Source: Hyphomicrobiaceae bacterium (GTDB taxonomy: Bacteria > Pseudomonadota > Alphaproteobacteria > Rhizobiales > Hyphomicrobiaceae). Taken from it: a stretch of DNA of 64,000 nt. The translations under genes and the position numbers were made by a program. Where the stretch lies: assembly GCA_022844275.1 (NCBI GenBank), contig JALHMB010000004.1, forward strand, positions 248,001 through 312,000. Direction: 5' to 3'. The number at the start of each line of letters is the position of its first letter. Position 1 is the first letter of the stretch. Shown in pieces: positions 1-64,000 of the stretch. The notes beneath the pieces are model-generated. The model did no database searches. It was not told where the DNA came from and saw nothing but the letters and a program-made list of their open reading frames with translations.

Positions 1-2
1 TT

Positions 3-425
3 CTGATCGCCTCGGAGGCCGTGGGCCTCGGCCGCGTCGCCATCGAGCGCGCGACGCAATATGCCAAGGATCGCGTCGTGTTCGGCCGGCCCATCGGCCA
101 GAACCAGGCCATTCAGCATCCACTGGCGCGCTGCTGGATGAATCTCGAAGCGGCGAACCTCATGGTCTTCAAGGCAGCCTCGCTCTACGATCGCGGCCTG
201 CCTTGCGGCGTCGAGTCGAACGCGGCGAAGTATCTCGCCGGCGAAGCCGGTTTCGAGGCCTGCGAGACCGCAATCATGACCCACGGCGGCATGGGCTATG
301 CGAAGGAGTTTCACGTCGAGCGCTATCTGCGCGAGATCTTCATCGCCCGCATCGCGCCCGTCTCGCGCGAGCTCATTCTCTCGCACGTTGCCGAGCGCCA
401 GTTGGGACTGCCTAAGTCGTATTGA
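3..425 (+). CDS. acyl-CoA dehydrogenase, C-terminal part (5' end outside window)
   Basis: The open frame runs in from the left edge and gives about 140 C-terminal residues of an acyl-CoA dehydrogenase, a FAD-dependent enzyme that introduces the alpha-beta double bond into acyl-CoA thioesters. The visible part is the C-terminal helical domain: AIERATQYAKDRVVFGRPIG matches the helix that carries the FAD- and tetramer-contacting Arg/Phe residues. Near the end, THGGMGYAKEFHVERYLRE matches the conserved GG-x-GY...R segment of the family. The N-terminal and beta domains and the catalytic Glu lie outside, so the chain-length class cannot be told. The gene ends 3 bases before the convergent Cys-cluster gene. 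Confidence 0.9.
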   Translation: MIASEAVGLGRVAIERATQYAKDRVVFGRPIGQNQAIQHPLARCWMNLEAANLMVFKAASLYDRGLPCGVESNAAKYLAGEAGFEACETAIMTHGGMGYAKEFHVERYLREIFIARIAPVSRELILSHVAERQLGLPKSY

Positions 426-428
426 GGC

Positions 429-830
429 TCAATTCTCTTTGTGGTCCGTGATAGCGACGCGATCGGGATCGTCCTGGGCGCGGCGCTCGAAGCTCAGGAA
501 GTCGTAGTAGCCGCAGCGACCCGGCCCCGGATAGGAGCGGCACACCGAGGGGCGCCCTTTGTAGATCGTGCAGCGGCGCTCCTCCGTGTCGAAGAAGCGG
601 CAGATCTTGCCGAAGTGCGGATCGGCCTTACGCCTCAGCAGATACTTGTGCCCGTGCGCGCTCTTCGTATAGCGCTTCACCGCCGTGTCGAAGTCGACCC
701 CGTGAAAGCGTGCCAGCCGCTCTACATCCCGCTTGTTGATGGCGATTACCGGATAGGAGCAGCAGAAGCCGGGGCACTTCAGGCAATTGTACACGTGGTG
801 AGTATCCTCGTGACTGAGAGCGGGCTGCAT
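429..830 (-). CDS. YkgJ-type zinc/iron-chelating cysteine-cluster protein
   Basis: A 133-residue protein with the Cys spacing of the YkgJ/UPF0153 family: NCLKCPGFCCSYP at residues 15-27 (C16, C19, C23, C24), then C77 (KICRFF), C87 (RRCTIY), C97 (SVCRSYPG) and C106. These are likely metal ligands. The family is thought to bind Zn or an iron-sulfur cluster, but its reaction is not known. I chose the ATG at 830 because conserved sequence begins there; the frame stays open upstream with low-complexity, out-of-character sequence, so a longer form is possible but unlikely. It is convergent with the acyl-CoA dehydrogenase and stands alone. Confidence 0.8.
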   Translation of the reverse strand: MQPALSHEDTHHVYNCLKCPGFCCSYPVIAINKRDVERLARFHGVDFDTAVKRYTKSAHGHKYLLRRKADPHFGKICRFFDTEERRCTIYKGRPSVCRSYPGPGRCGYYDFLSFERRAQDDPDRVAITDHKEN

Positions 831-1077
831 AACAGCACCCGCGCGCGGCCTGCAAGCACAAGCCTCGGCATCGATTGTGCGCCCGTTCGGCCAGGAGGCC
901 AAGCGCGTAGCGCAGCGCTGCTGTGGAGCTGCCCTTCCTATGTTGGCCATATGTTGGATTGACGGGGAGGGGCGCCGGGGATAGGTGCATGGTCGCGCGC
1001 CTCGGCCGGCTGCTGGCCGGGGCGCGCTTTCTCTTATCCGGGACCTGTTGCCGGGACGCTTCGGGATCGTTTGTCTG

Positions 1078-1587
1078 ATGACCAGTGATGTGCCTGCCGT
1101 ATCGACGCGTCCAACTATGCCTGAGGATCTCCCGGCCATCGTGGCGCTGCAGGCACGTGCGTTCAGCCCCGGTCGCTTCGCGCGGACGGCCTATCGCATA
1201 CGCGAGGGTGCGCCGGATTTCTCGCCCTATTGCCGCGTGGCCCTGATGGGCGATCGTCTCATTGCTGCCGTCCGCATGACCCCCATCACCATCGCCGGGC
1301 GCCCGGGTGCGCTGCTGCTCGGACCGCTTGCCGTCGAGCCTGAGCTTGCGGGTCGGGGATATGCGCGCAGGCTTGTCGCCGAAGCGCTCGACGCCGGTCG
1401 TGCGGGCGGGGAGAGCCTCGTGCTTCTCGTTGGCGACATGGCTTACTACGGACGCCTCGGTTTCACACCGGTGCCGCCAGGGCGCATCATGTTGCCGGGG
1501 CCTGTCGATCCGGCCCGCCTGCTCGCTGCCGAGCTCGAAACAGGTGCGCTCGAGAAGTTCCGTGGGATGGTTGCTGCACACTCATAG
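1078..1587 (+). CDS. GNAT family N-acetyltransferase (YhbS-like)
   Basis: A 169-residue GNAT acyltransferase. The fold signature is clear: an N-terminal RPTMPEDLPAIVALQARAF beta1-alpha1 segment, LLLGPLAVEPELAGRGYARRL with the acetyl-CoA binding motif A (around residues 79-98), and LVLLVGDMAYYGRLGFTPV, which closely resembles the YhbS subgroup (COG3153). The acceptor substrate is unknown. Start 1078 (ATG) is preferred over the in-frame ATG at 985 because homology begins shortly after it. The gene lies between the cysteine-cluster gene and prpE with no sign of co-transcription. Confidence 0.8.
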   Translation: MTSDVPAVSTRPTMPEDLPAIVALQARAFSPGRFARTAYRIREGAPDFSPYCRVALMGDRLIAAVRMTPITIAGRPGALLLGPLAVEPELAGRGYARRLVAEALDAGRAGGESLVLLVGDMAYYGRLGFTPVPPGRIMLPGPVDPARLLAAELETGALEKFRGMVAAHS

Positions 1588-1697
1588 CGGCCATTCCGCA
1601 GCCGACGTGACCACAACGCCTTTACTGTTGCGGTGCGCTTCGGATCAATGGTGAAAAGACAGATCAAGCTGCAGAAATTCACTGGGAGGGCTTCGCA

Positions 1698-3620
1698 GTG
1701 AGCACCTACGCCAAGGTCTACGCCGACTGGAAACGCTGCCCGGCGAAATTCTGGGGCGATGCGGCAGAAGAGATCGACTGGGTGAAGCCCGCGACCAAGG
1801 TATTCGACCCGCATCTAGGCGAGTATGGCCGCTGGTTCGTCGGCGCCGAGTGCAACACAGCCTACAATTGTCTCGACCGTCATGTTGCCGCCGGTCGCGG
1901 CAAGCAGAAAGCGCTCATCTACGACAGCCCCGTCACCAAGACGGTCAAGTCCTATACCTATGCCGAGCTGACCGACGAAGTCGCCACGCTCGGCGCCGTG
2001 CTGCAGGATCTGGGTATCCAGAAGGGCGACCGCGTCATCGTCTACATGCCGATGATCCCCGAGGCGGCGATCGCCATGCTCGCTTGTGCTCGCATCGGCG
2101 CCATTCATTCGGTGGTGTTCGGCGGTTTCGCCGCGAACGAGCTCGCGACCCGCTTCGACGATTGCCAGCCTGTTGCCGTGCTGACGGCCAGCTGCGGCGT
2201 CGAGACCGCGCGCATCATCCCGTACAAGCCGCTCCTCGACAAGGCCATCGAGCTCGCCGCGCACAAGCCGAAGCACTGCATCATCGTCCAGCGGTCCATG
2301 GAGAAGGCCTCGCTCGTTGCCGGACGCGATCACGACTGGGCGACCCTCACTGCCGATGCAAAGAAACTTGGCCGCAAAGCCGAGTGCGTGACCGTTGCGG
2401 CCACGGATCCCCTCTACATCCTCTACACCTCGGGTACGACCGGCGCGCCTAAGGGCGTGGTACGCGACAATGGCGGCCACATGGTCGCTCTCAAGTGGAC
2501 CATGAAGAACCACTACGGCATCGATCCGGGAGAGGTTTTCTGGGCAGCATCGGACGTAGGCTGGGTCGTCGGCCACAGCTACATCGTCTATGCGCCGCTG
2601 CTGCACGGGGCGACCAGCATCCTCTATGAGGGCAAGCCCGTCGGTACGCCCGACGCCGGTGCCTTCTGGCGCGTCATCTCAGAGCACAAGGTGGCGGCGA
2701 TGTTCACCGCGCCGACGGCCTTTCGCGCCATCAAGCGCGACGATCCCAATGGCGAGTTCATCAAGAAGTACGACCTCTCTGCCTTCCGCACACTCTTTCT
2801 CGCCGGCGAGCGCGCCGATCCCGAGACCATCAAGTGGGCCGAGATCCATCTCAAGGTGCCTGTTCTCGATCACTGGTGGCAGACCGAGACGGGCTGGCCG
2901 ATCGCTGGCAATCCCGTTGGGCTCGGCACGCTGCCCGTCAAGTACGGTTCGCCGACCGTGCCCATGCCCGGCTACGACCTGCAGGTGCTCAACTCCGAGG
3001 GCGACGAGGTGCGGCGTGGCGAGACCGGCACGCTGGCGATCCGCCTGCCGCTGCCGCCGAGCTGCCTGCCGACGCTCTGGAACAACGACGCGCGCTTTCG
3101 CTCGAGTTATTTGTCGGAGTTCAAGGGCTACTACACGACGTCCGACGCCGGCTACATCGACCAGGACGGCTATGTGTTCGTCATGGCGCGCACCGATGAC
3201 GTGATCAACGTCGCCGGCCATCGTCTCTCGACGGGGCAGATGGAAGAGGTCGTCGCCAAGCACAAGGACGTAGGCGAGTGCGCGGTGATCGGCGTTGCCG
3301 ATCAGCTGAAGGGGCAGATTCCCATGGGCTTCATCGTGCTCAATGCGGGCGTGAACCGCAGCGCCAAGGAAATCGAGTCCGAGGTCGTCAAGCTGGTGCG
3401 CGACGAGATCGGGCCGGTCGCCGCCTTCAAGCAGGTTATGACCGTGCAGCGTTTGCCGAAGACACGCTCGGGCAAGATCCTGCGCGGCACCATGCGCGCG
3501 ATCGCCGATGGCGAGCAATGGAAGATGCCGGCGACCATCGACGACCCGGCCATCCTCGACGAGATCACCGGCGTCATGGACACCAGGGGCATGATCAGCA
3601 AGGAACGCGCGGGCTCGTGA
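1698..3620 (+). CDS. prpE: propionyl-CoA synthetase (propionate-CoA ligase)
   Basis: A 640-residue ANL-superfamily acid-CoA ligase. It adenylates propionate (or acetate) with ATP and transfers it to CoA in the cytosol. The phosphate loop LYILYTSGTTGAPKGVV lies near residues 239-255. The propionyl/acetyl-CoA synthetase motif DHWWQTETGWPI is present, as is the C-terminal LPKTRSGKILRGTM with the adenylation lysine at about residue 593. WAASDVGWVVGHSYIVYAPL is characteristic of PrpE/ACSS3 rather than Acs. The start is a GTG at 1698, preceded by a GGGAGGG ribosome site about 8 bases upstream; no in-frame ATG precedes it. Length is normal. No other methylcitrate or methylmalonyl genes are nearby. 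Confidence 0.9.
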   Translation: MSTYAKVYADWKRCPAKFWGDAAEEIDWVKPATKVFDPHLGEYGRWFVGAECNTAYNCLDRHVAAGRGKQKALIYDSPVTKTVKSYTYAELTDEVATLGAVLQDLGIQKGDRVIVYMPMIPEAAIAMLACARIGAIHSVVFGGFAANELATRFDDCQPVAVLTASCGVETARIIPYKPLLDKAIELAAHKPKHCIIVQRSMEKASLVAGRDHDWATLTADAKKLGRKAECVTVAATDPLYILYTSGTTGAPKGVVRDNGGHMVALKWTMKNHYGIDPGEVFWAASDVGWVVGHSYIVYAPLLHGATSILYEGKPVGTPDAGAFWRVISEHKVAAMFTAPTAFRAIKRDDPNGEFIKKYDLSAFRTLFLAGERADPETIKWAEIHLKVPVLDHWWQTETGWPIAGNPVGLGTLPVKYGSPTVPMPGYDLQVLNSEGDEVRRGETGTLAIRLPLPPSCLPTLWNNDARFRSSYLSEFKGYYTTSDAGYIDQDGYVFVMARTDDVINVAGHRLSTGQMEEVVAKHKDVGECAVIGVADQLKGQIPMGFIVLNAGVNRSAKEIESEVVKLVRDEIGPVAAFKQVMTVQRLPKTRSGKILRGTMRAIADGEQWKMPATIDDPAILDEITGVMDTRGMISKERAGS

Positions 3621-3814
3621 GGCCATGGCTCGGCCCCTGCGTCCGGGCCTGACCTACGCTGTTTGGGAAAAGATATTTCTACCAAAACTTGAAAGAACGT
3701 CGTCTGTTCGCGCAACTCTGTTTCGATTTTGGAAATATTCTAAGCACCGCCGGTCGGTGTGAATATGAGATTGGCGGGGTCCACGCGCACCGTCCGAGAA
3801 GGGATTGCTCGTAC

Positions 3815-4177
3815 ATGGGTATTGATGGACCAGGGGCAATCGTGGCCTGCTGGGAGCAGCTCCACGAGGCTGTGCTCGAGCTTGCCACACGGTGCGCAAC
3901 GCCGCGCCAGCGCCTGCTGGCAGTTGCCGAGCGGCAGCTTTTGATCGTTGCAGATCTTGGCAGCCAGCTCGATGACCGTGATCTCCGCGCATGGATCGCG
4001 CGTCTCGTGCGGCGGCTGCAAGGCACGCACAATGCGCCAACGCGCTCGGCCGTATTCTCGACCATCAATGCCATGTCGGACGAGGAGGTCGATGCCGTCC
4101 TGCTCGACATCATCTCGATCTATGACGAGGTCACGCGCGTCGAGATTATCGAGCGGCTGCGCACGATCGCGGCCTAG
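3815..4177 (+). CDS. hypothetical protein, all-helical
   Basis: A 120-residue protein that I do not recognise. It looks entirely helical and charged, with no Cys pair, signal peptide or membrane segment. The segment INAMSDEEVDAVLLDIISIY near the C terminus has coding-like composition. The ATG at 3815 has GAGAAGGG about 11 bases upstream; an ATG at 3689 in the same frame is possible, but the extra residues look non-coding. The 3' end overlaps the convergent GntR gene by 4 bases. Function unknown. Confidence 0.5.
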   Translation: MGIDGPGAIVACWEQLHEAVLELATRCATPRQRLLAVAERQLLIVADLGSQLDDRDLRAWIARLVRRLQGTHNAPTRSAVFSTINAMSDEEVDAVLLDIISIYDEVTRVEIIERLRTIAA

Positions 4178-4917
4178 TTTTCTCGCGGCTGTGCGGCTTT
4201 TGTGAAGGCGGCGACGTAGTCCATGAGCGCGTCCGAGGCGGCCGCCGCGGCTTCCGGATCACCTGATGCAACCGCACGGGCCTGCGCCGCGTGAAGACGC
4301 GCGCTGAGCGGCAGGTCGGCCGTGTCGCGGTGGTTCTGGTACCAGTAGCGCCGCGACAGCCCGGCAAGAAGCTGCATGGTGCGCACCGCAAATGCATTGT
4401 GCGCCGCATCGAGCATGAGGAGGTTCATCTCGCGGTCGAGGCGGAGGAACTCCAAGGCATCGCTCGCGCGGCCGGTCCGGTCGAGGCCATCCGCAATGGC
4501 TGAGAAGGCGGCACGCTGCTCCTCGGTCGCCCGCGCCGCCGCATTGCGGCTGATCAGGCGTTCGAGCTCGCGACGCACCTCGATTACGAGAAGCTGCTCC
4601 GCGGCATCGATCGGCGTGACCTGGACGCCGCGCCGCGGCAGGATGGTTACGAGACCTTCGCGCGCGAGGCGCTGAAGCGCTTCGCGGATGGGCGTGCGGC
4701 CGAGACCGACGGTCTCAGCCAAAACCTGCTCGGACAGGAACTCGCCGGGTGCCAGCAGCAGCGTCGAGATCATCTCCTCGAGCCGCGCATGGGCGAGGTC
4801 CGTCAGCGTCGTCGTTTTGACGGTCGGGTCCATGCTCAAGTTCCGAATATTCTGCGACACGGGAGAAGCCTCTGGTAGCGTTTGCGTTTCTGTATTCAAA
4901 GACTGGTTTGGAGTCAC
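4174..4917 (-). CDS. GntR family transcriptional regulator (FCD-type)
   Basis: A 247-residue regulator of the FadR/FCD branch of GntR. The winged-helix domain lies at about residues 35-105, with recognition-helix region LAETVGLGRTPIREALQRLA and wing EGLVTILPRRGVQV. It is followed by an all-helical ligand-binding domain containing LDREMNLLMLDAAHNA, whose Asp/His residues in this family usually bind a metal and a carboxylate effector. The start may instead be at 4833 (residue 29), where homology begins. It is transcribed divergently from rpsB across about 250 bases. The target is unknown; the nearby prpE is a possible one, but there is no direct evidence. Confidence 0.8.
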   Translation of the reverse strand: MTPNQSLNTETQTLPEASPVSQNIRNLSMDPTVKTTTLTDLAHARLEEMISTLLLAPGEFLSEQVLAETVGLGRTPIREALQRLAREGLVTILPRRGVQVTPIDAAEQLLVIEVRRELERLISRNAAARATEEQRAAFSAIADGLDRTGRASDALEFLRLDREMNLLMLDAAHNAFAVRTMQLLAGLSRRYWYQNHRDTADLPLSARLHAAQARAVASGDPEAAAAASDALMDYVAAFTKAAQPREN

Positions 4918-4995
4918 GCGGGAAAAATGCCTGCTTTTAGGTCAGCCTTGGCGCCTTGAGAGAGATTAGGACTCGAGACGACCGAACGGGAGGGC

Positions 4996-5024
4996 TTGCC
5001 AAATGCCCCCGCTTAGGGCTAAAC
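4996..5024 (+). promoter_or_regulatory. putative sigma-70-type promoter of rpsB
   Basis: TTGCCA at 4996-5001 and CTAAAC at 5019-5024 are separated by 17 bases, which fits a housekeeping -35/-10 pair. A start near 5031 would give an rpsB leader of about 145 bases that contains the hairpin at 5067-5099. Found by eye only; no comparative support. Confidence 0.35.
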
Positions 5025-5066
5025 AGCCGCCATCTCACACGCACACCTACCGCGCCGCACCTGATC

Positions 5067-5099
5067 AAAAGCCCAGGTCGACGCTCCGGTGGGCTTTTT
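5067..5099 (+). terminator. rpsB leader: terminator-like hairpin in the rpsB leader
   Basis: AAAAGCCCA at 5067-5075 pairs perfectly with TGGGCTTTT at 5090-5098, around a 14-base loop, and runs into T residues. It has the shape of an intrinsic terminator but lies between the likely rpsB promoter and the rpsB start at 5175, with no complete gene upstream on this strand. It could end a short leader RNA or act as an attenuator of rpsB-tsf. Confidence 0.6.
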
Positions 5100-5174
5100 G
5101 CTTGTCCATTACGGCGCAAGCAGGGCCTTCTCGGGTGGGCGGAGGACCAACCGGAAAACAGGAAGACACGTCGC

Positions 5175-6170
5175 ATGGCACTGCCTGCATTCAATATGCG
5201 TCAGCTTCTGGAAGCTGGCGTGCACTTCGGCCACCAGAGCCACCGCTGGAACCCGAAAATGGCGCCCTTTATCTTCGGCGCCCGCAATAATATCCATATC
5301 GTCGACCTCGCGCAGACCGTGCCTCTTCTGCACCAGGCGCTGGTTGCGGTGAGCGATGTCGTCGCCAAGGGCGGTCGCGTGCTCTTCGTCGGCACCAAGC
5401 GGCAGGCCGGCGAGGCTGTTGCCGATGCGGCCAAGCGTTCGGCCCAGTACTACATCAATCACCGCTGGCTCGGCGGCACGCTGACCAACTGGAAGACGAT
5501 CTCGCAGTCCATCCGGCGCCTGCGTCAGCTCGACGAGATGCTCGGCGGTGACACCCACGGGCGCACCAAGAAGGAGCTGCTCAACCTCACGCGCGAGCGC
5601 GACAAGCTCAATCAGGGTCTCGGCGGTATCCGAGACATGGGCGGCCTTCCCGACCTCCTGTTCGTGATCGACACGAACAAAGAAGATATCGCGATCAAGG
5701 AAGCGCGGAAGCTCAAGATTCCGATCGTCGCGGTCGTCGATACGAACTGCGATCCCGACGGCATCGACTTCCCGGTCCCCGGCAATGACGACGCCGGACG
5801 CGCGATCACACTGTACTGCGACCTCGTCGCGCGCGCCGCCATCGACGGTCTCGGCCGTGGTCAGAGCTCGTCGGGCGTCGACGTCGGCGCATCCGAAGCG
5901 CCGCCCGAGGAGGAACTGCCCGAAGCGCCGGCATTCGTCGGCATCGACGCGCCGCGCGGCGAGGCGGACGATCTCAAGCGCATCAGCGGGATCAGCCCGA
6001 AGCTCGAGCAGAGCCTCAACGATCTCGGCGTCTACCATTTCTGGCAGCTCTCGGATCTCGACGCGAACGGCATTGCAGCGCTCGATGCCGCGCTCAAGCT
6101 CAACGGTCGTGTCGCCCGCGACAACTGGGTGACCCAGGCCAAGAAGTTCGTCGACGCGGCGGCCGCCTGA
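5175..6170 (+). CDS. rpsB: 30S ribosomal protein S2
   Basis: A 331-residue ribosomal protein S2, which binds the head-body junction of the 30S subunit. The N terminus [20 protein letters not shown] and internal [19 protein letters not shown] are hallmark S2 segments; the core ends near residue 225. An additional C-terminal domain of about 90 residues follows, with an acidic linker and then [21 protein letters not shown], a helix-hairpin-helix-like motif. Such extended S2 proteins are common in Hyphomicrobiales. The ATG at 5175 is fixed by homology, although the frame is open upstream. It is followed by tsf, the usual pairing. Confidence 0.96.
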
Positions 6171-6227
6171 CGTTAGGCCGCCGTCCCCGTCGTCGTTGTG
6201 CGATGGGTTGACTATATAAAGAACAGA

Positions 6228-6262
6228 ATGCACGCCGCCGTTTGAGCGGCGTGCGCATTTTA
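6228..6262 (+). terminator. hairpin with T-rich tail between rpsB and tsf
   Basis: GCACGCCGC at 6230-6238 pairs with GCGGCGTGC at 6246-6254 around a 7-base loop, followed by GCATTTTAT. The position, 58 bases after rpsB and about 55 before tsf, suggests partial termination that sets the rpsB:tsf ratio, or an RNA-processing site. Confidence 0.6.
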
Positions 6263-6316
6263 TGCAGCAGCATCGGGCTTTCCGCCCGCGCTGCCCGAAC
6301 CAAGACAGGACAGCCA

Positions 6317-7255
6317 ATGGCAAACGTAACCGCCAGCATGGTCAAGGAGCTGCGCGACAAGACCGGCGCAGGCATGATGGACTGCAAAGCGGCGCTGACC
6401 GAAACCGGCGGCGACATCGAGCAGGCGATCGATTGGCTGCGCAAGAAGGGTCTCTCCAAGGCCGCCAAGAAGGCTGACCGCATCGCCGCAGACGGCCTGA
6501 TCGGTGTTGCTGTCGAGGGTACGATCGGCGCGCTCGTCGAAGTCAACTCCGAGACCGATTTCGTCGCGCGCAACGAGACCTTCCAGGTGATCGTGCGGCA
6601 GATCGCGGTGCTTGCCATGAAGGCCGGCGGCGATCTCGCGAAGCTGCTTGCCACGCCCTATCCGGGCAAGGGGCATTCCGTCGACGAGCACGTCAAGGAA
6701 GCGATCTCCACCATCGGCGAGAACCTGAGCGTGCGTCGTACGGCGTCGCTCTCGGCGCCGAACGGCGCAGTCGCGAGCTACATCCACAATCGCGTCGCCG
6801 ACAACGTCGGCCGCATCGGTGTGCTCGTCGCCCTGAGCTCCAGCGGCGACAAGGCCAAGCTTGGCGAGATCGGCCGTCAGGTCGCGCTACACGTTGCGGC
6901 TGCCAATCCGCAGGCGGCGACCATCGACTCGCTCGACAAGGCAATCATCGATCGCGAGCGCTCGGTCTACTCCGAGCAGGCTCTGGCGACCGGCAAGTCC
7001 AAGGAGATCGTCGAGAAGATGGTCGAGGGGCGCCTGCGCAAGGAGTTCTTCGGCCAGGTCGTGCTGACCGAGCAGGTCTTCATGGGCCCCGGCGGCGATG
7101 GAAAGATCACCGTTGCCCAGTACCTCAAGGGCGAGGAGAAGGCGGTCGGCGGTACCATTAAGGTCGAGGGTTTCGTCCGCTACGCGCTCGGTGAGGGCAT
7201 CGAGAAGAAGACGACGGACTTCGCGGCGGAAGTCGCGGCCCTCTCGAAGTCCTGA
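6317..7255 (+). CDS. tsf: translation elongation factor Ts
   Basis: A 312-residue EF-Ts, the guanine-nucleotide exchange factor for EF-Tu. The N-terminal UBA-like domain has VKELRDKTGAGMMDCKAAL and DIEQAIDWLRKKG. The core carries VEVNSETDFVARNETF, the TDFV motif that displaces Mg2+ from EF-Tu. ATG 6317 follows a short CAGGACAG ribosome site and matches the family N terminus; the frame stays open further upstream but without homology. It follows rpsB across a hairpin-containing 146-base gap and is itself followed by a strong terminator. Confidence 0.97.
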   Translation: MANVTASMVKELRDKTGAGMMDCKAALTETGGDIEQAIDWLRKKGLSKAAKKADRIAADGLIGVAVEGTIGALVEVNSETDFVARNETFQVIVRQIAVLAMKAGGDLAKLLATPYPGKGHSVDEHVKEAISTIGENLSVRRTASLSAPNGAVASYIHNRVADNVGRIGVLVALSSSGDKAKLGEIGRQVALHVAAANPQAATIDSLDKAIIDRERSVYSEQALATGKSKEIVEKMVEGRLRKEFFGQVVLTEQVFMGPGGDGKITVAQYLKGEEKAVGGTIKVEGFVRYALGEGIEKKTTDFAAEVAALSKS

Positions 7256-7277
7256 TCCGACGATCATCATTCAGCTG

Positions 7278-7306
7278 ACGGCCCGGACACGCGTCCGGGC
7301 CGTTTT
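7278..7306 (+). terminator. intrinsic terminator of tsf
   Basis: ACGGCCCGGAC at 7278-7288 and GTCCGGGCCGT at 7293-7303 form a perfect 11-bp stem with an ACGC loop and a short T tail, 22 bases after the tsf stop codon. Confidence 0.85.
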
Positions 7307-7399
7307 ATTATGCGCGTCACGATCAGAATTCCCCTTGCTGTGTCGGGGCCTGTTTTGTCCTACGATACGGGCAGCAAACGACAGCGAGGGAAAACGCAC

Positions 7400-8167
7400 A
7401 TGGATCCGAAGCGCATCGCAGAGGCAGCATCGCTGCTCGCCGCCGCGAGGCGGGCGCAAACGCGCATCGACGGCTTACCCGAGTCCTGCCGCCCGCAGAG
7501 CGTCGACGATGCTCATGCCATCCAGGATGCCGTGACCGCCGCACTTGGCATCGATGTGCTGGCATACAAAGCCAACGCACCTGTCTCGGGTGATCCCGGC
7601 TCGCCGGGACTGCGCGCGCCGATCTATGCGCCCTTCGTCCAGACCTCGCCGGGACGCGTGCCGACGACAGAAGCTCCCCAGTGCGGTGTCGAGGGCGAAG
7701 TTGCCTTCCGCTTCCGCCATGACCTCCCGCCGCGCGCGGGCGCCTACATGCGTGAGGAAGTTGCGGCGGCTGTCGATGCCTGCGCTGCTATCGAAGTGGT
7801 GAGCAGCCGCTTTACCGATCCGACGGCCATGACGGCGAATGATCGCCTCGCGGATGCCATCAGCAATGGCGGCTTCGTCTATGGCCGAACGATTGCGGAC
7901 TGGCAGGGTTTAGATCTCGGCCGGCTGAAGGTGCGCCTGACTGTGAATGGAGAAACCGTGGTGGAGCAGGCAGGCGGTCATCCGATCGGCGATCCGCTTG
8001 CCGTTGCTGTAGCGCTCGTCGAAATGCTGCGTACCGGTGTCGGCGTGAAAGCAGGCCAGTTCGTTACGTGTGGCTCGTATACGGGCCTGCGCTATATCCA
8101 GCCCGGCGACACCTGCGGCGTGAGCTTCGAAGGGCTCGGCGCCGCGGAGATGCAATTCGTGCCCTGA
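7400..8167 (+). CDS. 2-keto-4-pentenoate hydratase / fumarylacetoacetate-hydrolase family protein
   Basis: A 255-residue protein of the MhpD/DmpE hydratase family, which adds water to 2-hydroxypenta-2,4-dienoates after meta-cleavage of aromatics; a related 4-oxalocrotonate decarboxylase role is possible. Family features seen are VDDAHAIQDAVTAALG near the N terminus, VEGEVAFRFRHDLPPR with metal-ligand acidic residues, AAIEVVSSRF, and a C-terminal GQFVTCGSYTGLRYIQPGDT. The ATG at 7400 has a GCGAGGG site upstream. It lies 46 bases before the CnbZ-like gene in the same direction, so the two are probably co-transcribed in an aromatic or aminomuconate-type pathway. Confidence 0.8.
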   Translation: MDPKRIAEAASLLAAARRAQTRIDGLPESCRPQSVDDAHAIQDAVTAALGIDVLAYKANAPVSGDPGSPGLRAPIYAPFVQTSPGRVPTTEAPQCGVEGEVAFRFRHDLPPRAGAYMREEVAAAVDACAAIEVVSSRFTDPTAMTANDRLADAISNGGFVYGRTIADWQGLDLGRLKVRLTVNGETVVEQAGGHPIGDPLAVAVALVEMLRTGVGVKAGQFVTCGSYTGLRYIQPGDTCGVSFEGLGAAEMQFVP

Positions 8168-8213
8168 AGGGCGCGCAACACCGATCAACAAACTTCTGAG
8201 AGGAGATCCTACG

Positions 8214-8966
8214 ATGGGCACCGCCACCTTCGGTCCCGGCAACTATCGTTACATCCCCGCCGTGTTCCAGTATTCGGGCGGCGTCGCGGCGGAGCCGGGC
8301 TACCGCCTCGAGCGCGTCATGTTCAAGAACCCCGTGCCGCTCAAGGAAGGCTTCGCGCGCGTGGCGGAGGTGATCAAGGGTGCCGGCCGGCCGCTCACGT
8401 CCTTCGCCGCCTGCGAGCTGCGCTCGCCCGCGCCCTTCACCGAGGAGGGCTTCCGCGCTTTCAACGAGATCTATGTCGGCACGCTCGCCGAGTGGGGGAT
8501 CTTCGACGCAGCGACGCGGACCAACCCGGTCGCGCGCTCCAATGTCTGCCCGGAGATCGAGAAGCCCGACGGCCCCTCCTTCCACGCCTTCGTCTTCACC
8601 GTTCCCGATGCGGGCGCGGCGCCGTCCTTCCATGTTGCCGGCAGCGGAGAGTCCGTCGAGGGCAAGGCGAACTACCGTGATCATACGGTTCGGCTCGGCG
8701 ATGTCTCGATGGCGGGACTGACGGAGAAAGCCCGTTACGTGCTCGGCGAGATGGAGCGGCGCATGGGCCTGCTCGGCTTCACCTGGGCGCAGACGACGGC
8801 CTCGCAGCTCTACACTGTGCACGATCCGCATCCCTTCCTCGCGACAGAGATCGTACGGCGCGGCGCGGCCCGCTGCGGGCTCACGTGGCACTTCGCGCGC
8901 CCGCCCGTCATTGATCTCGAATACGAGATGGATTGCCGCGGCATCGCCGTCGAGCGGGTGATCTAG
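8214..8966 (+). CDS. CnbZ-like protein (2-amino-5-chloromuconate deaminase family)
   Basis: A 250-residue cytosolic protein. Segments GNYRYIPAVFQYSGGVAAEP, ACELRSPAPFTEEGFRAFNE and YTVHDPHPFLATEIVRRGAA agree with what I remember of proteins annotated as CnbZ, a deaminase acting on 2-aminomuconates. I have no alignment to confirm this. Start 8214 has a good GAGAGGAG site 7-10 bases upstream. The neighbouring hydratase acts on 2-oxo-dienoates, which would fit a lower aromatic pathway in which a 2-aminomuconate is deaminated. The chlorinated substrate is not implied. A RidA-like or other uncharacterised role cannot be excluded. Confidence 0.55.
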   Translation: MGTATFGPGNYRYIPAVFQYSGGVAAEPGYRLERVMFKNPVPLKEGFARVAEVIKGAGRPLTSFAACELRSPAPFTEEGFRAFNEIYVGTLAEWGIFDAATRTNPVARSNVCPEIEKPDGPSFHAFVFTVPDAGAAPSFHVAGSGESVEGKANYRDHTVRLGDVSMAGLTEKARYVLGEMERRMGLLGFTWAQTTASQLYTVHDPHPFLATEIVRRGAARCGLTWHFARPPVIDLEYEMDCRGIAVERVI

Positions 8967-8967
8967 C

Positions 8968-9045
8968 TCGCGCCTTCGGCGCGACGGGGCTTTCGCCCCG
9001 CACCCCAACCGGGAGGGACACCCTCCCGGACCCAACCGCCTTTTT
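8968..9045 (+). repeat. cluster of three hairpins ending in a T run
   Basis: Three inverted repeats follow one another: TCGCGCC/GGCGCGA (8968-8984), CGGGGC/GCCCCG (8985-9000) and CCGGGAGGG/CCCTCCCGG (9009-9029), then TTTTT at 9041-9045. The arrangement resembles dispersed palindromic intergenic elements of alphaproteobacteria. It lies between the convergent CnbZ-like and TetR genes, where it can also end transcription. Confidence 0.65.
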
Positions 9046-9049
9046 CAAC

Positions 9050-9724
9050 TCAAATGCCCGGCGGCGGCGTGGTGGCCGGAGCCTCGGGTGGCGGCGACGG
9101 CGCTGGACGCCGTCCGAAGATGCCCGGCAAGATGGACGAGGCGAGGCGATGGGCGCCCGTGCAAACTTCGTCCATGCGATTGAGCGCACTCTCGCCGCGG
9201 CGCAGGCGGCGATCCAGGGCAGCCATGGTGCGCGCGAAGCCAGGATCCTCGTCGTCGAGCCACGTACGGAATACGCTCGCGTAGACGGTCGCGAGTCCGG
9301 CCGCGCGGGCGACGCCGACCGGGCCATCCGTGTTGACGCCCGCGGCAGCGAGCATCCAGTGCTGCGAATTCATAACGGCGCGGAGGTGGGAGATATCGGC
9401 AAAGCCGCTGCCGGCGATGGACTTTAGCGCGACGCGATAAGGACCGAGCGCATCGAAGCGGCTCATGATGACCTCGAAGAGTGCGTCGCGCGTGCTCTGG
9501 TCCGGTGAACGGCGCGGCGCGCGGCGCAGCATCTCGTCATCGACGAGGCCGCTGAAGGCCGCGAGCATTTCGGCCTTACTGTCGAACGAGGCCTTGAGGT
9601 CGACGAGTGGAATACCGGCCTTCTCGGCGATGTCGGCGAGCGAAACCTCTTTCCACGATCGCTCCGCAGCGAGCGCGAAGGCGGCGGTGAGGATGCGGCC
9701 CTTGGGCGTCATCATGTCGATCAT
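9050..9724 (-). CDS. TetR family transcriptional regulator
   Basis: A 224-residue TetR-like regulator. The N-terminal helix-turn-helix spans about residues 8-55, with ILTAAFALAAERSWKEVSLA and then IAEKAGIPLVDLKASFDSKA. A helical effector domain follows, and the C terminus is a Pro/Ala-rich tail (PAPSPPPEAPATTPPP) that is probably disordered. The C-terminal part also recalls the COQ9/TetR-fold proteins found in alphaproteobacteria. It ends just after the palindrome cluster and starts about 60 bases before the proC stop codon, in the same direction as proC, so read-through from proC is possible. Regulated genes are unknown. Confidence 0.75.
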   Translation of the reverse strand: MIDMMTPKGRILTAAFALAAERSWKEVSLADIAEKAGIPLVDLKASFDSKAEMLAAFSGLVDDEMLRRAPRRSPDQSTRDALFEVIMSRFDALGPYRVALKSIAGSGFADISHLRAVMNSQHWMLAAAGVNTDGPVGVARAAGLATVYASVFRTWLDDEDPGFARTMAALDRRLRRGESALNRMDEVCTGAHRLASSILPGIFGRRPAPSPPPEAPATTPPPGI

Positions 9725-9786
9725 CGATCACCTCGTTACAAGCCGGCTCTTCAATACAGATAGGTCGTTGGACCTCGGCCACAAGT

Positions 9787-10608
9787 CTATTGCGCCAGCT
9801 CGCGCGAGCGTTTGGTCGCGGCGGCGACCGCGTCGGTCATTAGTGCCGTGAGGCCGTCCTTCCCCATAAGCACCTGGAGAGCAGCGTACGTCGTCCCATT
9901 GGGTGACGTTACATTCTGGCGGAGTGTCGCGGCATCGAGAGGCGACTCGTGCAGCAGTTCGCCGGACCCGGTAACTGTCGCGCGGGCAAGCTGCATGGCG
10001 AGCTCGGGCTCGAGGCCGACCGCGACGCCCGCCGCCGCCAGCGCCTCGACCATATGGAAGACATAAGCCGGGCCGGAGCCCGAGACGGCCGTGACTGGAT
10101 CGATCAGAGCCTCGTCGTCCACCCAGGCCACTTCGCCAATGGCGGACAGCAGATCCGTCACGGTCTGCTTGTGGTGTTCGGTGACGTGCGCGTTCGGCGT
10201 GGCGACGGTGATGCCGCGCCCGACGGCGGCGGGTGTATTCGGGATCGAGCGCACAACGGCTGCGCCCGGGGAGAGGAACTTCTCGAAGCTCGCGATCGTG
10301 CGGCCGGCGGCAATGGACAGCACGACGGTCGAGGGGCCGGCGAGCTTGGCAAGCGGCTCGAACACTGCATCCATGACTTGCGGCTTCACGGCCATGAGAA
10401 GCACGGAGGGTGCGGCCGCCAGGCTCTCGATCGTCGGGACCGTACGGACGCCATACTTGGCCAGCAACGCGCCAGTGGCCGGCGGTGGGCCGGGGTCCTG
10501 CACAATGATCTGAGATGGTGCGAGCCCGCGCTCGAGCCAGCCGGCGAGCATAGCGCCGCCCATGTTGCCGGCGCCAGCGAGAACGAGGGGACCATCGAGG
10601 CGTATCAT
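9787..10608 (-). CDS. proC: pyrroline-5-carboxylate reductase
   Basis: A 273-residue P5C reductase, which performs the last step of proline synthesis with NAD(P)H. The Rossmann motif LVLAGAGNMGGAMLAGWL lies at residues 9-26. The C-terminal dimerisation/active-site segment has DPVTAVSGSGPAYVFHMVEA and LRQNVTSPNGTTYAAL, the ProC signature. Length is normal. The TetR gene follows at 9724; a methyltransferase gene lies upstream in the same direction after a 69-base gap. Confidence 0.93.
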   Translation of the reverse strand: MIRLDGPLVLAGAGNMGGAMLAGWLERGLAPSQIIVQDPGPPPATGALLAKYGVRTVPTIESLAAAPSVLLMAVKPQVMDAVFEPLAKLAGPSTVVLSIAAGRTIASFEKFLSPGAAVVRSIPNTPAAVGRGITVATPNAHVTEHHKQTVTDLLSAIGEVAWVDDEALIDPVTAVSGSGPAYVFHMVEALAAAGVAVGLEPELAMQLARATVTGSGELLHESPLDAATLRQNVTSPNGTTYAALQVLMGKDGLTALMTDAVAAATKRSRELAQ

Positions 10609-10677
10609 GCGGATCTTTCCTGCATTTCGTGTTCGCGCGCGATCATAGCCGACGCGGGCGGCAAGGCGAGCGCTTCC

Positions 10678-11262
10678 TCAGAGGGACGAACGACTTGGGG
10701 GTGCAGCAACCCAGGGATGGGCTGGCCCGACGGCGGCGATCCGCTGGACAATGCGCGGCCAGGGCTCGTCCTGGCGCACCTGCTCGAAAGCCATAACCAC
10801 GAGCCCGGCTCCCATCGCCACCTCGGCCAGCTCGTTTGGTTTCAGCAGGAAGTCGGGGTTCGATGGTCGGCCGAGTGCTTCGTGGCCACGGGCGAACGTT
10901 TCGCAGATGAGCAGGCCGTCCGGCGCAACGGCCGCGCAAAGGGCCGGCAGGAGCGGCCGCCAGAGGTAGTTCGTCATAATCACCGCGTCGAACTTGCGGC
11001 CAGTGAGTGGAAAGGTCGATCCGTCCTCGAGATCAGCCGTGATGATCTCGACGTCCGTGCGCTGGCTCAGCTCGCCGAGCCGCGACGTATCCCGATCTAT
11101 AGCCGTAACGACGAGCCCGCGTCCGAGCGCCAACCGCGTATGCCGGCCGGTCCCGCAGGCAACGTCCAGCACCCGCCCGCCGGGGGGAGCGCTGGCAAGA
11201 AAATGTGCCACCCACGGCGAGGGCGGCACGCCTGGGGTCGGCTCTGGATACGATGAAGACAT
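10678..11262 (-). CDS. class I SAM-dependent methyltransferase
   Basis: A 194-residue protein with methyltransferase motif I, VLDVACGTGRHTRLAL (residues 31-46), the acidic loop VVTAIDRDTS, motif II IITADLEDG and FDAVIMTNYLWRPLL (motif IV region). It resembles small TehB/UbiE-like enzymes; the acceptor is unknown. The ATG at 11262 is followed by a short Pro/Ser-rich lead (SSSYPEPTPGVPPSPWV). The frame is open far upstream, but that part lies antisense to dapF. The gene is divergent from dapF with about 100 bases between. Confidence 0.75.
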   Translation of the reverse strand: MSSSYPEPTPGVPPSPWVAHFLASAPPGGRVLDVACGTGRHTRLALGRGLVVTAIDRDTSRLGELSQRTDVEIITADLEDGSTFPLTGRKFDAVIMTNYLWRPLLPALCAAVAPDGLLICETFARGHEALGRPSNPDFLLKPNELAEVAMGAGLVVMAFEQVRQDEPWPRIVQRIAAVGPAHPWVAAPPSRSSL

Positions 11263-11361
11263 GGGGCGGGGAACTGAACAGGCGTGGAAATGGGCTGATG
11301 CGGCGCCATGGGTACCGGCAAACAGATTGTGCCGGAACCGCGATTTCCCATATATGGGCGC

Positions 11362-12228
11362 ATGAGCGCGTCCTCGGCAATCCGCTACGCAAAGATGAAC
11401 GGCCTCGGCAACGAGATCGTCGTGGTCGATCTGCGCGGGTCCCCCAAGAAGTTCACGGCCGAGGAAGCTGCCGCTATTGCCGCCCGCCCGGAGACGCACT
11501 TCGACCAGATGATGGTCCTCCATGACCCGCCGCAGCCCGGCCTCGATGCCCGCATCCTGATCTACAACACGGACGGCTCGCTGGCTCAGGCCTGCGGGAA
11601 CGGCACGCGCTGCGTCGGCCTTCTCGCCAACCGCGACACGGGCCGCGCCGAGTTCAAGTACGTGTCCGATGGCGGTCTTCTCGACGTTAAGTTCGAAAGC
11701 CCGGCTTCGATCTCCGTCGATATGGGCGAGCCCCGTTTCGGTTGGCAGGATATTCCGCTCTCCGAGCCCTTTCACGATACGCGCCGCATCGAGCTTCAGG
11801 TCGGCCCGGCCAATCAGCCGATCATGCATTCGCCGGCCGTAGTGAATGTCGGCAACCCGCACGCCATCTTCTGGGTGGAAGACCCGGCCGCGATCGATCT
11901 CGGCCGCATCGGCCCCATGCTGGAGTATCACCCGCTCTTTCCCGAGCGCGCGAACATCTCGGTGGCCCGCGTCGACAGCCGCGAGGCGATCACGTTGCGC
12001 ACCTGGGAGCGCGGTGCCGGTCTCACGCGCGCCTGCGGCTCGGCGGCCTGTGCTGCGACTGTCTCCGCGGCACGCATTGGGCTCACGGATCGCAAGGTGA
12101 CGGTTATGCTGCCCGGCGGTCCGCTCGTCATCGAATGGCGCGCCGACAACCATATCATCATGGCCGGCCCCGCCGAGCTCGAGCACGAAGGCACGCTCGC
12201 TCTCTCTCCGCTTGCGGCCGCAGGTTAG
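11362..12228 (+). CDS. dapF: diaminopimelate epimerase
   Basis: A 288-residue PLP-independent epimerase that converts LL- to meso-diaminopimelate for lysine and peptidoglycan synthesis. Both catalytic cysteines are in place: [11 protein letters not shown] (C78) and the C-terminal [12 protein letters not shown]. The N terminus [15 protein letters not shown] fits the family. Start 11362 is chosen; an ATG at 11308 would add 18 residues with no homology. It is followed by mtaB and ftsY in the same direction, with 11 bases to mtaB, so this is one operon. Confidence 0.93.
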
Positions 12229-12239
12229 CGGCGCCGCGC

Positions 12240-13571
12240 ATGGAAGATACCGCCACCATCGCCGCGCCGGTCGAGGATGTTGCTGAGGCACTCGGCAACG
12301 AACAGCCGCTGGTCGCAGATGGCGTCGAGATCATTACGCTCGGATGCCGTCTCAATGCCTATGAGTCCGAGGTCATGCGCGGGCACGCGGCAGCGGCCGG
12401 TCTTGGCGATACGGTCATCATCAACACGTGCGCCGTGACGGCGGAAGCCGTGCGCCAGGCGCGCCAGACCATCCGCAAGGCACGCCGCGCCAATCCCACG
12501 GCGCGCATCGTCGTCACCGGCTGTGCGGCGCAGATCGAGCCACAGAACTTCGCCGCCATGCCGGAGGTCGATCATGTGATCGGCAATGGCGAGAAGGTCA
12601 CTGGCACCACCTGGACAGCGCTTGCTACCGGCGACAGCCCGCGCGTCGCAGTCAACGACATCATGTCCGTGCGCGAGACGGCTGGGCATCTGGAAACGGG
12701 TTTCGGCAGCCGCGCTCGCGCCTTCGTGCAGATCCAGAATGGCTGCGATCATCGCTGCACATTTTGCATCATTCCCTATGGGCGCGGGCCATCGCGTTCG
12801 GTGCCTGCGGGCGCGGTCGTCGCCGAGATCAGGGCACTTGTCGCCGCCGGCCATGCCGAGGTCGTTCTCACCGGCGTTGATCTCACATCCTGGGGCTCGG
12901 ACCTGCCGGCGACGCCACGGCTCGGTAGCCTCGTCCGGCGCATTCTGCGCCTTGTCCCTGAGCTCAAGCGCCTGCGGATTTCCTCGATCGACAGCATCGA
13001 GGCCGATCCCGAGCTGATCGAGGCGATTGGCAGCGAGTCGCGCCTCATGCCGCACCTGCATCTCTCGCTGCAGGCCGGCGACGACATGATCCTGAAGCGC
13101 ATGAAGCGCCGTCACCTGCGCGATGACGCGATACGCTTCTGCGATGACGTGCGACGTCTTCGCCCGGACATTGCGATCACGGCCGACCTGATCGCGGGCT
13201 TCCCGACCGAGACGGAGAGCATGTTCGCCAACACGCTCGATCTCGTCGAGCGCTGCGGCCTCGCTGGCATCCATGTATTCCCGTTCTCGCCCCGCGCTGG
13301 CACGCCGGCGGCACGAATGCCGCAGCTTGACCGGGCGACGGTAAAGGCGCGCGCTGAGCGACTCCGGGCCGCAGGACAAAGCGCCACAGAGCGCCATTTG
13401 CGAACACAGATCGGTCGCGAACTATCTGTATTGATTGAAAAGCCGGGGCTCGGGCGTGCCGAGGACTTTACCGAGGTGCGCCTTGCCGACGTGCCCTCCG
13501 TTGGCCATATCGTGAGGGTACGCGCCGGTGCCCACGATGGTCGGCGGCTCCTGGCGGAAGGTGATCTGTGA
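12240..13571 (+). CDS. mtaB: tRNA (N6-threonylcarbamoyladenosine-C2) methylthiotransferase
   Basis: A 443-residue radical-SAM methylthiotransferase that makes ms2t6A37 in tRNA. The N-terminal UPF0004 domain holds the three ligands of the auxiliary [4Fe-4S] cluster: C36 (ITLGCRLNAYESE), C64 (INTCAVT) and C95 (VTGCAAQ). The radical SAM cluster is at C169/C173/C176 (NGCDHRCTFCIIPYGRG). The CDHRCTFC variant and IPYGRG point to MtaB rather than MiaB or RimO. The C-terminal TRAM domain ends in GHIVRVRAGAHDGRRLL. Start 12240 follows the dapF stop by 11 bases. The stop overlaps the ftsY start (GTGA). Confidence 0.92.
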   Translation: MEDTATIAAPVEDVAEALGNEQPLVADGVEIITLGCRLNAYESEVMRGHAAAAGLGDTVIINTCAVTAEAVRQARQTIRKARRANPTARIVVTGCAAQIEPQNFAAMPEVDHVIGNGEKVTGTTWTALATGDSPRVAVNDIMSVRETAGHLETGFGSRARAFVQIQNGCDHRCTFCIIPYGRGPSRSVPAGAVVAEIRALVAAGHAEVVLTGVDLTSWGSDLPATPRLGSLVRRILRLVPELKRLRISSIDSIEADPELIEAIGSESRLMPHLHLSLQAGDDMILKRMKRRHLRDDAIRFCDDVRRLRPDIAITADLIAGFPTETESMFANTLDLVERCGLAGIHVFPFSPRAGTPAARMPQLDRATVKARAERLRAAGQSATERHLRTQIGRELSVLIEKPGLGRAEDFTEVRLADVPSVGHIVRVRAGAHDGRRLLAEGDL

Positions 13572-14695
13572 GCGCACCAGAGGAAAAAAGGCGGGGCCTG
13601 TTCGGGCGCCTGTTCGGCGGCGCGCCGGCATCCGTGCCTGTGCCGTCTCCTGAGGCTGCGCCCGAAGTCGAGCCGGCGCCGCCTGAAACTTCCCCGCCCG
13701 TCGAGGCTGCCCGGCCTGCGGTGATCATCGCCGAGGCGCCGGCGACACCCATCGAAACGCAGCAGCCGGAGCCGGCGCAGAAGGGTGGCTGGTTCTCGCG
13801 TCTGAAGGCCGGCCTCACCAAGACGTCGTCGAAGCTTTCCGAAGGCATCACGGGGCTCTTCACGAAGAGCCGTCTCGATGTCGATACGCTCGACGATCTC
13901 GAAGATGTACTCATCCAGGCCGACCTCGGCGTCGAGACGGCGACGCGCATCACGACCGCGCTCTCCCAGGGCCGCTATGCCAAGGGTATATCGCAGGACG
14001 ACGTTCGCACCGTGCTCGCCGACGAGGTAGAGCGCGTGCTCGTGCCGGTCGCCAAGCCCCTGGTGCTCGACACTTCCCACAAGCCGCACGTCATCCTCGT
14101 TGTCGGCGTCAACGGTGCCGGCAAGACGACGACGATCGGCAAGCTCGCGCAGCAGTTCAAGCGCGCCGGCCGCTCCGTGATGATGGCCGCCGGCGACACG
14201 TTCCGCGCCGCCGCCATCGACCAGCTCAAGATCTGGGGCGAGCGCACTGGAGCGCCCGTCGTCGCGCACAAAGTCGGGGCCGATGCTGCGGGTCTCGCCT
14301 TCGATGCCTTCAAGGCGGCGCGCGAAGCGGGCAGCGATGTCCTCCTGGTCGATACGGCCGGCCGACTGCAGAACAAGCAGGGGCTCATGGACGAGCTCGA
14401 GAAGGTCGTTCGTGTGCTGCGCAAGCTCGATTCTTCGGCGCCGCACACGGTCCTGCTGGTACTTGACGCGACGACCGGGCAGAATGCGCTCTCCCAGGTC
14501 GAGGTGTTCAAGGACCGAGCGGGGGTGACCGGACTAGTAATGACCAAGCTCGACGGCACAGCACGGGGAGGCATTCTCGTGGCGATTTCGGCGCGCTTCG
14601 GACTGCCCGTTCATGCCATCGGTGTGGGCGAGGCAGCAGACGATCTGCAACCGTTCGATCCCAAGGAATTTGCTCGGGCTATCGCGGTCGGTTAA
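13568..14695 (+). CDS. ftsY: signal recognition particle receptor FtsY
   Basis: A 375-residue SRP-receptor GTPase that brings SRP-ribosome complexes to the membrane for co-translational insertion. An amphipathic N terminus and a Pro/Glu-rich linker (residues 1-75) precede the N domain (about 78-165) and G domain, with P-loop GVNGAGKTTTIGKL at 180-193, DTFRAAAIDQL, DTAGRLQNK and TKLDGTARGG. The start is a GTG at 13568 that overlaps the mtaB stop by 4 bases, showing translational coupling. The usual long acidic A domain is reduced, as in other alphaproteobacteria. Confidence 0.95.
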   Translation: MSAPEEKRRGLFGRLFGGAPASVPVPSPEAAPEVEPAPPETSPPVEAARPAVIIAEAPATPIETQQPEPAQKGGWFSRLKAGLTKTSSKLSEGITGLFTKSRLDVDTLDDLEDVLIQADLGVETATRITTALSQGRYAKGISQDDVRTVLADEVERVLVPVAKPLVLDTSHKPHVILVVGVNGAGKTTTIGKLAQQFKRAGRSVMMAAGDTFRAAAIDQLKIWGERTGAPVVAHKVGADAAGLAFDAFKAAREAGSDVLLVDTAGRLQNKQGLMDELEKVVRVLRKLDSSAPHTVLLVLDATTGQNALSQVEVFKDRAGVTGLVMTKLDGTARGGILVAISARFGLPVHAIGVGEAADDLQPFDPKEFARAIAVG

Positions 14696-14759
14696 TCAGT
14701 ATCGGCGAATATGGATGTCTCCCGGATTGGCGGGATATGAGCAAGGCACAGAAGCTAGG

Positions 14760-15416
14760 ATGCGGTTCATGGGTTGGTTGACGAAGCATTATCCATTCAA
14801 CCGCATCCAGACCGTCAACATCCTCGGGGAGATGGGGCCTCTGATCGCCATGTTCATTGTGAACGGCATCTGGGGCATCGCCGCCGGCACCTGGGCGCTC
14901 ATCGGAACGACGATCCTGGCGCTCATCGCGACGCTGACCATTCTCGGGCGGCCACCGATCATGCCGTTCATCGCCGGCGCGGTGAGCATCACGTTCGGTA
15001 TTCTGACGCTCATAACGGGCGATCCGAAGTGGGTGCAGATCAAGGTCACGCTCTTCAACACGCTCGTCGCGGCCCTGCTCTGGTGGGGCCTCAAGACGGA
15101 CCGCAACTTCTTTCGCTTCGTCTTCGGCACAACGTTCCACTACACGAACGAAGGCTGGAACAAGCTGACGGCCAACCTAGCTTGGTTCTTCCTCGCAACG
15201 GCGGCCTGCAATGAAGCTGTCCGCCTGGGCTTCGAACACACGCAATTCTGGGCGTTGAATCGGCTCTTTACCGGTGTCGACGTTTGGATCCTCTTCAAGC
15301 TGTTCGTCGTGATGCCGATGACGGCCCTGTACATGTGGTGGCAGGTGCGCGTGCTGCAGCGCTATCGCCTGCCGGCCGAGAGCAAGCCGAGCAGCCATAG
15401 CCATCAGCGTGGCTGA
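14760..15416 (+). CDS. YciB-family inner membrane septation protein (first of two)
   Basis: A 218-residue polytopic membrane protein of the YciB/IspA (IspZ) family, linked to cell envelope integrity and division in other bacteria. About five or six transmembrane segments are visible. The family signature is present as DPKWVQIKVTLFNTLVAALL and, later, FHYTNEGWNKLTANLAWFF. A basic His/Ser-rich tail ends the protein. An ATG at 14769 has the better spacing from AGGA and may be the true start. It follows ftsY by 64 bases and precedes a second, diverged YciB gene by 33 bases. Confidence 0.85.
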   Translation: MRFMGWLTKHYPFNRIQTVNILGEMGPLIAMFIVNGIWGIAAGTWALIGTTILALIATLTILGRPPIMPFIAGAVSITFGILTLITGDPKWVQIKVTLFNTLVAALLWWGLKTDRNFFRFVFGTTFHYTNEGWNKLTANLAWFFLATAACNEAVRLGFEHTQFWALNRLFTGVDVWILFKLFVVMPMTALYMWWQVRVLQRYRLPAESKPSSHSHQRG

Positions 15417-15449
15417 TAGAGCGCATCTGCTCCGCTCTGGAGTTTCATC

Positions 15450-16067
15450 ATGAGCGCACCCCTTCCCAAGGACGGTGATGCCGGATCGCCGCCGGCCGCC
15501 GACAGCAAGCAGCTCGCCAAGATGGTTCTCGATCTGGCGCCGCTTCTCATCTTCTTTGCCGCCTACATGGCGTCGAACATCTATGTCGCGACCGGCGTGC
15601 TCATGGCTGCGACCGTCATTTCGATGATCGTCTCGCGGCTATGGCTCGGCCACATATCCGCGACACTGGTTCTGACGACAGTTCTGGTCGTCGGCTTCGG
15701 CGCACTGACGCTCTGGCTCAATGATCCGCGCTTCATCAAGATGAAGCCGACCATGGTCAACCTGCTGTTCGCCATTGCCCTCGGCGGCGGGCTGCTGACG
15801 GGGCGAAACTTCCTCAAGCTGCTGCTCGGCCAAGCTTTTCAGTTGACTGAGGAGGGGTGGCGCAAGCTCACCTACCGCTGGATCGCATTCTTCCTCGCAA
15901 TGGCCGTGCTGAACGAAATCGTCTGGCGCAACTTCAGCGAGGCCACCTGGGCGAGCTTCAAGGTCTTCGGCATTCTGCCGCTCACCATCGTCTTCGCCAT
16001 GCTCCAGGTCGGCCTGATGCAGCGCCACGGGCTCGAGAAGCCCAAGGACACACCGGCGATCGACTAG
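15450..16067 (+). CDS. YciB-family septation protein (second of two)
   Basis: A 205-residue membrane protein homologous to the preceding gene. It has the same order of segments: DPRFIKMKPTMVNLLFAIAL, then LTEEGWRKLTYRWIAFFLAM and VWRNFSEATWASFKVFG, the second of which is close to classical YciB (IspZ). The soluble N terminus (residues 1-25) is Pro/Asp-rich. Five membrane helices are likely. This copy is nearer to canonical YciB than the first. The tandem arrangement after ftsY suggests duplication and divergence, possibly forming a heteromeric unit. Confidence 0.87.
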   Translation: MSAPLPKDGDAGSPPAADSKQLAKMVLDLAPLLIFFAAYMASNIYVATGVLMAATVISMIVSRLWLGHISATLVLTTVLVVGFGALTLWLNDPRFIKMKPTMVNLLFAIALGGGLLTGRNFLKLLLGQAFQLTEEGWRKLTYRWIAFFLAMAVLNEIVWRNFSEATWASFKVFGILPLTIVFAMLQVGLMQRHGLEKPKDTPAID

Positions 16068-16212
16068 CTGTATGACAGCAGTCCGTATTTGATCTGATCC
16101 AGAAGATCTGTTTCAATCCCGCGCCATGGATTCGACCGTGGGGCCTCCTTGCCGGCGCTTCTGGCGCTCGGGCGAGGTGTCAGTGCCTGAATCCGATCGA
16201 GGGGCAACGAGG

Positions 16213-16722
16213 ATGACGGCATTCCGACAGATGAAAGATAAACCGCTTCGCAATCTGCAGGGTGCCGATCCGGCCCCTCTCGTACGGTCGCCCATACACC
16301 TTCTGCATCGCGCCGGCCAATGCGCCGCCGACGTCTTTGCAGCGGAGATGGGGGGCCTCGACCTGACGCCGCGGCAGTTCGCGGTGCTCCTGACGGTTGC
16401 CCAGCGAGAAGGCCTCAGCCAGACCGACCTCGTGGAAGTGACCGGGATCGACCGCTCGACGCTGGCCGATATCGTGCGCCGGATGCTGAAAAAGGGCCTT
16501 CTTCAGCGTCGCCGGACGCGCGAGGACGCCCGCGCCTATGCGGTCAAGCTGACCGACGAGGGACTGCGCGTCCTCGCGGCGGCGCGCCCCAAGGTCGAAG
16601 CCGTGGACGCGCGCATCGTGGCGACGCTCTCGGCGGAGCAGCGCACGACCCTCGTCGAGGATCTACGGACGATCGTTGCGTCGTTGCAGGCAAAGGCCGA
16701 CGAGCCGGGCCGGCGCGGGTAG
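16213..16722 (+). CDS. MarR family transcriptional regulator
   Basis: A 169-residue winged-helix regulator. LTPRQFAVLLTVAQREGLSQ begins the HTH, the recognition helix lies in VTGIDRSTLADIVRRMLKKG and the wing is LLQRRRTREDARAYAVKLTD; dimerisation helices flank it. Start 16213 is preferred; an ATG at 16126 in frame would add 29 residues of uncertain coding character. The gene is convergent with asd, and a 9-bp hairpin spans its stop codon. The ligand is unknown. Confidence 0.82.
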   Translation: MTAFRQMKDKPLRNLQGADPAPLVRSPIHLLHRAGQCAADVFAAEMGGLDLTPRQFAVLLTVAQREGLSQTDLVEVTGIDRSTLADIVRRMLKKGLLQRRRTREDARAYAVKLTDEGLRVLAAARPKVEAVDARIVATLSAEQRTTLVEDLRTIVASLQAKADEPGRRG

Positions 16723-16733
16723 CAGCGCCGGCC
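16708..16733. terminator. bidirectional hairpin between MarR gene and asd
   Basis: GGCCGGCGC (16708-16716) pairs perfectly with GCGCCGGCC (16725-16733) across the MarR stop codon, 7 bases from the asd stop on the other strand. It has no T run, so it may be a weak or Rho-assisted terminator. Confidence 0.45.
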
Positions 16734-16739
16734 GCAGCG

Positions 16740-17780
16740 TCAGGCCGCTTTGGCGAGAAGTTTCCGGTTCACCAGCGTCTCGGCGATCTGCACCGTGTTG
16801 AGTGCGGCGCCCTTGAGCAGGTTGTCGGAAACGATCCACATAGCGAGGCCATTCTCGACGGTCGCGTCCTCGCGGATGCGCGAAACGTAGGTCGCAAATT
16901 CGCCCGCAGCTTCGACCGGCGTCACGTAGCCGCCGGTCTCGCGCTTGTCGACGACCATGATGCCCGGCGCCTCGCGCAGGATGGAGCGCGCCTCGGCAAC
17001 CGTCATCTGCCGCTCGAACTCGACGTTGACCGACTCTGAGTGCCCGACGAAGACCGGCACGCGCACGCACGTCGCGGTCACCTTGATCTTGGGATCGAGG
17101 ATCTTCTTGGTCTCGGCCAGCATCTTCCATTCCTCTTTCGTGTAGCCGTCCTCCATGAAGACGTCGATCTGAGGAATGCAGTTGAACGCGATCTGCTTCG
17201 GGAACTTCTTCGGCTCTACTTCCTGGCCGGGGACATACTTGCCCTTGGTCTGGGCCCAGAGCTCGTCCATAGCTTCCTTGCCGGCGCCAGAAACCGACTG
17301 ATATGTCGAGACGACGACGCGCTTGATCCGCGCCGCGTCGTGGAGCGGCTTCAGCGCCACCACCATCTGCGCCGTCGAGCAGTTCGGATTGGCGATGATG
17401 TTCTTGCGGTTGTTGCGCGCCATGTACTCGACGAGCACCTCGGCATTAACCTCGGGCACGATCAGCGGCACATCGACGTCGTAGCGCCAAGCCGACGAAT
17501 TATCGATGACGATGCAGCCCGTGGCGCCGATCTTCGGGCTCCATTCCTTGGAGACGGCACCGCCGGCCGACATGAGCGCGAAGTCGACCTTCGAGAAATC
17601 GAACGTCTCGAGGTTCTGGCATTTGAGCGTCTTCTCGCCGAACGTGACCTCGATCCCGACGGAACGGCGCGAGGCAAGCGCAAAGATCTCGTCGACCGGA
17701 AACTCCCGCTCGGCGAGCACATTCAGCATTTCCCGGCCTACATTGCCGGTGGCACCGATGATGGCGACCTTGTAGCCCAT
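16740..17780 (-). CDS. asd: aspartate-semialdehyde dehydrogenase
   Basis: A 346-residue NADPH-dependent enzyme that reduces aspartyl-phosphate to the semialdehyde for the lysine, threonine and methionine branches and for diaminopimelate. The Rossmann motif VAIIGATGNVGREML is at residues 5-19 and the catalytic cysteine is C134 in IIANPNCSTAQMV. The conserved VVSTYQSVSGAGK and IPQIDVFMEDGYTKEE follow. Start 17780 is fixed by homology, although the frame stays open to 17918. It stands alone on the minus strand. Confidence 0.95.
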   Translation of the reverse strand: MGYKVAIIGATGNVGREMLNVLAEREFPVDEIFALASRRSVGIEVTFGEKTLKCQNLETFDFSKVDFALMSAGGAVSKEWSPKIGATGCIVIDNSSAWRYDVDVPLIVPEVNAEVLVEYMARNNRKNIIANPNCSTAQMVVALKPLHDAARIKRVVVSTYQSVSGAGKEAMDELWAQTKGKYVPGQEVEPKKFPKQIAFNCIPQIDVFMEDGYTKEEWKMLAETKKILDPKIKVTATCVRVPVFVGHSESVNVEFERQMTVAEARSILREAPGIMVVDKRETGGYVTPVEAAGEFATYVSRIREDATVENGLAMWIVSDNLLKGAALNTVQIAETLVNRKLLAKAA

Positions 17781-18137
17781 GTCAGTCCCCCTGAGGGTGG
17801 CGCGCCCGTCGCGGCCGTGCGGAATCACGGTGCCGCTTTGCGAAGCGCTGCCGTCACTTAGCGATTTGATGCCCCAGCAGCAAGGGGAACGGCGCAAAAT
17901 CTGCATTCGGATGGCCATCCAGACGCCGCACTGTGCGAGTACGGCGCGTTTATCGGCTCGTAAACCACACTCTCAGGAATTGATGATATGTTGGTCCACA
18001 CTTGACGGAATTTGGTGTTCTTCTATGACGTGCTGGCTGGCCGGAATTGTGTGGGACCGGCTGTGCCCCAAGAGTTCAGTACGTGGCCGAGGGTGCGCGC
18101 GGAAAAAGCGCTGCCGAACTCGGCTCGAGAGGTGACG

Positions 18138-18617
18138 ATGATCCGCTATCAACTCAATTGCACTGAGGGGCACACCTTCGAAGCCTGGTTCAGCTCGAGC
18201 AAAGGCTACGACGCTCAGGTGAAGCGCAAGCAGGTGACGTGCCCGGTCTGTGGCACGGCCGAGGTCAAGAAGGCGATCATGTCCCCGCGCGTCGCCCGCT
18301 CGCGGAGTCGCAAGCCGTCTGCTCCGCCGGTGGAGGCGCCTGTCCCGCAGCCGTCGGCGCCGGCGCGCGAGCCGCAGCACATGCTCAATGGCGAGCAGAG
18401 GAAGCTGCTCAACCAGATGCGTCAGCTGCGCGACGAGATGTTGTCGAAATCGGACTACGTCGGTCCGCGCTTTGCCGAAGAGGCGCGGCGCATTCACAAC
18501 GAGGAGTCGCCGACGCGCGGCATCCACGGCGAAGCAACGCCGGAGGAAGTTGCCGAGCTCAAGGAAGAGGGCGTCGAGGTCTATCCCGTTCCCATTCTTC
18601 CCGAAGATCACAATTGA
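18138..18617 (+). CDS. DUF1178 family protein
   Basis: A 159-residue protein of the DUF1178 family. The N terminus MIRYQLNCTEGHTFEAWFSS and VTCPVCGTAEVKKAIMSPRV form a zinc-ribbon-like start (C8, later CPVC). A Pro-rich linker follows, and a helical C-terminal part contains YVGPRFAEEARRIHNEE and GEATPEEVAELKEEGVEVYP, all hallmarks of the family. The function is unknown. The ATG at 18138 is fixed by the conserved N terminus and has GAGAGGTGACG upstream. It is the last protein gene before tRNA-Ser. Confidence 0.85.
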   Translation: MIRYQLNCTEGHTFEAWFSSSKGYDAQVKRKQVTCPVCGTAEVKKAIMSPRVARSRSRKPSAPPVEAPVPQPSAPAREPQHMLNGEQRKLLNQMRQLRDEMLSKSDYVGPRFAEEARRIHNEESPTRGIHGEATPEEVAELKEEGVEVYPVPILPEDHN

Positions 18618-18713
18618 GCGGAGGCGATCGCGCGCCCTTGTTGCTTACTGGCTTCGATGTGGCAGCTAAACGCGTTTCCCTGATTGCGCGCTTCGATTAA
18701 TGTGCGCGCGCAC

Positions 18714-18803
18714 GGACAGGTGGCCGAGTGGTTTAAGGCAGCGGTCTTGAAAACCGCCGTGGGTTCACGCCCACCGGGGGTTCGAATCCCTCCCTGTCCG
18801 CCA
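18714..18803 (+). tRNA. tRNA-Ser (anticodon UGA)
   Basis: A complete class II tRNA with encoded CCA. The acceptor stem is GGACAGG (18714-18720) with CCTGTCC (18793-18799), discriminator G and CCA at 18801-18803. The D-arm GGCCGAGTGGTTTAAGGC is typical of tRNA-Ser, the anticodon stem-loop GCGGTCTTGAAAACCGC carries TGA, a long variable arm GTGGGTTCACGCCCAC follows, and the T-arm is GGGGGTTCGAATCCC. Confidence 0.96.
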
Positions 18804-19341
18804 TTCGAACCACCTAATCAATTGATATCGTTGAAATACGTTCTTTTGGTCGTTGCTGGATCCCACCATTGATCCCACCATATGCCAGCGCATCAGTGCC
18901 CTTTTGCGCGCAGCCAACGACAGTCGTTTGGATCACGAGCCGCCCCGCAGCAGGATCAGTTTATGGATCGAACGAGGTCGGCTGTCGGCGTTGAAGCAGA
19001 CAAGCACTATTGGTGGATAATCGACGTGCTTGACCCAAAGCGGTCCTGAGCAATTGCAGCACGCGGGGCACCGCCGTCGAACGGACCGCAGAGTTAGCCG
19101 CCGCCGCTATCCGGAAACTAGCCGCCCTCGGATCATTGAAATTGGAAGACGGCTCGACATTCGAGAGCGGACACCCGATCAGGGGACGGCTGAGCCGGGC
19201 CATATCGACCGTCAGCGGATCGCCCGTCCGGAGATGTGAGTTCGACGATCGGACCGCCGGCGCGACTCGTAAATACTCGTCGCCCAATGCATAAAGTGAC
19301 TTCGTCAGTCACTCGCGCGAAAGCCGTATTTCGGCAGCGGC
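18804..19341. other. gene-free stretch after tRNA-Ser with repeat remnants
   Basis: No convincing gene. It holds an 11-bp direct repeat, GATCCCACCAT, at 18859-18869 and 18871-18881. One copy of a degenerate dispersed repeat lies at 19030-19093, with a second copy near 26174. Short open frames on both strands look like chance reading of the repeat. There is no integrase. Confidence 0.6.
19030..19093 (+). repeat. degenerate dispersed repeat, copy 1
   Basis: It begins TTGACCCAAAGCGGTCCTGA and ends ACCGCAGAG. It matches 26174-26236 in the same orientation with roughly 80% identity by eye. Both copies can be read as a peptide starting MTQSG-x-EQLQ, but the frames diverge quickly, so this is non-coding or decayed DNA. 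Confidence 0.65.
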
Positions 19342-20016
19342 TCAGTCGAAACCTGAGTACTTGACGACATTCGCGATATCTTCCCGATCACTGACCAGCG
19401 TGTTCTCGATTGCGTCGTGCTTCGGGTAGCCGATGCTCATTCCAGTAACGAGAATTTGGTCGGCTGGAACATCGAGGTGGCGAAAGACCGTTTCCTGGTA
19501 CGGAACCCAAGCTGCCTGCGGGCACGTCTCGAGGCCTAAGCCCTTCGCAGCTAGCATGATCGTCTGGATGTACATTCCAACGTCTGCCCAATTGCCCTGG
19601 CCGAGATAGGTTTCGGTGGTCACAAACAGGCCGACGGGTGCGTCGAAGAACTTGAAGTTGCGCTGAGATTGGTTGGCACTGGCCTCGCGATCACCCTTTT
19701 GTATCCCCAGCAGGCCAAACAATGCCCAACCGAGAGCGCGCCGACGGGAATTGTGGAGCTCGCTCCATTTGGCTGGGTAGTAGCCGTAGTCTGCGTAGGA
19801 CTTTCCCTGTCCGCTACGAACCTGCTCAAGCACATCATCGGTGATCGCTTGCTTGACGGTGCCTGTGCACACGTAGGTGTGCCAAGGTTGTGTGTTCGTC
19901 CCGCTCGGTGCCCGCTGCGCGATTTCCATGAGCCGGTTCATGGTCTCACGCGAAACCGGATCGGACTTGAACGCCCGGATCGATTTGCGCTTACGAATGG
20001 CGTCAAGAACATCCAT
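19342..20016 (-). CDS. nitroreductase family protein
   Basis: A 224-residue FMN-dependent nitroreductase-like oxidoreductase. The N terminus MDVLDAIRKRKSIRAFKSDP and RAPSGTNTQPWHTYV carry the Arg and Ser/Asn residues that bind FMN phosphate and isoalloxazine. The C-terminal LLAAKGLGLETCPQAAW-type segment (here IMLAAKGLGLETCPQ) and GMSIGYPKHD complete the family pattern. The substrate is unknown. Start 20016 is chosen at the conserved MDV; an upstream start at 20085 is possible. It is divergent from the acyl-CoA ligase across 190 bases, so both may be controlled together. Confidence 0.87.
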   Translation of the reverse strand: MDVLDAIRKRKSIRAFKSDPVSRETMNRLMEIAQRAPSGTNTQPWHTYVCTGTVKQAITDDVLEQVRSGQGKSYADYGYYPAKWSELHNSRRRALGWALFGLLGIQKGDREASANQSQRNFKFFDAPVGLFVTTETYLGQGNWADVGMYIQTIMLAAKGLGLETCPQAAWVPYQETVFRHLDVPADQILVTGMSIGYPKHDAIENTLVSDREDIANVVKYSGFD

Positions 20017-20206
20017 TGCTTCTGGCCCCCCCGGCTTGCCTTCGGTTGGCATGACGCTATTGCAGACGGCGGGTGTGGGCAACATCGCGCGTCAACGGTC
20101 CTCAGACCCAATGCCGCCACGACGCTTGACGCTCGGAGGATTGTGCCAGAGCTTGATGGCGTGCGTGCGCTCCGCAGCGTCGACGAACCACTTTTAGGGC
20201 CAACTC

Positions 20207-21763
20207 ATGACTGTCCGCTTTGGGGATGTTCTCGAAAAGGCCGCCCGCGTTTACGGGGATAGTCCCGCGGTTACCTTTGGGGACCGAACGAAATCGTGGC
20301 GTGACGTCTATACACGGTGCTGCAACCTCGCTGCCGGCCTCGAACAGCTCGGACTAAAGCCAGGTGATCGAGTGGCGTATCTGGGGTTCAATTCCGATGA
20401 GCTGTTCGAATGCTACTTTGCGCCATCTCTGGCGGGATTTGAGACAGTGGTGCTCAACTTTCGCTGGTCGGTTCCCGAATGTGCCCACGCTCTTCGGGAA
20501 TGTTCGCCGAAGGCGTTGATCTTCGATGCGGCACAGGCCGAGGTTGCAGGGCGGGCCGTGGCCGACGCTGGTCAGTCACCTCTCATGATCGAACTGGGAA
20601 CATCAGCCCGCGCGCCGTCCATTGCCTACGAAGATCTTGCGGCGCGGGCCGGCACACCCGCCGCGCAGCGATCATGCGGCGACGACACCCTGATCATCTA
20701 TTTCACAGGCGGAACAACGGGACGGTCAAAGGGTGTGATGTTGTCGCATTGGAACGTCTTCACCAATGCTATGGGCGCCCCACACATCATGGGGAACGTA
20801 CGCGACAGCGCGCAGCTTGTCGTCGGTCCCATGTTCCATCTGGCGCCCGGCTCACGAATTTTTTCGGCCGCACTCCTCAATATTCACTCGGTGATCATGC
20901 CTCGGTTCGATGTGATCGAGATGATGACGCTCATCCAGCGCCACCGCGTTCATTCACTGACACTCGTTCCGACGATGATGCACATGATCCTGACCCATCC
21001 CGACTTCAGCCGCTACGACTTGTCATCGGTCGGGCAGATCACCCTAGGAGGAGCACCGACACCGCGCGACCTTCTGGAAAGGGTCATCGACGTCTTCCCT
21101 TCCGCCAAGCTCAACAACGGCTACGGCATGACTGAGATGTCGCCGATGTTGGCGGCGCTGACGTCTGAATACCACGTCCTCGACGGGCCGAATGCGGGCA
21201 AGCTCAATTCAGTTGGGCGACCTGTGCCCTATCTCGACGTCAAGATCTTTAGCGAGGACGACTGCGAACTGCCGCAAGGCGAGATTGGAGAAATCGTCGC
21301 GCGCGGACCGACGGTCATGAAGGGCTACCTGAATCGTCCGGACGAGAATGCGGTGGCCTTGCGCGGCGGTTGGTTTCATACCGGCGACATGGGTTACTTC
21401 GACAAGGACGGCTTGCTGTATATATCCGGCCGCTCCAAGGACATGATCATCTCTGGCGGCGAGAACATTTACCCGACTGAAATCGAGGATGTGCTCTCGA
21501 CACATCCGGCCGTTTCGCAGGTGTCGGTCATCGGCTTGCCGTCGGAAAAGTGGGGCGAAGTGGTTCACGCCGTCGTCATTCTGGCCGAAGGCGCGAACGT
21601 TACATCAGACGAACTCATCGCACATTGCCGCAGGCAGCTGGCCGGATACAAATGTCCTCGCGGAATTACCTTCCGACGCGAGCCGATGCCGCTATCGGCC
21701 GCCAATAAGATCCTGAAGACCGAACTGCGAAAGCAGGTTCTTGTACAAATCCTGGCTGGGTGA
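20207..21763 (+). CDS. AMP-dependent acyl-CoA synthetase (long-chain/aryl class)
   Basis: A 518-residue ANL-family ligase forming an acyl- or aroyl-CoA from a carboxylic acid, ATP and CoA. The phosphate loop IIYFTGGTTGRSKGVML (residues 163-179) has F-T-G-G in place of the common Y-T-S-G. LNNGYGMTEMSPMLA is the A5 motif, GWFHTGDMGYFDKDGLLYIS the A7/A8 region, and the catalytic lysine is in SAANKILKTEL near the C terminus. It resembles FadD13/benzoate-CoA-like ligases, but the substrate cannot be read from the sequence. A divergent nitroreductase shares its upstream region. Confidence 0.87.
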   Translation: MTVRFGDVLEKAARVYGDSPAVTFGDRTKSWRDVYTRCCNLAAGLEQLGLKPGDRVAYLGFNSDELFECYFAPSLAGFETVVLNFRWSVPECAHALRECSPKALIFDAAQAEVAGRAVADAGQSPLMIELGTSARAPSIAYEDLAARAGTPAAQRSCGDDTLIIYFTGGTTGRSKGVMLSHWNVFTNAMGAPHIMGNVRDSAQLVVGPMFHLAPGSRIFSAALLNIHSVIMPRFDVIEMMTLIQRHRVHSLTLVPTMMHMILTHPDFSRYDLSSVGQITLGGAPTPRDLLERVIDVFPSAKLNNGYGMTEMSPMLAALTSEYHVLDGPNAGKLNSVGRPVPYLDVKIFSEDDCELPQGEIGEIVARGPTVMKGYLNRPDENAVALRGGWFHTGDMGYFDKDGLLYISGRSKDMIISGGENIYPTEIEDVLSTHPAVSQVSVIGLPSEKWGEVVHAVVILAEGANVTSDELIAHCRRQLAGYKCPRGITFRREPMPLSAANKILKTELRKQVLVQILAG

Positions 21764-21796
21764 GAAGTCAGCCCTGCTTCGATCCAAATGTCGAAT

Positions 21797-22594
21797 TCAC
21801 GACTGTGCGCTTGCCACGGTCTGCTCGATCGTCTTGGCCAGCTCCGGTTCCAATCCAAGGCGTGCCGCCAGCAGGTCGAGGTAGGCTCGTTCGGCCGCTT
21901 GATCCGGCACTATGGCGAGCAAGGAAGCCGCATAGAGCTCCACGGCCTCTTCCTTGGTTCTGGCCGCCTTCACGATCCGTTCGACGTTGAGTGGCTCGGC
22001 AAGTTCTTTCGCAACGAATGAAGTTGCTTCGCTATCGAGACCAGCTTCAGAGCATCGGCCGAGAATTTTGGCCCTCTCTTGATCATCAATATGTCCGTCA
22101 GCCTTCGACGCCGAGATCATCGCGCTGATCAACTCGAGGGCGAATACATTCTCGCCTTGAGGCGCATTGGCGATGGCGAATGGAGAATCGGGCGGCGGCG
22201 GCAAAAGTGGAACGGTCTCTCTGGCCCCATCAGATCGCGCCAACTTCTCGGTTTGACGCTGACCCGCTTGATAGTCGCGATACGCCTTGTACGCGAGCGC
22301 ACCGATTGCAGCTGCGCCACCATATGTGAGGGCCTGGGTCGCGAGCCTTCTTCCTCCTTTTGATGCAACAAGGATGGAGGCGAGACCACCGGCGAGGCCT
22401 CCGGCCAACAGAGGATTATCCCTGGCATAACCGTGTGCCGTGCCCAGCACGCGGCCGATGCCGCCGATGATCCCTTCATTGGCTTCGTCTGCGCGCTGGC
22501 TCAGATCACCCGGCCGATCACCACGGCTTTGAGGGCTTGGCTCGTCCTGTCCTGCGCCGAGAAACTGGTCGAGCAGGCGCTTGGCATCAATCAT
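21797..22594 (-). CDS. TerB-family / DUF533 protein (YebE-like)
   Basis: A 265-residue protein with an N-terminal IDAKRLLDQFLG helix and a Gly/Ala-rich probable membrane segment, NPLLAGGLAGGLASILVA. A second hydrophobic stretch, YGGAAAIGALAYKAYRDY, precedes a C-terminal TerB-like helical domain with LISAMISASKADGHIDDQER and YAASLLAIVPDQAAERAYLD. DUF533/YebE proteins are inner-membrane-associated and of unknown role; tellurite resistance is only implied by the name. Start 22594 is at the conserved MIDAK. It lies 90 bases downstream of the Ca2+/Na+ antiporter in the same direction. Confidence 0.85.
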   Translation of the reverse strand: MIDAKRLLDQFLGAGQDEPSPQSRGDRPGDLSQRADEANEGIIGGIGRVLGTAHGYARDNPLLAGGLAGGLASILVASKGGRRLATQALTYGGAAAIGALAYKAYRDYQAGQRQTEKLARSDGARETVPLLPPPPDSPFAIANAPQGENVFALELISAMISASKADGHIDDQERAKILGRCSEAGLDSEATSFVAKELAEPLNVERIVKAARTKEEAVELYAASLLAIVPDQAAERAYLDLLAARLGLEPELAKTIEQTVASAQS

Positions 22595-22684
22595 TCGGAT
22601 CCTCCAATCTGCCGCCTTTGAGCTAGGAATTGCTTCGGCCGGTAACAAGTCCGCCCGGCAAGCTCATTATGCCGCAGTGCATTT

Positions 22685-23701
22685 TCAAGGTGTGGTCGCG
22701 GGCCAGCTCGCGGCAATGTAAAGCGCGTAGCTGCCAACGAGCACGCCACCCTCAGTTCGACCGATGCGCATCCCCGATCTGGCAAAGAAGAGCAGCGCAA
22801 CGCTCGCAGCCAGCATCACGAAAAGATCGAAGCGGACGATTTCAGGCGGGATGACCGTCGGCGCAAGCAGTGCTGTGGCGCCGCCAATGCCCAAAACATT
22901 GTATATGTTGGACCCGAGGATGTTGCCGATGGCGATTTCGCTCTGCCGGCGAAGTGCTGCAATCACACAAGTTGCCAGCTCCGGAAGCGAGGTGCCAACT
23001 GCAACAATGGTCAGTCCGATCAGCGTCTCCGATAGGCCTAAGTTGCGAGCCAGACCGATCGCACCTTCGACCATGAGCCTCCCACCTAGAATAACGATAG
23101 CAAGCCCGCCAAGCGCGATGGCAAGGGGGACGCCGACCGCCGTGATCGTCCTTCGTACTGAAGGCAAACCTGGGCCTCCTGCAGCAGAATGGGTACGGAC
23201 AACCAGCTCATGGGCCTCGCCTCTATCGAAGGCGGCCGTGTGGCCTTCGTGATCTGAGCTACGCTCTTTGATGTAGGCGTACCAGACGTAGCAGATCAGG
23301 CTCGCGACGAGCACAGCCCCGACCGCTCTATCGAGCTGTGACATCATCAGCCCGAGGCCGACTAGGCCGAGGGCAGCAATGAGCATGACGACGCCATCGC
23401 GCGCCAATGCGTGCCCACTCACGGACAGTGGCGAGATCAACGCCGCGATGCCGGCGATCAGAAGAATATTGGCAATATTGGAGCCTACGATGTTGCCGAC
23501 TGCGATCCCCGGAGAGCCGAGGAGAGAGGCTTCCACGCTGGTGACAAGCTCGGGTGTCGAAGTGCCGAAGCCAACGACGGTCAGGCCTACCAGCAGCGGT
23601 GACATGCCCAGCCGCTCGGCGGACGTCGCGGCGCCGCGCACAAGCAGTTCACCGCCAGCGATGAGGAGGATGAGCCCCACCGTTAGGAGGAGATAGTCCA
23701 T
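22685..23701 (-). CDS. calcium/sodium antiporter (CaCA family, YrbG-like)
   Basis: A 338-residue inner-membrane exchanger with ten or so transmembrane segments. The two inverted alpha-repeats are clear: VGFGTSTPELVTSVEAS followed by AVGNIVGSNIANI, and VAVGTSLPELATCVIAA followed by AIGNILGSNIYNV. The acidic residues in GTSxPEL bind Ca2+/Na+. The long hydrophilic loop between the halves includes KERSSDHEGH. Start 23701 follows homology to YrbG (MDYLLLTVGLILL). It lies between a carbonic anhydrase gene upstream and the TerB-like gene downstream, all on one strand. Confidence 0.92.
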   Translation of the reverse strand: MDYLLLTVGLILLIAGGELLVRGAATSAERLGMSPLLVGLTVVGFGTSTPELVTSVEASLLGSPGIAVGNIVGSNIANILLIAGIAALISPLSVSGHALARDGVVMLIAALGLVGLGLMMSQLDRAVGAVLVASLICYVWYAYIKERSSDHEGHTAAFDRGEAHELVVRTHSAAGGPGLPSVRRTITAVGVPLAIALGGLAIVILGGRLMVEGAIGLARNLGLSETLIGLTIVAVGTSLPELATCVIAALRRQSEIAIGNILGSNIYNVLGIGGATALLAPTVIPPEIVRFDLFVMLAASVALLFFARSGMRIGRTEGGVLVGSYALYIAASWPATTP

Positions 23702-23766
23702 TTCCAAACACCTATGCGGATAGCCGCTGTGCCCGCACAAGCCGGCGCGACAATCCGGAGAGAGCC

Positions 23767-24402
23767 TTATGTCGTCACCGGATCGAACACACCCCGGTCC
23801 CGGTCAAGCCAGTGAAGCTGGCCGTCGGCGATTGAGAACCAAGCACCTTCGAGCTTGAGGCGGCCCGAATCTATTGCTCGCGCGACGAACGGAAAGGTGA
23901 TGAGGTTCTCGAGCGACTGCTGAACGCCCCTGTGCTCGAGCGCCCGCTGCCGTTCCGCTCTGCTCATGTTCGGTTCACGCGCCATCAGTTCGTCGCGACA
24001 ACCATCGAGCAAGCCGACCCAGGGTGCGATGAAGCGGCCGATGGGACGATCATCGGCAGCAGCCAGACAAGCTGCTACACCGCCGCACAAGCCATGGCCC
24101 ATAACCAGGATCATATCCACATTCAGGCCGGTAACGGCGAATTCGACGGCTGCCGATGTGCCATGGTAGCGGCCATCCTCCTCATAAGGAGGTACGATGG
24201 CAGCCACGTTCCGCACCACGAAGAGTTCGCCTGGACCCGCCGCGAAGATAGTCGCCGGATCAACACGACTGTCGGCGCACGCGACGATCATGACACGAGG
24301 CTGCTGCCCTCTGGCGAGCGCCTGATAGCGTTGAGCTTCCTCGGCAAAGCGACCAGACCGAAACCGCAGGTAGCCGTCGCGGAGAGTTTGCGCTGTGATC
24401 AT
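23767..24402 (-). CDS. beta-class carbonic anhydrase
   Basis: A 211-residue zinc enzyme interconverting CO2 and bicarbonate. The zinc ligands are present: Cys with the Asp-Arg dyad in IVACADSRVDPATIF, and His/Cys in LVMGHGLCGGV. VVRNVAAIVPPYEEDGRYHG and SAAVEFAV are also typical. Start 24402 (MITAQTL) is chosen over the ATG two codons earlier. It heads a co-directional trio with the Ca2+/Na+ antiporter and TerB-like gene (65- and 90-base gaps) and is divergent from an OxyR-like regulator 500 bases away. Confidence 0.92.
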   Translation of the reverse strand: MITAQTLRDGYLRFRSGRFAEEAQRYQALARGQQPRVMIVACADSRVDPATIFAAGPGELFVVRNVAAIVPPYEEDGRYHGTSAAVEFAVTGLNVDMILVMGHGLCGGVAACLAAADDRPIGRFIAPWVGLLDGCRDELMAREPNMSRAERQRALEHRGVQQSLENLITFPFVARAIDSGRLKLEGAWFSIADGQLHWLDRDRGVFDPVTT

Positions 24403-24408
24403 TCTCAT

Positions 24409-24910
24409 TTGCTCCGCATGGCCTTCGTTCGGCGCACGTATCGCGCTGCTCTTTTGCGACGATGTGCGGCAGCTTGAACCTGGAATGCTGCGTTCGATGC
24501 GCGCGTCTGGCCTTCACAGGCTGCCCCCTAGGAACTCGATGGCGCGTGCCCGTTTTGGCGGGGTTCTGGCCGCGGATCAATCGTGACGTGAGCGACCGCA
24601 TGTCCGTGACAAGACGCAGCGATGGGCACCACAGCACGCGATGGAAATCCACGAACGGTCCCGATTGCGGGCGTTCGCGTATCAATAAGGCTCGACATGG
24701 CTCTACGTGTCTCCCCTGGGTACGGCTGCTTATTCGGCTGGCGACCGTATGTAGGGATGAAAGCTTGCCCTTGCCAATCGGCGCAACGCAGGGGACTAAT
24801 CGGAATTTCCTATCACCAACCTGCCTTTATCGGGTGGAATTCTGAATGCCACCCTGCGCGGCTCGGATCACGTGAGATCTGCCGACCCAAGCCGTGTCCA
24901 TTTCTCAGGA
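24409..24910. other. gene-free intergenic stretch
   Basis: About 500 bases between the divergent carbonic anhydrase and OxyR-like genes. It has only short open frames without recognisable features. It must hold both promoters, but I cannot assign -35/-10 sequences with confidence. Confidence 0.5.
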
Positions 24911-25825
24911 ATGCCCATGCCCAACCTGCGCCAACTCGAGTATCTCGTTGCCATCGCCGACACGCGGAGTTTTCGCCGTGCAGCGGAGCGTTGTGCGACA
25001 AGTCAACCTACGCTCAGTGAGCAGCTGAAAGCCTTGGAACGCAAGCTTGGCGTCTTGCTTATCGAGCGAACGCGCACGCGCGTCGTTCCTACACCGCTCG
25101 GCTTGCAGATTGTTCAGATCGCCCGCCGAATGCTTGCCGATGCCCGAGAGGTCGAGAAGCTTGCATCGAGCGGTGGCACCGAGCTGTCTGGCGTCGTTCG
25201 CCTAGGTTTGCCACCGACCATTGGACCGTATCTGTTGCCGGCCGTCATACCGGAGATGCATCGCGTCTTTCCGACGCTCAAACTCTACGTCCGCGAAGAA
25301 ATGCCGAGCGGGCTGCCGGCCGCATTGGCGGAAGGACGGCACGACCTCGTTCTGACGTTGCTACCAGTGAAGGAAGTCGAGCTTGTCACGGTGCTGCTGT
25401 TTCGCGAGGCGCTACATCTTGCAGTCGCTGCGGACCACCATCTGGCAAGTCGCAAGTCTGTGCGGCGCACTGATCTGGCCGGTCAAGACATTCTGACGCT
25501 GGGCAAGGGGCACCAGCTTCACGAGGCAGTCAACGCATTCTGCGATGGTGTCAGCGCACATATGCGGCTCGACTACGAGGGCACGAGCCTCGATACGCTC
25601 CGTGAGATGGTGGCCATGGGGCTCGGCGTCACCTTCCTGCCTGGCCTCTACGTCCACGCCGTCGCCGCGCGAGACGCGAGTATCCGGATTTTGCCGCTCG
25701 CCGATCGTGCGCTCTACCGCCGGGCCGGCCTTGTCTGGCGTCGAACTTCACCCTGGCAGGATCAATATCGCGCACTGGCTGAACTTCTGCGGGACCAAGT
25801 CCGTTTGCATTTTCCGAAGCTGTAG
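24911..25825 (+). CDS. LysR family regulator, OxyR-like, lacking the peroxidatic cysteine
   Basis: A 304-residue LysR regulator. The N-terminal HTH is NLRQLEYLVAIADTRSFRRA and SQPTLSEQLKALERKLG (about residues 5-50); the effector domain follows. It is close to OxyR by eye: GLPPTIGPYLLPAVIPEMH, EGRHDLVLTLLPV, REALHLAVAADHHLA and GLGVTFLPGL. In E. coli OxyR the redox pair is C199 and C208, in GHCLRDQ...GFC. Here the same stretch reads GHQLHEAVNAFC, so C199 is replaced by Gln (Q202) and only the second Cys (C211) remains. It therefore cannot form the usual disulfide. The start may be 24911 or 24917. Confidence 0.85.
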   Translation: MPMPNLRQLEYLVAIADTRSFRRAAERCATSQPTLSEQLKALERKLGVLLIERTRTRVVPTPLGLQIVQIARRMLADAREVEKLASSGGTELSGVVRLGLPPTIGPYLLPAVIPEMHRVFPTLKLYVREEMPSGLPAALAEGRHDLVLTLLPVKEVELVTVLLFREALHLAVAADHHLASRKSVRRTDLAGQDILTLGKGHQLHEAVNAFCDGVSAHMRLDYEGTSLDTLREMVAMGLGVTFLPGLYVHAVAARDASIRILPLADRALYRRAGLVWRRTSPWQDQYRALAELLRDQVRLHFPKL

Positions 25826-26563
25826 TCAGATCGTCTGATTGGTAGCCGGATACATAGCGCCGCCAAAGTGGGCTACCGGTCACGTACGGCAGTTTACAGC
25901 GCGCTGCGCATGTCCGCTGTCAACGCTTGACGCCATGGCTTGCAAGCTCTGCAAGGGAAAGTTGAAGAACGCGACTGATGTCTGCAAATGGGATGACGCA
26001 TCCAGTCTCCGACGCTAGTTGACCACCGCACCGCGCTTCGCTCGTGGCCCTCAACGTTACTCGCCGATCGGAGAGCGACGTCCGCTGTGTCTGCAGGAGC
26101 AGAACTAACGCGCGACCGACGTCGGCTATCGGTGGTAAGGCGGCCGATCGATGACAACGTATGATCAACGCGATTGACCCAAAGCGGCCTTGAGCAGTTG
26201 CAGCTCGCGGAGCACGGCGCAGAACGCACCGCAGAGAAGGCCGACATCGGGTATCGCATTAGAGCAGCGCAAGGATCTGGGTCACTGGGTTGTCGCAATA
26301 CCCAATCTGCGGACGTCTTCGCCCATAGCAAGTGCCCCGCCACGAATGGCAGTCAGCTCCTCACTAACGACGCGCTGAACCTGGAACTGCCATCGGGCGA
26401 CTGACGCGGCGGGCCAGCTGGAGACAAGTACTTCTTGCCCTGTAGCGTGCACCCGAAGTGGATCAATCCGACTCGCTGACCGCCGACAGCGTTGCCAGCG
26501 ACATAGACGATGGGAGTGGACATTACGCCTGCTTCCGGGTCATAGCCGCCGTCGTCGCACCGC
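25826..26563. other. gene-free stretch with decayed repeat DNA
   Basis: About 740 bases without a supported gene. It contains the second copy of the dispersed repeat (26174-26236). Open frames of 76-149 codons on either strand have unnatural composition (Ser/Arg-rich) and no homology I can see. This is probably eroded mobile or repeat DNA between the OxyR-like gene and the TRAP operon. Confidence 0.55.
26174..26236 (+). repeat. degenerate dispersed repeat, copy 2
   Basis: It begins TTGACCCAAAGCGGCCTTGA and ends ACCGCAGAG. It matches 19030-19093 in the same orientation, about 80% identical by eye with one or two small indels. Confidence 0.65.
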
Positions 26564-27253
26564 CTAGCGGATCACGATGGGAAAATTCATCGTGTCGTCC
26601 CACGTGAAGGTTCCTGCGTCGCGGTACATTTCCATGAAGTGGCCAGGAATCAAACGATCCGCTAGCGGCAACAGCATCTTGATTGTAGCTGCGGCTCGCT
26701 CCTGTGTATCGAACGCATGGTCCACGCGCTCGTTAAGCGCCTCCTTGGGAAACTTGATCGCATCCTGGGCGACGACGACGCGCCCCTTCGTCTTGGTGTC
26801 GAGGATCAGAGCGTAGCAGCCAGGTGTATGTCCCGGCGCTGGAACATACCGAATATCAGATTGAAACTCGCCGGCGCCATCGAGCAGCTTCAGATCGTAC
26901 TTCTGAAGCTGTTCACGGACCATCCATGGGATCCAAGGATCTTCCGGATGCGGATTCGCCGCATATTCGAACTCTGCACGACTAACGAATATCTTCGTAG
27001 TGAACGGGAAGAGGTCGATATTCATGACGTGGTCGTTGTGCAAGTGAGAGAGGAAGACGCGGCTGATGTCCTTGGGCTCGAGCCCTCTCTCCTTGAGGCC
27101 GCGCAGTAGGCCCTGGCGGTTTACCGTATGACCCACGTCCACAAGAATGTAGCCATCATTGCTCTTAATCAGCGTGAGATTGGTCATACCGAGGTAGCCA
27201 TCGGCCAGCCTCAGATTGTTGCCCTTCACTACGATGTCGTAATCGACAGCCAC
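26564..27253 (-). CDS. MBL-fold metallo-hydrolase
   Basis: A 229-residue metallo-beta-lactamase-fold hydrolase with the dinuclear metal site intact: FLSHLHNDHVMNID gives H70, H72, D74 and H75; APGHTPGC supplies the next His, VVVAQDAI an Asp and LIPGHFM the last His. The pattern resembles lactonase-like members. The natural substrate is unknown, and quorum-quenching activity is only a possibility. It is the last gene of the TRAP operon, 13 bases after the large permease gene, which suggests that it hydrolyses the imported compound or its lactone. Confidence 0.87.
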   Translation of the reverse strand: MAVDYDIVVKGNNLRLADGYLGMTNLTLIKSNDGYILVDVGHTVNRQGLLRGLKERGLEPKDISRVFLSHLHNDHVMNIDLFPFTTKIFVSRAEFEYAANPHPEDPWIPWMVREQLQKYDLKLLDGAGEFQSDIRYVPAPGHTPGCYALILDTKTKGRVVVAQDAIKFPKEALNERVDHAFDTQERAAATIKMLLPLADRLIPGHFMEMYRDAGTFTWDDTMNFPIVIR

Positions 27254-27266
27254 AGCCCTCTCCAGA

Positions 27267-28577
27267 TCAGGTTTTAGCTCGGTTCAGCATGAGATCGGGC
27301 AGCCACAGTACGATCTGCGGCCAGATGGTGATTAGCGCGGTAGCAAACAGGAGCAGCACGAAGAACGGAAATGCAGCGCGCGCAATGTAGAGCATGTTGT
27401 GTTTGGTCAAAGCCTGAATCACAAACAGATTAAAGCCGACCGGCGGAGTGATCAGAGCCATCTCGATGACCAGGACCAGATAGATACCGAACCAGATGAG
27501 ATCAAATCCCGCCTTCTGGACGACGGGGACCATGATTGCCGCACTGAGGATCATGATCGAGATGCCCTCGAGGAAGCACCCCAGGATCACATAGAACACC
27601 GTCAGCAGCCCAATCAGCGTGTAGGGCGATAGCTGCAGGCTGGCTATCCAGTTGGCGAGCTCGATCGGCAACTTCGTGAAGGCCAGCATCACCGTGAGGA
27701 AGCCGGCCGCTGCGATAATGAAACCGATCATGCAGGTCGTTCGCGCCGCGGCCATAACACTTTCGACGAAACTTGACCAGGTGAGCGTGCGCTCTAGCGC
27801 CGACAATACCAGCGCTCCCACGACACCGATGGCAGCGGATTCGGTCGGCGTTGCGATGCCGAAGTAGATGGAGCCGATAACGCCGATAACGAGGAGGATA
27901 ATCGGTCCCACCCGACGCAGTCGACGGAGCTTCTCGCTCAAGCTCGTTCGCTCCGTCACCTTCGGCATGATGTCGCGGTTCAGGATCGACCACACGCCTG
28001 TGTAGATCATGAAGATCGCGAGGATCATTAGCCCAGGCACCACACCGGCGATGAACAATCGCGCAATCGAAAGTTCCGCTCCGACGCCGTAGACGATCAT
28101 TGGGATAGAGGGTGGGATCAAGAACCCCAGGGTGGCAGACCCAGCAAGAGTGCCGACCGCGATCCGATCGGGGTATCCGCGCGCTTTGAGCTCCGGAAGC
28201 GATATGCGCCCAATCGTTGCGGCGGTAACCGCCGACGAGCCCGAGACAGCAGCGAATATCGCCGAACCGATGTTGTTCACATGGAGTAAGCCGCCGGGCA
28301 ATCGGACGATCCACGGCGCCAGCCCTTCGAACATGTCCTCGGATAGCTTCGTCCGGAACAGGATCTCACCCATCCATACGAACAGCGGCAGCGAGCTCAG
28401 TGTCCAACTCGTGGTGGAGCTCCAGACGGCAGTGGCCATGACATTGCAAAGCGGGGCCGCCGAGAAGAACTCTATGCCGATGACGCCGACCGCGAGCAAC
28501 GACACCGCGATGCCAATGCCGCCGGCCAACAACACAAGCAGCGATGAGATGAGAACGACGACGGGAGTAGCCAGCAC
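27267..28577 (-). CDS. dctM-like: TRAP transporter large permease (DctM family)
   Basis: A 436-residue polytopic protein with about twelve membrane segments, the ion-coupled translocation subunit of a tripartite ATP-independent periplasmic transporter. Family features include LFVWMGEILFRTKLSEDMFE, GSSAVTAATIGRISLPELKA, TLAGSATLGFLIPPSIPMIV and LVIEMALITPPVGFNLFVIQ. It lies 13 bases after the small permease gene. Na+ or H+ coupling cannot be told from this reading. Confidence 0.93.
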   Translation of the reverse strand: MLATPVVVLISSLLVLLAGGIGIAVSLLAVGVIGIEFFSAAPLCNVMATAVWSSTTSWTLSSLPLFVWMGEILFRTKLSEDMFEGLAPWIVRLPGGLLHVNNIGSAIFAAVSGSSAVTAATIGRISLPELKARGYPDRIAVGTLAGSATLGFLIPPSIPMIVYGVGAELSIARLFIAGVVPGLMILAIFMIYTGVWSILNRDIMPKVTERTSLSEKLRRLRRVGPIILLVIGVIGSIYFGIATPTESAAIGVVGALVLSALERTLTWSSFVESVMAAARTTCMIGFIIAAAGFLTVMLAFTKLPIELANWIASLQLSPYTLIGLLTVFYVILGCFLEGISIMILSAAIMVPVVQKAGFDLIWFGIYLVLVIEMALITPPVGFNLFVIQALTKHNMLYIARAAFPFFVLLLFATALITIWPQIVLWLPDLMLNRAKT

Positions 28578-28590
28578 GCCACCAGGGTCC

Positions 28591-29145
28591 TTAGGATGCG
28601 CCGAGATCTGTGCCGGCCGACTGCTCGCCGGAATGACCTAGCAAAAGCAGGTGCAAGAGCTCGTCAAGAAAGCGGACGCAGAGCATTGCCACGCCGAACG
28701 TCATGGCTGATTGCGGAATCCAGTATGGAATTCCAATCATTCCCGCGGAGCGGTCATTGAACTCCCAGGATTCCAGGGTCAGCTGAAGCATGTACCACGC
28801 GAGCATGCCGAGTAGTACCAGGCCGACCAACCGGTAAACGATCTCCAGCACCTTGGTCAGCCTCGTGCCTGCTCGCTCGAAGAGCACGGTGACTCGAATG
28901 TGCTCACCGAGGCGTTGTGTGTCGGCGAGTGCCAGGAAGATCGTCGCTCCGAGCAGAAATCCCGCGAGTTCAGGCACTGACGGCACCAGAAAGCCAGCGA
29001 GGCGTCCCACAATCTGAAGAACGACGAGAAACCCCGCCGTCACCAGACAAACGGCGGAGAGAACCGCGCCGACAGCGTAAAGTCGGCGCAGCGGTCTCAG
29101 CAATGCGAGCGATGAGGATTGGGCCTGCCCCTCTGTGCGGCTCAT
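28591..29145 (-). CDS. dctQ-like: TRAP transporter small permease (DctQ family)
   Basis: A 184-residue protein with four membrane segments, the small integral subunit of the TRAP transporter. Typical DctQ stretches are LGATIFLALADTQRLGEHIR (the conserved helix after TM2) and IPYWIPQSAMTFGVAMLCVR near the C terminus. Its start overlaps the stop of the solute-binding protein gene by 4 bases (ATGA), showing tight coupling. Confidence 0.9.
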   Translation of the reverse strand: MSRTEGQAQSSSLALLRPLRRLYAVGAVLSAVCLVTAGFLVVLQIVGRLAGFLVPSVPELAGFLLGATIFLALADTQRLGEHIRVTVLFERAGTRLTKVLEIVYRLVGLVLLGMLAWYMLQLTLESWEFNDRSAGMIGIPYWIPQSAMTFGVAMLCVRFLDELLHLLLLGHSGEQSAGTDLGAS

Positions 29146-30134
29146 TTTGATTTTGCGAGTTCTTCGTACTTCGCGAGAATGGCTTTGCCGTCGTCACCGA
29201 CAGCCTTTGCCCAGTCGTCGACGAGGGGACGCGCAATCCTGCGAGCGGCTGCCATGAATTCGGGTGTCGGCTCCAACACCTTGATGCCGTTTGCGGCCAG
29301 CACCTTTTTCTCGGCGTCATTGGCCTCTTTGCTCAGACGAAGTCCGCGCTCGCCCGCAGCTTTTGCTGCAGCCATGAAGATGTCACGCTGCTCGGGCGTC
29401 AGGCGCTGATACGTCCGCTCGTTGATGAGGATCTGATTCATGCCTAGCCATGCTTGGACGTCGTTGAAATGATCGACGAAGTCCCAAGCCTTGACGCTGG
29501 CGCCAAACGCGGAGGATGTGATCATGGAATCGATCATGCCTGTGGCGAACGCCTGTGGCACCTCACCGCCGCCAACGAGCACCGGCTGAGCCTGGAAAAG
29601 CTCGGCCATGCGTGCACCAATTCGATTGTAAACCCTAAATTTCAGGCCCTTCATATCCTCGATGGCTCTGAGCGGACGCTTTGCATAGAACGCCTGCGGC
29701 GGCCACGGTACAGTGTACAGAATGCGCACGCGATCACGACCGACGCGCTTCTCCACGAAGGGCTTTGCAGCCTCCCAGATCTTCATGGTGTCATCATAGT
29801 TCGTCGCGAGGAACGGCAGCGCCTCGAAATTGTAGAGCTCGTCCTGGTTCGCAAACTGCGTCAGCTGCAGTTCGGCCAAGTCGACCTGCCCTGAGCGAAT
29901 GGCTTGCATTGTATCAGCGTGCTTGAACAGCGACTCCGCTGTGTGAAGCGTGATCTCGATCTTGCCGCCCGAACGCTCGTGCACATCCTTGATGAACTCG
30001 CGGATGTTGATCACATGGAAGAGCTTTTCCGGATACGGGGTGGTGAAGTTCAGCTTGGTCTGCGCTTCGGCCGCGCCAGACATTCCCCCCGCCGCAGCGA
30101 AAAGCACCGCAGCCGCCCATTTCTTCATCCACAT
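29142..30134 (-). CDS. dctP-like: TRAP transporter solute-binding protein (DctP family)
   Basis: A 330-residue periplasmic binding protein with a Sec signal peptide (MWMKKWAAAVLFAAAGGMSG, cleaved after AEA). The DctP fold is evident from IRSGQVDLAELQLTQFAN, DMKGLKFRVYNRIGARMAEL (the Arg here normally clamps a substrate carboxylate) and VPQAFATGMIDSMITSS. The ligand is therefore probably an organic acid. Start 30134 is taken so that the signal peptide is complete; 30152 is possible. It is the first gene of the operon and divergent from the AMDase-like gene at 30347. Confidence 0.92.
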   Translation of the reverse strand: MWMKKWAAAVLFAAAGGMSGAAEAQTKLNFTTPYPEKLFHVINIREFIKDVHERSGGKIEITLHTAESLFKHADTMQAIRSGQVDLAELQLTQFANQDELYNFEALPFLATNYDDTMKIWEAAKPFVEKRVGRDRVRILYTVPWPPQAFYAKRPLRAIEDMKGLKFRVYNRIGARMAELFQAQPVLVGGGEVPQAFATGMIDSMITSSAFGASVKAWDFVDHFNDVQAWLGMNQILINERTYQRLTPEQRDIFMAAAKAAGERGLRLSKEANDAEKKVLAANGIKVLEPTPEFMAAARRIARPLVDDWAKAVGDDGKAILAKYEELAKSK

Positions 30135-30346
30135 GTGATCTCGTTCTCCCACGCTCAGCCCACAACTGATTCAATCCCCAGTCGGGCGATACTCACGACG
30201 CCGCAAATGAATGTCAATGCAAGGACCTACCCAAATTTCGCGCATCGTCCCAACAGCGATGCAGTCGACCTCGGTCATTGCAATGTGCAACGCTGGCGCC
30301 TCGTGCGGCACGGTCTGCCGCGATCTTGCCGAGAGAAGAATAGGCA

Positions 30347-31102
30347 ATGCGTGACTACCTGGCGTGGCGATTGGCATTCGGCGTAACGACCCCATCGACA
30401 AATACGGTGGTGCAGCCGGAATACGACGATATGCGCCCACCCGGCGTCACCAATCACCTCGGCCGCATGGTGATCCCCGATATGTCGATCGCCACGAGCG
30501 ACGACTTCGATGAGTCGATCCGGTTGATTGATGCGGCTCTTGAGGACGCCGTCGACCGCGTCATGGATTGCAAACCCAACGCGTTTATTTTGGGCATTTC
30601 GGCGCTGTCCGTTTGGGGCGGAAATCTGGAATGGGGCGATGAGCTGAAGCACCGAATTCGCAAGGTGGCAGGCTTCGACATCCCGGTGGCGCTTGCCACC
30701 GACGCCGTATTCGAAGCGCTCAAGCTTCATGGCATCAAGCGCAAGATCGCGATCATGGAGCCATATTTCCCTTCGATCGAGCCCAAGATGATCGGCGTCT
30801 TCGGATCGAAGGGCTACGAGATCGTCCGGTACAATCACATGCGTGGCAAGAGCCCGGCATCTTATTCGATTGTCACCGCGAAGGACATGATCGACGCGAT
30901 AAAGTCCATCGACGGCCCCGACGTCGAGGCCATCGTCCAGTTTGGCGCGAACCTCCCGATGGCCAGAATTGCAGACGAAGCGGAGCGCTGGATCGACAAG
31001 CCTGTGATCTCAATCAACGTTGCCACATACTGGCACGCGCTTCGCTCGAACGGTATCAACGACAAGCTCTATGGGTATACGAGCCTGTTCTCAAAATTCT
31101 AG
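30347..31102 (+). CDS. Asp/Glu racemase superfamily protein, arylmalonate-decarboxylase/maleate-isomerase-like, without catalytic Cys
   Basis: A 251-residue protein of the fold shared by aspartate racemase, maleate isomerase and arylmalonate decarboxylase. FGVTTPSTNTVVQPEYDDM is the conserved N-terminal substrate loop. AFILGISALSVWGG lines up with the GTSLSFYRG dioxyanion-hole motif of arylmalonate decarboxylase. The second half usually carries SCTNLR- or SCGGLR-type catalytic Cys, but here reads VQFGANLPMARI. The only Cys in the whole protein is C75. So neither the two-base racemase mechanism nor the Cys-dependent decarboxylase is expected. It is divergent from a TRAP operon that probably imports its substrate. 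Confidence 0.8.
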   Translation: MRDYLAWRLAFGVTTPSTNTVVQPEYDDMRPPGVTNHLGRMVIPDMSIATSDDFDESIRLIDAALEDAVDRVMDCKPNAFILGISALSVWGGNLEWGDELKHRIRKVAGFDIPVALATDAVFEALKLHGIKRKIAIMEPYFPSIEPKMIGVFGSKGYEIVRYNHMRGKSPASYSIVTAKDMIDAIKSIDGPDVEAIVQFGANLPMARIADEAERWIDKPVISINVATYWHALRSNGINDKLYGYTSLFSKF

Positions 31103-31232
31103 TTCTTAGACACGTGCGGTGCGTCGCGAGCTGAGATCGAACCGATCTGATGAGCTCGCGACGTATTTTCTGTTCGGCGCAGGCGATGTCCGTTCGCGAC
31201 GGCGCCGCAACGAAAGTTTGGAGCATCGAAAA

Positions 31233-32269
31233 ATGGCTGTCTGGTCTCCTCTCAGGTTCAACTGTGGACGGGAGATTGCAAATCGCTTCGAAATCGCTCC
31301 GCCGTCTACGTCGATGAAGGTGGACGATCTTGGCTTGGCGTAGGCGCGACACACGATGGACACTTGCCCAGGCTCACGCACCTCGCTGAAGCATTGCGCG
31401 CTTCACAGGGGCTTGCGATTCTCCAAATCTATGACGGCGGGCGCATCGCAAGGCCTGAGCTGATCGGAGGGCAGTCTCTTCGGGCGTCGTCTGCGGTGGC
31501 ATCGTTGCGTCCGGGAGCACAGACGCCGCGCGCTATGACCGAGGTCGAAATTCGGAGACTGATTGCAAGCTTCGGAAAAGCTGCTTCTCTCGCTCGAAGG
31601 GCGGGCTTCGATGGCGTCGAGGTCCACGGAGCCAACCACTACGCGGTTCATCAGTTTTTCTCACCGCGAGCAAATCGCCGCGCGGTTCATTGGGGTGGCA
31701 CGCCAGAAAAGCGGATGAATTTTGCACTCGCAGTCTCGCAGGCCGTTCGCAGCGCCGTTGGGCCGAAGATGATCGCGGGGTTTCGCGTTACGCCATTTGA
31801 AGCCGAAGCCGATGGATATAAGCTTGAAGGCGCCAAACAGCTCTGCAATGAGCTTGCCAAGCTAGAGCTCGACTACATCTCGATTTCTCTCGACGATTAT
31901 CGACTGAGCCGCCCGACAAGCGAAACACGCGACTATAAAAATCCGATCGTGCAGACACACGTCCCAGCGCTCAGCCCCATCACGGAAATTGGCCGCTTCA
32001 TTGCAGGTCGCTGCGCAGTCATGGCGAGTGGCGGCATCCGAACGTGCGCTGATGCGGAGGGCGCGATCAAGCTGGGCGCCGATCTGGTCGCAGTGGGACG
32101 CGCTATTGTTGTCGATCCCGAGTGGCTCACCAAAGTGCGGGAAAATAGAGAGACATCCATCGTTCCCGGGCTACCCGAGGATGAGGTGGAGATTGCCGAG
32201 ACATTGAGCATTCCGCCGCGAAAGGTCAAAAACTTGTTGAGGCGCCCAGGTTGGATTCCGCGGCTTTAG
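31233..32269 (+). pseudogene. Old Yellow Enzyme family NADH:flavin oxidoreductase, internally deleted and frameshifted
   Basis: The N-terminal piece starts at ATG 31233 (MAVWSPLRFNCG, then ANRFEIAPPSTS), which matches the first strand of OYE proteins. It runs into a stop at 31343. From about 31300 the next frame continues with YVDEGGRSWLGVGATHDGHL and then the rest of the TIM barrel: VEVHGANHYAVHQFFSPRAN (active-site His region) and VMASGGIRTCADAEGA plus LVAVGRAIVVDPEWL (FMN phosphate site). About 40 residues between the two parts are missing and the frame is changed. The downstream part is open for 301 codons from a TTG at 31364 and could be translated, but would lack the first barrel elements. 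The likely ancestral role was reduction of an enoate in the pathway of the neighbouring TRAP cluster. Confidence 0.75.
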
Positions 32270-32413
32270 GTCTCGACGTCGTCTGCTATGCGAGGCCGAG
32301 TAAAATGCAATTGCGGCAACTGGGGCCGAAGCTAGTAGTGCGAAGGCCACATCGTCAGCGAGTGTGGCTTGAGCAAAGGGGGCATCGGTTTCCGTGAGTA
32401 CGCGATTTGTAAC

Positions 32414-33367
32414 TCACGCTCGTGGTGCAATACCGGGCAGACGATCCGCAAATTGCATCACACGGTTCCGACCCCCGCGTTTCGCGGCATAGAGCGCCAA
32501 ATCTGCGCGGCGCAATGTTTCATCAATTGAAAGGTCACTCCGCAAGATCTCGGCGACCCCAGCGCTGCAGGTTACGTTGATCCCGGCCGGACCACTATCG
32601 ATCGTTGTTTCCGCGATGGTCCGCCGCAGCAGTTCCGCAACCTTCATGCTCCCAGCTGCGTCGGCCCCGGGCAGCAGCACGGCGAATTCCTCGCCGCCAA
32701 GCCGGGCGAAAACATCGGTCGGCCGTAAGCACTCTTTGCAGGCCCTTGCAAATTCTCGTAGAACCTGATCGCCTACCGCATGTCCGTAGTTATCATTGAT
32801 GGATTTGAAATGATCGAGATCGATCATCACAACCGAAGCCGAGGCACCAAACCTCCTAACACGCTCCACTTCGCGATTTGCCGTCTCGTTGAAGTAGCGC
32901 CGATTGGGCGAGCCAGTGAGTGAATCCGTCGCTGCCAGCCGCGAGAGTTCAAACTCCATAAACTTGCGTTCAGTGATGTTTACATGCGAGATCACCGCCC
33001 CACCCTGGGCAATATCGAGTGGCGTTGCGCGACCCAGAAACCAACGAGCCTCAGTGATTGAGTGGCATGGGTACTCAAGCTGGAACAAGTCGGACTTCCC
33101 AGAAAGTACAGACCTCACCCCAGTCGCAAATGCCGGAGCCTCTTCGGATCCGGGACCCGCAGCGCGCCTACAGACTTCCAGATAATTTACGCCGGAATCG
33201 GCGCATGATTGTTCTTCCGAATTGTTTTGCCAAAAATTGCGCCAAGCACGATTCACAGCAATGATCACGCCATTGCGATTTATTACGCAGATATGAGCAG
33301 AAAGAGCGTCGATCACTGCGGCGGCGAGTCGTTGCAATTGTGGACCGCCTCGATGCACCTTGCTCAC
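32414..33367 (-). CDS. PAS-domain diguanylate cyclase
   Basis: A 317-residue cytosolic signalling protein that makes cyclic di-GMP. A PAS-like sensor covers about residues 12-135 (VIDALSAHICVINRNGVIIA, later GGAVISHVNITERK). A short linker leads to the GGDEF domain with MIDLDHFKSINDNYGHAVGD and the active-site loop GGEEF (224-228). RPTD at 215-218, five residues before it, is a complete inhibitory I-site for product feedback. I start at GTG 33367 because AGGAGG at 33376-33381 is then 8 bases away; the GTG at 33373 would leave only 2. There is no EAL domain. Confidence 0.9.
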   Translation of the reverse strand: MSKVHRGGPQLQRLAAAVIDALSAHICVINRNGVIIAVNRAWRNFWQNNSEEQSCADSGVNYLEVCRRAAGPGSEEAPAFATGVRSVLSGKSDLFQLEYPCHSITEARWFLGRATPLDIAQGGAVISHVNITERKFMEFELSRLAATDSLTGSPNRRYFNETANREVERVRRFGASASVVMIDLDHFKSINDNYGHAVGDQVLREFARACKECLRPTDVFARLGGEEFAVLLPGADAAGSMKVAELLRRTIAETTIDSGPAGINVTCSAGVAEILRSDLSIDETLRRADLALYAAKRGGRNRVMQFADRLPGIAPRA

Positions 33368-33591
33368 GAGCACCGCCTCCTTTAGTTGCGGTTGTTTCAG
33401 TATCCGCTCGGCGGCAGGGAAAGTTTCGCTTCGCGAACCAGTGGCACAAGTTCCATGTCGGTCAACGACGTGCCAGCCATCCCTCGGGACGCTTCAGTGC
33501 GAAGGGCCTACAGGGAGGCGCTCAAGAACGCGTCGCTCCACGCGGATCCAATTGGCCACTATCGTCCAGTGAGTGCTACTCGTAGTGTTAC

Positions 33592-34004
33592 TTGGACGCG
33601 CAATCGGAACCCACAGCGCCGTGTGGCTCGCAATTCCACGGGGGAGTGAACTTACTGCTCAAGATCGTGCTCAGCCTCCTGGCGAGCACGCTTGATCCGA
33701 CCGACCCCTCTGTGTTCCAGGCTCTGTTCGGTATGATCTTCACGGTCATCATCGCGCTGGAGTTGAAACGCTCCCTGCTGGTTCTGGCCGAGCGCATCGA
33801 CAGTGTCGTACAGGTGCGTGCAGTGCTGCTGATCGCGCTGCTTGCTAAGGTGCGCAAGCTCATCCCCTCGACCTAAAGGCGACTGATGCGCAGCAGCTGC
33901 TTGCACTAGCCGCCGCCGCCTTGCCGCTCGGCGCCGCGTACTGGATGGTTCGCGACCAGGATCGCCGCCGTAACGAAGCTATGGTAGCGGCGAAAGTGGG
34001 GTAG
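33592..34004 (+). pseudogene. psiE-like: PsiE family protein gene, frameshifted and N-terminally truncated
   Basis: The first frame (to the stop at 33874) encodes LASTLDPTDPSVFQALFGMI and FTVIIALELKRSLLVLAERI, VQVRAVLLIALLAKVRKLI, the core of the phosphate-starvation-inducible PsiE membrane protein family. Immediately afterwards the next frame continues with LDLKATDAQQLLALAAAALP and AAYWMVRDQDRRR, the expected C terminus, up to the stop at 34002-34004. The shift lies between 33862 and 33867. The N-terminal membrane helix of the family is also missing or replaced. Either the gene is decayed or the read contains an indel. Confidence 0.85.
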
Positions 34005-34176
34005 GCTATCAGGGACGAACCTCCGGTCGATCGCACGCTAGTTCCTGGCTGCCACGCGCCGGCCGATCCCGATAAGTTTCGACATTGGTAGGCGGCCGAC
34101 GACGGGCGACCGCGTGTGAATGGGAGGCCAATTATTGGCCCGTCGCAAAAGGTCGATATGTCGATCGGCTGATCCT

Positions 34177-34641
34177 TTATTCGATACCGATGATTTCTTC
34201 CTCGCTTGGCCCCACCGCGACCGCATCACCCATTTCCTTCCCCATCAGGGCTTGGGCAAGGGGGGAGGCGTAAGATAACGTCCCCTTTTTGGGGTCTGCC
34301 TCGTCAATTCCGACTATTCTATAGGTTCGAGTGGTGCCGTCCGGCCGCCTGAGAGTGACGCGCGAGCCGAACTGAACCTGAGATCCGCCGGTAGGTTCAG
34401 TAAGCTTGGCTGTCGCGAGCCTTGCGCTCCAATAGCGCAGATCCCGACCGATGCTGGCTGTCGCTAAAGTTTCGCCCTTGGCCCTGACCTCGTGCTGCCG
34501 TTTGGTGAGATCAGTAAGGGTATCTTCGATCTGGGCCAGTCCGTCGGCCGTCACCAGGTTGGGATGAGGGGGGATGGTGCGCTCAGGCAGCAGATCGCCT
34601 AGCTGATCTGCATCGGCTTCCCGGGTAAACGCCTTGCTCAT
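34177..34641 (-). CDS. GreA/GreB family elongation factor
   Basis: A 154-residue protein with the two-domain plan of Gre factors. A short N-terminal coiled coil, GLAQIEDTLTDLTKRQHEVR, inserts into the RNA polymerase secondary channel in the family. A C-terminal FKBP-like domain contains VQFGSRVTLRRPDGTTRTYR, IVGIDEADPKKGTLSYASPL and AQALMGKEMGDAV. It is nearer GreB-like accessory copies than housekeeping GreA. The acidic coiled-coil tip is not obvious, so cleavage-stimulating activity is uncertain. Start 34641 (MSKAFTRE) is preferred to 34671. It stands alone. Confidence 0.85.
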   Translation of the reverse strand: MSKAFTREADADQLGDLLPERTIPPHPNLVTADGLAQIEDTLTDLTKRQHEVRAKGETLATASIGRDLRYWSARLATAKLTEPTGGSQVQFGSRVTLRRPDGTTRTYRIVGIDEADPKKGTLSYASPLAQALMGKEMGDAVAVGPSEEEIIGIE

Positions 34642-35162
34642 GGCTAAGCGCCTTTCTCTCACGGCTTCCATCGCCTATCGCGGCCTGTAATACCACAGCT
34701 TTGATGAGCCAATCGCCCTCAAGCAAGCGAGCTGCATCCGTCACGCTTGAACGGCGTACGCCGACCGGTCGACCACAGCGCACACTGCGGCGGATAGCAA
34801 TCCGGCTCTCGCCATGTTCAAGAACCTTGAGCGCTTGCGAGCGTTTCCTAGTGATGGTTTTCGATCTTGATAAGTAATAGTGAGCTCGATCAGCGTATCT
34901 CACCAGTCTCGGATGTTGAACCCGATTAACATTGTTGCGATTTGGAAAGCCGCTCTTACCTCATGAGCGGACATGTTTGCCGCCAGTCATTGTGGTCGGC
35001 GTTGATGTTGGCTTGTGGGATCGACCGGCGATCGCGCCGACGTTTGGCCGCGGCGCCAGTTGCGCGCGCTGGCATCGGCACCGAGTCTGGCCGCCGACGC
35101 GATGATCAGTTAGTCTCCGAGAACGCGCGACGAGACGGGCCAATAGCGGAAGTTCGCATTGC
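34642..35162. other. gene-free stretch
   Basis: About 520 bases between the Gre-type gene and a cupin gene. The only open frames are short and Arg-rich. The part around 34960-34985 (GAGCGGACATGTTTGCCG) resembles other degenerate intergenic repeat DNA in the window. No RNA gene seen. Confidence 0.45.
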
Positions 35163-35516
35163 TCATTTCCTCAGATCGTCGCGGAGCCAGTCGATGATGA
35201 AGCGGTCGGAGGCGTGAATGCAGACCGCCACAAGCCGTTCCTCCCCGATCGCGGTGAAGCAATGGGGAGTTTCCGGTTTGACCACCAAAATATCGCCGGC
35301 ACCGGCAACCACGACCTTGCCGTCGATGGTCGCTTCAACCTGCCCAGAATGAACGATGCAGGTTTCGCTATAGGGATGCTTGTGCAAGCCCGGTCCTGCT
35401 CCGGGTTCGAGGTCTCCGACGAAGAAGGAGACGTCAATACCGTACCGCCCGCCTTCGAACTCGACCGCAGCGATGGCACCCTTCTGCTGTTCGCTCCGTT
35501 GCAGAATTTGAAACAT
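35163..35516 (-). CDS. cupin domain protein
   Basis: A 117-residue single-domain cupin. Motif 1 is GLHKHPYSETCIVHSGQVEA, with His-x-His and Glu metal ligands, and motif 2 VVKPETPHCFTAIG has the third His. Such proteins bind a divalent metal and act as small dioxygenases, isomerases or sensors; the specific reaction is unknown. Start 35516 (MFQILQ) has a good GGAGAACAAAG site upstream; the longer start at 35555 lacks homology. It is transcribed after the Tat-exported cupin gene on the same strand. Confidence 0.82.
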   Translation of the reverse strand: MFQILQRSEQQKGAIAAVEFEGGRYGIDVSFFVGDLEPGAGPGLHKHPYSETCIVHSGQVEATIDGKVVVAGAGDILVVKPETPHCFTAIGEERLVAVCIHASDRFIIDWLRDDLRK

Positions 35517-35673
35517 CTTTGTTCTCCAGGTTCCGCTACCAGCCCATTCCCGCATCGATCACGTCAGCGACACTCCCACGAAAACTCTCGAAGGTAGCTC
35601 CACGGCTCCTCGTGCCCTCGGCGCGATGGCTGGCCGGTTTTCGCTTCGATCGATTGCTGAAAGTCGGCTGATG

Positions 35674-36279
35674 CTAAGGCGCCGGCGCAATGCCGTGACG
35701 ACGCATGATCTCCGCCATCTTGATCCGGTCCGGCGGTCCGACGGTGGTAGCGTTGATCAGCGAGGCGGATTCACGGAAGAACTCCGGTCCGATCGCGGCC
35801 GGCGTGATCACGCACAGCGCCTTCACGTCAGCGGCAGTGTTGTTGTCGAAGCGGTGGACGGCGCCACGCGGGATGCACACGGCCTGCCCGGGCCCGACAT
35901 CAATGGCCGTCCCATTGACGGTCCAGGTCAGCACGCCGTCGATGCCGTAGATCGTCTCTTCATATTTCTCGTGGCTGTGGGCCGGAGCCGCGAGGGGCTG
36001 CCGGCCAGGGACGCTCAGCTCGAAGACAGCTAGACTGCCGCTCGAATTCGTGCCGGTGACGAGAAATCGGACTGCGAGCTGGCCAATTCGGATGGTCTCT
36101 TCTGCCGGATTGATTTTGAGCTGGCCCGCTGCGGCCCGTGATGCGGTCGCGAGCGGCATGAGGGCCGTTGCGGCGGATGCCGCAATTGCGGCTCCAAGAA
36201 TGCTGCGGCGATTGGGCTGGGTTGTAAGAGGGGCTTTCGCAGCAGTTTCCCGGTCGTTTGGCGATGCTGGCCTGATCAT
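35674..36279 (-). CDS. exported cupin domain protein (Tat signal)
   Basis: A 201-residue cupin with a twin-arginine signal peptide: NRRSILGAAIAASAATALMP at residues 23-42, followed by an Ala-rich cleavage region. The cupin motif is AHSHEKYEETIYGIDGV, with His-x-His...Glu, and the second motif IPRGAVHRFDN. Export by Tat implies that a metal is bound before transport. Activity is unknown. It is divergent from the LysR regulator at 36393 (113 bases), the classic layout of a LysR target gene. Confidence 0.82.
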   Translation of the reverse strand: MIRPASPNDRETAAKAPLTTQPNRRSILGAAIAASAATALMPLATASRAAAGQLKINPAEETIRIGQLAVRFLVTGTNSSGSLAVFELSVPGRQPLAAPAHSHEKYEETIYGIDGVLTWTVNGTAIDVGPGQAVCIPRGAVHRFDNNTAADVKALCVITPAAIGPEFFRESASLINATTVGPPDRIKMAEIMRRHGIAPAP

Positions 36280-36392
36280 GTGCTAGTATCCTGTGGTTGA
36301 TCAATCTCCCTAACTGCCAGGATCCGTAGCACTCGTGCGGGTGCCCCCGGCAGCCACATGTTTGTTCGACCGCCCGACAGAAGTGTTGAGCC

Positions 36393-37313
36393 ATGTTCGA
36401 CTGGAACGACCTTCGCTACCTGCTTGCGATCGCGCGTGAAGGCAGCACGCTTGCGGCCGCGAAAGCGCTCGGAGTCAGCCAGCCGACCGTGCAGCGGCGG
36501 CTCGCAGCGCTCGAGGAGCGCATCGGCCGCAAGCTCGTCGAGTTTCACCCGACTGGCTACCGGCTCACCGAGCTCGGCAAGGTTCTTGTCCCCCACGCCA
36601 TCGACGTTGAGCGCTCTGTTGAATCGTTCCAGCGGCAAGTGATATCGGCGGGCGAGGAGCTGACCGGTACGCTGCGGGTGACATGTCCGGAAGGGGTGGC
36701 GTCGCGCTTGCTGGGTCCGGTGATCGAGGCGTTTCGCGAAAAGCGTCCCGAGCTGCGCATCGATCTCATCATGACGGATCGCCGGCTTGATCTCGCAAAG
36801 GGAGAGGCCGAGGTCGCGCTGCGCATGCACGAGCCCGGCGAGGAGTCGCTAGTCGCACGCAGGATTGCCGACTCTCCATGGGCAATCTTCGCCAGCAAAT
36901 CGTACATCAGGCGGCACGGTCGGCCGGAGCGGCCAGAAGATCTGAACCAGCACGCGATAGTCGAATTTGCCGGCGAGCTTGCTGCCAATCATGCCGCGCG
37001 CTGGATGCAATCCGTAGCGCCGAATGCGGCCATCGCCGCCCGTGGCAATTCGATGCTTGGTGTGGTCGCAGCGGTGCGATCGGGCGCGGGATTGGCGCCA
37101 CTGCCGATGTTGCTTGGCGCTGCGGAGGACGGTCTCGAGCCAGTACTGACGTCGATCCCTGAAATCGACTCGAAGCTCTATTTGGTCATGCACGCTGACC
37201 TGCAGCACACTCCACGCGTTCGTGCGTTCTGCGACTTCGTGGTTGCCGAGTTCGCTCGCCTCCGCCCCTTTCGGAGGGGTGAGGTTAAGTCGGCTGATGG
37301 TCCAGCCGAATGA
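36393..37313 (+). CDS. LysR family transcriptional regulator
   Basis: A 306-residue LysR regulator. The HTH is at residues 4-62 (FDWNDLRYLLAIAREGSTLA, then SQPTVQRRLAALEERIGRKL); the effector domain contains LRVTCPEGVASRLLGPVIEA and LDLAKGEAEVALRMHEP. The type resembles GbpR/CrgA-like LysRs. It probably controls the divergent Tat-cupin and cupin genes; that is inferred from layout only. Confidence 0.88.
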   Translation: MFDWNDLRYLLAIAREGSTLAAAKALGVSQPTVQRRLAALEERIGRKLVEFHPTGYRLTELGKVLVPHAIDVERSVESFQRQVISAGEELTGTLRVTCPEGVASRLLGPVIEAFREKRPELRIDLIMTDRRLDLAKGEAEVALRMHEPGEESLVARRIADSPWAIFASKSYIRRHGRPERPEDLNQHAIVEFAGELAANHAARWMQSVAPNAAIAARGNSMLGVVAAVRSGAGLAPLPMLLGAAEDGLEPVLTSIPEIDSKLYLVMHADLQHTPRVRAFCDFVVAEFARLRPFRRGEVKSADGPAE

Positions 37314-37690
37314 CGAGAGCTGCATGGCAAGGACCGCGCCGGCTCATCAGCGAGACCCTAGCTTTCGGTCAACAGCGTGTGCCCGTAACCATCTCAAGTA
37401 ATTGATTCATACGCAGTGCCCGTCTAGTGGCGATCGCCTCAGCCAATCCCGACGGATCGGCGCCGGTGACCGACCCCACAGCGTACCCGGCCGGCAGATG
37501 TCGGGTTTGCGCACAGCGCGATGCGCCTGACGCGCGAGGAGACCATCCTTAGATTCCACGCTCATTCCCACGCTCGCTTCCACTGTCACACCCATGGGAG
37601 GCGGCTAGCTTGATCTTCGATGGGCAATAACACTGCCGATCCGGCGTCGAAGCGCACGTGAACGCCACGAACTCGTAAATGGAGATCGTC
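37314..37690. other. gene-free stretch
   Basis: About 380 bases downstream of the LysR gene with no supported coding sequence, RNA or clear repeat. Confidence 0.45.
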
Positions 37691-37873
37691 ATGAGAACGA
37701 CACACCGCACAATGCTCGCCTTGGTGCTCGGCGCTGCCAGCGCAACCGCCATCAGTGCCGTCACCATCAGTGCCGCCGAGCCGCCGACACGGACGGCGAT
37801 GTGGCTCGGCCAGACGGCGCCCATTGCGGCGCGGGCGGCGCTCGCAGCCATCACGCTCTATTGGATGCGATAG
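37691..37873 (+). CDS. possible small secreted peptide
   Basis: A 60-residue open frame with a plausible Sec signal peptide (MRTTHRTMLALVLGAASATA, then IS-rich) and about 30 mature residues rich in Ala and Thr. GGAG lies 6 bases before the ATG. Its 3' end overlaps the convergent secreted-protein gene by 16 bases. No homology recognised; it could be chance. Confidence 0.35.
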   Translation: MRTTHRTMLALVLGAASATAISAVTISAAEPPTRTAMWLGQTAPIAARAALAAITLYWMR

Positions 37874-39045
37874 ACGACAGGGCAATTGACGATCAAGCCT
37901 GCGGAGCCGAAGGTCTTTCCATCTGATCCTGACAGATAGCCTGACTTTACCAGACCTAGAATCGCGTGCTCGTCAGTCTGGCGAGAACGGGCACCTGCAG
38001 TCAGGGCTTTCGGAGTCCAAACCGCGGGATTGATGTCCCACAACGGGCTGTAGCGATGGGAGACGGTGGGAATGCTGCCCATAACGTTGAGCGGCGCACG
38101 CCCGTCGGAAAGCGCGCTATTCAGACCTTGCCGCAGTGGGTTGTCGACGCCGGTGTGGCCGTTGACGAAGGCGTATATCCGCTCGAGCGGGCTGAACACA
38201 TTCGTTTGTGGCCCAACCTTGATATCGGCCAGTGCCGGAGCGTATGTCGATGCCTCGAGAGCCGCGGGTACAGGATTGTTGGCTTCCGTCGACGTGTAGA
38301 GCACGGGTCGTCCAGCGCTGTAGCCTGTGGCAAGCTGGAGCGTAACCTTTCCGGCCTCCGGGCAGATGGAGACAACACGATCGTGCACGACGCGGTAGTC
38401 GGGATTGCCTTTGCAAAAGACGTTGAGCGTCGACGCCGCCACATCAAATGCAAGAACAGGCGCGTTGTAGATATGGCCGCCAGCGTTCTCGATCTTGACT
38501 AGTGGTGAATAGTCGGCGTCACCGATCGAACCGGGCTCCGCCAGCTTCGGGGGGAAGAAGTTAGGGGCGCTTCCCGGGATGACTTTGCGCTCCGGCCTGA
38601 AGTCGACTTTGCCCGCATCGAAGACGAGCGTGTGGCTGCCATCGAGCCGTGCAGAGCGCACGGATTTGCCGACGTTGGCGAACGTCAATTTGGGCGCGTA
38701 GTTGACGCCGAGTGCGTCGGCTTGCCCTTTGTCGTCGCTGTCCAGAAGAACGTACCAAACTGACTCACCCGATTTCATTCTGCCGAGATGCAGCGGAACG
38801 GTGACGGTGCCCGTTGCGAGATCCACCGTGCCGCTCGACAAGAGATTGAGCGGGCCGCGCTGGCTGATGTCTGTGCCCGCACGAGCTGGCTCTGAAGCTA
38901 CGAGGGGAATGTCGGCGGCTATGCTTGCCGGAGCTGGCTGACTGCCGAGGAACTCCGACGCGTGGGCAGACGGAGGCATCGCCATGACAAACACGGGAAG
39001 CAAGGTAAGCAGCCCTGCACGCATCACTTCGTTGTGTTGAGACAT
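37858..39045 (-). CDS. secreted protein of unknown function
   Basis: A 395-residue protein with a Sec signal peptide, MRAGLLTLLPVFVMAMPPSA ending in HAS, beginning about seven residues in. The mature part has a beta-rich character: GTVDLATGTVTVPLHLGRMK, then VWYVLLDSDDKGQADALGVN, and a C-terminal RYSPLWDINPAVWTP. C230-like and other Cys residues are few. I do not recognise a catalytic motif. The phrase structure recalls conserved bacterial proteins of about 400 residues annotated only as hypothetical. Starts at 39045, 39024 and 39096 are possible. It is divergent from the repeat-protein gene at 39298. Confidence 0.7.
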   Translation of the reverse strand: MSQHNEVMRAGLLTLLPVFVMAMPPSAHASEFLGSQPAPASIAADIPLVASEPARAGTDISQRGPLNLLSSGTVDLATGTVTVPLHLGRMKSGESVWYVLLDSDDKGQADALGVNYAPKLTFANVGKSVRSARLDGSHTLVFDAGKVDFRPERKVIPGSAPNFFPPKLAEPGSIGDADYSPLVKIENAGGHIYNAPVLAFDVAASTLNVFCKGNPDYRVVHDRVVSICPEAGKVTLQLATGYSAGRPVLYTSTEANNPVPAALEASTYAPALADIKVGPQTNVFSPLERIYAFVNGHTGVDNPLRQGLNSALSDGRAPLNVMGSIPTVSHRYSPLWDINPAVWTPKALTAGARSRQTDEHAILGLVKSGYLSGSDGKTFGSAGLIVNCPVVYRIQ

Positions 39046-39297
39046 CTTTATCGCTCCTGAGGTGGCGCTCATTCTCATCGGTCTGTCGTGCACCATGGGA
39101 CGACGGCAATCACGAAGGCCAATACCGCTCGGCTATCGATGCGATAGCGAGCCCATATTGGACCGAGGGGGCATAGCTCCCGCACAACTGCGATCGACGC
39201 CACTCGCGAAGGAAGATGATCGAGATCAGCTCGCGATGTGGGTGAAGTCCCGAGAGGCCCGGCCGCGCCTCAAACTCAAAGAGAGAGGTTCCCAATC

Positions 39298-39642
39298 ATG
39301 AAGACCCTTTCCTCCATCGGCCGCATCGCGTTCGTCGCTTCGGCCCTCGTTCTCAGCGCCTCGACGGTCTATGCCGAAGCATTCGATGCCCGACAATTCT
39401 TCGACAAGCTGGCCGCCGAGGGCGCGAGCATGCCGACCGGCTTCGATGCGAAGAAGTTCTTCGACAAGCTGCAGGCTGAAGGCGCCTCCGAGAAAAAGCC
39501 ACTCGATGCCACGGCCTTCTTCGACAAGCTGGCCGCCGAGGGGGCCAGCATGCCGGCCAGCTTCGACGCGAGGAAGTTCTTCGACAAGCTGCAGTTGGAG
39601 GGCGCCTCTTCCATGCCTCCAATGGTGGCTGCAAAGAAGTGA
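39298..39642 (+). CDS. secreted tandem-repeat protein (FFDKL..EGAS repeats)
   Basis: A 114-residue protein: a signal peptide of about 26 residues (MKTLSSIGRIAFVASALVLS, cleaved near VYA-EA) and then four repeats of about 20 residues built on FDA-x-x-FFDKL-x-x-EGAS. Repeats 1 and 3 read KLAAEGASMP, repeats 2 and 4 KLQxEGAS, so a 40-residue unit has been duplicated; the DNA shows the same 120-base periodicity. Each repeat should form a short amphipathic helix with the Phe-Phe and Leu on one face. There are no Cys residues. ATG 39298 follows GAGAGAGG. An HtrA-type protease gene follows 137 bases later. Function unknown; it could be a protease substrate, a chaperone-like periplasmic protein or an adhesin fragment. 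Confidence 0.8.
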   Translation: MKTLSSIGRIAFVASALVLSASTVYAEAFDARQFFDKLAAEGASMPTGFDAKKFFDKLQAEGASEKKPLDATAFFDKLAAEGASMPASFDARKFFDKLQLEGASSMPPMVAAKK

Positions 39643-39779
39643 GCACGAGTCCTCTTCTAACAACCGCTCTTCAATTGGTGTGAGGCGATGCGGGCCCGGT
39701 CTGCATTTGCGGCCCGTGCCCACTTCGTCGCGCCTGCCCGCTCAGATAGGCGTTTCCAAGGACCATCCTGGAGGGTGAC

Positions 39780-41138
39780 ATGTCCCGATTCAGCAAGGTA
39801 ATCGTCGCGCTTGCCATGGCGAGTGCACTTTCCGGAGAGGCCATTGCACAGCAGATGGTCGCGATGCCGCAACCCGGGCAGTCGAAGGCCGTGCCATCGC
39901 TCGCACCGATGCTCGAGCGCGTGTTGCCCGGCGTCGTCAGTATTCTCGTGACCGGCACGCGCGTGCGTCCCGCGGTCATTGGCGCAAGTTCGGAAGCTGT
40001 CGAGCCAGCCCCAGAGCCCTTTCGGAGTGGTGGCTCAGGAGTGATCGTCGACGCCGATCGAGGCATCATTCTCACCAACTATCATGTGATCGTCGATGCC
40101 CAACAGATTGAGATTTCACTCTCCGACGGCAGGATGGCGAAAGCCCAACTGATCGGCAGCGACGTCGCGACGGATGTCGCTGTGATACGTACGGATCTTC
40201 GAGATCTGACTGCTGTGCCCCTCGGGAACTCCGATCATCTGCGCGTCGGCGATTTCATCTGTGCCGTCGGGAGCCCCTTCGGCCTCGACGGGAGCGCGTC
40301 ACAGGGCATCGTCAGCGCTTTGATGCGCACGGACATCGGCTATGGGATCTTCGAGGACTTTATCCAGGTGGATGCTGCTGTGAATCCAGGGAACTCAGGC
40401 GGAGCCCTGGTGGATCTCGATGGGCGCCTCGTCGGTATCAACACGGCGACCGGTAGCGCGAAACTCCGCACGCAGGGCATTTCCTTCGCGATCCCGATCA
40501 ACCTGGCGCGGTCGGTCGCCAGCGAGCTAGAACGGAAAGGCACCTTCAAGCGCGGTGCTCTCGGCTTTCTCACCGAGAACATCGGCTTCGAGATGGCCCG
40601 TGCCATGAACTTGTCGCTGACGCGTGGCGCGGCTGTCGTCTCGGTGCTGCCTGGGTCGCCGGCTGCTGCCGCTGGCGTCAAGCAGGGCGAGGTCATCGTC
40701 GCAATCGACGACAAGCCAATTCGCAGTCACCGTGACTATGTGGCACGCGTTTCCACCACTCCGATCGGGCAATCGCTGACCGTCACTCTCGTCGGCGCGG
40801 GCGGACGCAAGGAATTGTCGATGGCGGTGAGCGATATCGTGGTCCCGCCCACGCCCGAGATCACGCCGTTGGAGCTCACGTCGCTAAAAGGTCTAACGCT
40901 TGGTGCGATGCTGCCCGGTTTCAAAGCATTCGGGGTCGTGCAGGGCGCCCGCGTGCTGACAGTAGAGGGTGCGGCTGCGCGGATCGGGCTCAAGACCGAT
41001 GACGTGGTGACCAAGGTCGATACGGCAATCGTACGAAATCCCTCCGATGTCTTCGACGCCGCATTGTCGAAGATGGGACGCTATCGCCTCGAGGTGTTCC
41101 GCGACGGCCGAACATTCTGGATCTGGGCTGATGCCTAG
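39780..41138 (+). CDS. periplasmic serine protease of the HtrA/DegP family
   Basis: A 452-residue trypsin-like protease with a Sec signal peptide (cleaved near IAQQ). The catalytic triad is complete: H102 in ILTNYHVIVD, D132 in SDVATDVAVI and S206 in VNPGNSGGALV. Two PDZ domains follow (about residues 255-345, GFLTENIGFEMARAMNLS..., and 365-450, LGAMLPGF...RIGLKTDDVV). Family members degrade or refold damaged envelope proteins. The strong GGAGG site sits 6 bases before the ATG. The regulatory loop LA looks short. The repeat protein upstream in the same direction may be a partner or substrate, but this is only suggested by position. Confidence 0.92.
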   Translation: MSRFSKVIVALAMASALSGEAIAQQMVAMPQPGQSKAVPSLAPMLERVLPGVVSILVTGTRVRPAVIGASSEAVEPAPEPFRSGGSGVIVDADRGIILTNYHVIVDAQQIEISLSDGRMAKAQLIGSDVATDVAVIRTDLRDLTAVPLGNSDHLRVGDFICAVGSPFGLDGSASQGIVSALMRTDIGYGIFEDFIQVDAAVNPGNSGGALVDLDGRLVGINTATGSAKLRTQGISFAIPINLARSVASELERKGTFKRGALGFLTENIGFEMARAMNLSLTRGAAVVSVLPGSPAAAAGVKQGEVIVAIDDKPIRSHRDYVARVSTTPIGQSLTVTLVGAGGRKELSMAVSDIVVPPTPEITPLELTSLKGLTLGAMLPGFKAFGVVQGARVLTVEGAAARIGLKTDDVVTKVDTAIVRNPSDVFDAALSKMGRYRLEVFRDGRTFWIWADA

Positions 41139-41378
41139 CCACGCAAATGCCTGAAGTGTGCATTCTTCATCGATTGCGATCGCTTACGTGGCGCCCGCCA
41201 GACCCTGGCTGGCGCCCGATTCCTTTGTCTTCTCCTCTCCTTGACACGATATGGCTGACTATAGGGAGTCGCTATCGACTTTGTAGACGATCGGTATTTC
41301 AGCCTTGCCCTGCGTCCTTCCAAGATCGTGGTGCCCAGGCGAAAACGCTTGGGCGATCCGATATACAGGAGACGCATC

Positions 41379-41855
41379 ATGAGAAATCCAGTCCCCCATT
41401 TGCTACTCGCCTCGAGCATTGCTGCCATCATAGGCCTATTTACGACGGGTTATTCGTTCGCCGGTCAGTGCCCGTCCGACAAGATCACCACTTCAGGCCA
41501 ACTGGCCGGCCCTGCCAAGCACTCTGGCGTTACCGACAAAGTGCTGACAATGATTCCGCTGGCTCAAGAGAGAGTGGCTCTCAAGGAGCACGCACTTCGA
41601 CTGCGTCGCCTCGTCGTCCAGCCGGGTGGGATCGTGGCCTGGCACAGTCATGCGGATCGGCCAGCCATCATCTACGTCGTTTCAGGCTCCATCACTGAGT
41701 ACACGACACACTGCCGCGTGCCGATCGTGCATCGCGCGGGTGAGACCTCGACGGAGGCGGGAGGGCTGTCCCATTGGTGGAAGAACCACACGCGGCGCCC
41801 CGTCGTGCTGCTCTCCGCGGACCTCCTCCACGACATGCAAGATCACAACATGTGA
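41379..41855 (+). CDS. secreted cupin domain protein
   Basis: A 158-residue protein with a signal peptide or N-terminal anchor (PHLLLASSIAAIIGLFTTGY, cleaved near SFA) and a cupin core: VVQPGGIVAWHSHADRPAII keeps His-x-His but has no Glu at the usual next ligand position. The second half has GGLSHWWKNHTRRPVVLLSA with possible His ligands. Function unknown. The start at ATG 41379 has CAGGAGACGC upstream. It is followed 77 bases later by an MFS transporter gene in the same direction. Confidence 0.75.
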   Translation: MRNPVPHLLLASSIAAIIGLFTTGYSFAGQCPSDKITTSGQLAGPAKHSGVTDKVLTMIPLAQERVALKEHALRLRRLVVQPGGIVAWHSHADRPAIIYVVSGSITEYTTHCRVPIVHRAGETSTEAGGLSHWWKNHTRRPVVLLSADLLHDMQDHNM

Positions 41856-41932
41856 GCGCAACTCATTGGGAAGCGCGCATCGAGATTCTTGCCTGCTTCC
41901 CAAATCATTGGCCGTAATCCGAGTGCACGCCC

Positions 41933-43141
41933 ATGATCCCGGTTTCAGCTGAGAGCTTGCCCACCCGCGGGTTTGCATCCATCGCCCGTCGCTCGCCGCA
42001 CCAAACCACTGTTGCCGTGATGGCCTTCCTGACTGTCGTCGATCTATTTGCCGCGCAGGCCATATTGCCCGCGCTTACGAGGCACTACGACGTCAATGCC
42101 GCAGCCATGGGTACGGCAGTCAATGCCTCCACGATAGGTATGGCGTTGGCAAGTCTGATCTTCGCTCGCTACACCTCCTCGATCGACAGGCGATATGGCG
42201 TCGCGCTATCGCTAGCGATCCTGGCGATCCCAACCGCGCTACTGGCTTGGGCGCCCAATCTGACTGCATTCGCGGCTTTGCGCTTTCTGCAGGGCCTATG
42301 TATGGCTGGCGCTTTCACGCTCACTCTGGCGCATCTCGCCGAGGTCACAAGCGGCACGAGAACTACCTCTGCCTTCGCGGCCTACATCACCGGCAATGTC
42401 GCAAGCAATCTCTTGGGCCGCCTCATGTCGGCAACGCTCGTTGACACCGTCGGCCTAAGCAACAGCTTTCAGGCGTTCGCTGTGCTGAACGTCGCAGGTG
42501 CGCTTCTTGCTTGGCTCGTGATTGTACCGAGCCGGCCCATGACTTCTGTCAAGCTAACGGCCGGCATGATGGACGCACTGGCGGCGGTGAGGGATGAGCG
42601 ATTGCGCGCGAGCTTTGCGATTGGATCATGCATACTGTTCGCCTTCGTCGGCACATTCACTTACGTCAACTTTGTTTTGGTGAGCGCGCCGCTTTCGCTC
42701 GACATGATGTCCGTCGGCTTCGTTTACTTCGTGTTTCTGCCATCAATCGTGACCACCCCACTAGCTGGTCGGATCGCAGAGCGGATCGGCACGCGAGAAA
42801 CCATCTTGGCAGGCTTTGGTCTGGCGCTCGTCGGCCTCGTAGGCCTGCTGATATCGAGCTTGGCGGCCGTGCTCATCGGCCTCACCCTCGTGGGCGTCGG
42901 CACTTTTCTCGCGCAGGCCGCGGCAACCGGCTATGTCGCGAAGATCGCGCGACTGACGGATACCAGCCCGGCAGCGGCAAGCGGTCTCTATCTGGCAGCC
43001 TATTTTCTCGGAGGTCTCTTCGGGAGCGTCGTGCTTGGACTCGTCTTCGATCGATGGGGTTGGAGCGCGACAGTCGCGGGAATAGCCATGGCGTTAATGC
43101 TCGCGAGCCTTCTTGCAGGGCAATTGCGCGATCCAAGTTGA
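41933..43141 (+). CDS. MFS transporter (YnfM/arabinose-efflux type)
   Basis: A 402-residue membrane protein with twelve predicted segments. Motif-like stretches of the DHA1 branch are seen: FARYTSSIDRRYGVALSLAI between TM2 and TM3 (loop with conserved Asp/Arg), RFLQGLCMAGAFTLTLAHLA in TM4 and AGRIAERIGTRETILAGFGL between TM8 and TM9. The substrate is unknown; export is likely. It is followed by a LysR gene 129 bases later. Confidence 0.87.
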   Translation: MIPVSAESLPTRGFASIARRSPHQTTVAVMAFLTVVDLFAAQAILPALTRHYDVNAAAMGTAVNASTIGMALASLIFARYTSSIDRRYGVALSLAILAIPTALLAWAPNLTAFAALRFLQGLCMAGAFTLTLAHLAEVTSGTRTTSAFAAYITGNVASNLLGRLMSATLVDTVGLSNSFQAFAVLNVAGALLAWLVIVPSRPMTSVKLTAGMMDALAAVRDERLRASFAIGSCILFAFVGTFTYVNFVLVSAPLSLDMMSVGFVYFVFLPSIVTTPLAGRIAERIGTRETILAGFGLALVGLVGLLISSLAAVLIGLTLVGVGTFLAQAAATGYVAKIARLTDTSPAAASGLYLAAYFLGGLFGSVVLGLVFDRWGWSATVAGIAMALMLASLLAGQLRDPS

Positions 43142-43270
43142 TCTATTGACGTGAAAGGCTGCCAGGCAGGGAAGATTGTTTGTCGAGCCTTTCCCGCCTT
43201 GGTATCCTGGAAACCACTGCCCGAGCGCCATTTGCGCGAACGAAAATGCAGCGCCGCAGAGAGGTGTGCG

Positions 43271-44191
43271 ATGGAAATGCACCAAGTTCGCTATTTCCTT
43301 GCCGTAGCGCGCACCCTCAATTTCACGCGTGCCGCCGAGGAGTGCAATGTCGCGCAACCGTCGCTGACGCGCGCCATAAAGCTGCTCGAAGACGAACTAG
43401 GTGGCGATCTATTCAGACGCGAGCGAAGCCTCTCGCATCTTACAGATCTCGGTACGCGCATGCTGCCACTCCTGCAGCAATGCTACGAGAGTGCGCTCAC
43501 CGCGAAGGCGCTCGCAAAAGACGTGAAGAGCGGGAAGGTGGCAACGCTTTGCCTGGCCCTCTCGCGCACCATCGGAATGGAGCTGGTCGTCGCGCATCTG
43601 ACAGAACTTTCGCGCGCCATTCCGGGTCTCGAGCTCAGGATCTTCCGTGGCACTGCGCCCGAGATCAGCGAGGCTCTGAAGAAGGGTGATGTCGAGGTGG
43701 CACTGGCGGGTGACCTCGGTCCACTCTGGGAGCGCCTCGATGCGTGGGCTCTTTTCACCGAATGCTCCAGCCTCGCGGTTCCCAATGGACATCGGCTCGC
43801 AGGAAAAAACGGCGCCGTCGAGCTGTCGGAGCTGAACGGCGAGCGGCTCTTGATGCGCAGCCATTGCGAGCAGGCTGAAGAGCTGAGCACGCAGCTACGG
43901 GCTCGAGGCATATCGCCTCGCACGTTGCACCGTGTATGCAGTGAGACCGATCTCGCGGCATTGCTCGTGGCCGGGCTCGGAGTGACCATCGCTCCCAACA
44001 GCGCATCCCTGCCGGACACTGCAAGCCGTCTCGAACTGGCCGAGCTCCAACTGACGCGGACCGTATCGGCCTACAGCGTCGCCGGGCGTCCACGCACGCT
44101 GGCGGCATCCATGCTTCTGAACCTGCTCAGGGCAGCGGACTGGTCACATCTGATGGGCCGAGGAGGCGCCAATTCACCACCCCGCGCGTAG
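43271..44191 (+). CDS. LysR family transcriptional regulator
   Basis: A 306-residue LysR regulator. The HTH is MEMHQVRYFLAVARTLNFTR and CNVAQPSLTRAIKLLEDELG. The effector domain begins near LCLALSRTIGMELVVAHLTE. ATG 43271 matches the family start; upstream in-frame sequence is not conserved. It lies between the MFS gene and a divergently oriented peroxiredoxin-like gene with convergent 3' ends (44191/44239), so its target may be the MFS gene. Resemblance to the HcaR/CynR group by eye. Confidence 0.87.
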   Translation: MEMHQVRYFLAVARTLNFTRAAEECNVAQPSLTRAIKLLEDELGGDLFRRERSLSHLTDLGTRMLPLLQQCYESALTAKALAKDVKSGKVATLCLALSRTIGMELVVAHLTELSRAIPGLELRIFRGTAPEISEALKKGDVEVALAGDLGPLWERLDAWALFTECSSLAVPNGHRLAGKNGAVELSELNGERLLMRSHCEQAEELSTQLRARGISPRTLHRVCSETDLAALLVAGLGVTIAPNSASLPDTASRLELAELQLTRTVSAYSVAGRPRTLAASMLLNLLRAADWSHLMGRGGANSPPRA

Positions 44192-44238
44192 GTCTTCTAT
44201 TTGTTCGCTGGGTGTGCCGCGGCGGATCCAGCTCGCGC

Positions 44239-44961
44239 TCAGCCCTTCTGCGTCGGCTGGAGTGCTCGCATGTGTGAGACTACTTCTTCGGCAGAGGCAC
44301 GCACGCGATAGTCGGGATCAACATGGCGCATGACGATCACACCATTGCGGTCGAGCACGAACGTCGCCGGTATCGGCAGCAGCCAAGCGTTATTGCCTTG
44401 GTAGGTCGCGAGGTCGCGACCACGGCGTGTCATGAAATCGCGCATCTCCTCGTCGACGGGAATGGTTAGTCCGATCGACATTGCATAGCCATTGTCCATA
44501 TCGGAGAGGATCGGGAAATCGGCTTGAGCGCGCCACTTGAGTATTCGGGTGTACGTGCTGTTCTCTGGAGAAATGACGACGATGCTTCCACCCATTTCCC
44601 GCACCTCTAATTGGATGCGCGCCAGGGCCTCTGTCGAGAGCTGACAGTAGGGGCACCAGTGTCCCCGCCGAAAAGCAACGACGAGAGGGCCCGACGCCAG
44701 GAGATCCTCCAACGCAGTGAAGTGGCCAGTCTCGTCCGGCAGCAGGAACGGCTGCAGGGGCTCGCCCAACTGCGGAGCCTCACCACCGGCCTTCACGAGG
44801 GCAAGGCGAGAAATGAGACGATCAGCGGCCTCTGCAAAGGGCTGGTTCAACTCGCGCAACGTGGATGCGTACTGCTCCAGGCGAGCAGCCAAGGGAGCTT
44901 CATCGACCATTAAACGGGCCAGCGCCTGATCCAAGGCCTCAGCAACGGCGCGTGTCGTCAT
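44239..44961 (-). CDS. peroxiredoxin-like (AhpC/TSA) protein
   Basis: A 240-residue thioredoxin-fold protein. An N-terminal helical region (residues 1-60, AEALDQALARLMVDEAPLAA) precedes the AhpC/TSA domain with VVAFRRGHWCPYCQLSTEAL, a CxxC at C103/C106, and IVVISPENSTYTRILK. The C-terminal ATFVLDRNGVIVMRHVDPDY is typical of this alkyl-hydroperoxide-reductase-like group. AGGAG lies 7 bases before the ATG at 44961. Likely a peroxidase or thiol reductase of the cytosol; the substrate is unknown. Confidence 0.85.
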   Translation of the reverse strand: MTTRAVAEALDQALARLMVDEAPLAARLEQYASTLRELNQPFAEAADRLISRLALVKAGGEAPQLGEPLQPFLLPDETGHFTALEDLLASGPLVVAFRRGHWCPYCQLSTEALARIQLEVREMGGSIVVISPENSTYTRILKWRAQADFPILSDMDNGYAMSIGLTIPVDEEMRDFMTRRGRDLATYQGNNAWLLPIPATFVLDRNGVIVMRHVDPDYRVRASAEEVVSHMRALQPTQKG

Positions 44962-45194
44962 CGCTTCGCTCCTGTGTATTCCCGGCGGCCTGACCTCCCA
45001 GGTGTGGCTGGTCGAAAGCTTGGCCGCTCTTCGCATTATGCCGACTAAGCCTTACCGCAATTCTTCGGCGGACGACCATAGAAGTTGTCTATCGAATGAG
45101 GATCCACACGGCATTTCCGATCTCGCGCCCGCCGGCGCATGTTGGCTTCATCACCGCGGCATCCCGCGGCTGAGGTCGAGAGAAGAGATGCGTC

Positions 45195-46028
45195 ATGAGC
45201 ACAACAAAAACATTCGCAGCGGATAACGATGCCAGACCCACGTGCGAACTGACCGGCAAGACGGCCATCATTACCGGTTCGACAAGCGGTATAGGTCTCG
45301 GAATTGCGCGCAGTCTGGCGCGCGCCGGTATGAATATCGTTCTCAATGGCTTCGGTACACCCGATGAAATCAAAGCCACGCGCTCGGCTCTTCCATTGGC
45401 CCGCGGCAGGGAGACCATCCACGATCCGGCCGACATGTCCAATGCGGATGAGATCGCGGCGATGGTCGGACGGGCGCGCAACGCATTCGGCTCAATAGAT
45501 GTGCTGGTCAACAACGCCGGCATTCAGCACGTCGAGGCGATCGAGACTTTCCCGCCGGAGCGCTGGAATGCGATCGTTGCGATCAATCTGACTGCAGCAT
45601 TCCACACCACACGCGCTGTCATCCCCGACATGAAAGCACGGAGCTGGGGCCGGATCATCAACGTCGCGTCAGCCCATGGTTTGATCGCGTCACCATTCAA
45701 GTCCGCTTACGTCGCCGCAAAGCATGGCTTGGTTGGTCTCACAAAGTCAGTAGCTCTGGAAACCGCTGAACACGGCATCACCGTCAACGCCATTTGTCCC
45801 GGCTATGTGCTCACACCTCTGGTGCAAAAGCAGATTCCGCAGACGGCTCGGGCGCGAGGGCTGACAGAGGATCAAGTCGTTCGCGACGTGATTCTGCACG
45901 CTCAGCCGACGCGTCGCTTCGTGACGACTGAGGAGCTCGGCGCCACAGCCGTGTTCCTCTGCTCTGAGGCGGCTGCCTCCATTACCGGTGCGGCGCTGCC
46001 AGTCGAAGGCGGCTGGACGGCTCAGTGA
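45195..46028 (+). CDS. bdhA: 3-hydroxybutyrate dehydrogenase (SDR)
   Basis: A 277-residue short-chain dehydrogenase. The NAD site is TAIITGSTSGIGLGIARSLA, then NNAGIQHV; the catalytic residues are S159 (NVASAHG), Y172 and K176 (SAYVAAKHG). QHVEAIETFPPERWNAIVAI, AYVAAKHGLVGLTKSVALET and CPGYVLTPLVQKQIP agree with D-3-hydroxybutyrate dehydrogenase of polyhydroxybutyrate turnover. The N terminus has about 18 extra residues before the core. It is followed after 20 bases by a patatin-like gene, a pairing known from other alphaproteobacterial bdhA loci. Confidence 0.88.
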   Translation: MSTTKTFAADNDARPTCELTGKTAIITGSTSGIGLGIARSLARAGMNIVLNGFGTPDEIKATRSALPLARGRETIHDPADMSNADEIAAMVGRARNAFGSIDVLVNNAGIQHVEAIETFPPERWNAIVAINLTAAFHTTRAVIPDMKARSWGRIINVASAHGLIASPFKSAYVAAKHGLVGLTKSVALETAEHGITVNAICPGYVLTPLVQKQIPQTARARGLTEDQVVRDVILHAQPTRRFVTTEELGATAVFLCSEAAASITGAALPVEGGWTAQ

Positions 46029-46048
46029 GCTGAACGGAGTGAGAGACA

Positions 46049-47191
46049 ATGAACGAAGTAGTTCCCGAGTCGAAGTTCCAGACGTGCGCGGCAATCAAGG
46101 AAGCCGGCCAGCTCGTCCTCGTGCTGCAAGGGGGCGGAGCACTGGGAGCATATCAAGCCGGCGTTTATCACGCGATGCATGATGCTGGTATCGAGCCCGA
46201 TTGGGTGATCGGCACATCGATCGGCGCCATCAATGCGAGCCTGATTTGCGGCAACGAACGTGCCGACAGACTGACCGCACTTCACGAGTTCTGGCATCGC
46301 GTTTCGCTAAGCGGCAACTGGCCGTCGTGGCCAGTCTATCCGCCGCTGTCACAAATCCTGAACTACTGGTCGATCCTGCACAGCGGCCTGCAGAGCTTCT
46401 TCGACCCCAATCCACTGGCATTCTGCGGCCCGCATGTTGATCTCGGCGCGGAGCGGGCAGGCTACTACTCGACGGAGCCGTTGCGGCGAACGCTCTCGGA
46501 TCTGGTCGACTTCGGTCTGATCAGCCGGGGCAAAATGCGGCTGACGGTCGGCGCTGCTCATGTGCGCACGAGCCAGATGCGCTATTTCGACAGTAAGGCC
46601 GATGAGCTGGACGTGCGGCACATCATGGCCTCGGGTGCCTTGCCGCCGGCATTTCCGGCCGTTCGGATCGATGGCGAACTCTATTGGGACGGCGGCATTC
46701 TCTCGAACACGCCGGCCGAGATCGTCTTCGACGAGTACCCGCGGCACAGCTCGCTAATTTTTGCCGTTCACATGTGGAACCCCATCGGGCAGGAGCCACG
46801 GACGATCTGGGAAGTGATGCACCGGCATAAGGACATCCAGTACTCGAGCCGCATCGCCAGCCACATAACCCGGCAGAAGCAGCTGCATCGGATGCGTCAT
46901 ATCATTGAGGAACTCGCTAGCTATGTCCCGGCGGCTGAACGCCAGAGCAAGCGAATTCAGGACATGCTGGCTTCTGGGTGCGATACGCGCATGCACGTCG
47001 TTCGCCTTCTGGCGCCGAGCCTGGAACACGAGGATCAGACCAAAGACGTCGACTTCAGCAAGGCTGGAATCCGGGCAAGATGGCGGGCGGGATACGAGAA
47101 TGCACAGCTCGCGATCAAGCAGGCTCCGTGGAGAGGCGAGTTCGACCAGATGGAGGGTGTGCTGTTGCACGAATTCGTGGGCACAGAATAG
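46049..47191 (+). CDS. patatin-like phospholipase family protein with DUF3734
   Basis: A 380-residue serine hydrolase. The oxyanion loop LVLQGGGALGAYQAGVYHA, the nucleophile elbow GTSIGAINASL (S57) and the Asp of the dyad in LYWDGGILSNTP are all present. The C-terminal third (after about residue 240: SRIASHITRQKQLHRMRHII) corresponds to the DUF3734 extension. A role in lipid or polyhydroxyalkanoate mobilisation fits the bdhA gene 20 bases upstream, but is inferred. Confidence 0.87.
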   Translation: MNEVVPESKFQTCAAIKEAGQLVLVLQGGGALGAYQAGVYHAMHDAGIEPDWVIGTSIGAINASLICGNERADRLTALHEFWHRVSLSGNWPSWPVYPPLSQILNYWSILHSGLQSFFDPNPLAFCGPHVDLGAERAGYYSTEPLRRTLSDLVDFGLISRGKMRLTVGAAHVRTSQMRYFDSKADELDVRHIMASGALPPAFPAVRIDGELYWDGGILSNTPAEIVFDEYPRHSSLIFAVHMWNPIGQEPRTIWEVMHRHKDIQYSSRIASHITRQKQLHRMRHIIEELASYVPAAERQSKRIQDMLASGCDTRMHVVRLLAPSLEHEDQTKDVDFSKAGIRARWRAGYENAQLAIKQAPWRGEFDQMEGVLLHEFVGTE

Positions 47192-47606
47192 CCTCGACTG
47201 AAGATCGCTCCTCAAGTTCAGGTTCAGTCATTGTCAGATAGCTTAGCACCCGCGATGCCCAACCGAAGTTGACGGCTAGCCTGGACATTGGTGCAAGCCA
47301 CCCACTGTAGCGCCTCCGGAACTAGGAACGCCGAATGTCCTTACTGGCCTTTGTCCAATAAGCAATGAATCACGCACCAGTCGCGCTCGATGACTTGGCG
47401 ATCAAACTCTGCGTATGTCCGTTTTCGGCCCACTTCGGCTGTCACCCACTGAGCTGACCACGCGTTTCGTTGGTGGCACGTTGCCTAAGGGCCAGGTACG
47501 GCCATGGGGTGATAGGTCTTGGACCTCTACATCAGCAGTGACCCAACGGCGCGGCGCCATCGAGAGATTGGGGCCGCACCGCCGGTCGAACAACTGTGGA
47601 GCCGGA
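47192..47606. other. gene-free stretch, possible decayed repeats
   Basis: About 415 bases without a credible gene. TGTCCTTACTGGCCTTTGTC (near 47336) and TGTCCGTTTTCGGCCCACTT (near 47415) share the TGTCC-pyrimidine pattern of degenerate intergenic sequences that I associate with Bradyrhizobium-like genomes. Confidence 0.4.
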
Positions 47607-48137
47607 TTAGTGGTGCTTGCGACGGGACGCTGAGCTGGACTTCGGCGGCAACATCACAGCGTCCACAACATGAATCACGCCGTTTGACGCGATGACGTCC
47701 GTCTTGACCACGTTCGCTCCAGAGGCCTTGACGCCCTTCCTGATATCGACCGCGATGTTGGAGCCCTGCACCGACTTGAGCCCGAACTGTTTAGCGCGGG
47801 CGCGCGTGATGCGGCCTGCGTCATACTTCCCCGGTACCACATGATATGTGAGGATCGCGGTAAGCTGCTTCTTGTTCTCAGGCTTTAGCAGCGTCTCGAG
47901 CGTGCCTGCGGGAAGCTTCGCAAAGGCATCGTCGGTTGGCGCGAATACCGTGAAGGGGCCCTTGCCCTTGAGTGTGTCGACCAAGTCCGCGGCCTTGATG
48001 GCCGCGACCAGCGTCTTGAACGACCCGGCCTTCTGAGCGGTATCCACAATGTCATCGGCTGCGTGCGCAGGCGGGGCGGCAAGAGCCACCCCGGACACTA
48101 CGACCAGCGCGGAAATGGTGCGTGCGAGAGCGAGCAT
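47607..48137 (-). CDS. secreted fasciclin (FAS1) domain protein
   Basis: A 176-residue protein with a Sec signal peptide ([20 protein letters not shown], cleaved near AHA). One FAS1 domain follows, with [20 protein letters not shown], the H1 motif [40 protein letters not shown] and the H2-like [14 protein letters not shown]. Such single-domain proteins act in adhesion or as exported proteins of unknown role. The last ten residues are basic and Ser/His-rich ([10 protein letters not shown]). Confidence 0.92.
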
Positions 48138-48231
48138 TTATTTGTTCCCTTCGAGTTCGGCTCGCCTGAATCGCTAGGCGAGAACTTAATTTCGAATACA
48201 TGGGCTTGAACGACAGAGCCCGGGAACTGGA

Positions 48232-48351
48232 TCACCTGCGCCGGTCGCGAAGCACCGGTGCGAGGCCAACGCCAGTCTGCGACATTTGATCCGCAGTCCA
48301 ATCCTTCCAACACTTCGTACAACCAGCACTGAAGGAAAAAAGTTTGGTCAT
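48232..48351 (-). CDS. possible 39-residue peptide with CxxC
   Basis: A short open frame, MTKLFSFSAGCTKCWKDWTA and 19 more residues, preceded by a near-perfect AGGAGG ribosome site (plus-strand GCCTCCTGA) about 7 bases before the ATG at 48351. The CTKCW motif could bind a metal or form a disulfide. Upstream of fasciclin on the same strand with a 94-base gap. No homology recognised, so this may be a real micro-protein or chance. Confidence 0.4.
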   Translation of the reverse strand: MTKLFSFSAGCTKCWKDWTADQMSQTGVGLAPVLRDRRR

Positions 48352-48609
48352 GATGATCGCCTCCTGAGAGCCATTAACCTCAGTGCTACTCATCAACTTG
48401 CTGTCGAGACATCTCGACTTCGGCGGTTCGCTCTGGCCGATACGGAGGTCGATTGATCGCAGGAAGTTCGCGGTCGGCGCAGCAGCGTGCCGCACGTCTC
48501 TGCAAGGCGCGCTCGGAGTGAGTTGGACTCCCCTATCAGCTCCGAGCGCTATATCAGCAAGCCAAAAATCGTGTGTTCGTCTCCGTTGGCGATGACCAAC
48601 ATGTGGTGG

Positions 48610-50250
48610 TCAGGGTACAGCAAGTGTCAACGTCAAGAGCAACACGAGCAGCACAACGCACATGCTGGCGATCGGCCATTGACGCAGATAGCTGTCGACA
48701 CGCTCGAATGTCGCGCCCAGGCTGAAGACGCTAGGCAGGCAGCGCTGGCCGATGGCAAGCACGTCACCTTCTGGAATGCGCGGCAGGCGAGTGTGCCACG
48801 GCCACAGGACAGCAGCCAAGAGACCTCCGGCAAGCATCGGCCATGACGCACTCCAAAGTTCCTCGGAAGACAGCACGGTGTTCCACGATGCAGCACCGAT
48901 GGTTGAAAGAAACATCCAAGGCAAAACCAGGGAAGCGACGGCTACCGTAAGCCAGGCGCCGACCAGAAGCGACGATGGTGGCTCTGTAGAGTCTTGTGCG
49001 GCGCTGGCGCTAAGGCGACGCAGGAAGTGTAGGACCAGGAGCGTCGTTCCCACCGCCGACAACTGTGCCAGTGTGCCGGCAAGCCCGTCACCGAGCGGGC
49101 CCTTGGCGACCAGCTTTGCGATTTGACCACCAGTCAAGGGAAGGCCTGCAAGGCCAAGCGCCAGCACTGCTGCGGGCACCATGACCAGCCAAGCGTTGCG
49201 CGGCAGTCGCGCCGACGCCGCTCCAAGGGCGAGGAACAAGCCGCCTTTGACCAGCACGTGGTGTACTGCGTAAAACGCTGCCGCGAGCGGAGCCGCCCGG
49301 TTGCCGGCGGCAAGCCCCATGCCGATGACCGCCGCTAGGAAACCCATTTGGCTCACGCTGGAGTATGCGAGAACAGCCGCCGGATTTGCCTGCGTGATGC
49401 CGATGCCGACACCATAGAAGGCCGAGAAAAAGCCGACGGAGGCGAGGACCTCGCCCCAGCCCGGCAAAGCGGCTTCGAAGGGCAGGAAACGAATCAGACC
49501 GATCACGCCGGCTTTCACCGCCGCACCGCTCAGCACAGCGGCGGCAGGAATTGGCGCGGCCGAGTAGGTCAGCGGCATCCAGACGTGAAATGGAACGAGC
49601 CCCATCTTCAGCCCGAAGCCGAGGACAATGAGCAGCAGTGTGGTGTCGCGCCATGAAGATGTCGGAAGAGCAGCGACGGCGTCGCTTATCAGGAGGCTGC
49701 TGCCTGGCGCGCCTGCGGCCAGCAAAACAAATCCCATCAGCAGGAATGCCTCGCCGAGTAGGGCCAAGGCGACGTAGAGGCCAGCCGCCCGATGCGCTGC
49801 AGGCGTGTCGTCGTGCACGATGAGACCGTAGGCAGCGAGACTTACCAGGGTGAAGAACAGGTAGAAGCCGATCATGTCCGCGGCGAGGAACACACCGAGG
49901 CTACCGGCCAGCGTTGTCAGCCACCAGACGGTAAATGGCCTTTCTTGCGATTGGCTTCTCACCTGCGCGCGCGCCCAGATGCCGCCTGCACTCCAGAGCA
50001 ACGATGCAGCACCGAGGAGCATAGCTCCAGGTTTGTCGATGGTGATCCTGAGGCCGAGCAAAGCTTGCGGCAGGACAACGCTCGTATCTTCCGGGACCAT
50101 CATTGCCGCCAGAAGTGCAGGTAGCGGTGCCAACGGCAGCAAATTGGCCGTGTGTCCCGTCCCGCGTCGCGAGAGAGCCAGTGCCATCATCGCGAGGGGA
50201 ACCGCCAGCGCGGAAGCGAGCAACGTGCTTGCGATCATCGGCGTCATCAT
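48610..50250 (-). CDS. second proton-translocating antiporter subunit (MrpD/NuoL-like), TM5 Glu replaced
   Basis: A 546-residue polytopic protein of the ND2/ND4/ND5 family, last gene of the Mrp cluster. Conserved lysines and histidine of the half-channels are present: GFGLKMGLVPFHVWMPLTYS, AAVKAGVIGLIRF and AVHHVLVKGGLFLALGAASA. The acidic residue normally in TM5 (ELLTF or WELTS) is not seen: the region reads FYLFFTLVSLAAYGL, with Thr at that place. It probably takes the place of the missing NuoL-like half of MrpA. ATG 50250 overlaps the stop of the preceding subunit (ATGA). Confidence 0.85.
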   Translation of the reverse strand: MMTPMIASTLLASALAVPLAMMALALSRRGTGHTANLLPLAPLPALLAAMMVPEDTSVVLPQALLGLRITIDKPGAMLLGAASLLWSAGGIWARAQVRSQSQERPFTVWWLTTLAGSLGVFLAADMIGFYLFFTLVSLAAYGLIVHDDTPAAHRAAGLYVALALLGEAFLLMGFVLLAAGAPGSSLLISDAVAALPTSSWRDTTLLLIVLGFGLKMGLVPFHVWMPLTYSAAPIPAAAVLSGAAVKAGVIGLIRFLPFEAALPGWGEVLASVGFFSAFYGVGIGITQANPAAVLAYSSVSQMGFLAAVIGMGLAAGNRAAPLAAAFYAVHHVLVKGGLFLALGAASARLPRNAWLVMVPAAVLALGLAGLPLTGGQIAKLVAKGPLGDGLAGTLAQLSAVGTTLLVLHFLRRLSASAAQDSTEPPSSLLVGAWLTVAVASLVLPWMFLSTIGAASWNTVLSSEELWSASWPMLAGGLLAAVLWPWHTRLPRIPEGDVLAIGQRCLPSVFSLGATFERVDSYLRQWPIASMCVVLLVLLLTLTLAVP

Positions 50251-51743
50251 CAGCGGCCGATCTGTAGAAAGTCGGAAGAGCGAAGTGGCAAGAAGCCGAG
50301 CAGCACAGCGCATATAGCCAGCGACAGCGCAGCGAGTTCTCGCCGCATGGACACGGGAGCAAGCGACGCGAGTGGTGTCGCCGAGCTACCAAGTAGTCGG
50401 CCGAGAACCATGAAAATGTATCCGCCGGCAAGCAATCCTCCGACGATGATCACGGTTGCCCACCACCATTGCCCCTCCATGACCGTCGCCATGAGCAAAA
50501 GAGATTTGGCGACAAAGCCGCCGCTGGGCGGCACGCCAACGAGCGATAACCCCGACAAGCCGAAAGCCAACATTGTAATTGGAAGCCGCCGACCGATCCC
50601 GCCGAGTTCGGCGATGCGATCATGGCCTAGCGCCTCAGCAATCAGGCCGGCGGCCATGAACATCGCAGCCTTGGAGAGGGCATGGGAGAACAACTGGAGC
50701 CAGCCACCCGTCCACGCGATGCCGCTCCAGGCGATTCCCGCCGTGAGCCCGGCTGCAAGCGGAAATATGAAGAACAGGTAGCCGATCTGGGCGATCGTCG
50801 AATACGCGATCAGCAACTTGAGGCGCTTTTGACGCAACGCGAGGGCGCCGCCGACGAGGATTGCAGCCGCACCGAGGGCGGCGAGCAACTGCGCAGCGGC
50901 AAAGCTCAACAGGCCGGGCATCGCATCGAACCAGATCCGTACGATCAGGAAGAACGATCCTTTGACCACCAGTGCAGAAAGCAAGGCGCTGCCGGGAGCC
51001 GGTGCGCCCGCGTGCGCAGGCGGCAGCCACAGGTGCAGCGGGAAGAGCGCCGTCTTTGCCAGCAATCCCACCGTCATTAGCGAGGCCGCGATCAGAGTTG
51101 CGGGATCAGGCCGTACTCGCTCGGACAGCAGGCCAATGTCGAGCGTGCCGTAAGCCCCATAGATCATCGCCGCGCCCAGCAGGTAGAGAACGGAGCCAAT
51201 CAGGGCGAACAGCATATAGCGCAGCGCGGCCTCTATCGTTTCCTTCTGCCCCTTCAGGCAGACGAGTGGCACGGCCGCAAATGTCAAAAGCTCGAGAGCG
51301 ACATAGAGATTAAACAGGTCGGAGCCGAGCACGAGCGCGTTCAGCCCGCTCCAGATCGCGAAGAGCAACACCCAGAACACGACGGGGGAACGCGCTTCCG
51401 GGAGATCGGACGGCTGACTGAATTCGCCTTGGGCAAAGAGGCCCGTCGCGCACATCACGATTGCCGTTGTCAACATCATCGCGGCCGAGATCCCATCGGC
51501 GCGTAGCGCGATGCCGAGGGGAGGCGCCCAGTCTCCTACGACGTAGATCTGTGATTGCCCCCCCTGCGCGACAGCGATCAAGACCGCGACCGCGATCCCG
51601 AATCCGACAGGCAAAACGACACATGCGAGGCGCTCGACGCCGCGACCACTTGTGACGAACGACAACATTATACCTGCGACCGGCCACATGATCGCCAGCA
51701 CCAGCAGGTAACCGCTTGCCGTCGTCGTGATCGTCGTCGACAT
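50250..51743 (-). CDS. mrpD-like: Mrp antiporter subunit D (proton-translocating)
   Basis: A 497-residue membrane protein with about fourteen segments. It has the full set of proton-path residues: the TM5 Glu in LFNLYVALELLTFAAVPLV, the TM7 Lys in LLAKTALFPLHLWLPPAHAG, Lys in ALVVKGSFFLIVRIW and His/Lys in QLFSHALSKAAMFMAAGL. Mrp complexes exchange cytoplasmic Na+ or K+ for H+. The start overlaps the MrpC stop by one base (TGATG). It is followed by the second D-like subunit. Confidence 0.9.
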   Translation of the reverse strand: MSTTITTTASGYLLVLAIMWPVAGIMLSFVTSGRGVERLACVVLPVGFGIAVAVLIAVAQGGQSQIYVVGDWAPPLGIALRADGISAAMMLTTAIVMCATGLFAQGEFSQPSDLPEARSPVVFWVLLFAIWSGLNALVLGSDLFNLYVALELLTFAAVPLVCLKGQKETIEAALRYMLFALIGSVLYLLGAAMIYGAYGTLDIGLLSERVRPDPATLIAASLMTVGLLAKTALFPLHLWLPPAHAGAPAPGSALLSALVVKGSFFLIVRIWFDAMPGLLSFAAAQLLAALGAAAILVGGALALRQKRLKLLIAYSTIAQIGYLFFIFPLAAGLTAGIAWSGIAWTGGWLQLFSHALSKAAMFMAAGLIAEALGHDRIAELGGIGRRLPITMLAFGLSGLSLVGVPPSGGFVAKSLLLMATVMEGQWWWATVIIVGGLLAGGYIFMVLGRLLGSSATPLASLAPVSMRRELAALSLAICAVLLGFLPLRSSDFLQIGR

Positions 51744-52084
51744 CAGGAGTGATCTCCATCCTCCTGCGCCTTGGAGGCGGCACCCAAACCTGAGGTGACC
51801 TCGTCAGTCAGCTTGCGAAGCCGCAGCACCAATGCAACGGCCAGTGCTGTCGCCGAGAAGGAGACTACGATGCCCGTGATGACCAGCGCCTGCGGTACGG
51901 GATCGGCGCCGAGCCCTGCGGCGGCGCCCCTGCGAGCGACGACGCCGAAGAACAGGAACACGCCGCTGCCGAGAAGATTGAAGGCGAGTATCTTCCGAAG
52001 TGGCTCGGGACGAACGATCAGGCCAAACAATCCGAGGCCCACCAGCGCGGCGCTACAGAGCCCGAACAGCGTCGCACTGTTCAT
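51743..52084 (-). CDS. mrpC-like: Mrp antiporter subunit C (NuoK-like)
   Basis: A 113-residue protein with three membrane helices: ATLFGLCSAALVGLGLFGLI, ILAFNLLGSGVFLFFGVVAR and a third with DPVPQALVITGIVVSFSATA, the MrpC/NuoK signature in which DPxPQALVLTxIVI is diagnostic. ATG 52084 overlaps the preceding gene's stop (ATGA). Homology and the overlap fix the start, though the frame stays open upstream. Confidence 0.9.
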   Translation of the reverse strand: MNSATLFGLCSAALVGLGLFGLIVRPEPLRKILAFNLLGSGVFLFFGVVARRGAAAGLGADPVPQALVITGIVVSFSATALAVALVLRLRKLTDEVTSGLGAASKAQEDGDHS

Positions 52085-53022
52085 GGCTGATGGTTCCGTT
52101 CGGGCGGACCCGCTGCCAATAGACCAAGTGTGGCGCCGATCGAGAGAGCCAACCCGATCTCGACGACAACGATCAGCGGTTTTGCGTAGCCCGCAGGATA
52201 CGCAAGAAAGCCGGCCGCCAGTGCGAAGCCTGCCAGTCCGACCATCAGGAAGAGTACCGGTCCGGCAACAAGCAGCCACCGCAGTCGAAGGCAGCTAATC
52301 GGGGGGGCACGCACGACACCCGCCATCATGACGAGGAGCCACATGACGGCCAGCACGGTGCCACCCTGGAATGCGCCGCCCGGATTGGAGGCCCCGGTCC
52401 AGGTCATGTAGATGGCGAACACGATCCCGAAAGGTGGCAGGACCTGGGCGAAGAAGACAAGAATGTCATTCGGCGGCGCGTAGGAGTCCAATGCTGGCAC
52501 ACCGCCCCACAAGCGATCCGGCGCCAGCGACCATACACCCAGAAGCGCGAGCAACAGGACGACCTTTTCGAGCAGAGTATCGAGCGCGCGAAAGGCAAAC
52601 AGAACACCTGCAACGGGATTACCGAGGCCAGTCTCGGGCAGATTGGCCATGGCCATGGGCGCGAGCGTCGGAGCGACATCGGCTGGCAAAAGAACGACAA
52701 CCGCGAGGCCCGACGTTATCGCCGCGCAAAGCACTCCGGACAGAAGACGAATTGGGAAGGAGGGAAGTGTTGACGTGACCTCGGTCTGGCGCAGGCGCGC
52801 CGCTGCGCTCAACAACAACATTCCCGTTATTCCGCTGCCGATCGCGGCCTCCGTCAGCGCGACGTCGACGGCCGACAGCCTGACCCAGGCAATCGCCATC
52901 AGCAGCCCGTAGACGACAAAGATAATGACAGCGACCATAGTACCCTGCGCCACCATCATCCAACCGCCGACGGCTATGAGTAGCATTGCAGTGCCGATGT
53001 CGAACGCGAAAGGTATGGTCAT
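52081..53022 (-). CDS. Mrp subunit: DUF4040 (MrpA C-terminal/MbhD) - MbhE - MrpB fusion
   Basis: A 313-residue membrane protein joining parts that are usually in MrpA and MrpB. Residues about 10-80 are the DUF4040/MbhD part (VYGLLMAIAWVRLSAVDVAL and TEAAIGSGITGMLLLSAAA). A middle MbhE-like region includes NPVAGVLFAFRALDTLLEKV. The last third is MrpB-like, with PPFGIVFAIYMTWTGASNPG and GAFQGGTVLAVMWLLVMMAG. So the cluster has the C-terminal half of MrpA but not its large NuoL-like half, as in archaeal Mbh complexes. Start 53022 has TGGAGCC 8 bases upstream. Confidence 0.85.
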   Translation of the reverse strand: MTIPFAFDIGTAMLLIAVGGWMMVAQGTMVAVIIFVVYGLLMAIAWVRLSAVDVALTEAAIGSGITGMLLLSAAARLRQTEVTSTLPSFPIRLLSGVLCAAITSGLAVVVLLPADVAPTLAPMAMANLPETGLGNPVAGVLFAFRALDTLLEKVVLLLALLGVWSLAPDRLWGGVPALDSYAPPNDILVFFAQVLPPFGIVFAIYMTWTGASNPGGAFQGGTVLAVMWLLVMMAGVVRAPPISCLRLRWLLVAGPVLFLMVGLAGFALAAGFLAYPAGYAKPLIVVVEIGLALSIGATLGLLAAGPPERNHQP

Positions 53023-53035
53023 GCGCGCGGCTCCA

Positions 53036-53311
53036 CTATCGGATCGCCCGCGCAATGAGCTGCGTGACGATCGCACCGGATATGAGAGCGAGCAGCCACA
53101 CGCTCACCAGCTTCAGCGCGCCGAGCAGCCCGCTGGCGTGTGGCAGCAAGCCCAGAACCACGAGACCAAGCCCAAGATTGTCCACCTTGGTGAGCGCGTG
53201 CAGGCGAGTCAGAACATCGGGAAAGCGCAGCAACCCGACCGTGCCCGCGATGAAGAATAACGTGCCTGCCGAGACTGCAAGAATGGTGAGTGTATCGAGA
53301 ATGGTGATCAT
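53036..53311 (-). CDS. mrpG-like: Mrp antiporter subunit G
   Basis: A 91-residue protein with three membrane helices. The MrpG signature GTVGLLRFPDVLTRLHALTK is at about residues 22-41, then DNLGLGLVVLGLL. ATG 53311 overlaps the MrpF stop by 4 bases. The subunit stabilises the Mrp complex; it has no known catalytic role. Confidence 0.92.
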   Translation of the reverse strand: MITILDTLTILAVSAGTLFFIAGTVGLLRFPDVLTRLHALTKVDNLGLGLVVLGLLPHASGLLGALKLVSVWLLALISGAIVTQLIARAIR

Positions 53312-53592
53312 TCATCGTCACCCTTCGTGACCTTCGGGACGTCACCGCGCGCACCGCCGACAAAGCCGACGGATGCGAAGGCGGCGAGCAGCGCCAACAT
53401 CAATGCGACATCGGCAATGGATGGCGTGGCGGTAGCTACGGAAAGCAGGAGCAGCACGGCCACGCCGCCCGTGCCGATGAGCTGCGCCGCCATCATGCAA
53501 TCAGCGGCTTCCCCGCTGTAGAAAATGCGGAACAGCCCAACCGCTATCGACGTCAGCACGAATCCTGCGGCCGCGAACAGGAAGCTAGCCAT
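53308..53592 (-). CDS. mrpF-like: Mrp antiporter subunit F
   Basis: A 94-residue protein with three membrane segments and the MrpF plan: FRIFYSGEAADCMMAAQLIG around the conserved Asp, then PSIADVALMLALLAAFASVG. The start at 53592 overlaps the end of the MrpE gene by 8 bases. Its C terminus is charged (DVPKVTKGDDE). Confidence 0.9.
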   Translation of the reverse strand: MASFLFAAAGFVLTSIAVGLFRIFYSGEAADCMMAAQLIGTGGVAVLLLLSVATATPSIADVALMLALLAAFASVGFVGGARGDVPKVTKGDDE

Positions 53593-54118
53593 GGCTCTCC
53601 ACTCTTCCGAGCGCCTGCAAGAACCGAGCTTCCTCTCCGGCGAGCTGCTGTGCCACGGGCCAGCTCACATCCAGGCAATGGATGATGAGATCGCCGTCCT
53701 TGTTGAATCCGGATGGAAGCAGGCCCGGTTGCAGGCTCGCCATGGTGCAGAACGCGCTTCTTGTCGTGCCCGCCGGCGATTCTGGCCGGTAGATCTTCAC
53801 GCCCGGGCGCAGTGGCAATCGAGGATCGAGAGCCCGCCATGCGGTGTCAAATCCGGCAACAATGGACTGGTGCAGAAATCGCATCAGCATCCGGACAAGC
53901 AGGATGGGGTGCAATTTCTGCCGTCCCGGGGGCAACAAAAGCAGGCTGGTCCAGGATGCAATCGCTGCTGCCAGTATCCCCGCGGGAATATCGGCGGCAC
54001 TGAGGCCGGTGAGGATCAGCCAAAACGCGAGAAAGCCCGCCGACCGAGCAAATGCGGAAGAGATCCTATGTGCAGGAGCATTGGCGGTATTATGCATGTC
54101 AGGCTCGTTCAAGGTCAT
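53585..54118 (-). CDS. mrpE-like: Mrp antiporter subunit E
   Basis: A 177-residue protein with an N-terminal pair of membrane segments (GFLAFWLILTGLSAADIPAG, then ASWTSLLLLP) and a cytoplasmic domain with RPGVKIYRPE and LQPGLLPSGFNKDGDLIIHC, as in MrpE/MnhE. The residue before it, LDVSWPV, is the end of the conserved region. ATG 54118 overlaps the RND pump stop by 4 bases, so translation of the antiporter is coupled to the pump. Starting at MHNTAN (54097) is possible. Confidence 0.87.
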   Translation of the reverse strand: MTLNEPDMHNTANAPAHRISSAFARSAGFLAFWLILTGLSAADIPAGILAAAIASWTSLLLLPPGRQKLHPILLVRMLMRFLHQSIVAGFDTAWRALDPRLPLRPGVKIYRPESPAGTTRSAFCTMASLQPGLLPSGFNKDGDLIIHCLDVSWPVAQQLAGEEARFLQALGRVESHG

Positions 54119-57100
54119 GTCGCGGCGATTGCTGGCTTGGAAGCAGCCGCCTCCCTCCAACCGAACCAAGTCACATACAGCGTGGGGAGAAAGATCAGCG
54201 TGAGAAGGGTTGCGACGAGCAAGCCTCCCATGATCGCAAGTGCCATCGGACCCCAGAACACCGTGGGCGCGATCGGGATCATGCCCAGAACCGTCGATAC
54301 CGCGGTCAACATGATGGGGCGGAAGCGGGCGCTGCTCGCATCGACTGTGGCTCGATAGATGTCCTTCCCTTGGGCTCTTTCTGAATCGATCTGCCCGATC
54401 AGGATGACGGCATTCTTCGTGATCATGCCGATGAGCGCGAGAATTCCAAGAATGGCGACGAAACCCAGGGGTTGGCGGAACAAGAGCAGGGCCGCGACGA
54501 CGCCGATGAGACCGAGCGGCGCAACACTGAGCACGATGACCAGGCGCTGGAAGGATCGCAGTTGCAACATGAGCACCGTCAGCATGATGAGGAGCATGGC
54601 CGGGACCACGGCGATCACGGAGGCCTGAGACTTTTGGCTCTCCTCCACCGTGCCGCCCGTTACGATGCTGTAAAACTGCGGGAGATCCTTGCGCAAAGCT
54701 TCGATCGTCGGCGCCAGTGCCGTGACGACCGTCTCCGGCAGCGTTCCTGGGGTGACATCCGCCTGAACGGTCAGCGTCGGCACCCGGTCGCGTCGCCAGA
54801 CCAGAGGATAGTCCTGCTTGTATTCGAATGTCGCGAACTGGCTGAGGGGAACAGTGCGTCCGCCCGGCAGCGGCACCTGCAGCGTGCGCAGGGTGGCGAG
54901 CGATACCCGTTGCTCGTCCGTCGCGCGTGCAACAACGTCGACGAGATATATATCGTCGCGCACCTGCGTGACGGAGGTGCCGGAGATGACGGTATTTAGG
55001 ACGCTCGCCAAGGCCTGGGAGCTCAATCCCAGCAGGCGAGCCTCGTCCTGATCGATGCGAATGCCGACCAGTCTCTCTGGTTCGATCCAGTCGAAGTTTA
55101 TGTGTGCCGCGAGCGGATTCGCGGCGACGACCTGCGCCAGCTTGAGTGCATATTCCCGAACTTGCGCGAGGTCGGGGCCGCTCACGCGATACTGCACAGG
55201 CCAGCCGACAGGCGGCCCGAGCTCCAGCGGATACACGCGGCTGTTGGTGTCGGGGAAATCCTTGGCGAGCACATTCTCGAGCTTTGCGCGCAGCCGCTCG
55301 CGCGCGGCAACGTCCTTCGCCACGATCACGGACTGCGCAAAGAAAGCATTCGGCAACTGCACATTGAGGGGCAGGTAAAAGCGAATGGCCCCCCTGCCGA
55401 CATAGGTGCTCCAACGCACAATATCCGGATCATCCTTGAGCACGGCATCGAAGCGCCGAGCCATGCTCTCGCTCGCATGGATGGAGGCATTCTGAGGGAG
55501 GGCGAGATCGACCATGATCTCAGGGCGATCAGACGAAGGAAAGAACTGCCGCGGAACCAGGGGAAGTGCCAGGAACGACGCAACGAACAAAGCCAGCGTC
55601 AGCGGGATGGTCACCCACTTGCCGCGTATGGCCAGATCAAGGAAGCGTTGATAGCTCTGCAGCACCCGGCTGGGCTTCGCGGGCTCGCTTGTGTCTGGTG
55701 CCTTGAGGAGAGCCACTCCCAAGAGCGGCGCGAACAGGACGGCAACGAACCAGGAAACAACGAGAGCGATGCCGACGACTGCGAAGAGCGAGAAGGTGTA
55801 TTCGCCGGCTGAGCTCGCCGCAAAGCCAACCGGAACGAAACCGGCAATCGTAACGAGCGTGCCGGACAGCATGGCGAAAGCATAGGTGCGGAAAGCAAAA
55901 GTCCCCGCCTGTACCTTGTCGTCACCAAGTGCGAGCCGGCTGAGCATCGCATCGGTGGTCGTCATCGCGTCGTCGACAAGCAGGGCCAGCGCGATGATCA
56001 ACGCGCCCAGGGATATGCGCTGCATGTCGATACTGACCATCTGCATGACCGAGAACACGATGGCGAGCGTTAGCGGTATGGCGAGCGCGATCACCAGTCC
56101 CGGGCGCACACCGAGACTGATGAAGCTCACTACCAGAATGATCGCGACCGCCTGCCACAGCGACGCCATGAATTCGGCGATGGCGCTCTTCACCGTCACT
56201 GCCTGATCCGCCACCTGCTTCGGCTTGATGCCGATCGGCAGATCCGCTGTGATCTCGCTTATGGTCCGATCGATGTTCCGGCCCAATGCAAGAATATCTC
56301 CCCCGTCGCGCATGGCGATGGCGAGGCCGATAGCCGGTTCCCCATCGACGCGGAACAGAGGCTGTGGCGGATCGGCGAACCCGCGTCGAATCTGAGCGAT
56401 GTCGCTGAGGCGGAGCATGCGGCCACCCGCGACGAAATTGGTGCTCGCCACGTCCTGCTCGGATCGAAAGGCACCGGAGACGCGAAGTGCGAGTGTTTCG
56501 TATCCGGTCTGGATCGTGCCGGCGGGTTGCACGATGTTCTGCGCCTGGAGCGCCGCGATCAAGGCCGAGCGGTCGACACCAAGACCTGCAAGCTCCTTGA
56601 TGGAGAACTCGACGAAGATCCTCTCGTCCTGTGCGCCGAGGATCTCGATCTTGGAGACATCCGGCACATTCAGCAGCTTTGACCGGATATCTTCGACGTA
56701 GTCGCGCAGTTCGCGATGTGTAAAGCCGTCGGCCGTGAAGCCATAGATGATCCCGAACGTATCGCCGAATTCGTCATTGAAGCCCGGTCCGACGATGCCC
56801 GCCGGAAGCGTGTGACGGATATCTCCGATGCTCTTGCGTACGTGATACCAGATGTCGGGAACTTCCTTGGCCGTCGTATTGCCTAGCAGGTTGACGAAGA
56901 TGGTCGTCCTGCCGGCACTCGTGAAGCTGCGCAGGAAATCGAGCTTGGGCGTCTCCTGCAACTTGCGCTCGAGGCGCTCAGTGACCTGCTTCAGCGTGTC
57001 GTCGACGCTCGCTCCGGGCCATGCGGCCTGTACGACCATCGTCTTGATGATGAAGGATGGGTCTTCACTGCGTCCAAGGCGGAAGTAGGAAGCGATCCCG

Positions 57101-57180
57101 GCGATCACCATCACGATCATGAAGTACACGATGACCGAGCGGTTCCTGAGCGCCCACGCCGACAGATTGAAATCGCTCAT
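54115..57180 (-). CDS. RND efflux pump permease (HAE1-type)
   Basis: A 1021-residue inner-membrane pump with the AcrB architecture: twelve membrane segments and two large periplasmic loops. The proton-relay residues are all present: the Asp pair D403/D404 in ALALLVDDAMTTTDAML (TM4), Lys in IGMITKNAVILIGQID (TM10) and Arg in RFRPIMLTAVSTVLGMIPI (TM11). The porter-domain sequence resembles the small-molecule HAE1 group that often works with a MexH-like adaptor. It overlaps both the adaptor gene (4 bases) and MrpE (4 bases). No TolC-type outer-membrane gene is in the window, so it presumably uses one encoded elsewhere. Substrate unknown. Confidence 0.93.
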   Translation of the reverse strand: MSDFNLSAWALRNRSVIVYFMIVMVIAGIASYFRLGRSEDPSFIIKTMVVQAAWPGASVDDTLKQVTERLERKLQETPKLDFLRSFTSAGRTTIFVNLLGNTTAKEVPDIWYHVRKSIGDIRHTLPAGIVGPGFNDEFGDTFGIIYGFTADGFTHRELRDYVEDIRSKLLNVPDVSKIEILGAQDERIFVEFSIKELAGLGVDRSALIAALQAQNIVQPAGTIQTGYETLALRVSGAFRSEQDVASTNFVAGGRMLRLSDIAQIRRGFADPPQPLFRVDGEPAIGLAIAMRDGGDILALGRNIDRTISEITADLPIGIKPKQVADQAVTVKSAIAEFMASLWQAVAIILVVSFISLGVRPGLVIALAIPLTLAIVFSVMQMVSIDMQRISLGALIIALALLVDDAMTTTDAMLSRLALGDDKVQAGTFAFRTYAFAMLSGTLVTIAGFVPVGFAASSAGEYTFSLFAVVGIALVVSWFVAVLFAPLLGVALLKAPDTSEPAKPSRVLQSYQRFLDLAIRGKWVTIPLTLALFVASFLALPLVPRQFFPSSDRPEIMVDLALPQNASIHASESMARRFDAVLKDDPDIVRWSTYVGRGAIRFYLPLNVQLPNAFFAQSVIVAKDVAARERLRAKLENVLAKDFPDTNSRVYPLELGPPVGWPVQYRVSGPDLAQVREYALKLAQVVAANPLAAHINFDWIEPERLVGIRIDQDEARLLGLSSQALASVLNTVISGTSVTQVRDDIYLVDVVARATDEQRVSLATLRTLQVPLPGGRTVPLSQFATFEYKQDYPLVWRRDRVPTLTVQADVTPGTLPETVVTALAPTIEALRKDLPQFYSIVTGGTVEESQKSQASVIAVVPAMLLIMLTVLMLQLRSFQRLVIVLSVAPLGLIGVVAALLLFRQPLGFVAILGILALIGMITKNAVILIGQIDSERAQGKDIYRATVDASSARFRPIMLTAVSTVLGMIPIAPTVFWGPMALAIMGGLLVATLLTLIFLPTLYVTWFGWREAAASKPAIAAT

Positions 57181-58295
57181 GGTGTCGATCCGAGCAGTCG
57201 GACCGTTTGCCCCGGATGCAGTGCCTGCACGCCTGCGGTAACGATGATCTCACCGGCACTGAGCCCGCCGGATACAGCGACGACGGCCTGATCGAATCTC
57301 TGTACCTCGACGTTTCTGAGCGATACGGCACGGCTCGTCGGATCGACGATCCAGACGGCGGCTTGACGATTGAATTTCGTCAACGCGGTCGCTGGAAGCT
57401 CGAAAGTGGCGAGGGCGTCCTGCTCTATGCGTCCGACAACGGTGGCGCCGAGCCGCATGGCCGCAGGAGGATCCGTCAGACCGACCTTGACCTCGAACGT
57501 GCGGGTCACCGGGTCGGCTTGGGGCGCGATCTCGCGGACGCGCCCGCGCGCCGTCACCGATGGGGCGTCGGCAAGGCTTATGCTGACTTCGGGATTGCTT
57601 GGTACCGAGCGGATCAATTGAGCTGGCACGTCGAAAACAGCGTCGCGTCCATCCTGGCGCGCCAGCTTGACGATCATCTGTCCTGCTTGTGCGATCTCGC
57701 CTGAAGCAGGCCCCAAGGCCGTCAAGACACCCGGAGCATCCGCTCTGAGCTCCGTGAAGCTCACCAAGTCCTGAGCGATTTTCAGTTGCGCTTCGGCGGC
57801 ATCCAATTGCGACTGTGTGGTCTGCAATGCCTGTGCAGCATCGTCGTGGTTCGCCCGTGTCGTCCAACCCTGCTTGAGGAGCGTGTCCTGGCGCTCGAAG
57901 TGGTTGCGCGCCTGCGTCAACTGCCCACGTGCGGCCGCGAGATTGGCTTGTGCCGCCCGCAAAGCGTTCAGCTCGTTCTGCGGCTCGAGGCGCGCGACCA
58001 GTTGTCCGGTCTTGACCCGGTCACCGAGATTGACGTCCCTCTCGAGCACCCGTCCTGAGATGCGGAATGCCAGGGATACTTCATCGTCAGATTCAATGCG
58101 GCCGGTGAGCGTGATCGGCGCGACTGCAACTCGCTTCTCGGCCACGACGGTGCGTACTGGCCTGGCGTGAGATTGCGTCGTCTCTGCTTCCGGCTGACAT
58201 GCCGCGAGGATCGCCGGGAGTATCAGTGCGAGCGCCGTCTGCTGCCAGCTGCTTACCCAGGAGAGCGATACCGATGGGATCAAGCTGCGCTCCAT
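57177..58295 (-). CDS. RND efflux periplasmic adaptor, lipoprotein
   Basis: A 372-residue membrane-fusion protein. A lipoprotein signal ends in ALILPAILAAC, so the mature Cys is lipidated and anchored in the inner membrane. A beta-barrel/lipoyl core (ISGRVLERDVNLGDRVKTGQ and LRADAPGVLTALGPASGEI) flanks a helical hairpin (residues about 110-170, AQANLAAARGQLTQARNHFE). It links the RND pump to an outer-membrane channel. I chose ATG 58295, which has CGGAG 10 bases upstream; a GTG at 58316 is possible. The stop overlaps the pump start by 4 bases. It is the first gene of the efflux/antiporter operon. Confidence 0.9.
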   Translation of the reverse strand: MERSLIPSVSLSWVSSWQQTALALILPAILAACQPEAETTQSHARPVRTVVAEKRVAVAPITLTGRIESDDEVSLAFRISGRVLERDVNLGDRVKTGQLVARLEPQNELNALRAAQANLAAARGQLTQARNHFERQDTLLKQGWTTRANHDDAAQALQTTQSQLDAAEAQLKIAQDLVSFTELRADAPGVLTALGPASGEIAQAGQMIVKLARQDGRDAVFDVPAQLIRSVPSNPEVSISLADAPSVTARGRVREIAPQADPVTRTFEVKVGLTDPPAAMRLGATVVGRIEQDALATFELPATALTKFNRQAAVWIVDPTSRAVSLRNVEVQRFDQAVVAVSGGLSAGEIIVTAGVQALHPGQTVRLLGSTP

Positions 58296-58548
58296 GGGCG
58301 GCGAACTCCGGATCACGGTGCAGGAACGGCAAGTGCGGGACTTCCTGTAGTTCTGAAGTCAGGCCGAGACTGCTGCCGGATACGTAGTTTGCCCATCAGG
58401 TCAAACCCTGGAACGCCAGATAGAGCACACTAGGAAACTAACGCTCTCGTTTTGCGCAGCGCGATGTTGGAAGCAGACGTGCCCGGTGACTTGCGCCTCG
58501 AGCGCATGCCCAGCAGAGTGACGTCAATCTCGGGGAGTGGCGCGCTAT

Positions 58549-58833
58549 TTACCAACGCCAGTCGCACACACGGCGCCCTCGGTGCCACCAGCAGACCCTT
58601 CTACGGCGTCTGCGCCTGCGGCGTGGGTCGATAATAACGACCTGAGCCTTCTCAACGAGCTGTTCGCGCTCTTGCGGGATATCGGGGGGAGGAGGAAGCG
58701 GCGCGGCGTGCGCTTCCCGTACGAAAATGTTCGGTAGCATCGTAGACGCGGTTGCAGCGCCCAAACTCAGTATCAACATCTTGCGACGATCAATGCGTGT
58801 CACTTGGCTCTCTCCCGAGGCGGCAACATCCAT
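58549..58833 (-). CDS. small exported Arg-rich protein
   Basis: A 94-residue protein with a signal-like N terminus (RRKMLILSLGAATASTMLPN, with a Tat-like Arg pair, cleaved near AHA), a short Pro-rich stretch (APLPPPPDIPQ) and a C terminus with nine consecutive Arg. The last residues, VCWWHRGRRVCDWRW, contain two Cys and four Trp. Similar small Arg/Trp-rich exported proteins occur in Hyphomicrobiales; their role is not known to me. It lies between the DHA2 transporter and the adaptor gene on the same strand, with gaps of 100 and 253 bases. Confidence 0.6.
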   Translation of the reverse strand: MDVAASGESQVTRIDRRKMLILSLGAATASTMLPNIFVREAHAAPLPPPPDIPQEREQLVEKAQVVIIDPRRRRRRRRRVCWWHRGRRVCDWRW

Positions 58834-58933
58834 CCCCTTGCGTCGAGCTTAGTGAGCCGACGAAGAACGTGTACATGCGAGAAAACCCCGAAACTGTCGG
58901 GTAAGTTGCCCGACGGCGGGTATGCTTGAATAG

Positions 58934-60556
58934 TCAACGAGACGGTATTTCTCCGGGTCGATAGTTGGGCAATCGTCTGGCTGGAATGATTGTCACGAAT
59001 GACAGGCACGCCAGGATGAGGAGGCCGATCTTGAGGGCTCCCAGTCTTGCCTCCGTATTGACGCGGACGGCCTCTGCCACCTGTTCTGGAGTCGCGTTCG
59101 TGCCTGCAAGTATGCTTCCGAGGCGGTCGTTGCTGACGAATGTTATGCTGTCGAGATTGACCTGCGACTGAAGCTCTGCGGACAAGGTCGGGCTCCCAGC
59201 GATCCTGCTGAGCACAGCCGCGCTGAGCAGACCGACGAGCAGCGCTCCAGCGACTGCCGTTCCGACGGCAGCGGCGAGGTTCTGCGTGGTGCCACGCAGC
59301 GATCCGACATCTCCTGCAAGCTCCTTGGGTGACGCTGTCACTAACACATTGAATAGCAGCGTCACCAAAGAGCCTTGTCCTATGCCGAACAGAACCAGGC
59401 CGAGCAGTACGGGGAATTCGCTCCAGTCGTTACGCACGACAAAGGCGAGCCAAACCAGTGCCGCCGTACAGAGCGCGAAGCCGAACCGGCCGATCTGTCG
59501 GGGCGTAAAGCGATCGTAAAAGCGGACGATCAGCATAGCGGTGAAGAATACAGTCAGGTTGAAAGGCATCATCGCAATGGCGGTTGCGAGGGGCGAACGA
59601 CCCTGCACGATCTGAATGTAAAGGGGCACGGAGAAGTTCAGCGCGGCTTCGAGCGCGACCACCGAGAACAGCGCATAGACCGCTGCGCGCTCCTCGGGCG
59701 AATCGATGACCTCAAGAGCGAGAAGTGGCGTCTTTCCGGCTGGCTGGCGTCGATGGGTCCATGCAAGAAAGATCTGCCCGAGCACGATACCTGTGACGAT
59801 CATGATCGGTGCGGGCGACAGGCCCAAGATACTGAAGGGTGCTGCCGCGCTCGCCAGTGCCAAACCCCAGCCGTTCAGGTTGTTGAAGCCGAAGCTGATG
59901 AGAATGATGGCTGTTGCCGCCAGGCAGACTCCGATCACGTCGATTCCGACTTCGGGTCGGCCGGGGACTGACTTAAGGCGGAAGCTCAGAACGAAGACTA
60001 TGGCCGAAGCGGCAACCAGGATGCCAAAGGCCGGGCGCCAGCCGATAAATGTCCCGAATACGCCGCCGACCACGAAAGCCAGAACCCCGGCCGCAGCGCG
60101 CGCTGAACCGAGGGCGCCGACCGCCGTGGCCTGCTGCCGGCCGCTGTAGTTCTCGGCAATAAGTGCGACGAGCGAGGGCACGATGACGGAAGCCGAAACG
60201 CCGCATAGTGCCTGGGCCGAGATCATGACGGTCGCAGTGGGGCTGAGGGTCATCAATATCTGCGAGATGCAGAAGAGCACGACGGCCGCCCGGAACACAC
60301 GCGCTGCGCCGTATCGCTGCGCGAGCTTGGCGCCGAGCATGACGAACCCCGCGACCAGCATCGAATAAGCAACGATGCCGGTTGCCACGGTCGTCGGTGA
60401 CACGTTGAAGCTCTCGACCATGCCACTCAGCGCCACCGGCAAGGAGGCGACGTTGAAGGACATGATCATCTGGCCGAGCGCAATGGCGATCATCGGCACC
60501 CAAGACGCTTGGGCTTCGTCGCGGGCATCTTGGGCTACATAGGTTTCAACAGCCAT
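58934..60556 (-). CDS. MFS transporter, DHA2 (14-segment) drug-efflux type
   Basis: A 540-residue membrane protein with about fourteen segments. Recognisable motifs are KLAQRYGAARVFRAAVVLFC (loop after TM2), the SAQALCGVSASVIVPSLVAL stretch of TM4 and ALGSARAAAGVLAFVVGGVF (TM5 motif C-like region). The C-terminal tail has LSFVTIIPARRLPNYRPGEI. ATG 60556 has TTGGAG 7 bases upstream; starts at 60562 or 60577 are less likely. It lies 57 bases after the glutaminase gene on the same strand, probably one transcript. Substrate unknown. Confidence 0.87.
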   Translation of the reverse strand: MAVETYVAQDARDEAQASWVPMIAIALGQMIMSFNVASLPVALSGMVESFNVSPTTVATGIVAYSMLVAGFVMLGAKLAQRYGAARVFRAAVVLFCISQILMTLSPTATVMISAQALCGVSASVIVPSLVALIAENYSGRQQATAVGALGSARAAAGVLAFVVGGVFGTFIGWRPAFGILVAASAIVFVLSFRLKSVPGRPEVGIDVIGVCLAATAIILISFGFNNLNGWGLALASAAAPFSILGLSPAPIMIVTGIVLGQIFLAWTHRRQPAGKTPLLALEVIDSPEERAAVYALFSVVALEAALNFSVPLYIQIVQGRSPLATAIAMMPFNLTVFFTAMLIVRFYDRFTPRQIGRFGFALCTAALVWLAFVVRNDWSEFPVLLGLVLFGIGQGSLVTLLFNVLVTASPKELAGDVGSLRGTTQNLAAAVGTAVAGALLVGLLSAAVLSRIAGSPTLSAELQSQVNLDSITFVSNDRLGSILAGTNATPEQVAEAVRVNTEARLGALKIGLLILACLSFVTIIPARRLPNYRPGEIPSR

Positions 60557-60613
60557 TGTCATCTCCAAGAGCTGCACGGCACTTGTGATCGCGGTCGAGG
60601 CGCGGCTTGCGCC

Positions 60614-61651
60614 TCAGTCAACAGGCTTTGATACGAAGAGATCCATTCCCAGCCGGTGCGAGAGATACTTCGCGACCAACTGTCCCTTGACGCTATTGCC
60701 AGCGCTATCGAGAGGAGGAGCGAAGGTGCCGAGACCGCCCTTGCCCGGCGATACCGTCACTATGCCGCCGCCTATCCCGCTCTTACCCGGCAGGCCGATC
60801 TCGAAAAGCCAATCGCCAGACGTTTCGTAAAGACCCGCAGTTGCCATGATGGCCAATGAGTAGTGGCAGACGGAATGGCTGACGACGCGCTTCCTGGTGA
60901 TTGGGTTGACTCCGCCGTCGGCGAGAGTTGCGCCCATGATAGCGAGGTCTTTTGCACTGACATTGAGTGAGCACTGCTTTGTGTAGAGGTCTGTGGCTTC
61001 AGCCGGATCGGAGTAGATGCATCCGACGCTCTGAAGCAGCTGAGCAATGCTGCGATTGCGGAAATTCGTCTCGGAGGCGGAAGCGTAGACCTCCTCGTTC
61101 AACGGCAGCTCGCGACCGGCAAAGCGCGACAGACCCTCGTGGATGAACTTCCACTTCTCCATGATATCCCGACCGGGGGCGAGACTGGTCGTCGCGATCG
61201 CGCCGGCATTGACCATGGGATTGGTACGCCCGTCGTGGCTTCCTTCGATCGCAGATAGAGAATTGAAGGGCTTCCCGGTGCTGTTGGCGCCGAGCTTCGC
61301 GCGTGCCTCGTCGGGGCCGATCAGGTCGCAGATGAGCGCGAACACGAACGGCTTTGATACGCTCATAATCGAGAATTCGTAGTCGGCATCACCGGCGTTG
61401 TGGACGCGCCCGGCAGTATCGACCACGCACACGCCGAAGAGATCGGCTGGAACCCGAGCAAGGGCCGGGTAGACATCCGAATTCTGCCCATCTGTCGTCG
61501 ATCTGAACCGGGCATACGCACTCTCGATCAATGCCTGCACCTCTTCCGAGGCCGGCAGATGACCCGTTGAGACGAAGCCGCTGTCCTCCATGGGAACCGA
61601 TCCTGTAGAGGGCGACGCGGCAGCTGCCATTGCGATGGATGTTCTGGTCAA
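60614..61651 (-). CDS. glsA: glutaminase
   Basis: A 345-residue serine-dependent glutaminase that releases ammonia from glutamine. The Ser-x-x-Lys motif is S97-K100 (FSIMSVSKPFVF). It also has GKPFNSLSAIEGSHDGRTNP, MVNAGAIATTSLAPG with the Asn/Ala typical of the family, TLADGGVNPITRKRVVS and GKSGIGGGIVTVSPGKGGLG near the C terminus. The family core begins about residue 35, so the first 30 residues are an extension or the start is later (Met21). Glutaminase next to a transporter suggests ammonia release for acid neutralisation or glutamate supply. Confidence 0.93.
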   Translation of the reverse strand: MTRTSIAMAAAASPSTGSVPMEDSGFVSTGHLPASEEVQALIESAYARFRSTTDGQNSDVYPALARVPADLFGVCVVDTAGRVHNAGDADYEFSIMSVSKPFVFALICDLIGPDEARAKLGANSTGKPFNSLSAIEGSHDGRTNPMVNAGAIATTSLAPGRDIMEKWKFIHEGLSRFAGRELPLNEEVYASASETNFRNRSIAQLLQSVGCIYSDPAEATDLYTKQCSLNVSAKDLAIMGATLADGGVNPITRKRVVSHSVCHYSLAIMATAGLYETSGDWLFEIGLPGKSGIGGGIVTVSPGKGGLGTFAPPLDSAGNSVKGQLVAKYLSHRLGMDLFVSKPVD

Positions 61652-62013
61652 GTCGCGATCCGATGTTGGAAAATTCGGATCGCACTAGGGAGGGCTTTCT
61701 GCTGAGCATGGAATCAGAACAAACCCTGAGGCCGATCAGTAGGAATGCCCAAAACTTAGCTTGCCAAGAAGTATGACCTCGACATTTACCGCAATTTCTA
61801 CGGGCTCTTCTTTCTGCAGTAGGATCTCCCGCTACAGCGTGTTTGGATCGCTCGACGAGGCCACGGACTTCGGGCGGGCGCGATCCCACGATCCCTTCGA
61901 GACGGTATTCAAGAAGCGTTACGAAGGCCTCTTCGAGAGCGAGACGACGTCGCTTCTCAAGCCTGCACCGCTGGCGCGTCTCAGATCTTGCTGCGGGTTC
62001 TAGAGCCGATGGC
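61652..62013. other. gene-free stretch
   Basis: About 360 bases upstream of the glutaminase gene. A 76-codon open frame (from ATG 61773) has no homology I can see and sits in the region expected to hold the glutaminase promoter. No RNA gene or strong hairpin noticed. Confidence 0.4.
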
Positions 62014-62574
62014 TCAGGTCTTCTTGCGTGGCGTCAAACGGCGCGCATCCGGCGCCGCCTCGTGCTGCACCGCGCGCAGGATCGTGGCGTTCATCAGGTA
62101 AGCGCTCATGATCGCGGTCAGCTCCATCAGACCTTTCTCACCGAAGCGCTTGCGCACGGCGGCGAATGTCTCATCGCTCACCGCCGGCGATTCCAACAGC
62201 TCCCGCCCGTAGCGGACGATAAGCGCCTCGTCAGGGGTGAGGCTGTCAAGCGGGCCATAGGTGTCGACAATATGGATCGCTTCGGCGCGCGTGCCGGCGG
62301 CGAGGCCGAGCTTGACGTGCGAGTTCCAGATGTAGTCGGCATTCGCGGCACGCGCTGCGGTGCAGATCGCGAGCTCCGACTCCGCCTGCGTCAGCGACGT
62401 ATGATTGCGGAGGTGATCCAGGAGGTCCGAGAGCTTCACGCCCGCCTGCCCCGCATACGAGAGATAGGTACTCGGCGGGGGCATGCTCTTCCGCGTCGAG
62501 AGGATATGGCGGACGGCCGCGCGCGTCTCGTCGCTATAAGCGTCGGTATCCGAGGGGAACGGCAAACGCGCCAT
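62014..62574 (-). CDS. carboxymuconolactone decarboxylase family protein
   Basis: A 186-residue AhpD-fold protein. The core helix pair is LTQAESELAICTAARAANAD followed by YIWNSHVKLGLAAGTRAEAI, with a Cys and His at the positions used in this family; the usual CxxC of AhpD is not present. C-terminal GEKGLMELTAIMSAYLMNAT is also typical. Such proteins act as gamma-carboxymuconolactone decarboxylases or alkylhydroperoxidase-like enzymes; which is not clear here. Start 62574 (MARLPFPSD) is fixed by homology. It is divergent from the amine oxidase gene. Confidence 0.85.
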   Translation of the reverse strand: MARLPFPSDTDAYSDETRAAVRHILSTRKSMPPPSTYLSYAGQAGVKLSDLLDHLRNHTSLTQAESELAICTAARAANADYIWNSHVKLGLAAGTRAEAIHIVDTYGPLDSLTPDEALIVRYGRELLESPAVSDETFAAVRKRFGEKGLMELTAIMSAYLMNATILRAVQHEAAPDARRLTPRKKT

Positions 62575-62825
62575 CGTCGGGCTCCTTAGGTTGGCGACTT
62601 TCAGGAGTCGTCTAGTATGTTTCCTCACCTCATCTGTGCACCAGGAGCGGCATTGGCGCAATATCGAGGGAGCATCACCCTACTTTTGTGCAGCACTCGG
62701 CCGTCCGCTCCAAAATTCGTGCAGCTTCGACCTTGCCTCGGCGCACCCGGCACCTCACACTGAGCTGAGCACACTGGAGAATTTCGCGCGAGCCCGAGCT
62801 AGCGCCGATTGAGGAGATGCTTTTC

Positions 62826-64000
62826 ATGGCTGATGTGCACGCGGTATCCGAGAGCTGCTGCGCTACTGCTGTCCAGCCGACGGTTCATGAGATCAAGCAT
62901 CCACTCCAACCGCTGACCCCCGACGAGATCCGTCGCGTCGCCGACATCGTCCGTCGCAATCCGCCTTACGAGGACGCGATCCGCTTCGAGACCATCGAGC
63001 TCTTGGAGCCAACCAAGGAAGAGGTCCGCGCCTTCAAGCCGGGCATGCCGATCCGCCGCCGCGCGCGCGTGAACGTATCGAGTGCGCGTAAGGTGAGCGT
63101 CACGATGATGACCCTCGATCTTGCGAGTGGAGAAGTTCTCTCGCGCAAGGTGCTCGATGGCCAGCGACCCATGATCCAGCTCGAGCAGTTCCTCGTCATC
63201 GAGGGCCTCGTTAGGGCCGATCCGGGCTTCATCGCGGCCTGCGCCAGGCGCGGCATCACGGATATGGAGAAAGTCTGCGTCGATCCCTGGTCGGCCGGCT
63301 CGTTCGATATACCGGGCGAGGAGGGGCGCTTTCTCTGCCATGTGTTCTGCTGGCTGCGACTGAGGAAGAACGAGGCCTTCTATGCGCACCCGATTGAGGG
63401 CCTCAATGCCGTCATCGACCTTAACAGCGGGAAGGTCATTCGCATCGACGACTATGGCATCACGCCGATCCCGATGACCGAATACAACTACGAGCGCGAA
63501 TTTCTGACCGACTTCCAGCCACCAGCGAAGCCGATCAACGTGGTGCAGCCCGAGGGCGTTAATTTCTCCATCGATGGCCCGTGCCTGAAATGGCGCAACT
63601 GGTCGCTCGTCGTCGGCTTCAATGCGCGCGAGGCGCTGACGCTGCACGATATTCGTTTCGACGGGCGCCCGGTCGTTCACCGCGCTTCGATCGTCGAGAT
63701 GACCGTGCCCTACGGCACGCCGGAGGGCGGACATTTCCGGAAGAACGTCTTTGACGTCGGCGAGTACGGCGTCGGCAAACTTGCCAACTCCCTGCGTCTC
63801 GGTTGTGACTGCCTCGGCGTCATTCAGTATCTCGACGCGCATCTCAATAAGATCGACGGCGAGCCCTGGACGATCGAGAATGCCATCTGCGTGCACGAGG
63901 AGGATGCGGGGCTCGTTTGGAAGCATACCGACTTCCGCACCGAGCGTGTGGAGTCGCGTCGTGGCAGCCGCCTCGTGATCTCGACCATCTGCACGGTCGG
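62826..64000 (+). CDS. copper amine oxidase (primary-amine oxidase), 3' end outside window
   Basis: An open frame running off the right edge, 391 codons visible. The two N-terminal CuAO domains are seen (HPLQPLTPDEIRRVADIVRR and later WSAGSFDIPGEEGRF). The catalytic domain begins in GPCLKWRNWSLVVGFNAREA. FDVGEYGVGKLANSLRLGCD holds the likely catalytic-base Asp, and ENAICVHEEDAGLVWKHTDF is conserved. The window stops at TICTVG; in this family the topaquinone motif N-Y-D/E-Y normally follows immediately. ATG 62826 has GAGGAG 9 bases upstream. The enzyme oxidises primary amines to aldehydes with H2O2 and ammonia as products. Confidence 0.9.
   Translation, partial: MADVHAVSESCCATAVQPTVHEIKHPLQPLTPDEIRRVADIVRRNPPYEDAIRFETIELLEPTKEEVRAFKPGMPIRRRARVNVSSARKVSVTMMTLDLASGEVLSRKVLDGQRPMIQLEQFLVIEGLVRADPGFIAACARRGITDMEKVCVDPWSAGSFDIPGEEGRFLCHVFCWLRLRKNEAFYAHPIEGLNAVIDLNSGKVIRIDDYGITPIPMTEYNYEREFLTDFQPPAKPINVVQPEGVNFSIDGPCLKWRNWSLVVGFNAREALTLHDIRFDGRPVVHRASIVEMTVPYGTPEGGHFRKNVFDVGEYGVGKLANSLRLGCDCLGVIQYLDAHLNKIDGEPWTIENAICVHEEDAGLVWKHTDFRTERVESRRGSRLVISTICTV

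Follow-up and report, generated by a model that had tools for sequence, protein, structure and literature searches.

A TriC/MexK-related RND pump recurs beside a reduced Mrp-type antiporter cluster in one alphaproteobacterial order

The window analyzed here is a 64,000-nucleotide stretch of DNA from a Hyphomicrobiaceae bacterium. Between positions 48610 and 58295 it carries nine open reading frames, all on the minus strand, which Pfam and NCBIfam models assigned to the series adaptor-RND-MrpE-F-G-A'-B-C-D-D2, confirming the array named in the original prediction. The first gene encodes an RND periplasmic adaptor, a probable lipoprotein with the lipobox pattern LAAC (57177-58295; TIGR01730, 219.7 bits; HlyD_D23), and the second an RND permease related to TriC and MexK with a lysine, Lys922, in its relay region (54115-57180; PF00873, 494.8 bits). 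These are followed by mrpE (53585-54118; PF01899, MNHE, 61.6 bits), mrpF (53308-53592; PF04066, MrpF_PhaF, 28.9 bits), mrpG (53036-53311; PF03334, PhaG_MnhG_YufB, 77.5 bits), a gene that fuses an MbhD-like part of MrpA to MrpB in one protein, A'-B (52081-53022; PF13244, MbhD, and PF04039, MnhB), and mrpC (51743-52084; PF00420, Oxidored_q2, 61.4 bits). The last two products both match PF00361 (Proton_antipo_M): MrpD (50250-51743; best solved relative 6cfw_H) has a full set of charged residues, and D2 (48610-50250) is an antiporter-like subunit without the antiporter glutamate, with threonine at that position. No hydrogenase subunits were found among the nine genes or eight scanned neighbors in the window.

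From the adaptor to D2, successive genes overlap by 4, 4, 8 and 4 bases, are separated by 13 bases between G and A'-B, and then overlap by 4, 1 and 1 bases. The description of seven overlaps of 1-8 bases and a single gap was thus correct, with the lengths depending on the chosen starts (D2 has an alternative in-frame ATG at 50313), and the overlaps bear out, for the window, the idea that the genes are arranged for co-translation. A pattern scan of 47400-59000 for promoters and terminators stayed at chance level (promoter-like, 1 match versus 2.5 expected; terminator-like, 7 versus 9.3 expected), and its sole promoter-like match lay at the start of mrpE. Because the genes overlap, we infer a single transcript, and the two modules probably form one nine-gene operon in the window.

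To follow the adjacency of RND and mrpE across genera, we used the A'-B protein to search contigs of named genomes and obtained six loci, from Hyphomicrobium sp. CS1BSMeth3, a Hyphomicrobiaceae MAG, an alphaproteobacterial MAG, Aestuariivirga litoralis and two Aestuariivirga MAGs; all six had adaptor-RND-E-F-G-A'B-C-D-D2 in the order of the window. The first two loci belong to genomes of the window's genus, so its order is probably Hyphomicrobiales. A profile of eight A'-B proteins matched 29 of 397 genomes of this order at 1e-30, with up to five candidates scored per genome here and in the class search below. The 17 best matches (at least 346 bits, window included) and three named loci outside the 397-genome sample make up 20 distinct loci of the window's Mrp lineage, with L037-L039 taken as identical to L025, L026 and L028; the next matches, at 332 bits and below, were other Mrp types. 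Around every one of these 20 loci, the examined stretch held an adaptor together with a close RND that shared 62-89% identity with that of the window. The loci were picked through A'-B, so the presence of the RND is a fair test, on loci that are related by descent. RND matches in the window's 6.08 Mb genome number 16, one of them a close match, and simple arithmetic from this density gives a chance of ∼5% for an RND less than 10 kb from a given point. With 20/20 found against ∼5% expected, the adjacency goes beyond chance, and it recurs across genera and families, contrary to the first ground for refutation named with the original prediction, an adjacency limited to this genome.

The arrangement of the two modules varied. 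The RND lies directly before mrpE on one strand in eight of the 20 loci (window, L023-L028, L040); in two others (L031, L041) it shares the strand of mrpE but precedes it by 4-5 kb. Divergent layouts comprised seven loci with the adaptor within ∼1 kb of mrpE (L042, L046-L051) and one with the modules 5.6 kb apart (L043). In the remaining two, the RND is downstream, either on the same strand (L045, seen whole as L132) or convergent (L044, seen whole as L131). With the window's junction kept in 8/20, we rejected strict operon conservation. Since divergent, convergent and separated layouts occur, translational or physical coupling is unlikely as a conserved feature. Over 18 loci, RND distances correlated with those of A'-B (r 0.84) and D (r 0.78), with none of 2000 permutations as high; this fits joint descent of the modules but may merely mirror descent of their hosts. 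In a sample of the class, A'-B matched at 1e-30 in six of 385 Alphaproteobacteria genomes and exceeded 200 bits solely in the window's genome. Spread by plasmids was also rejected: among 72,556 plasmid records, A'-B had two matches at 1e-20, each below 60% identity.

As a control on the Mrp side, we examined 12 loci of a sister Mrp lineage (L015, L032-L034, L052-L059), typically ordered E-F-G-A'B-C-D-D'-D2. No RND was found near any of the 12 in the examined stretches, three of which are on contigs shorter than 9 kb and two of which (L056, L057) end before the end of the cluster; nor did the stretches examined around six loci with other Mrp types (L014, L035, L036, L060-L062) contain one. Chance adjacency was rejected on these grounds, with 20/20 loci set against 0/12 in the sister lineage and at most 1/41 among the control RND loci described below. 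The window's own genome holds a sister-type paralogue on contig C13 (L015:4624-11604; E-F-G-A'B-C-D-D'-D2, with a D2 42% identical and no RND nearby). The same contig carries, elsewhere, only pieces of an Mrp D-type gene and a partial MrpE match (C13:75224-76811, part of L017), which look like an incomplete cluster.

The RND-linked cluster encodes Mrp subunits E, F, G, B, C and D. Of MrpA it has the C-terminal part, and it lacks a full-length MrpA with the antiporter-like N-terminal part; its A' is the MbhD-type part fused to B, and the separate D2 may stand in for the N-terminal part of MrpA. MrpB-G and C-terminal MrpA are homologous to those of Mrp (CPA3) antiporters and of the membrane portion of Mbh hydrogenase, which resembles Mrp (6cfw, 7qru, 6z16), D matches MbhH and MrpD best, and the cation-site glutamates are retained as in Mrp/Mbh. 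Unlike those systems, the window complex has no full-length MrpA, an A' fused to B, a glutamate-less D2 and a co-encoded RND. Cyanobacterial Mrp operons with two MrpD genes resemble the window in having two D-type genes in one operon; we know of no RND beside them. The D subunit keeps its tested charged residues, including the Lys/Glu pair, in 20/20 loci, whereas the pair is found in none of the 19 D2 copies of the window's lineage. Across 29 D2 copies, 19 from the window's lineage and 10 from its sister, the glutamate of the pair is always replaced, by Thr, Ala, Ser or Val; the other tested residues are kept, save one lysine that is Asn in three copies. D2 itself is present in 19/20 loci, the exception being L049, where a weak match falls inside D only and other genes follow D. 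The three-D sister lineage of the same order shares the series E-F-G-A'B-C-D...D2 and a glutamate-less D2, but has one extra D-type subunit with the glutamate and no RND in the stretches examined at its 12 loci. As judged from these residues, only D carries the full pair in the RND-linked complex, versus two D-type subunits in the sister lineage. All 20 loci retain glutamates E58 and E152 of A'-B, and we take E152 to be, by motif, the counterpart of MrpA E780. E780 is described in an excerpt of PMC9568556, and E58 was equated with MbhD E69/MrpA E706 from an excerpt of PMC7419157.

We then approached the linkage from the RND side. A profile of eight linked RNDs was run against the 397 order genomes, with up to two candidates scored per genome here and in the class and phylum searches below; it matched at least 159 genomes at 1e-280, with listed order matches reaching down to ∼1071 bits. 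We inspected all 31 RNDs that reach 1690 bits, comprising 17 Mrp-linked ones and 14 others (L063-L076). Mrp genes lie near 19 of the 31: 17 are of the window's type and two of another type, in which the RND sits beside E-F-A'-G-B-C and then a protein of ∼1040 residues with two antiporter stretches (L066:13475-18592, L068:2804-8353). L079 (RND at 1480 bits; Mrp at 11641-17149) is a third RND beside this second Mrp type. For the other 12 of the 31, no Mrp gene was detected in ∼8 kb on each side, and this, together with an RND directly before mrpE in 8/20 loci, speaks against the obligate co-expression that had been suggested. The 41 control RND loci (L077, L078, L080, L083-L120) were hand-picked down the RND profile list and include 23 two-adaptor, 12 MexK-like and six other loci. 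None has a D-type Mrp gene, and only L094 shows an MrpG-like gene, placed at one end of its stretch. The contrast of 19/31 with 1/41 gave a Fisher value of 2e-8, which ignores relatedness and hand picking and serves as a guide only. Searches of 385 class genomes and 349 phylum genomes beyond the order yielded seven close RNDs (L121-L127), none with Mrp genes nearby in stretches of which three end at contig ends; L121 has a patatin/GntP-like pair and a Lys/Asp relay. Possible remnants in the window's genome are a partial RND match (C1:941366-943555, 47%) and, at C3:29298-29660, a short piece of RND sequence interrupted by two stop codons.

In a tree of 76 RNDs, made by a quick method with a simple model, the linked and neighborhood RNDs formed one clade of 35 (SH-aLRT 100), within which L066, L068 and L079 lay apart from one another. 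L094 (G730) fell outside this clade on a long, unsure branch. This locus has a one-adaptor RND, 52% identical, with arginine deiminase and amino acid permeases, and is perhaps an independent case of the same neighborhood.

By sequence, the closest solved relatives of the window's RND are 6vej (1190 bits), which we take to be TriC, and MexK (985 bits), both of Pseudomonas aeruginosa. The window's locus has one adaptor, whereas TriABC has two, as do 23 of the 41 control RND loci, and the window's RND is linked to Mrp, unlike TriC and MexK. The ACR_tran domain and the relay residues D403, D404, K922, R952, R954 and T959, taken as RND HAE-1 criteria and matched by motif to D407, D408, K940, R971 and T978, were all found, in agreement with the original prediction of an intact relay. 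None of the 76 RNDs varies at the two TM4 aspartates, Asn923, Arg952 or Arg954, and 75 of them retain Thr959, which L079 replaces with Ala. Position 922 in TM10, equated by motif with AcrB K940, holds Lys in 34 sequences and Arg in the other 42; position 410 is Asp in all 34 Lys922 rows and Glu in 41 of the 42 Arg rows, the sole Arg922-Asp410 exception being the Mrp-linked L043. The relay region reads Lys/Asp in the window and Arg/Glu in TriC and MexK. According to an excerpt of PMC8277102, AcrB E414 pairs with R971, and position 410 corresponds to E414 by motif. We considered whether this signature is tied to Mrp linkage and rejected the idea, since the signature follows the RND lineage whether Mrp is present or absent and the linked L043 deviates. 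Judging from these alignments, the RND belongs to a lineage of its own beside TriC/MexK, with one adaptor and usually Lys rather than Arg in the relay.

Other genes also recurred around these RNDs. We compared 37 RND-lineage loci, of which 20 were found via Mrp (so that Mrp counts among them are biased) and 17 were not chosen via Mrp, using stretches of 26 kb for the window and ∼20 kb or less for the others. Patatin-like phospholipase was found in 20/37 versus 0/41 control loci, the window's copy being distant (30%), and GntP-like permease in 21/37 versus 0/41. Arginine deiminase (13/37 versus 1/41), amino acid permease (12/37 versus 1/41), DUF900 hydrolase (12/37 versus 2/41), AI-2E permeases (two queries; 11 and 8 of 37 versus none of 41 for each) and DUF1269 (4/37 versus 0/41) followed. 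Fisher values (patatin, 8e-9; arginine deiminase, 2e-4) again ignore relatedness and hand picking and are a guide only. The order of the partners changes among the 37 loci, and the window is without close copies of the recurrent ones. Excerpts of two reports describe AI-2E family members as Na+(Li+)/H+ antiporters (PMC5379678) and one member as an AI-2 exporter (PMC9134010). Directly upstream of the array, on the same strand, the window has genes for an MFS transporter (58934-60577) and a glutaminase (60614-61651), neither of which was found in the other 36 lineage loci. Downstream of D2 are a short-chain dehydrogenase with a patatin of DUF3734 type (45195-47191, plus strand) and a fasciclin-domain protein (47607-48137, minus strand). 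An acid-resistance theme based on the glutaminase was rejected, as its match in 1/37 loci is the window itself; a pH theme via arginine deiminase (13/37) is possible but unproven.

On balance, we think it reasonably probable that these loci reflect a conserved association of a TriC/MexK-related, one-adaptor RND with a reduced Mbh-type Mrp complex, as separate machines tied functionally through a shared stress. The best reading is of a larger, often reshuffled neighborhood of transport and pH-related genes in one alphaproteobacterial order, with the two modules fused into a probable operon in the window. The RND would export an amphiphilic or weak-acid compound on the proton gradient, and the Mrp complex would swap Na+ or K+ for H+ to correct cytoplasmic pH and cation content. 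Both would serve the same stress, such as salt, alkali or an uncoupler-like compound, as two separate machines under shared control; we infer the stress, the substrate, the ion and the direction alike. The adaptor and RND accompany Mrp in 20/20 loci across six layouts, and the RND is linked to two Mrp types; the neighbors (arginine deiminase, permeases, patatin) fit ion, pH or envelope work. Against this stand the 12/31 closest RNDs and the 7/7 outside the order with no Mrp detected, and the variable layouts. It is also conceivable, if somewhat unlikely, that RND and Mrp stay together through their place in a region that gathers transport and stress genes, with no functional tie between the two. 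Several other gene families do share the neighborhood, and RNDs with no detected Mrp are likewise found next to patatin/GntP-like or arginine deiminase genes; however, the RND is kept in 20/20 loci despite changes of order and strand, and the second Mrp type beside it in L066, L068 and L079 likewise argues against mere hitch-hiking.

Because the link survives such changes and occurs with two Mrp types, we favor a shared role over a shared complex. That RND and Mrp build one complex, with the gene overlaps fixing its stoichiometry, would suit the overlapping genes of the window, but we regard it as very improbable: in 12/20 loci the modules are 4-6 kb apart, divergent or convergent, D2 as a possible linker is glutamate-less in the RND-less sister lineage too, and L049 keeps the RND without D2. 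We also know of no contact between an RND trimer and an Mrp complex. Of the functional or physical coupling first proposed, we favor the functional part; divergent, convergent and separated layouts count against the physical part. Coupling through energy, in which the pump runs on a cation gradient that Mrp sets up or a reversed Mrp refills the proton gradient of the pump, is unlikely in our view. The linkage itself and the altered relay region, with Lys922 and Asp410 instead of Arg and Glu, point that way, and an excerpt of PMC8277102 records one RND driven by sodium motive force. However, all proton relay residues are present, and a Na+-linked pump, though conceivable, is unsupported; Lys at position 922 is the state of AcrB, which is proton-driven; and the signature also occurs in RNDs without Mrp, while the Mrp-linked L043 has Arg. 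Mrp is modeled as an electrogenic antiporter that draws on the membrane potential (excerpt of PMC9568556), and it would then compete with the pump for energy unless the pump uses the cation or Mrp reverses; that the antiporter sustains the gradient for export is accordingly doubtful. A two-part energy circuit is similarly improbable; here the reduced Mrp and the altered-relay RND would share an ion currency, Mrp would locally power or pH-buffer export, and the glutamate-less D2 would mark a class of Mrp complexes that have just one full antiporter channel.

Studies of RND pumps and of Mrp antiporters usually run separately. Our search of the open-access literature, which covers few subscription papers, found no description of an RND-Mrp operon, consistent with the initial impression that no system of this composition had been described. 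The component families are known, but three things look like new variants: the conserved pairing of RND with Mrp, the RND lineage with one adaptor and a Lys relay, and the Mrp form with D and a glutamate-less D2. Overall, RND and Mrp, most likely two separate machines with a shared role, keep a conserved, repeatedly rearranged link that points to a stress needing solute export and cation or pH balance together, and their loci offer a system for asking whether both machines share an ion gradient. The RND lineage, with its different relay region, and the Mrp lineage, with its one complete antiporter subunit, would also both be useful for the question of Mrp stoichiometry, which an excerpt of PMC9568556 states to be unknown.
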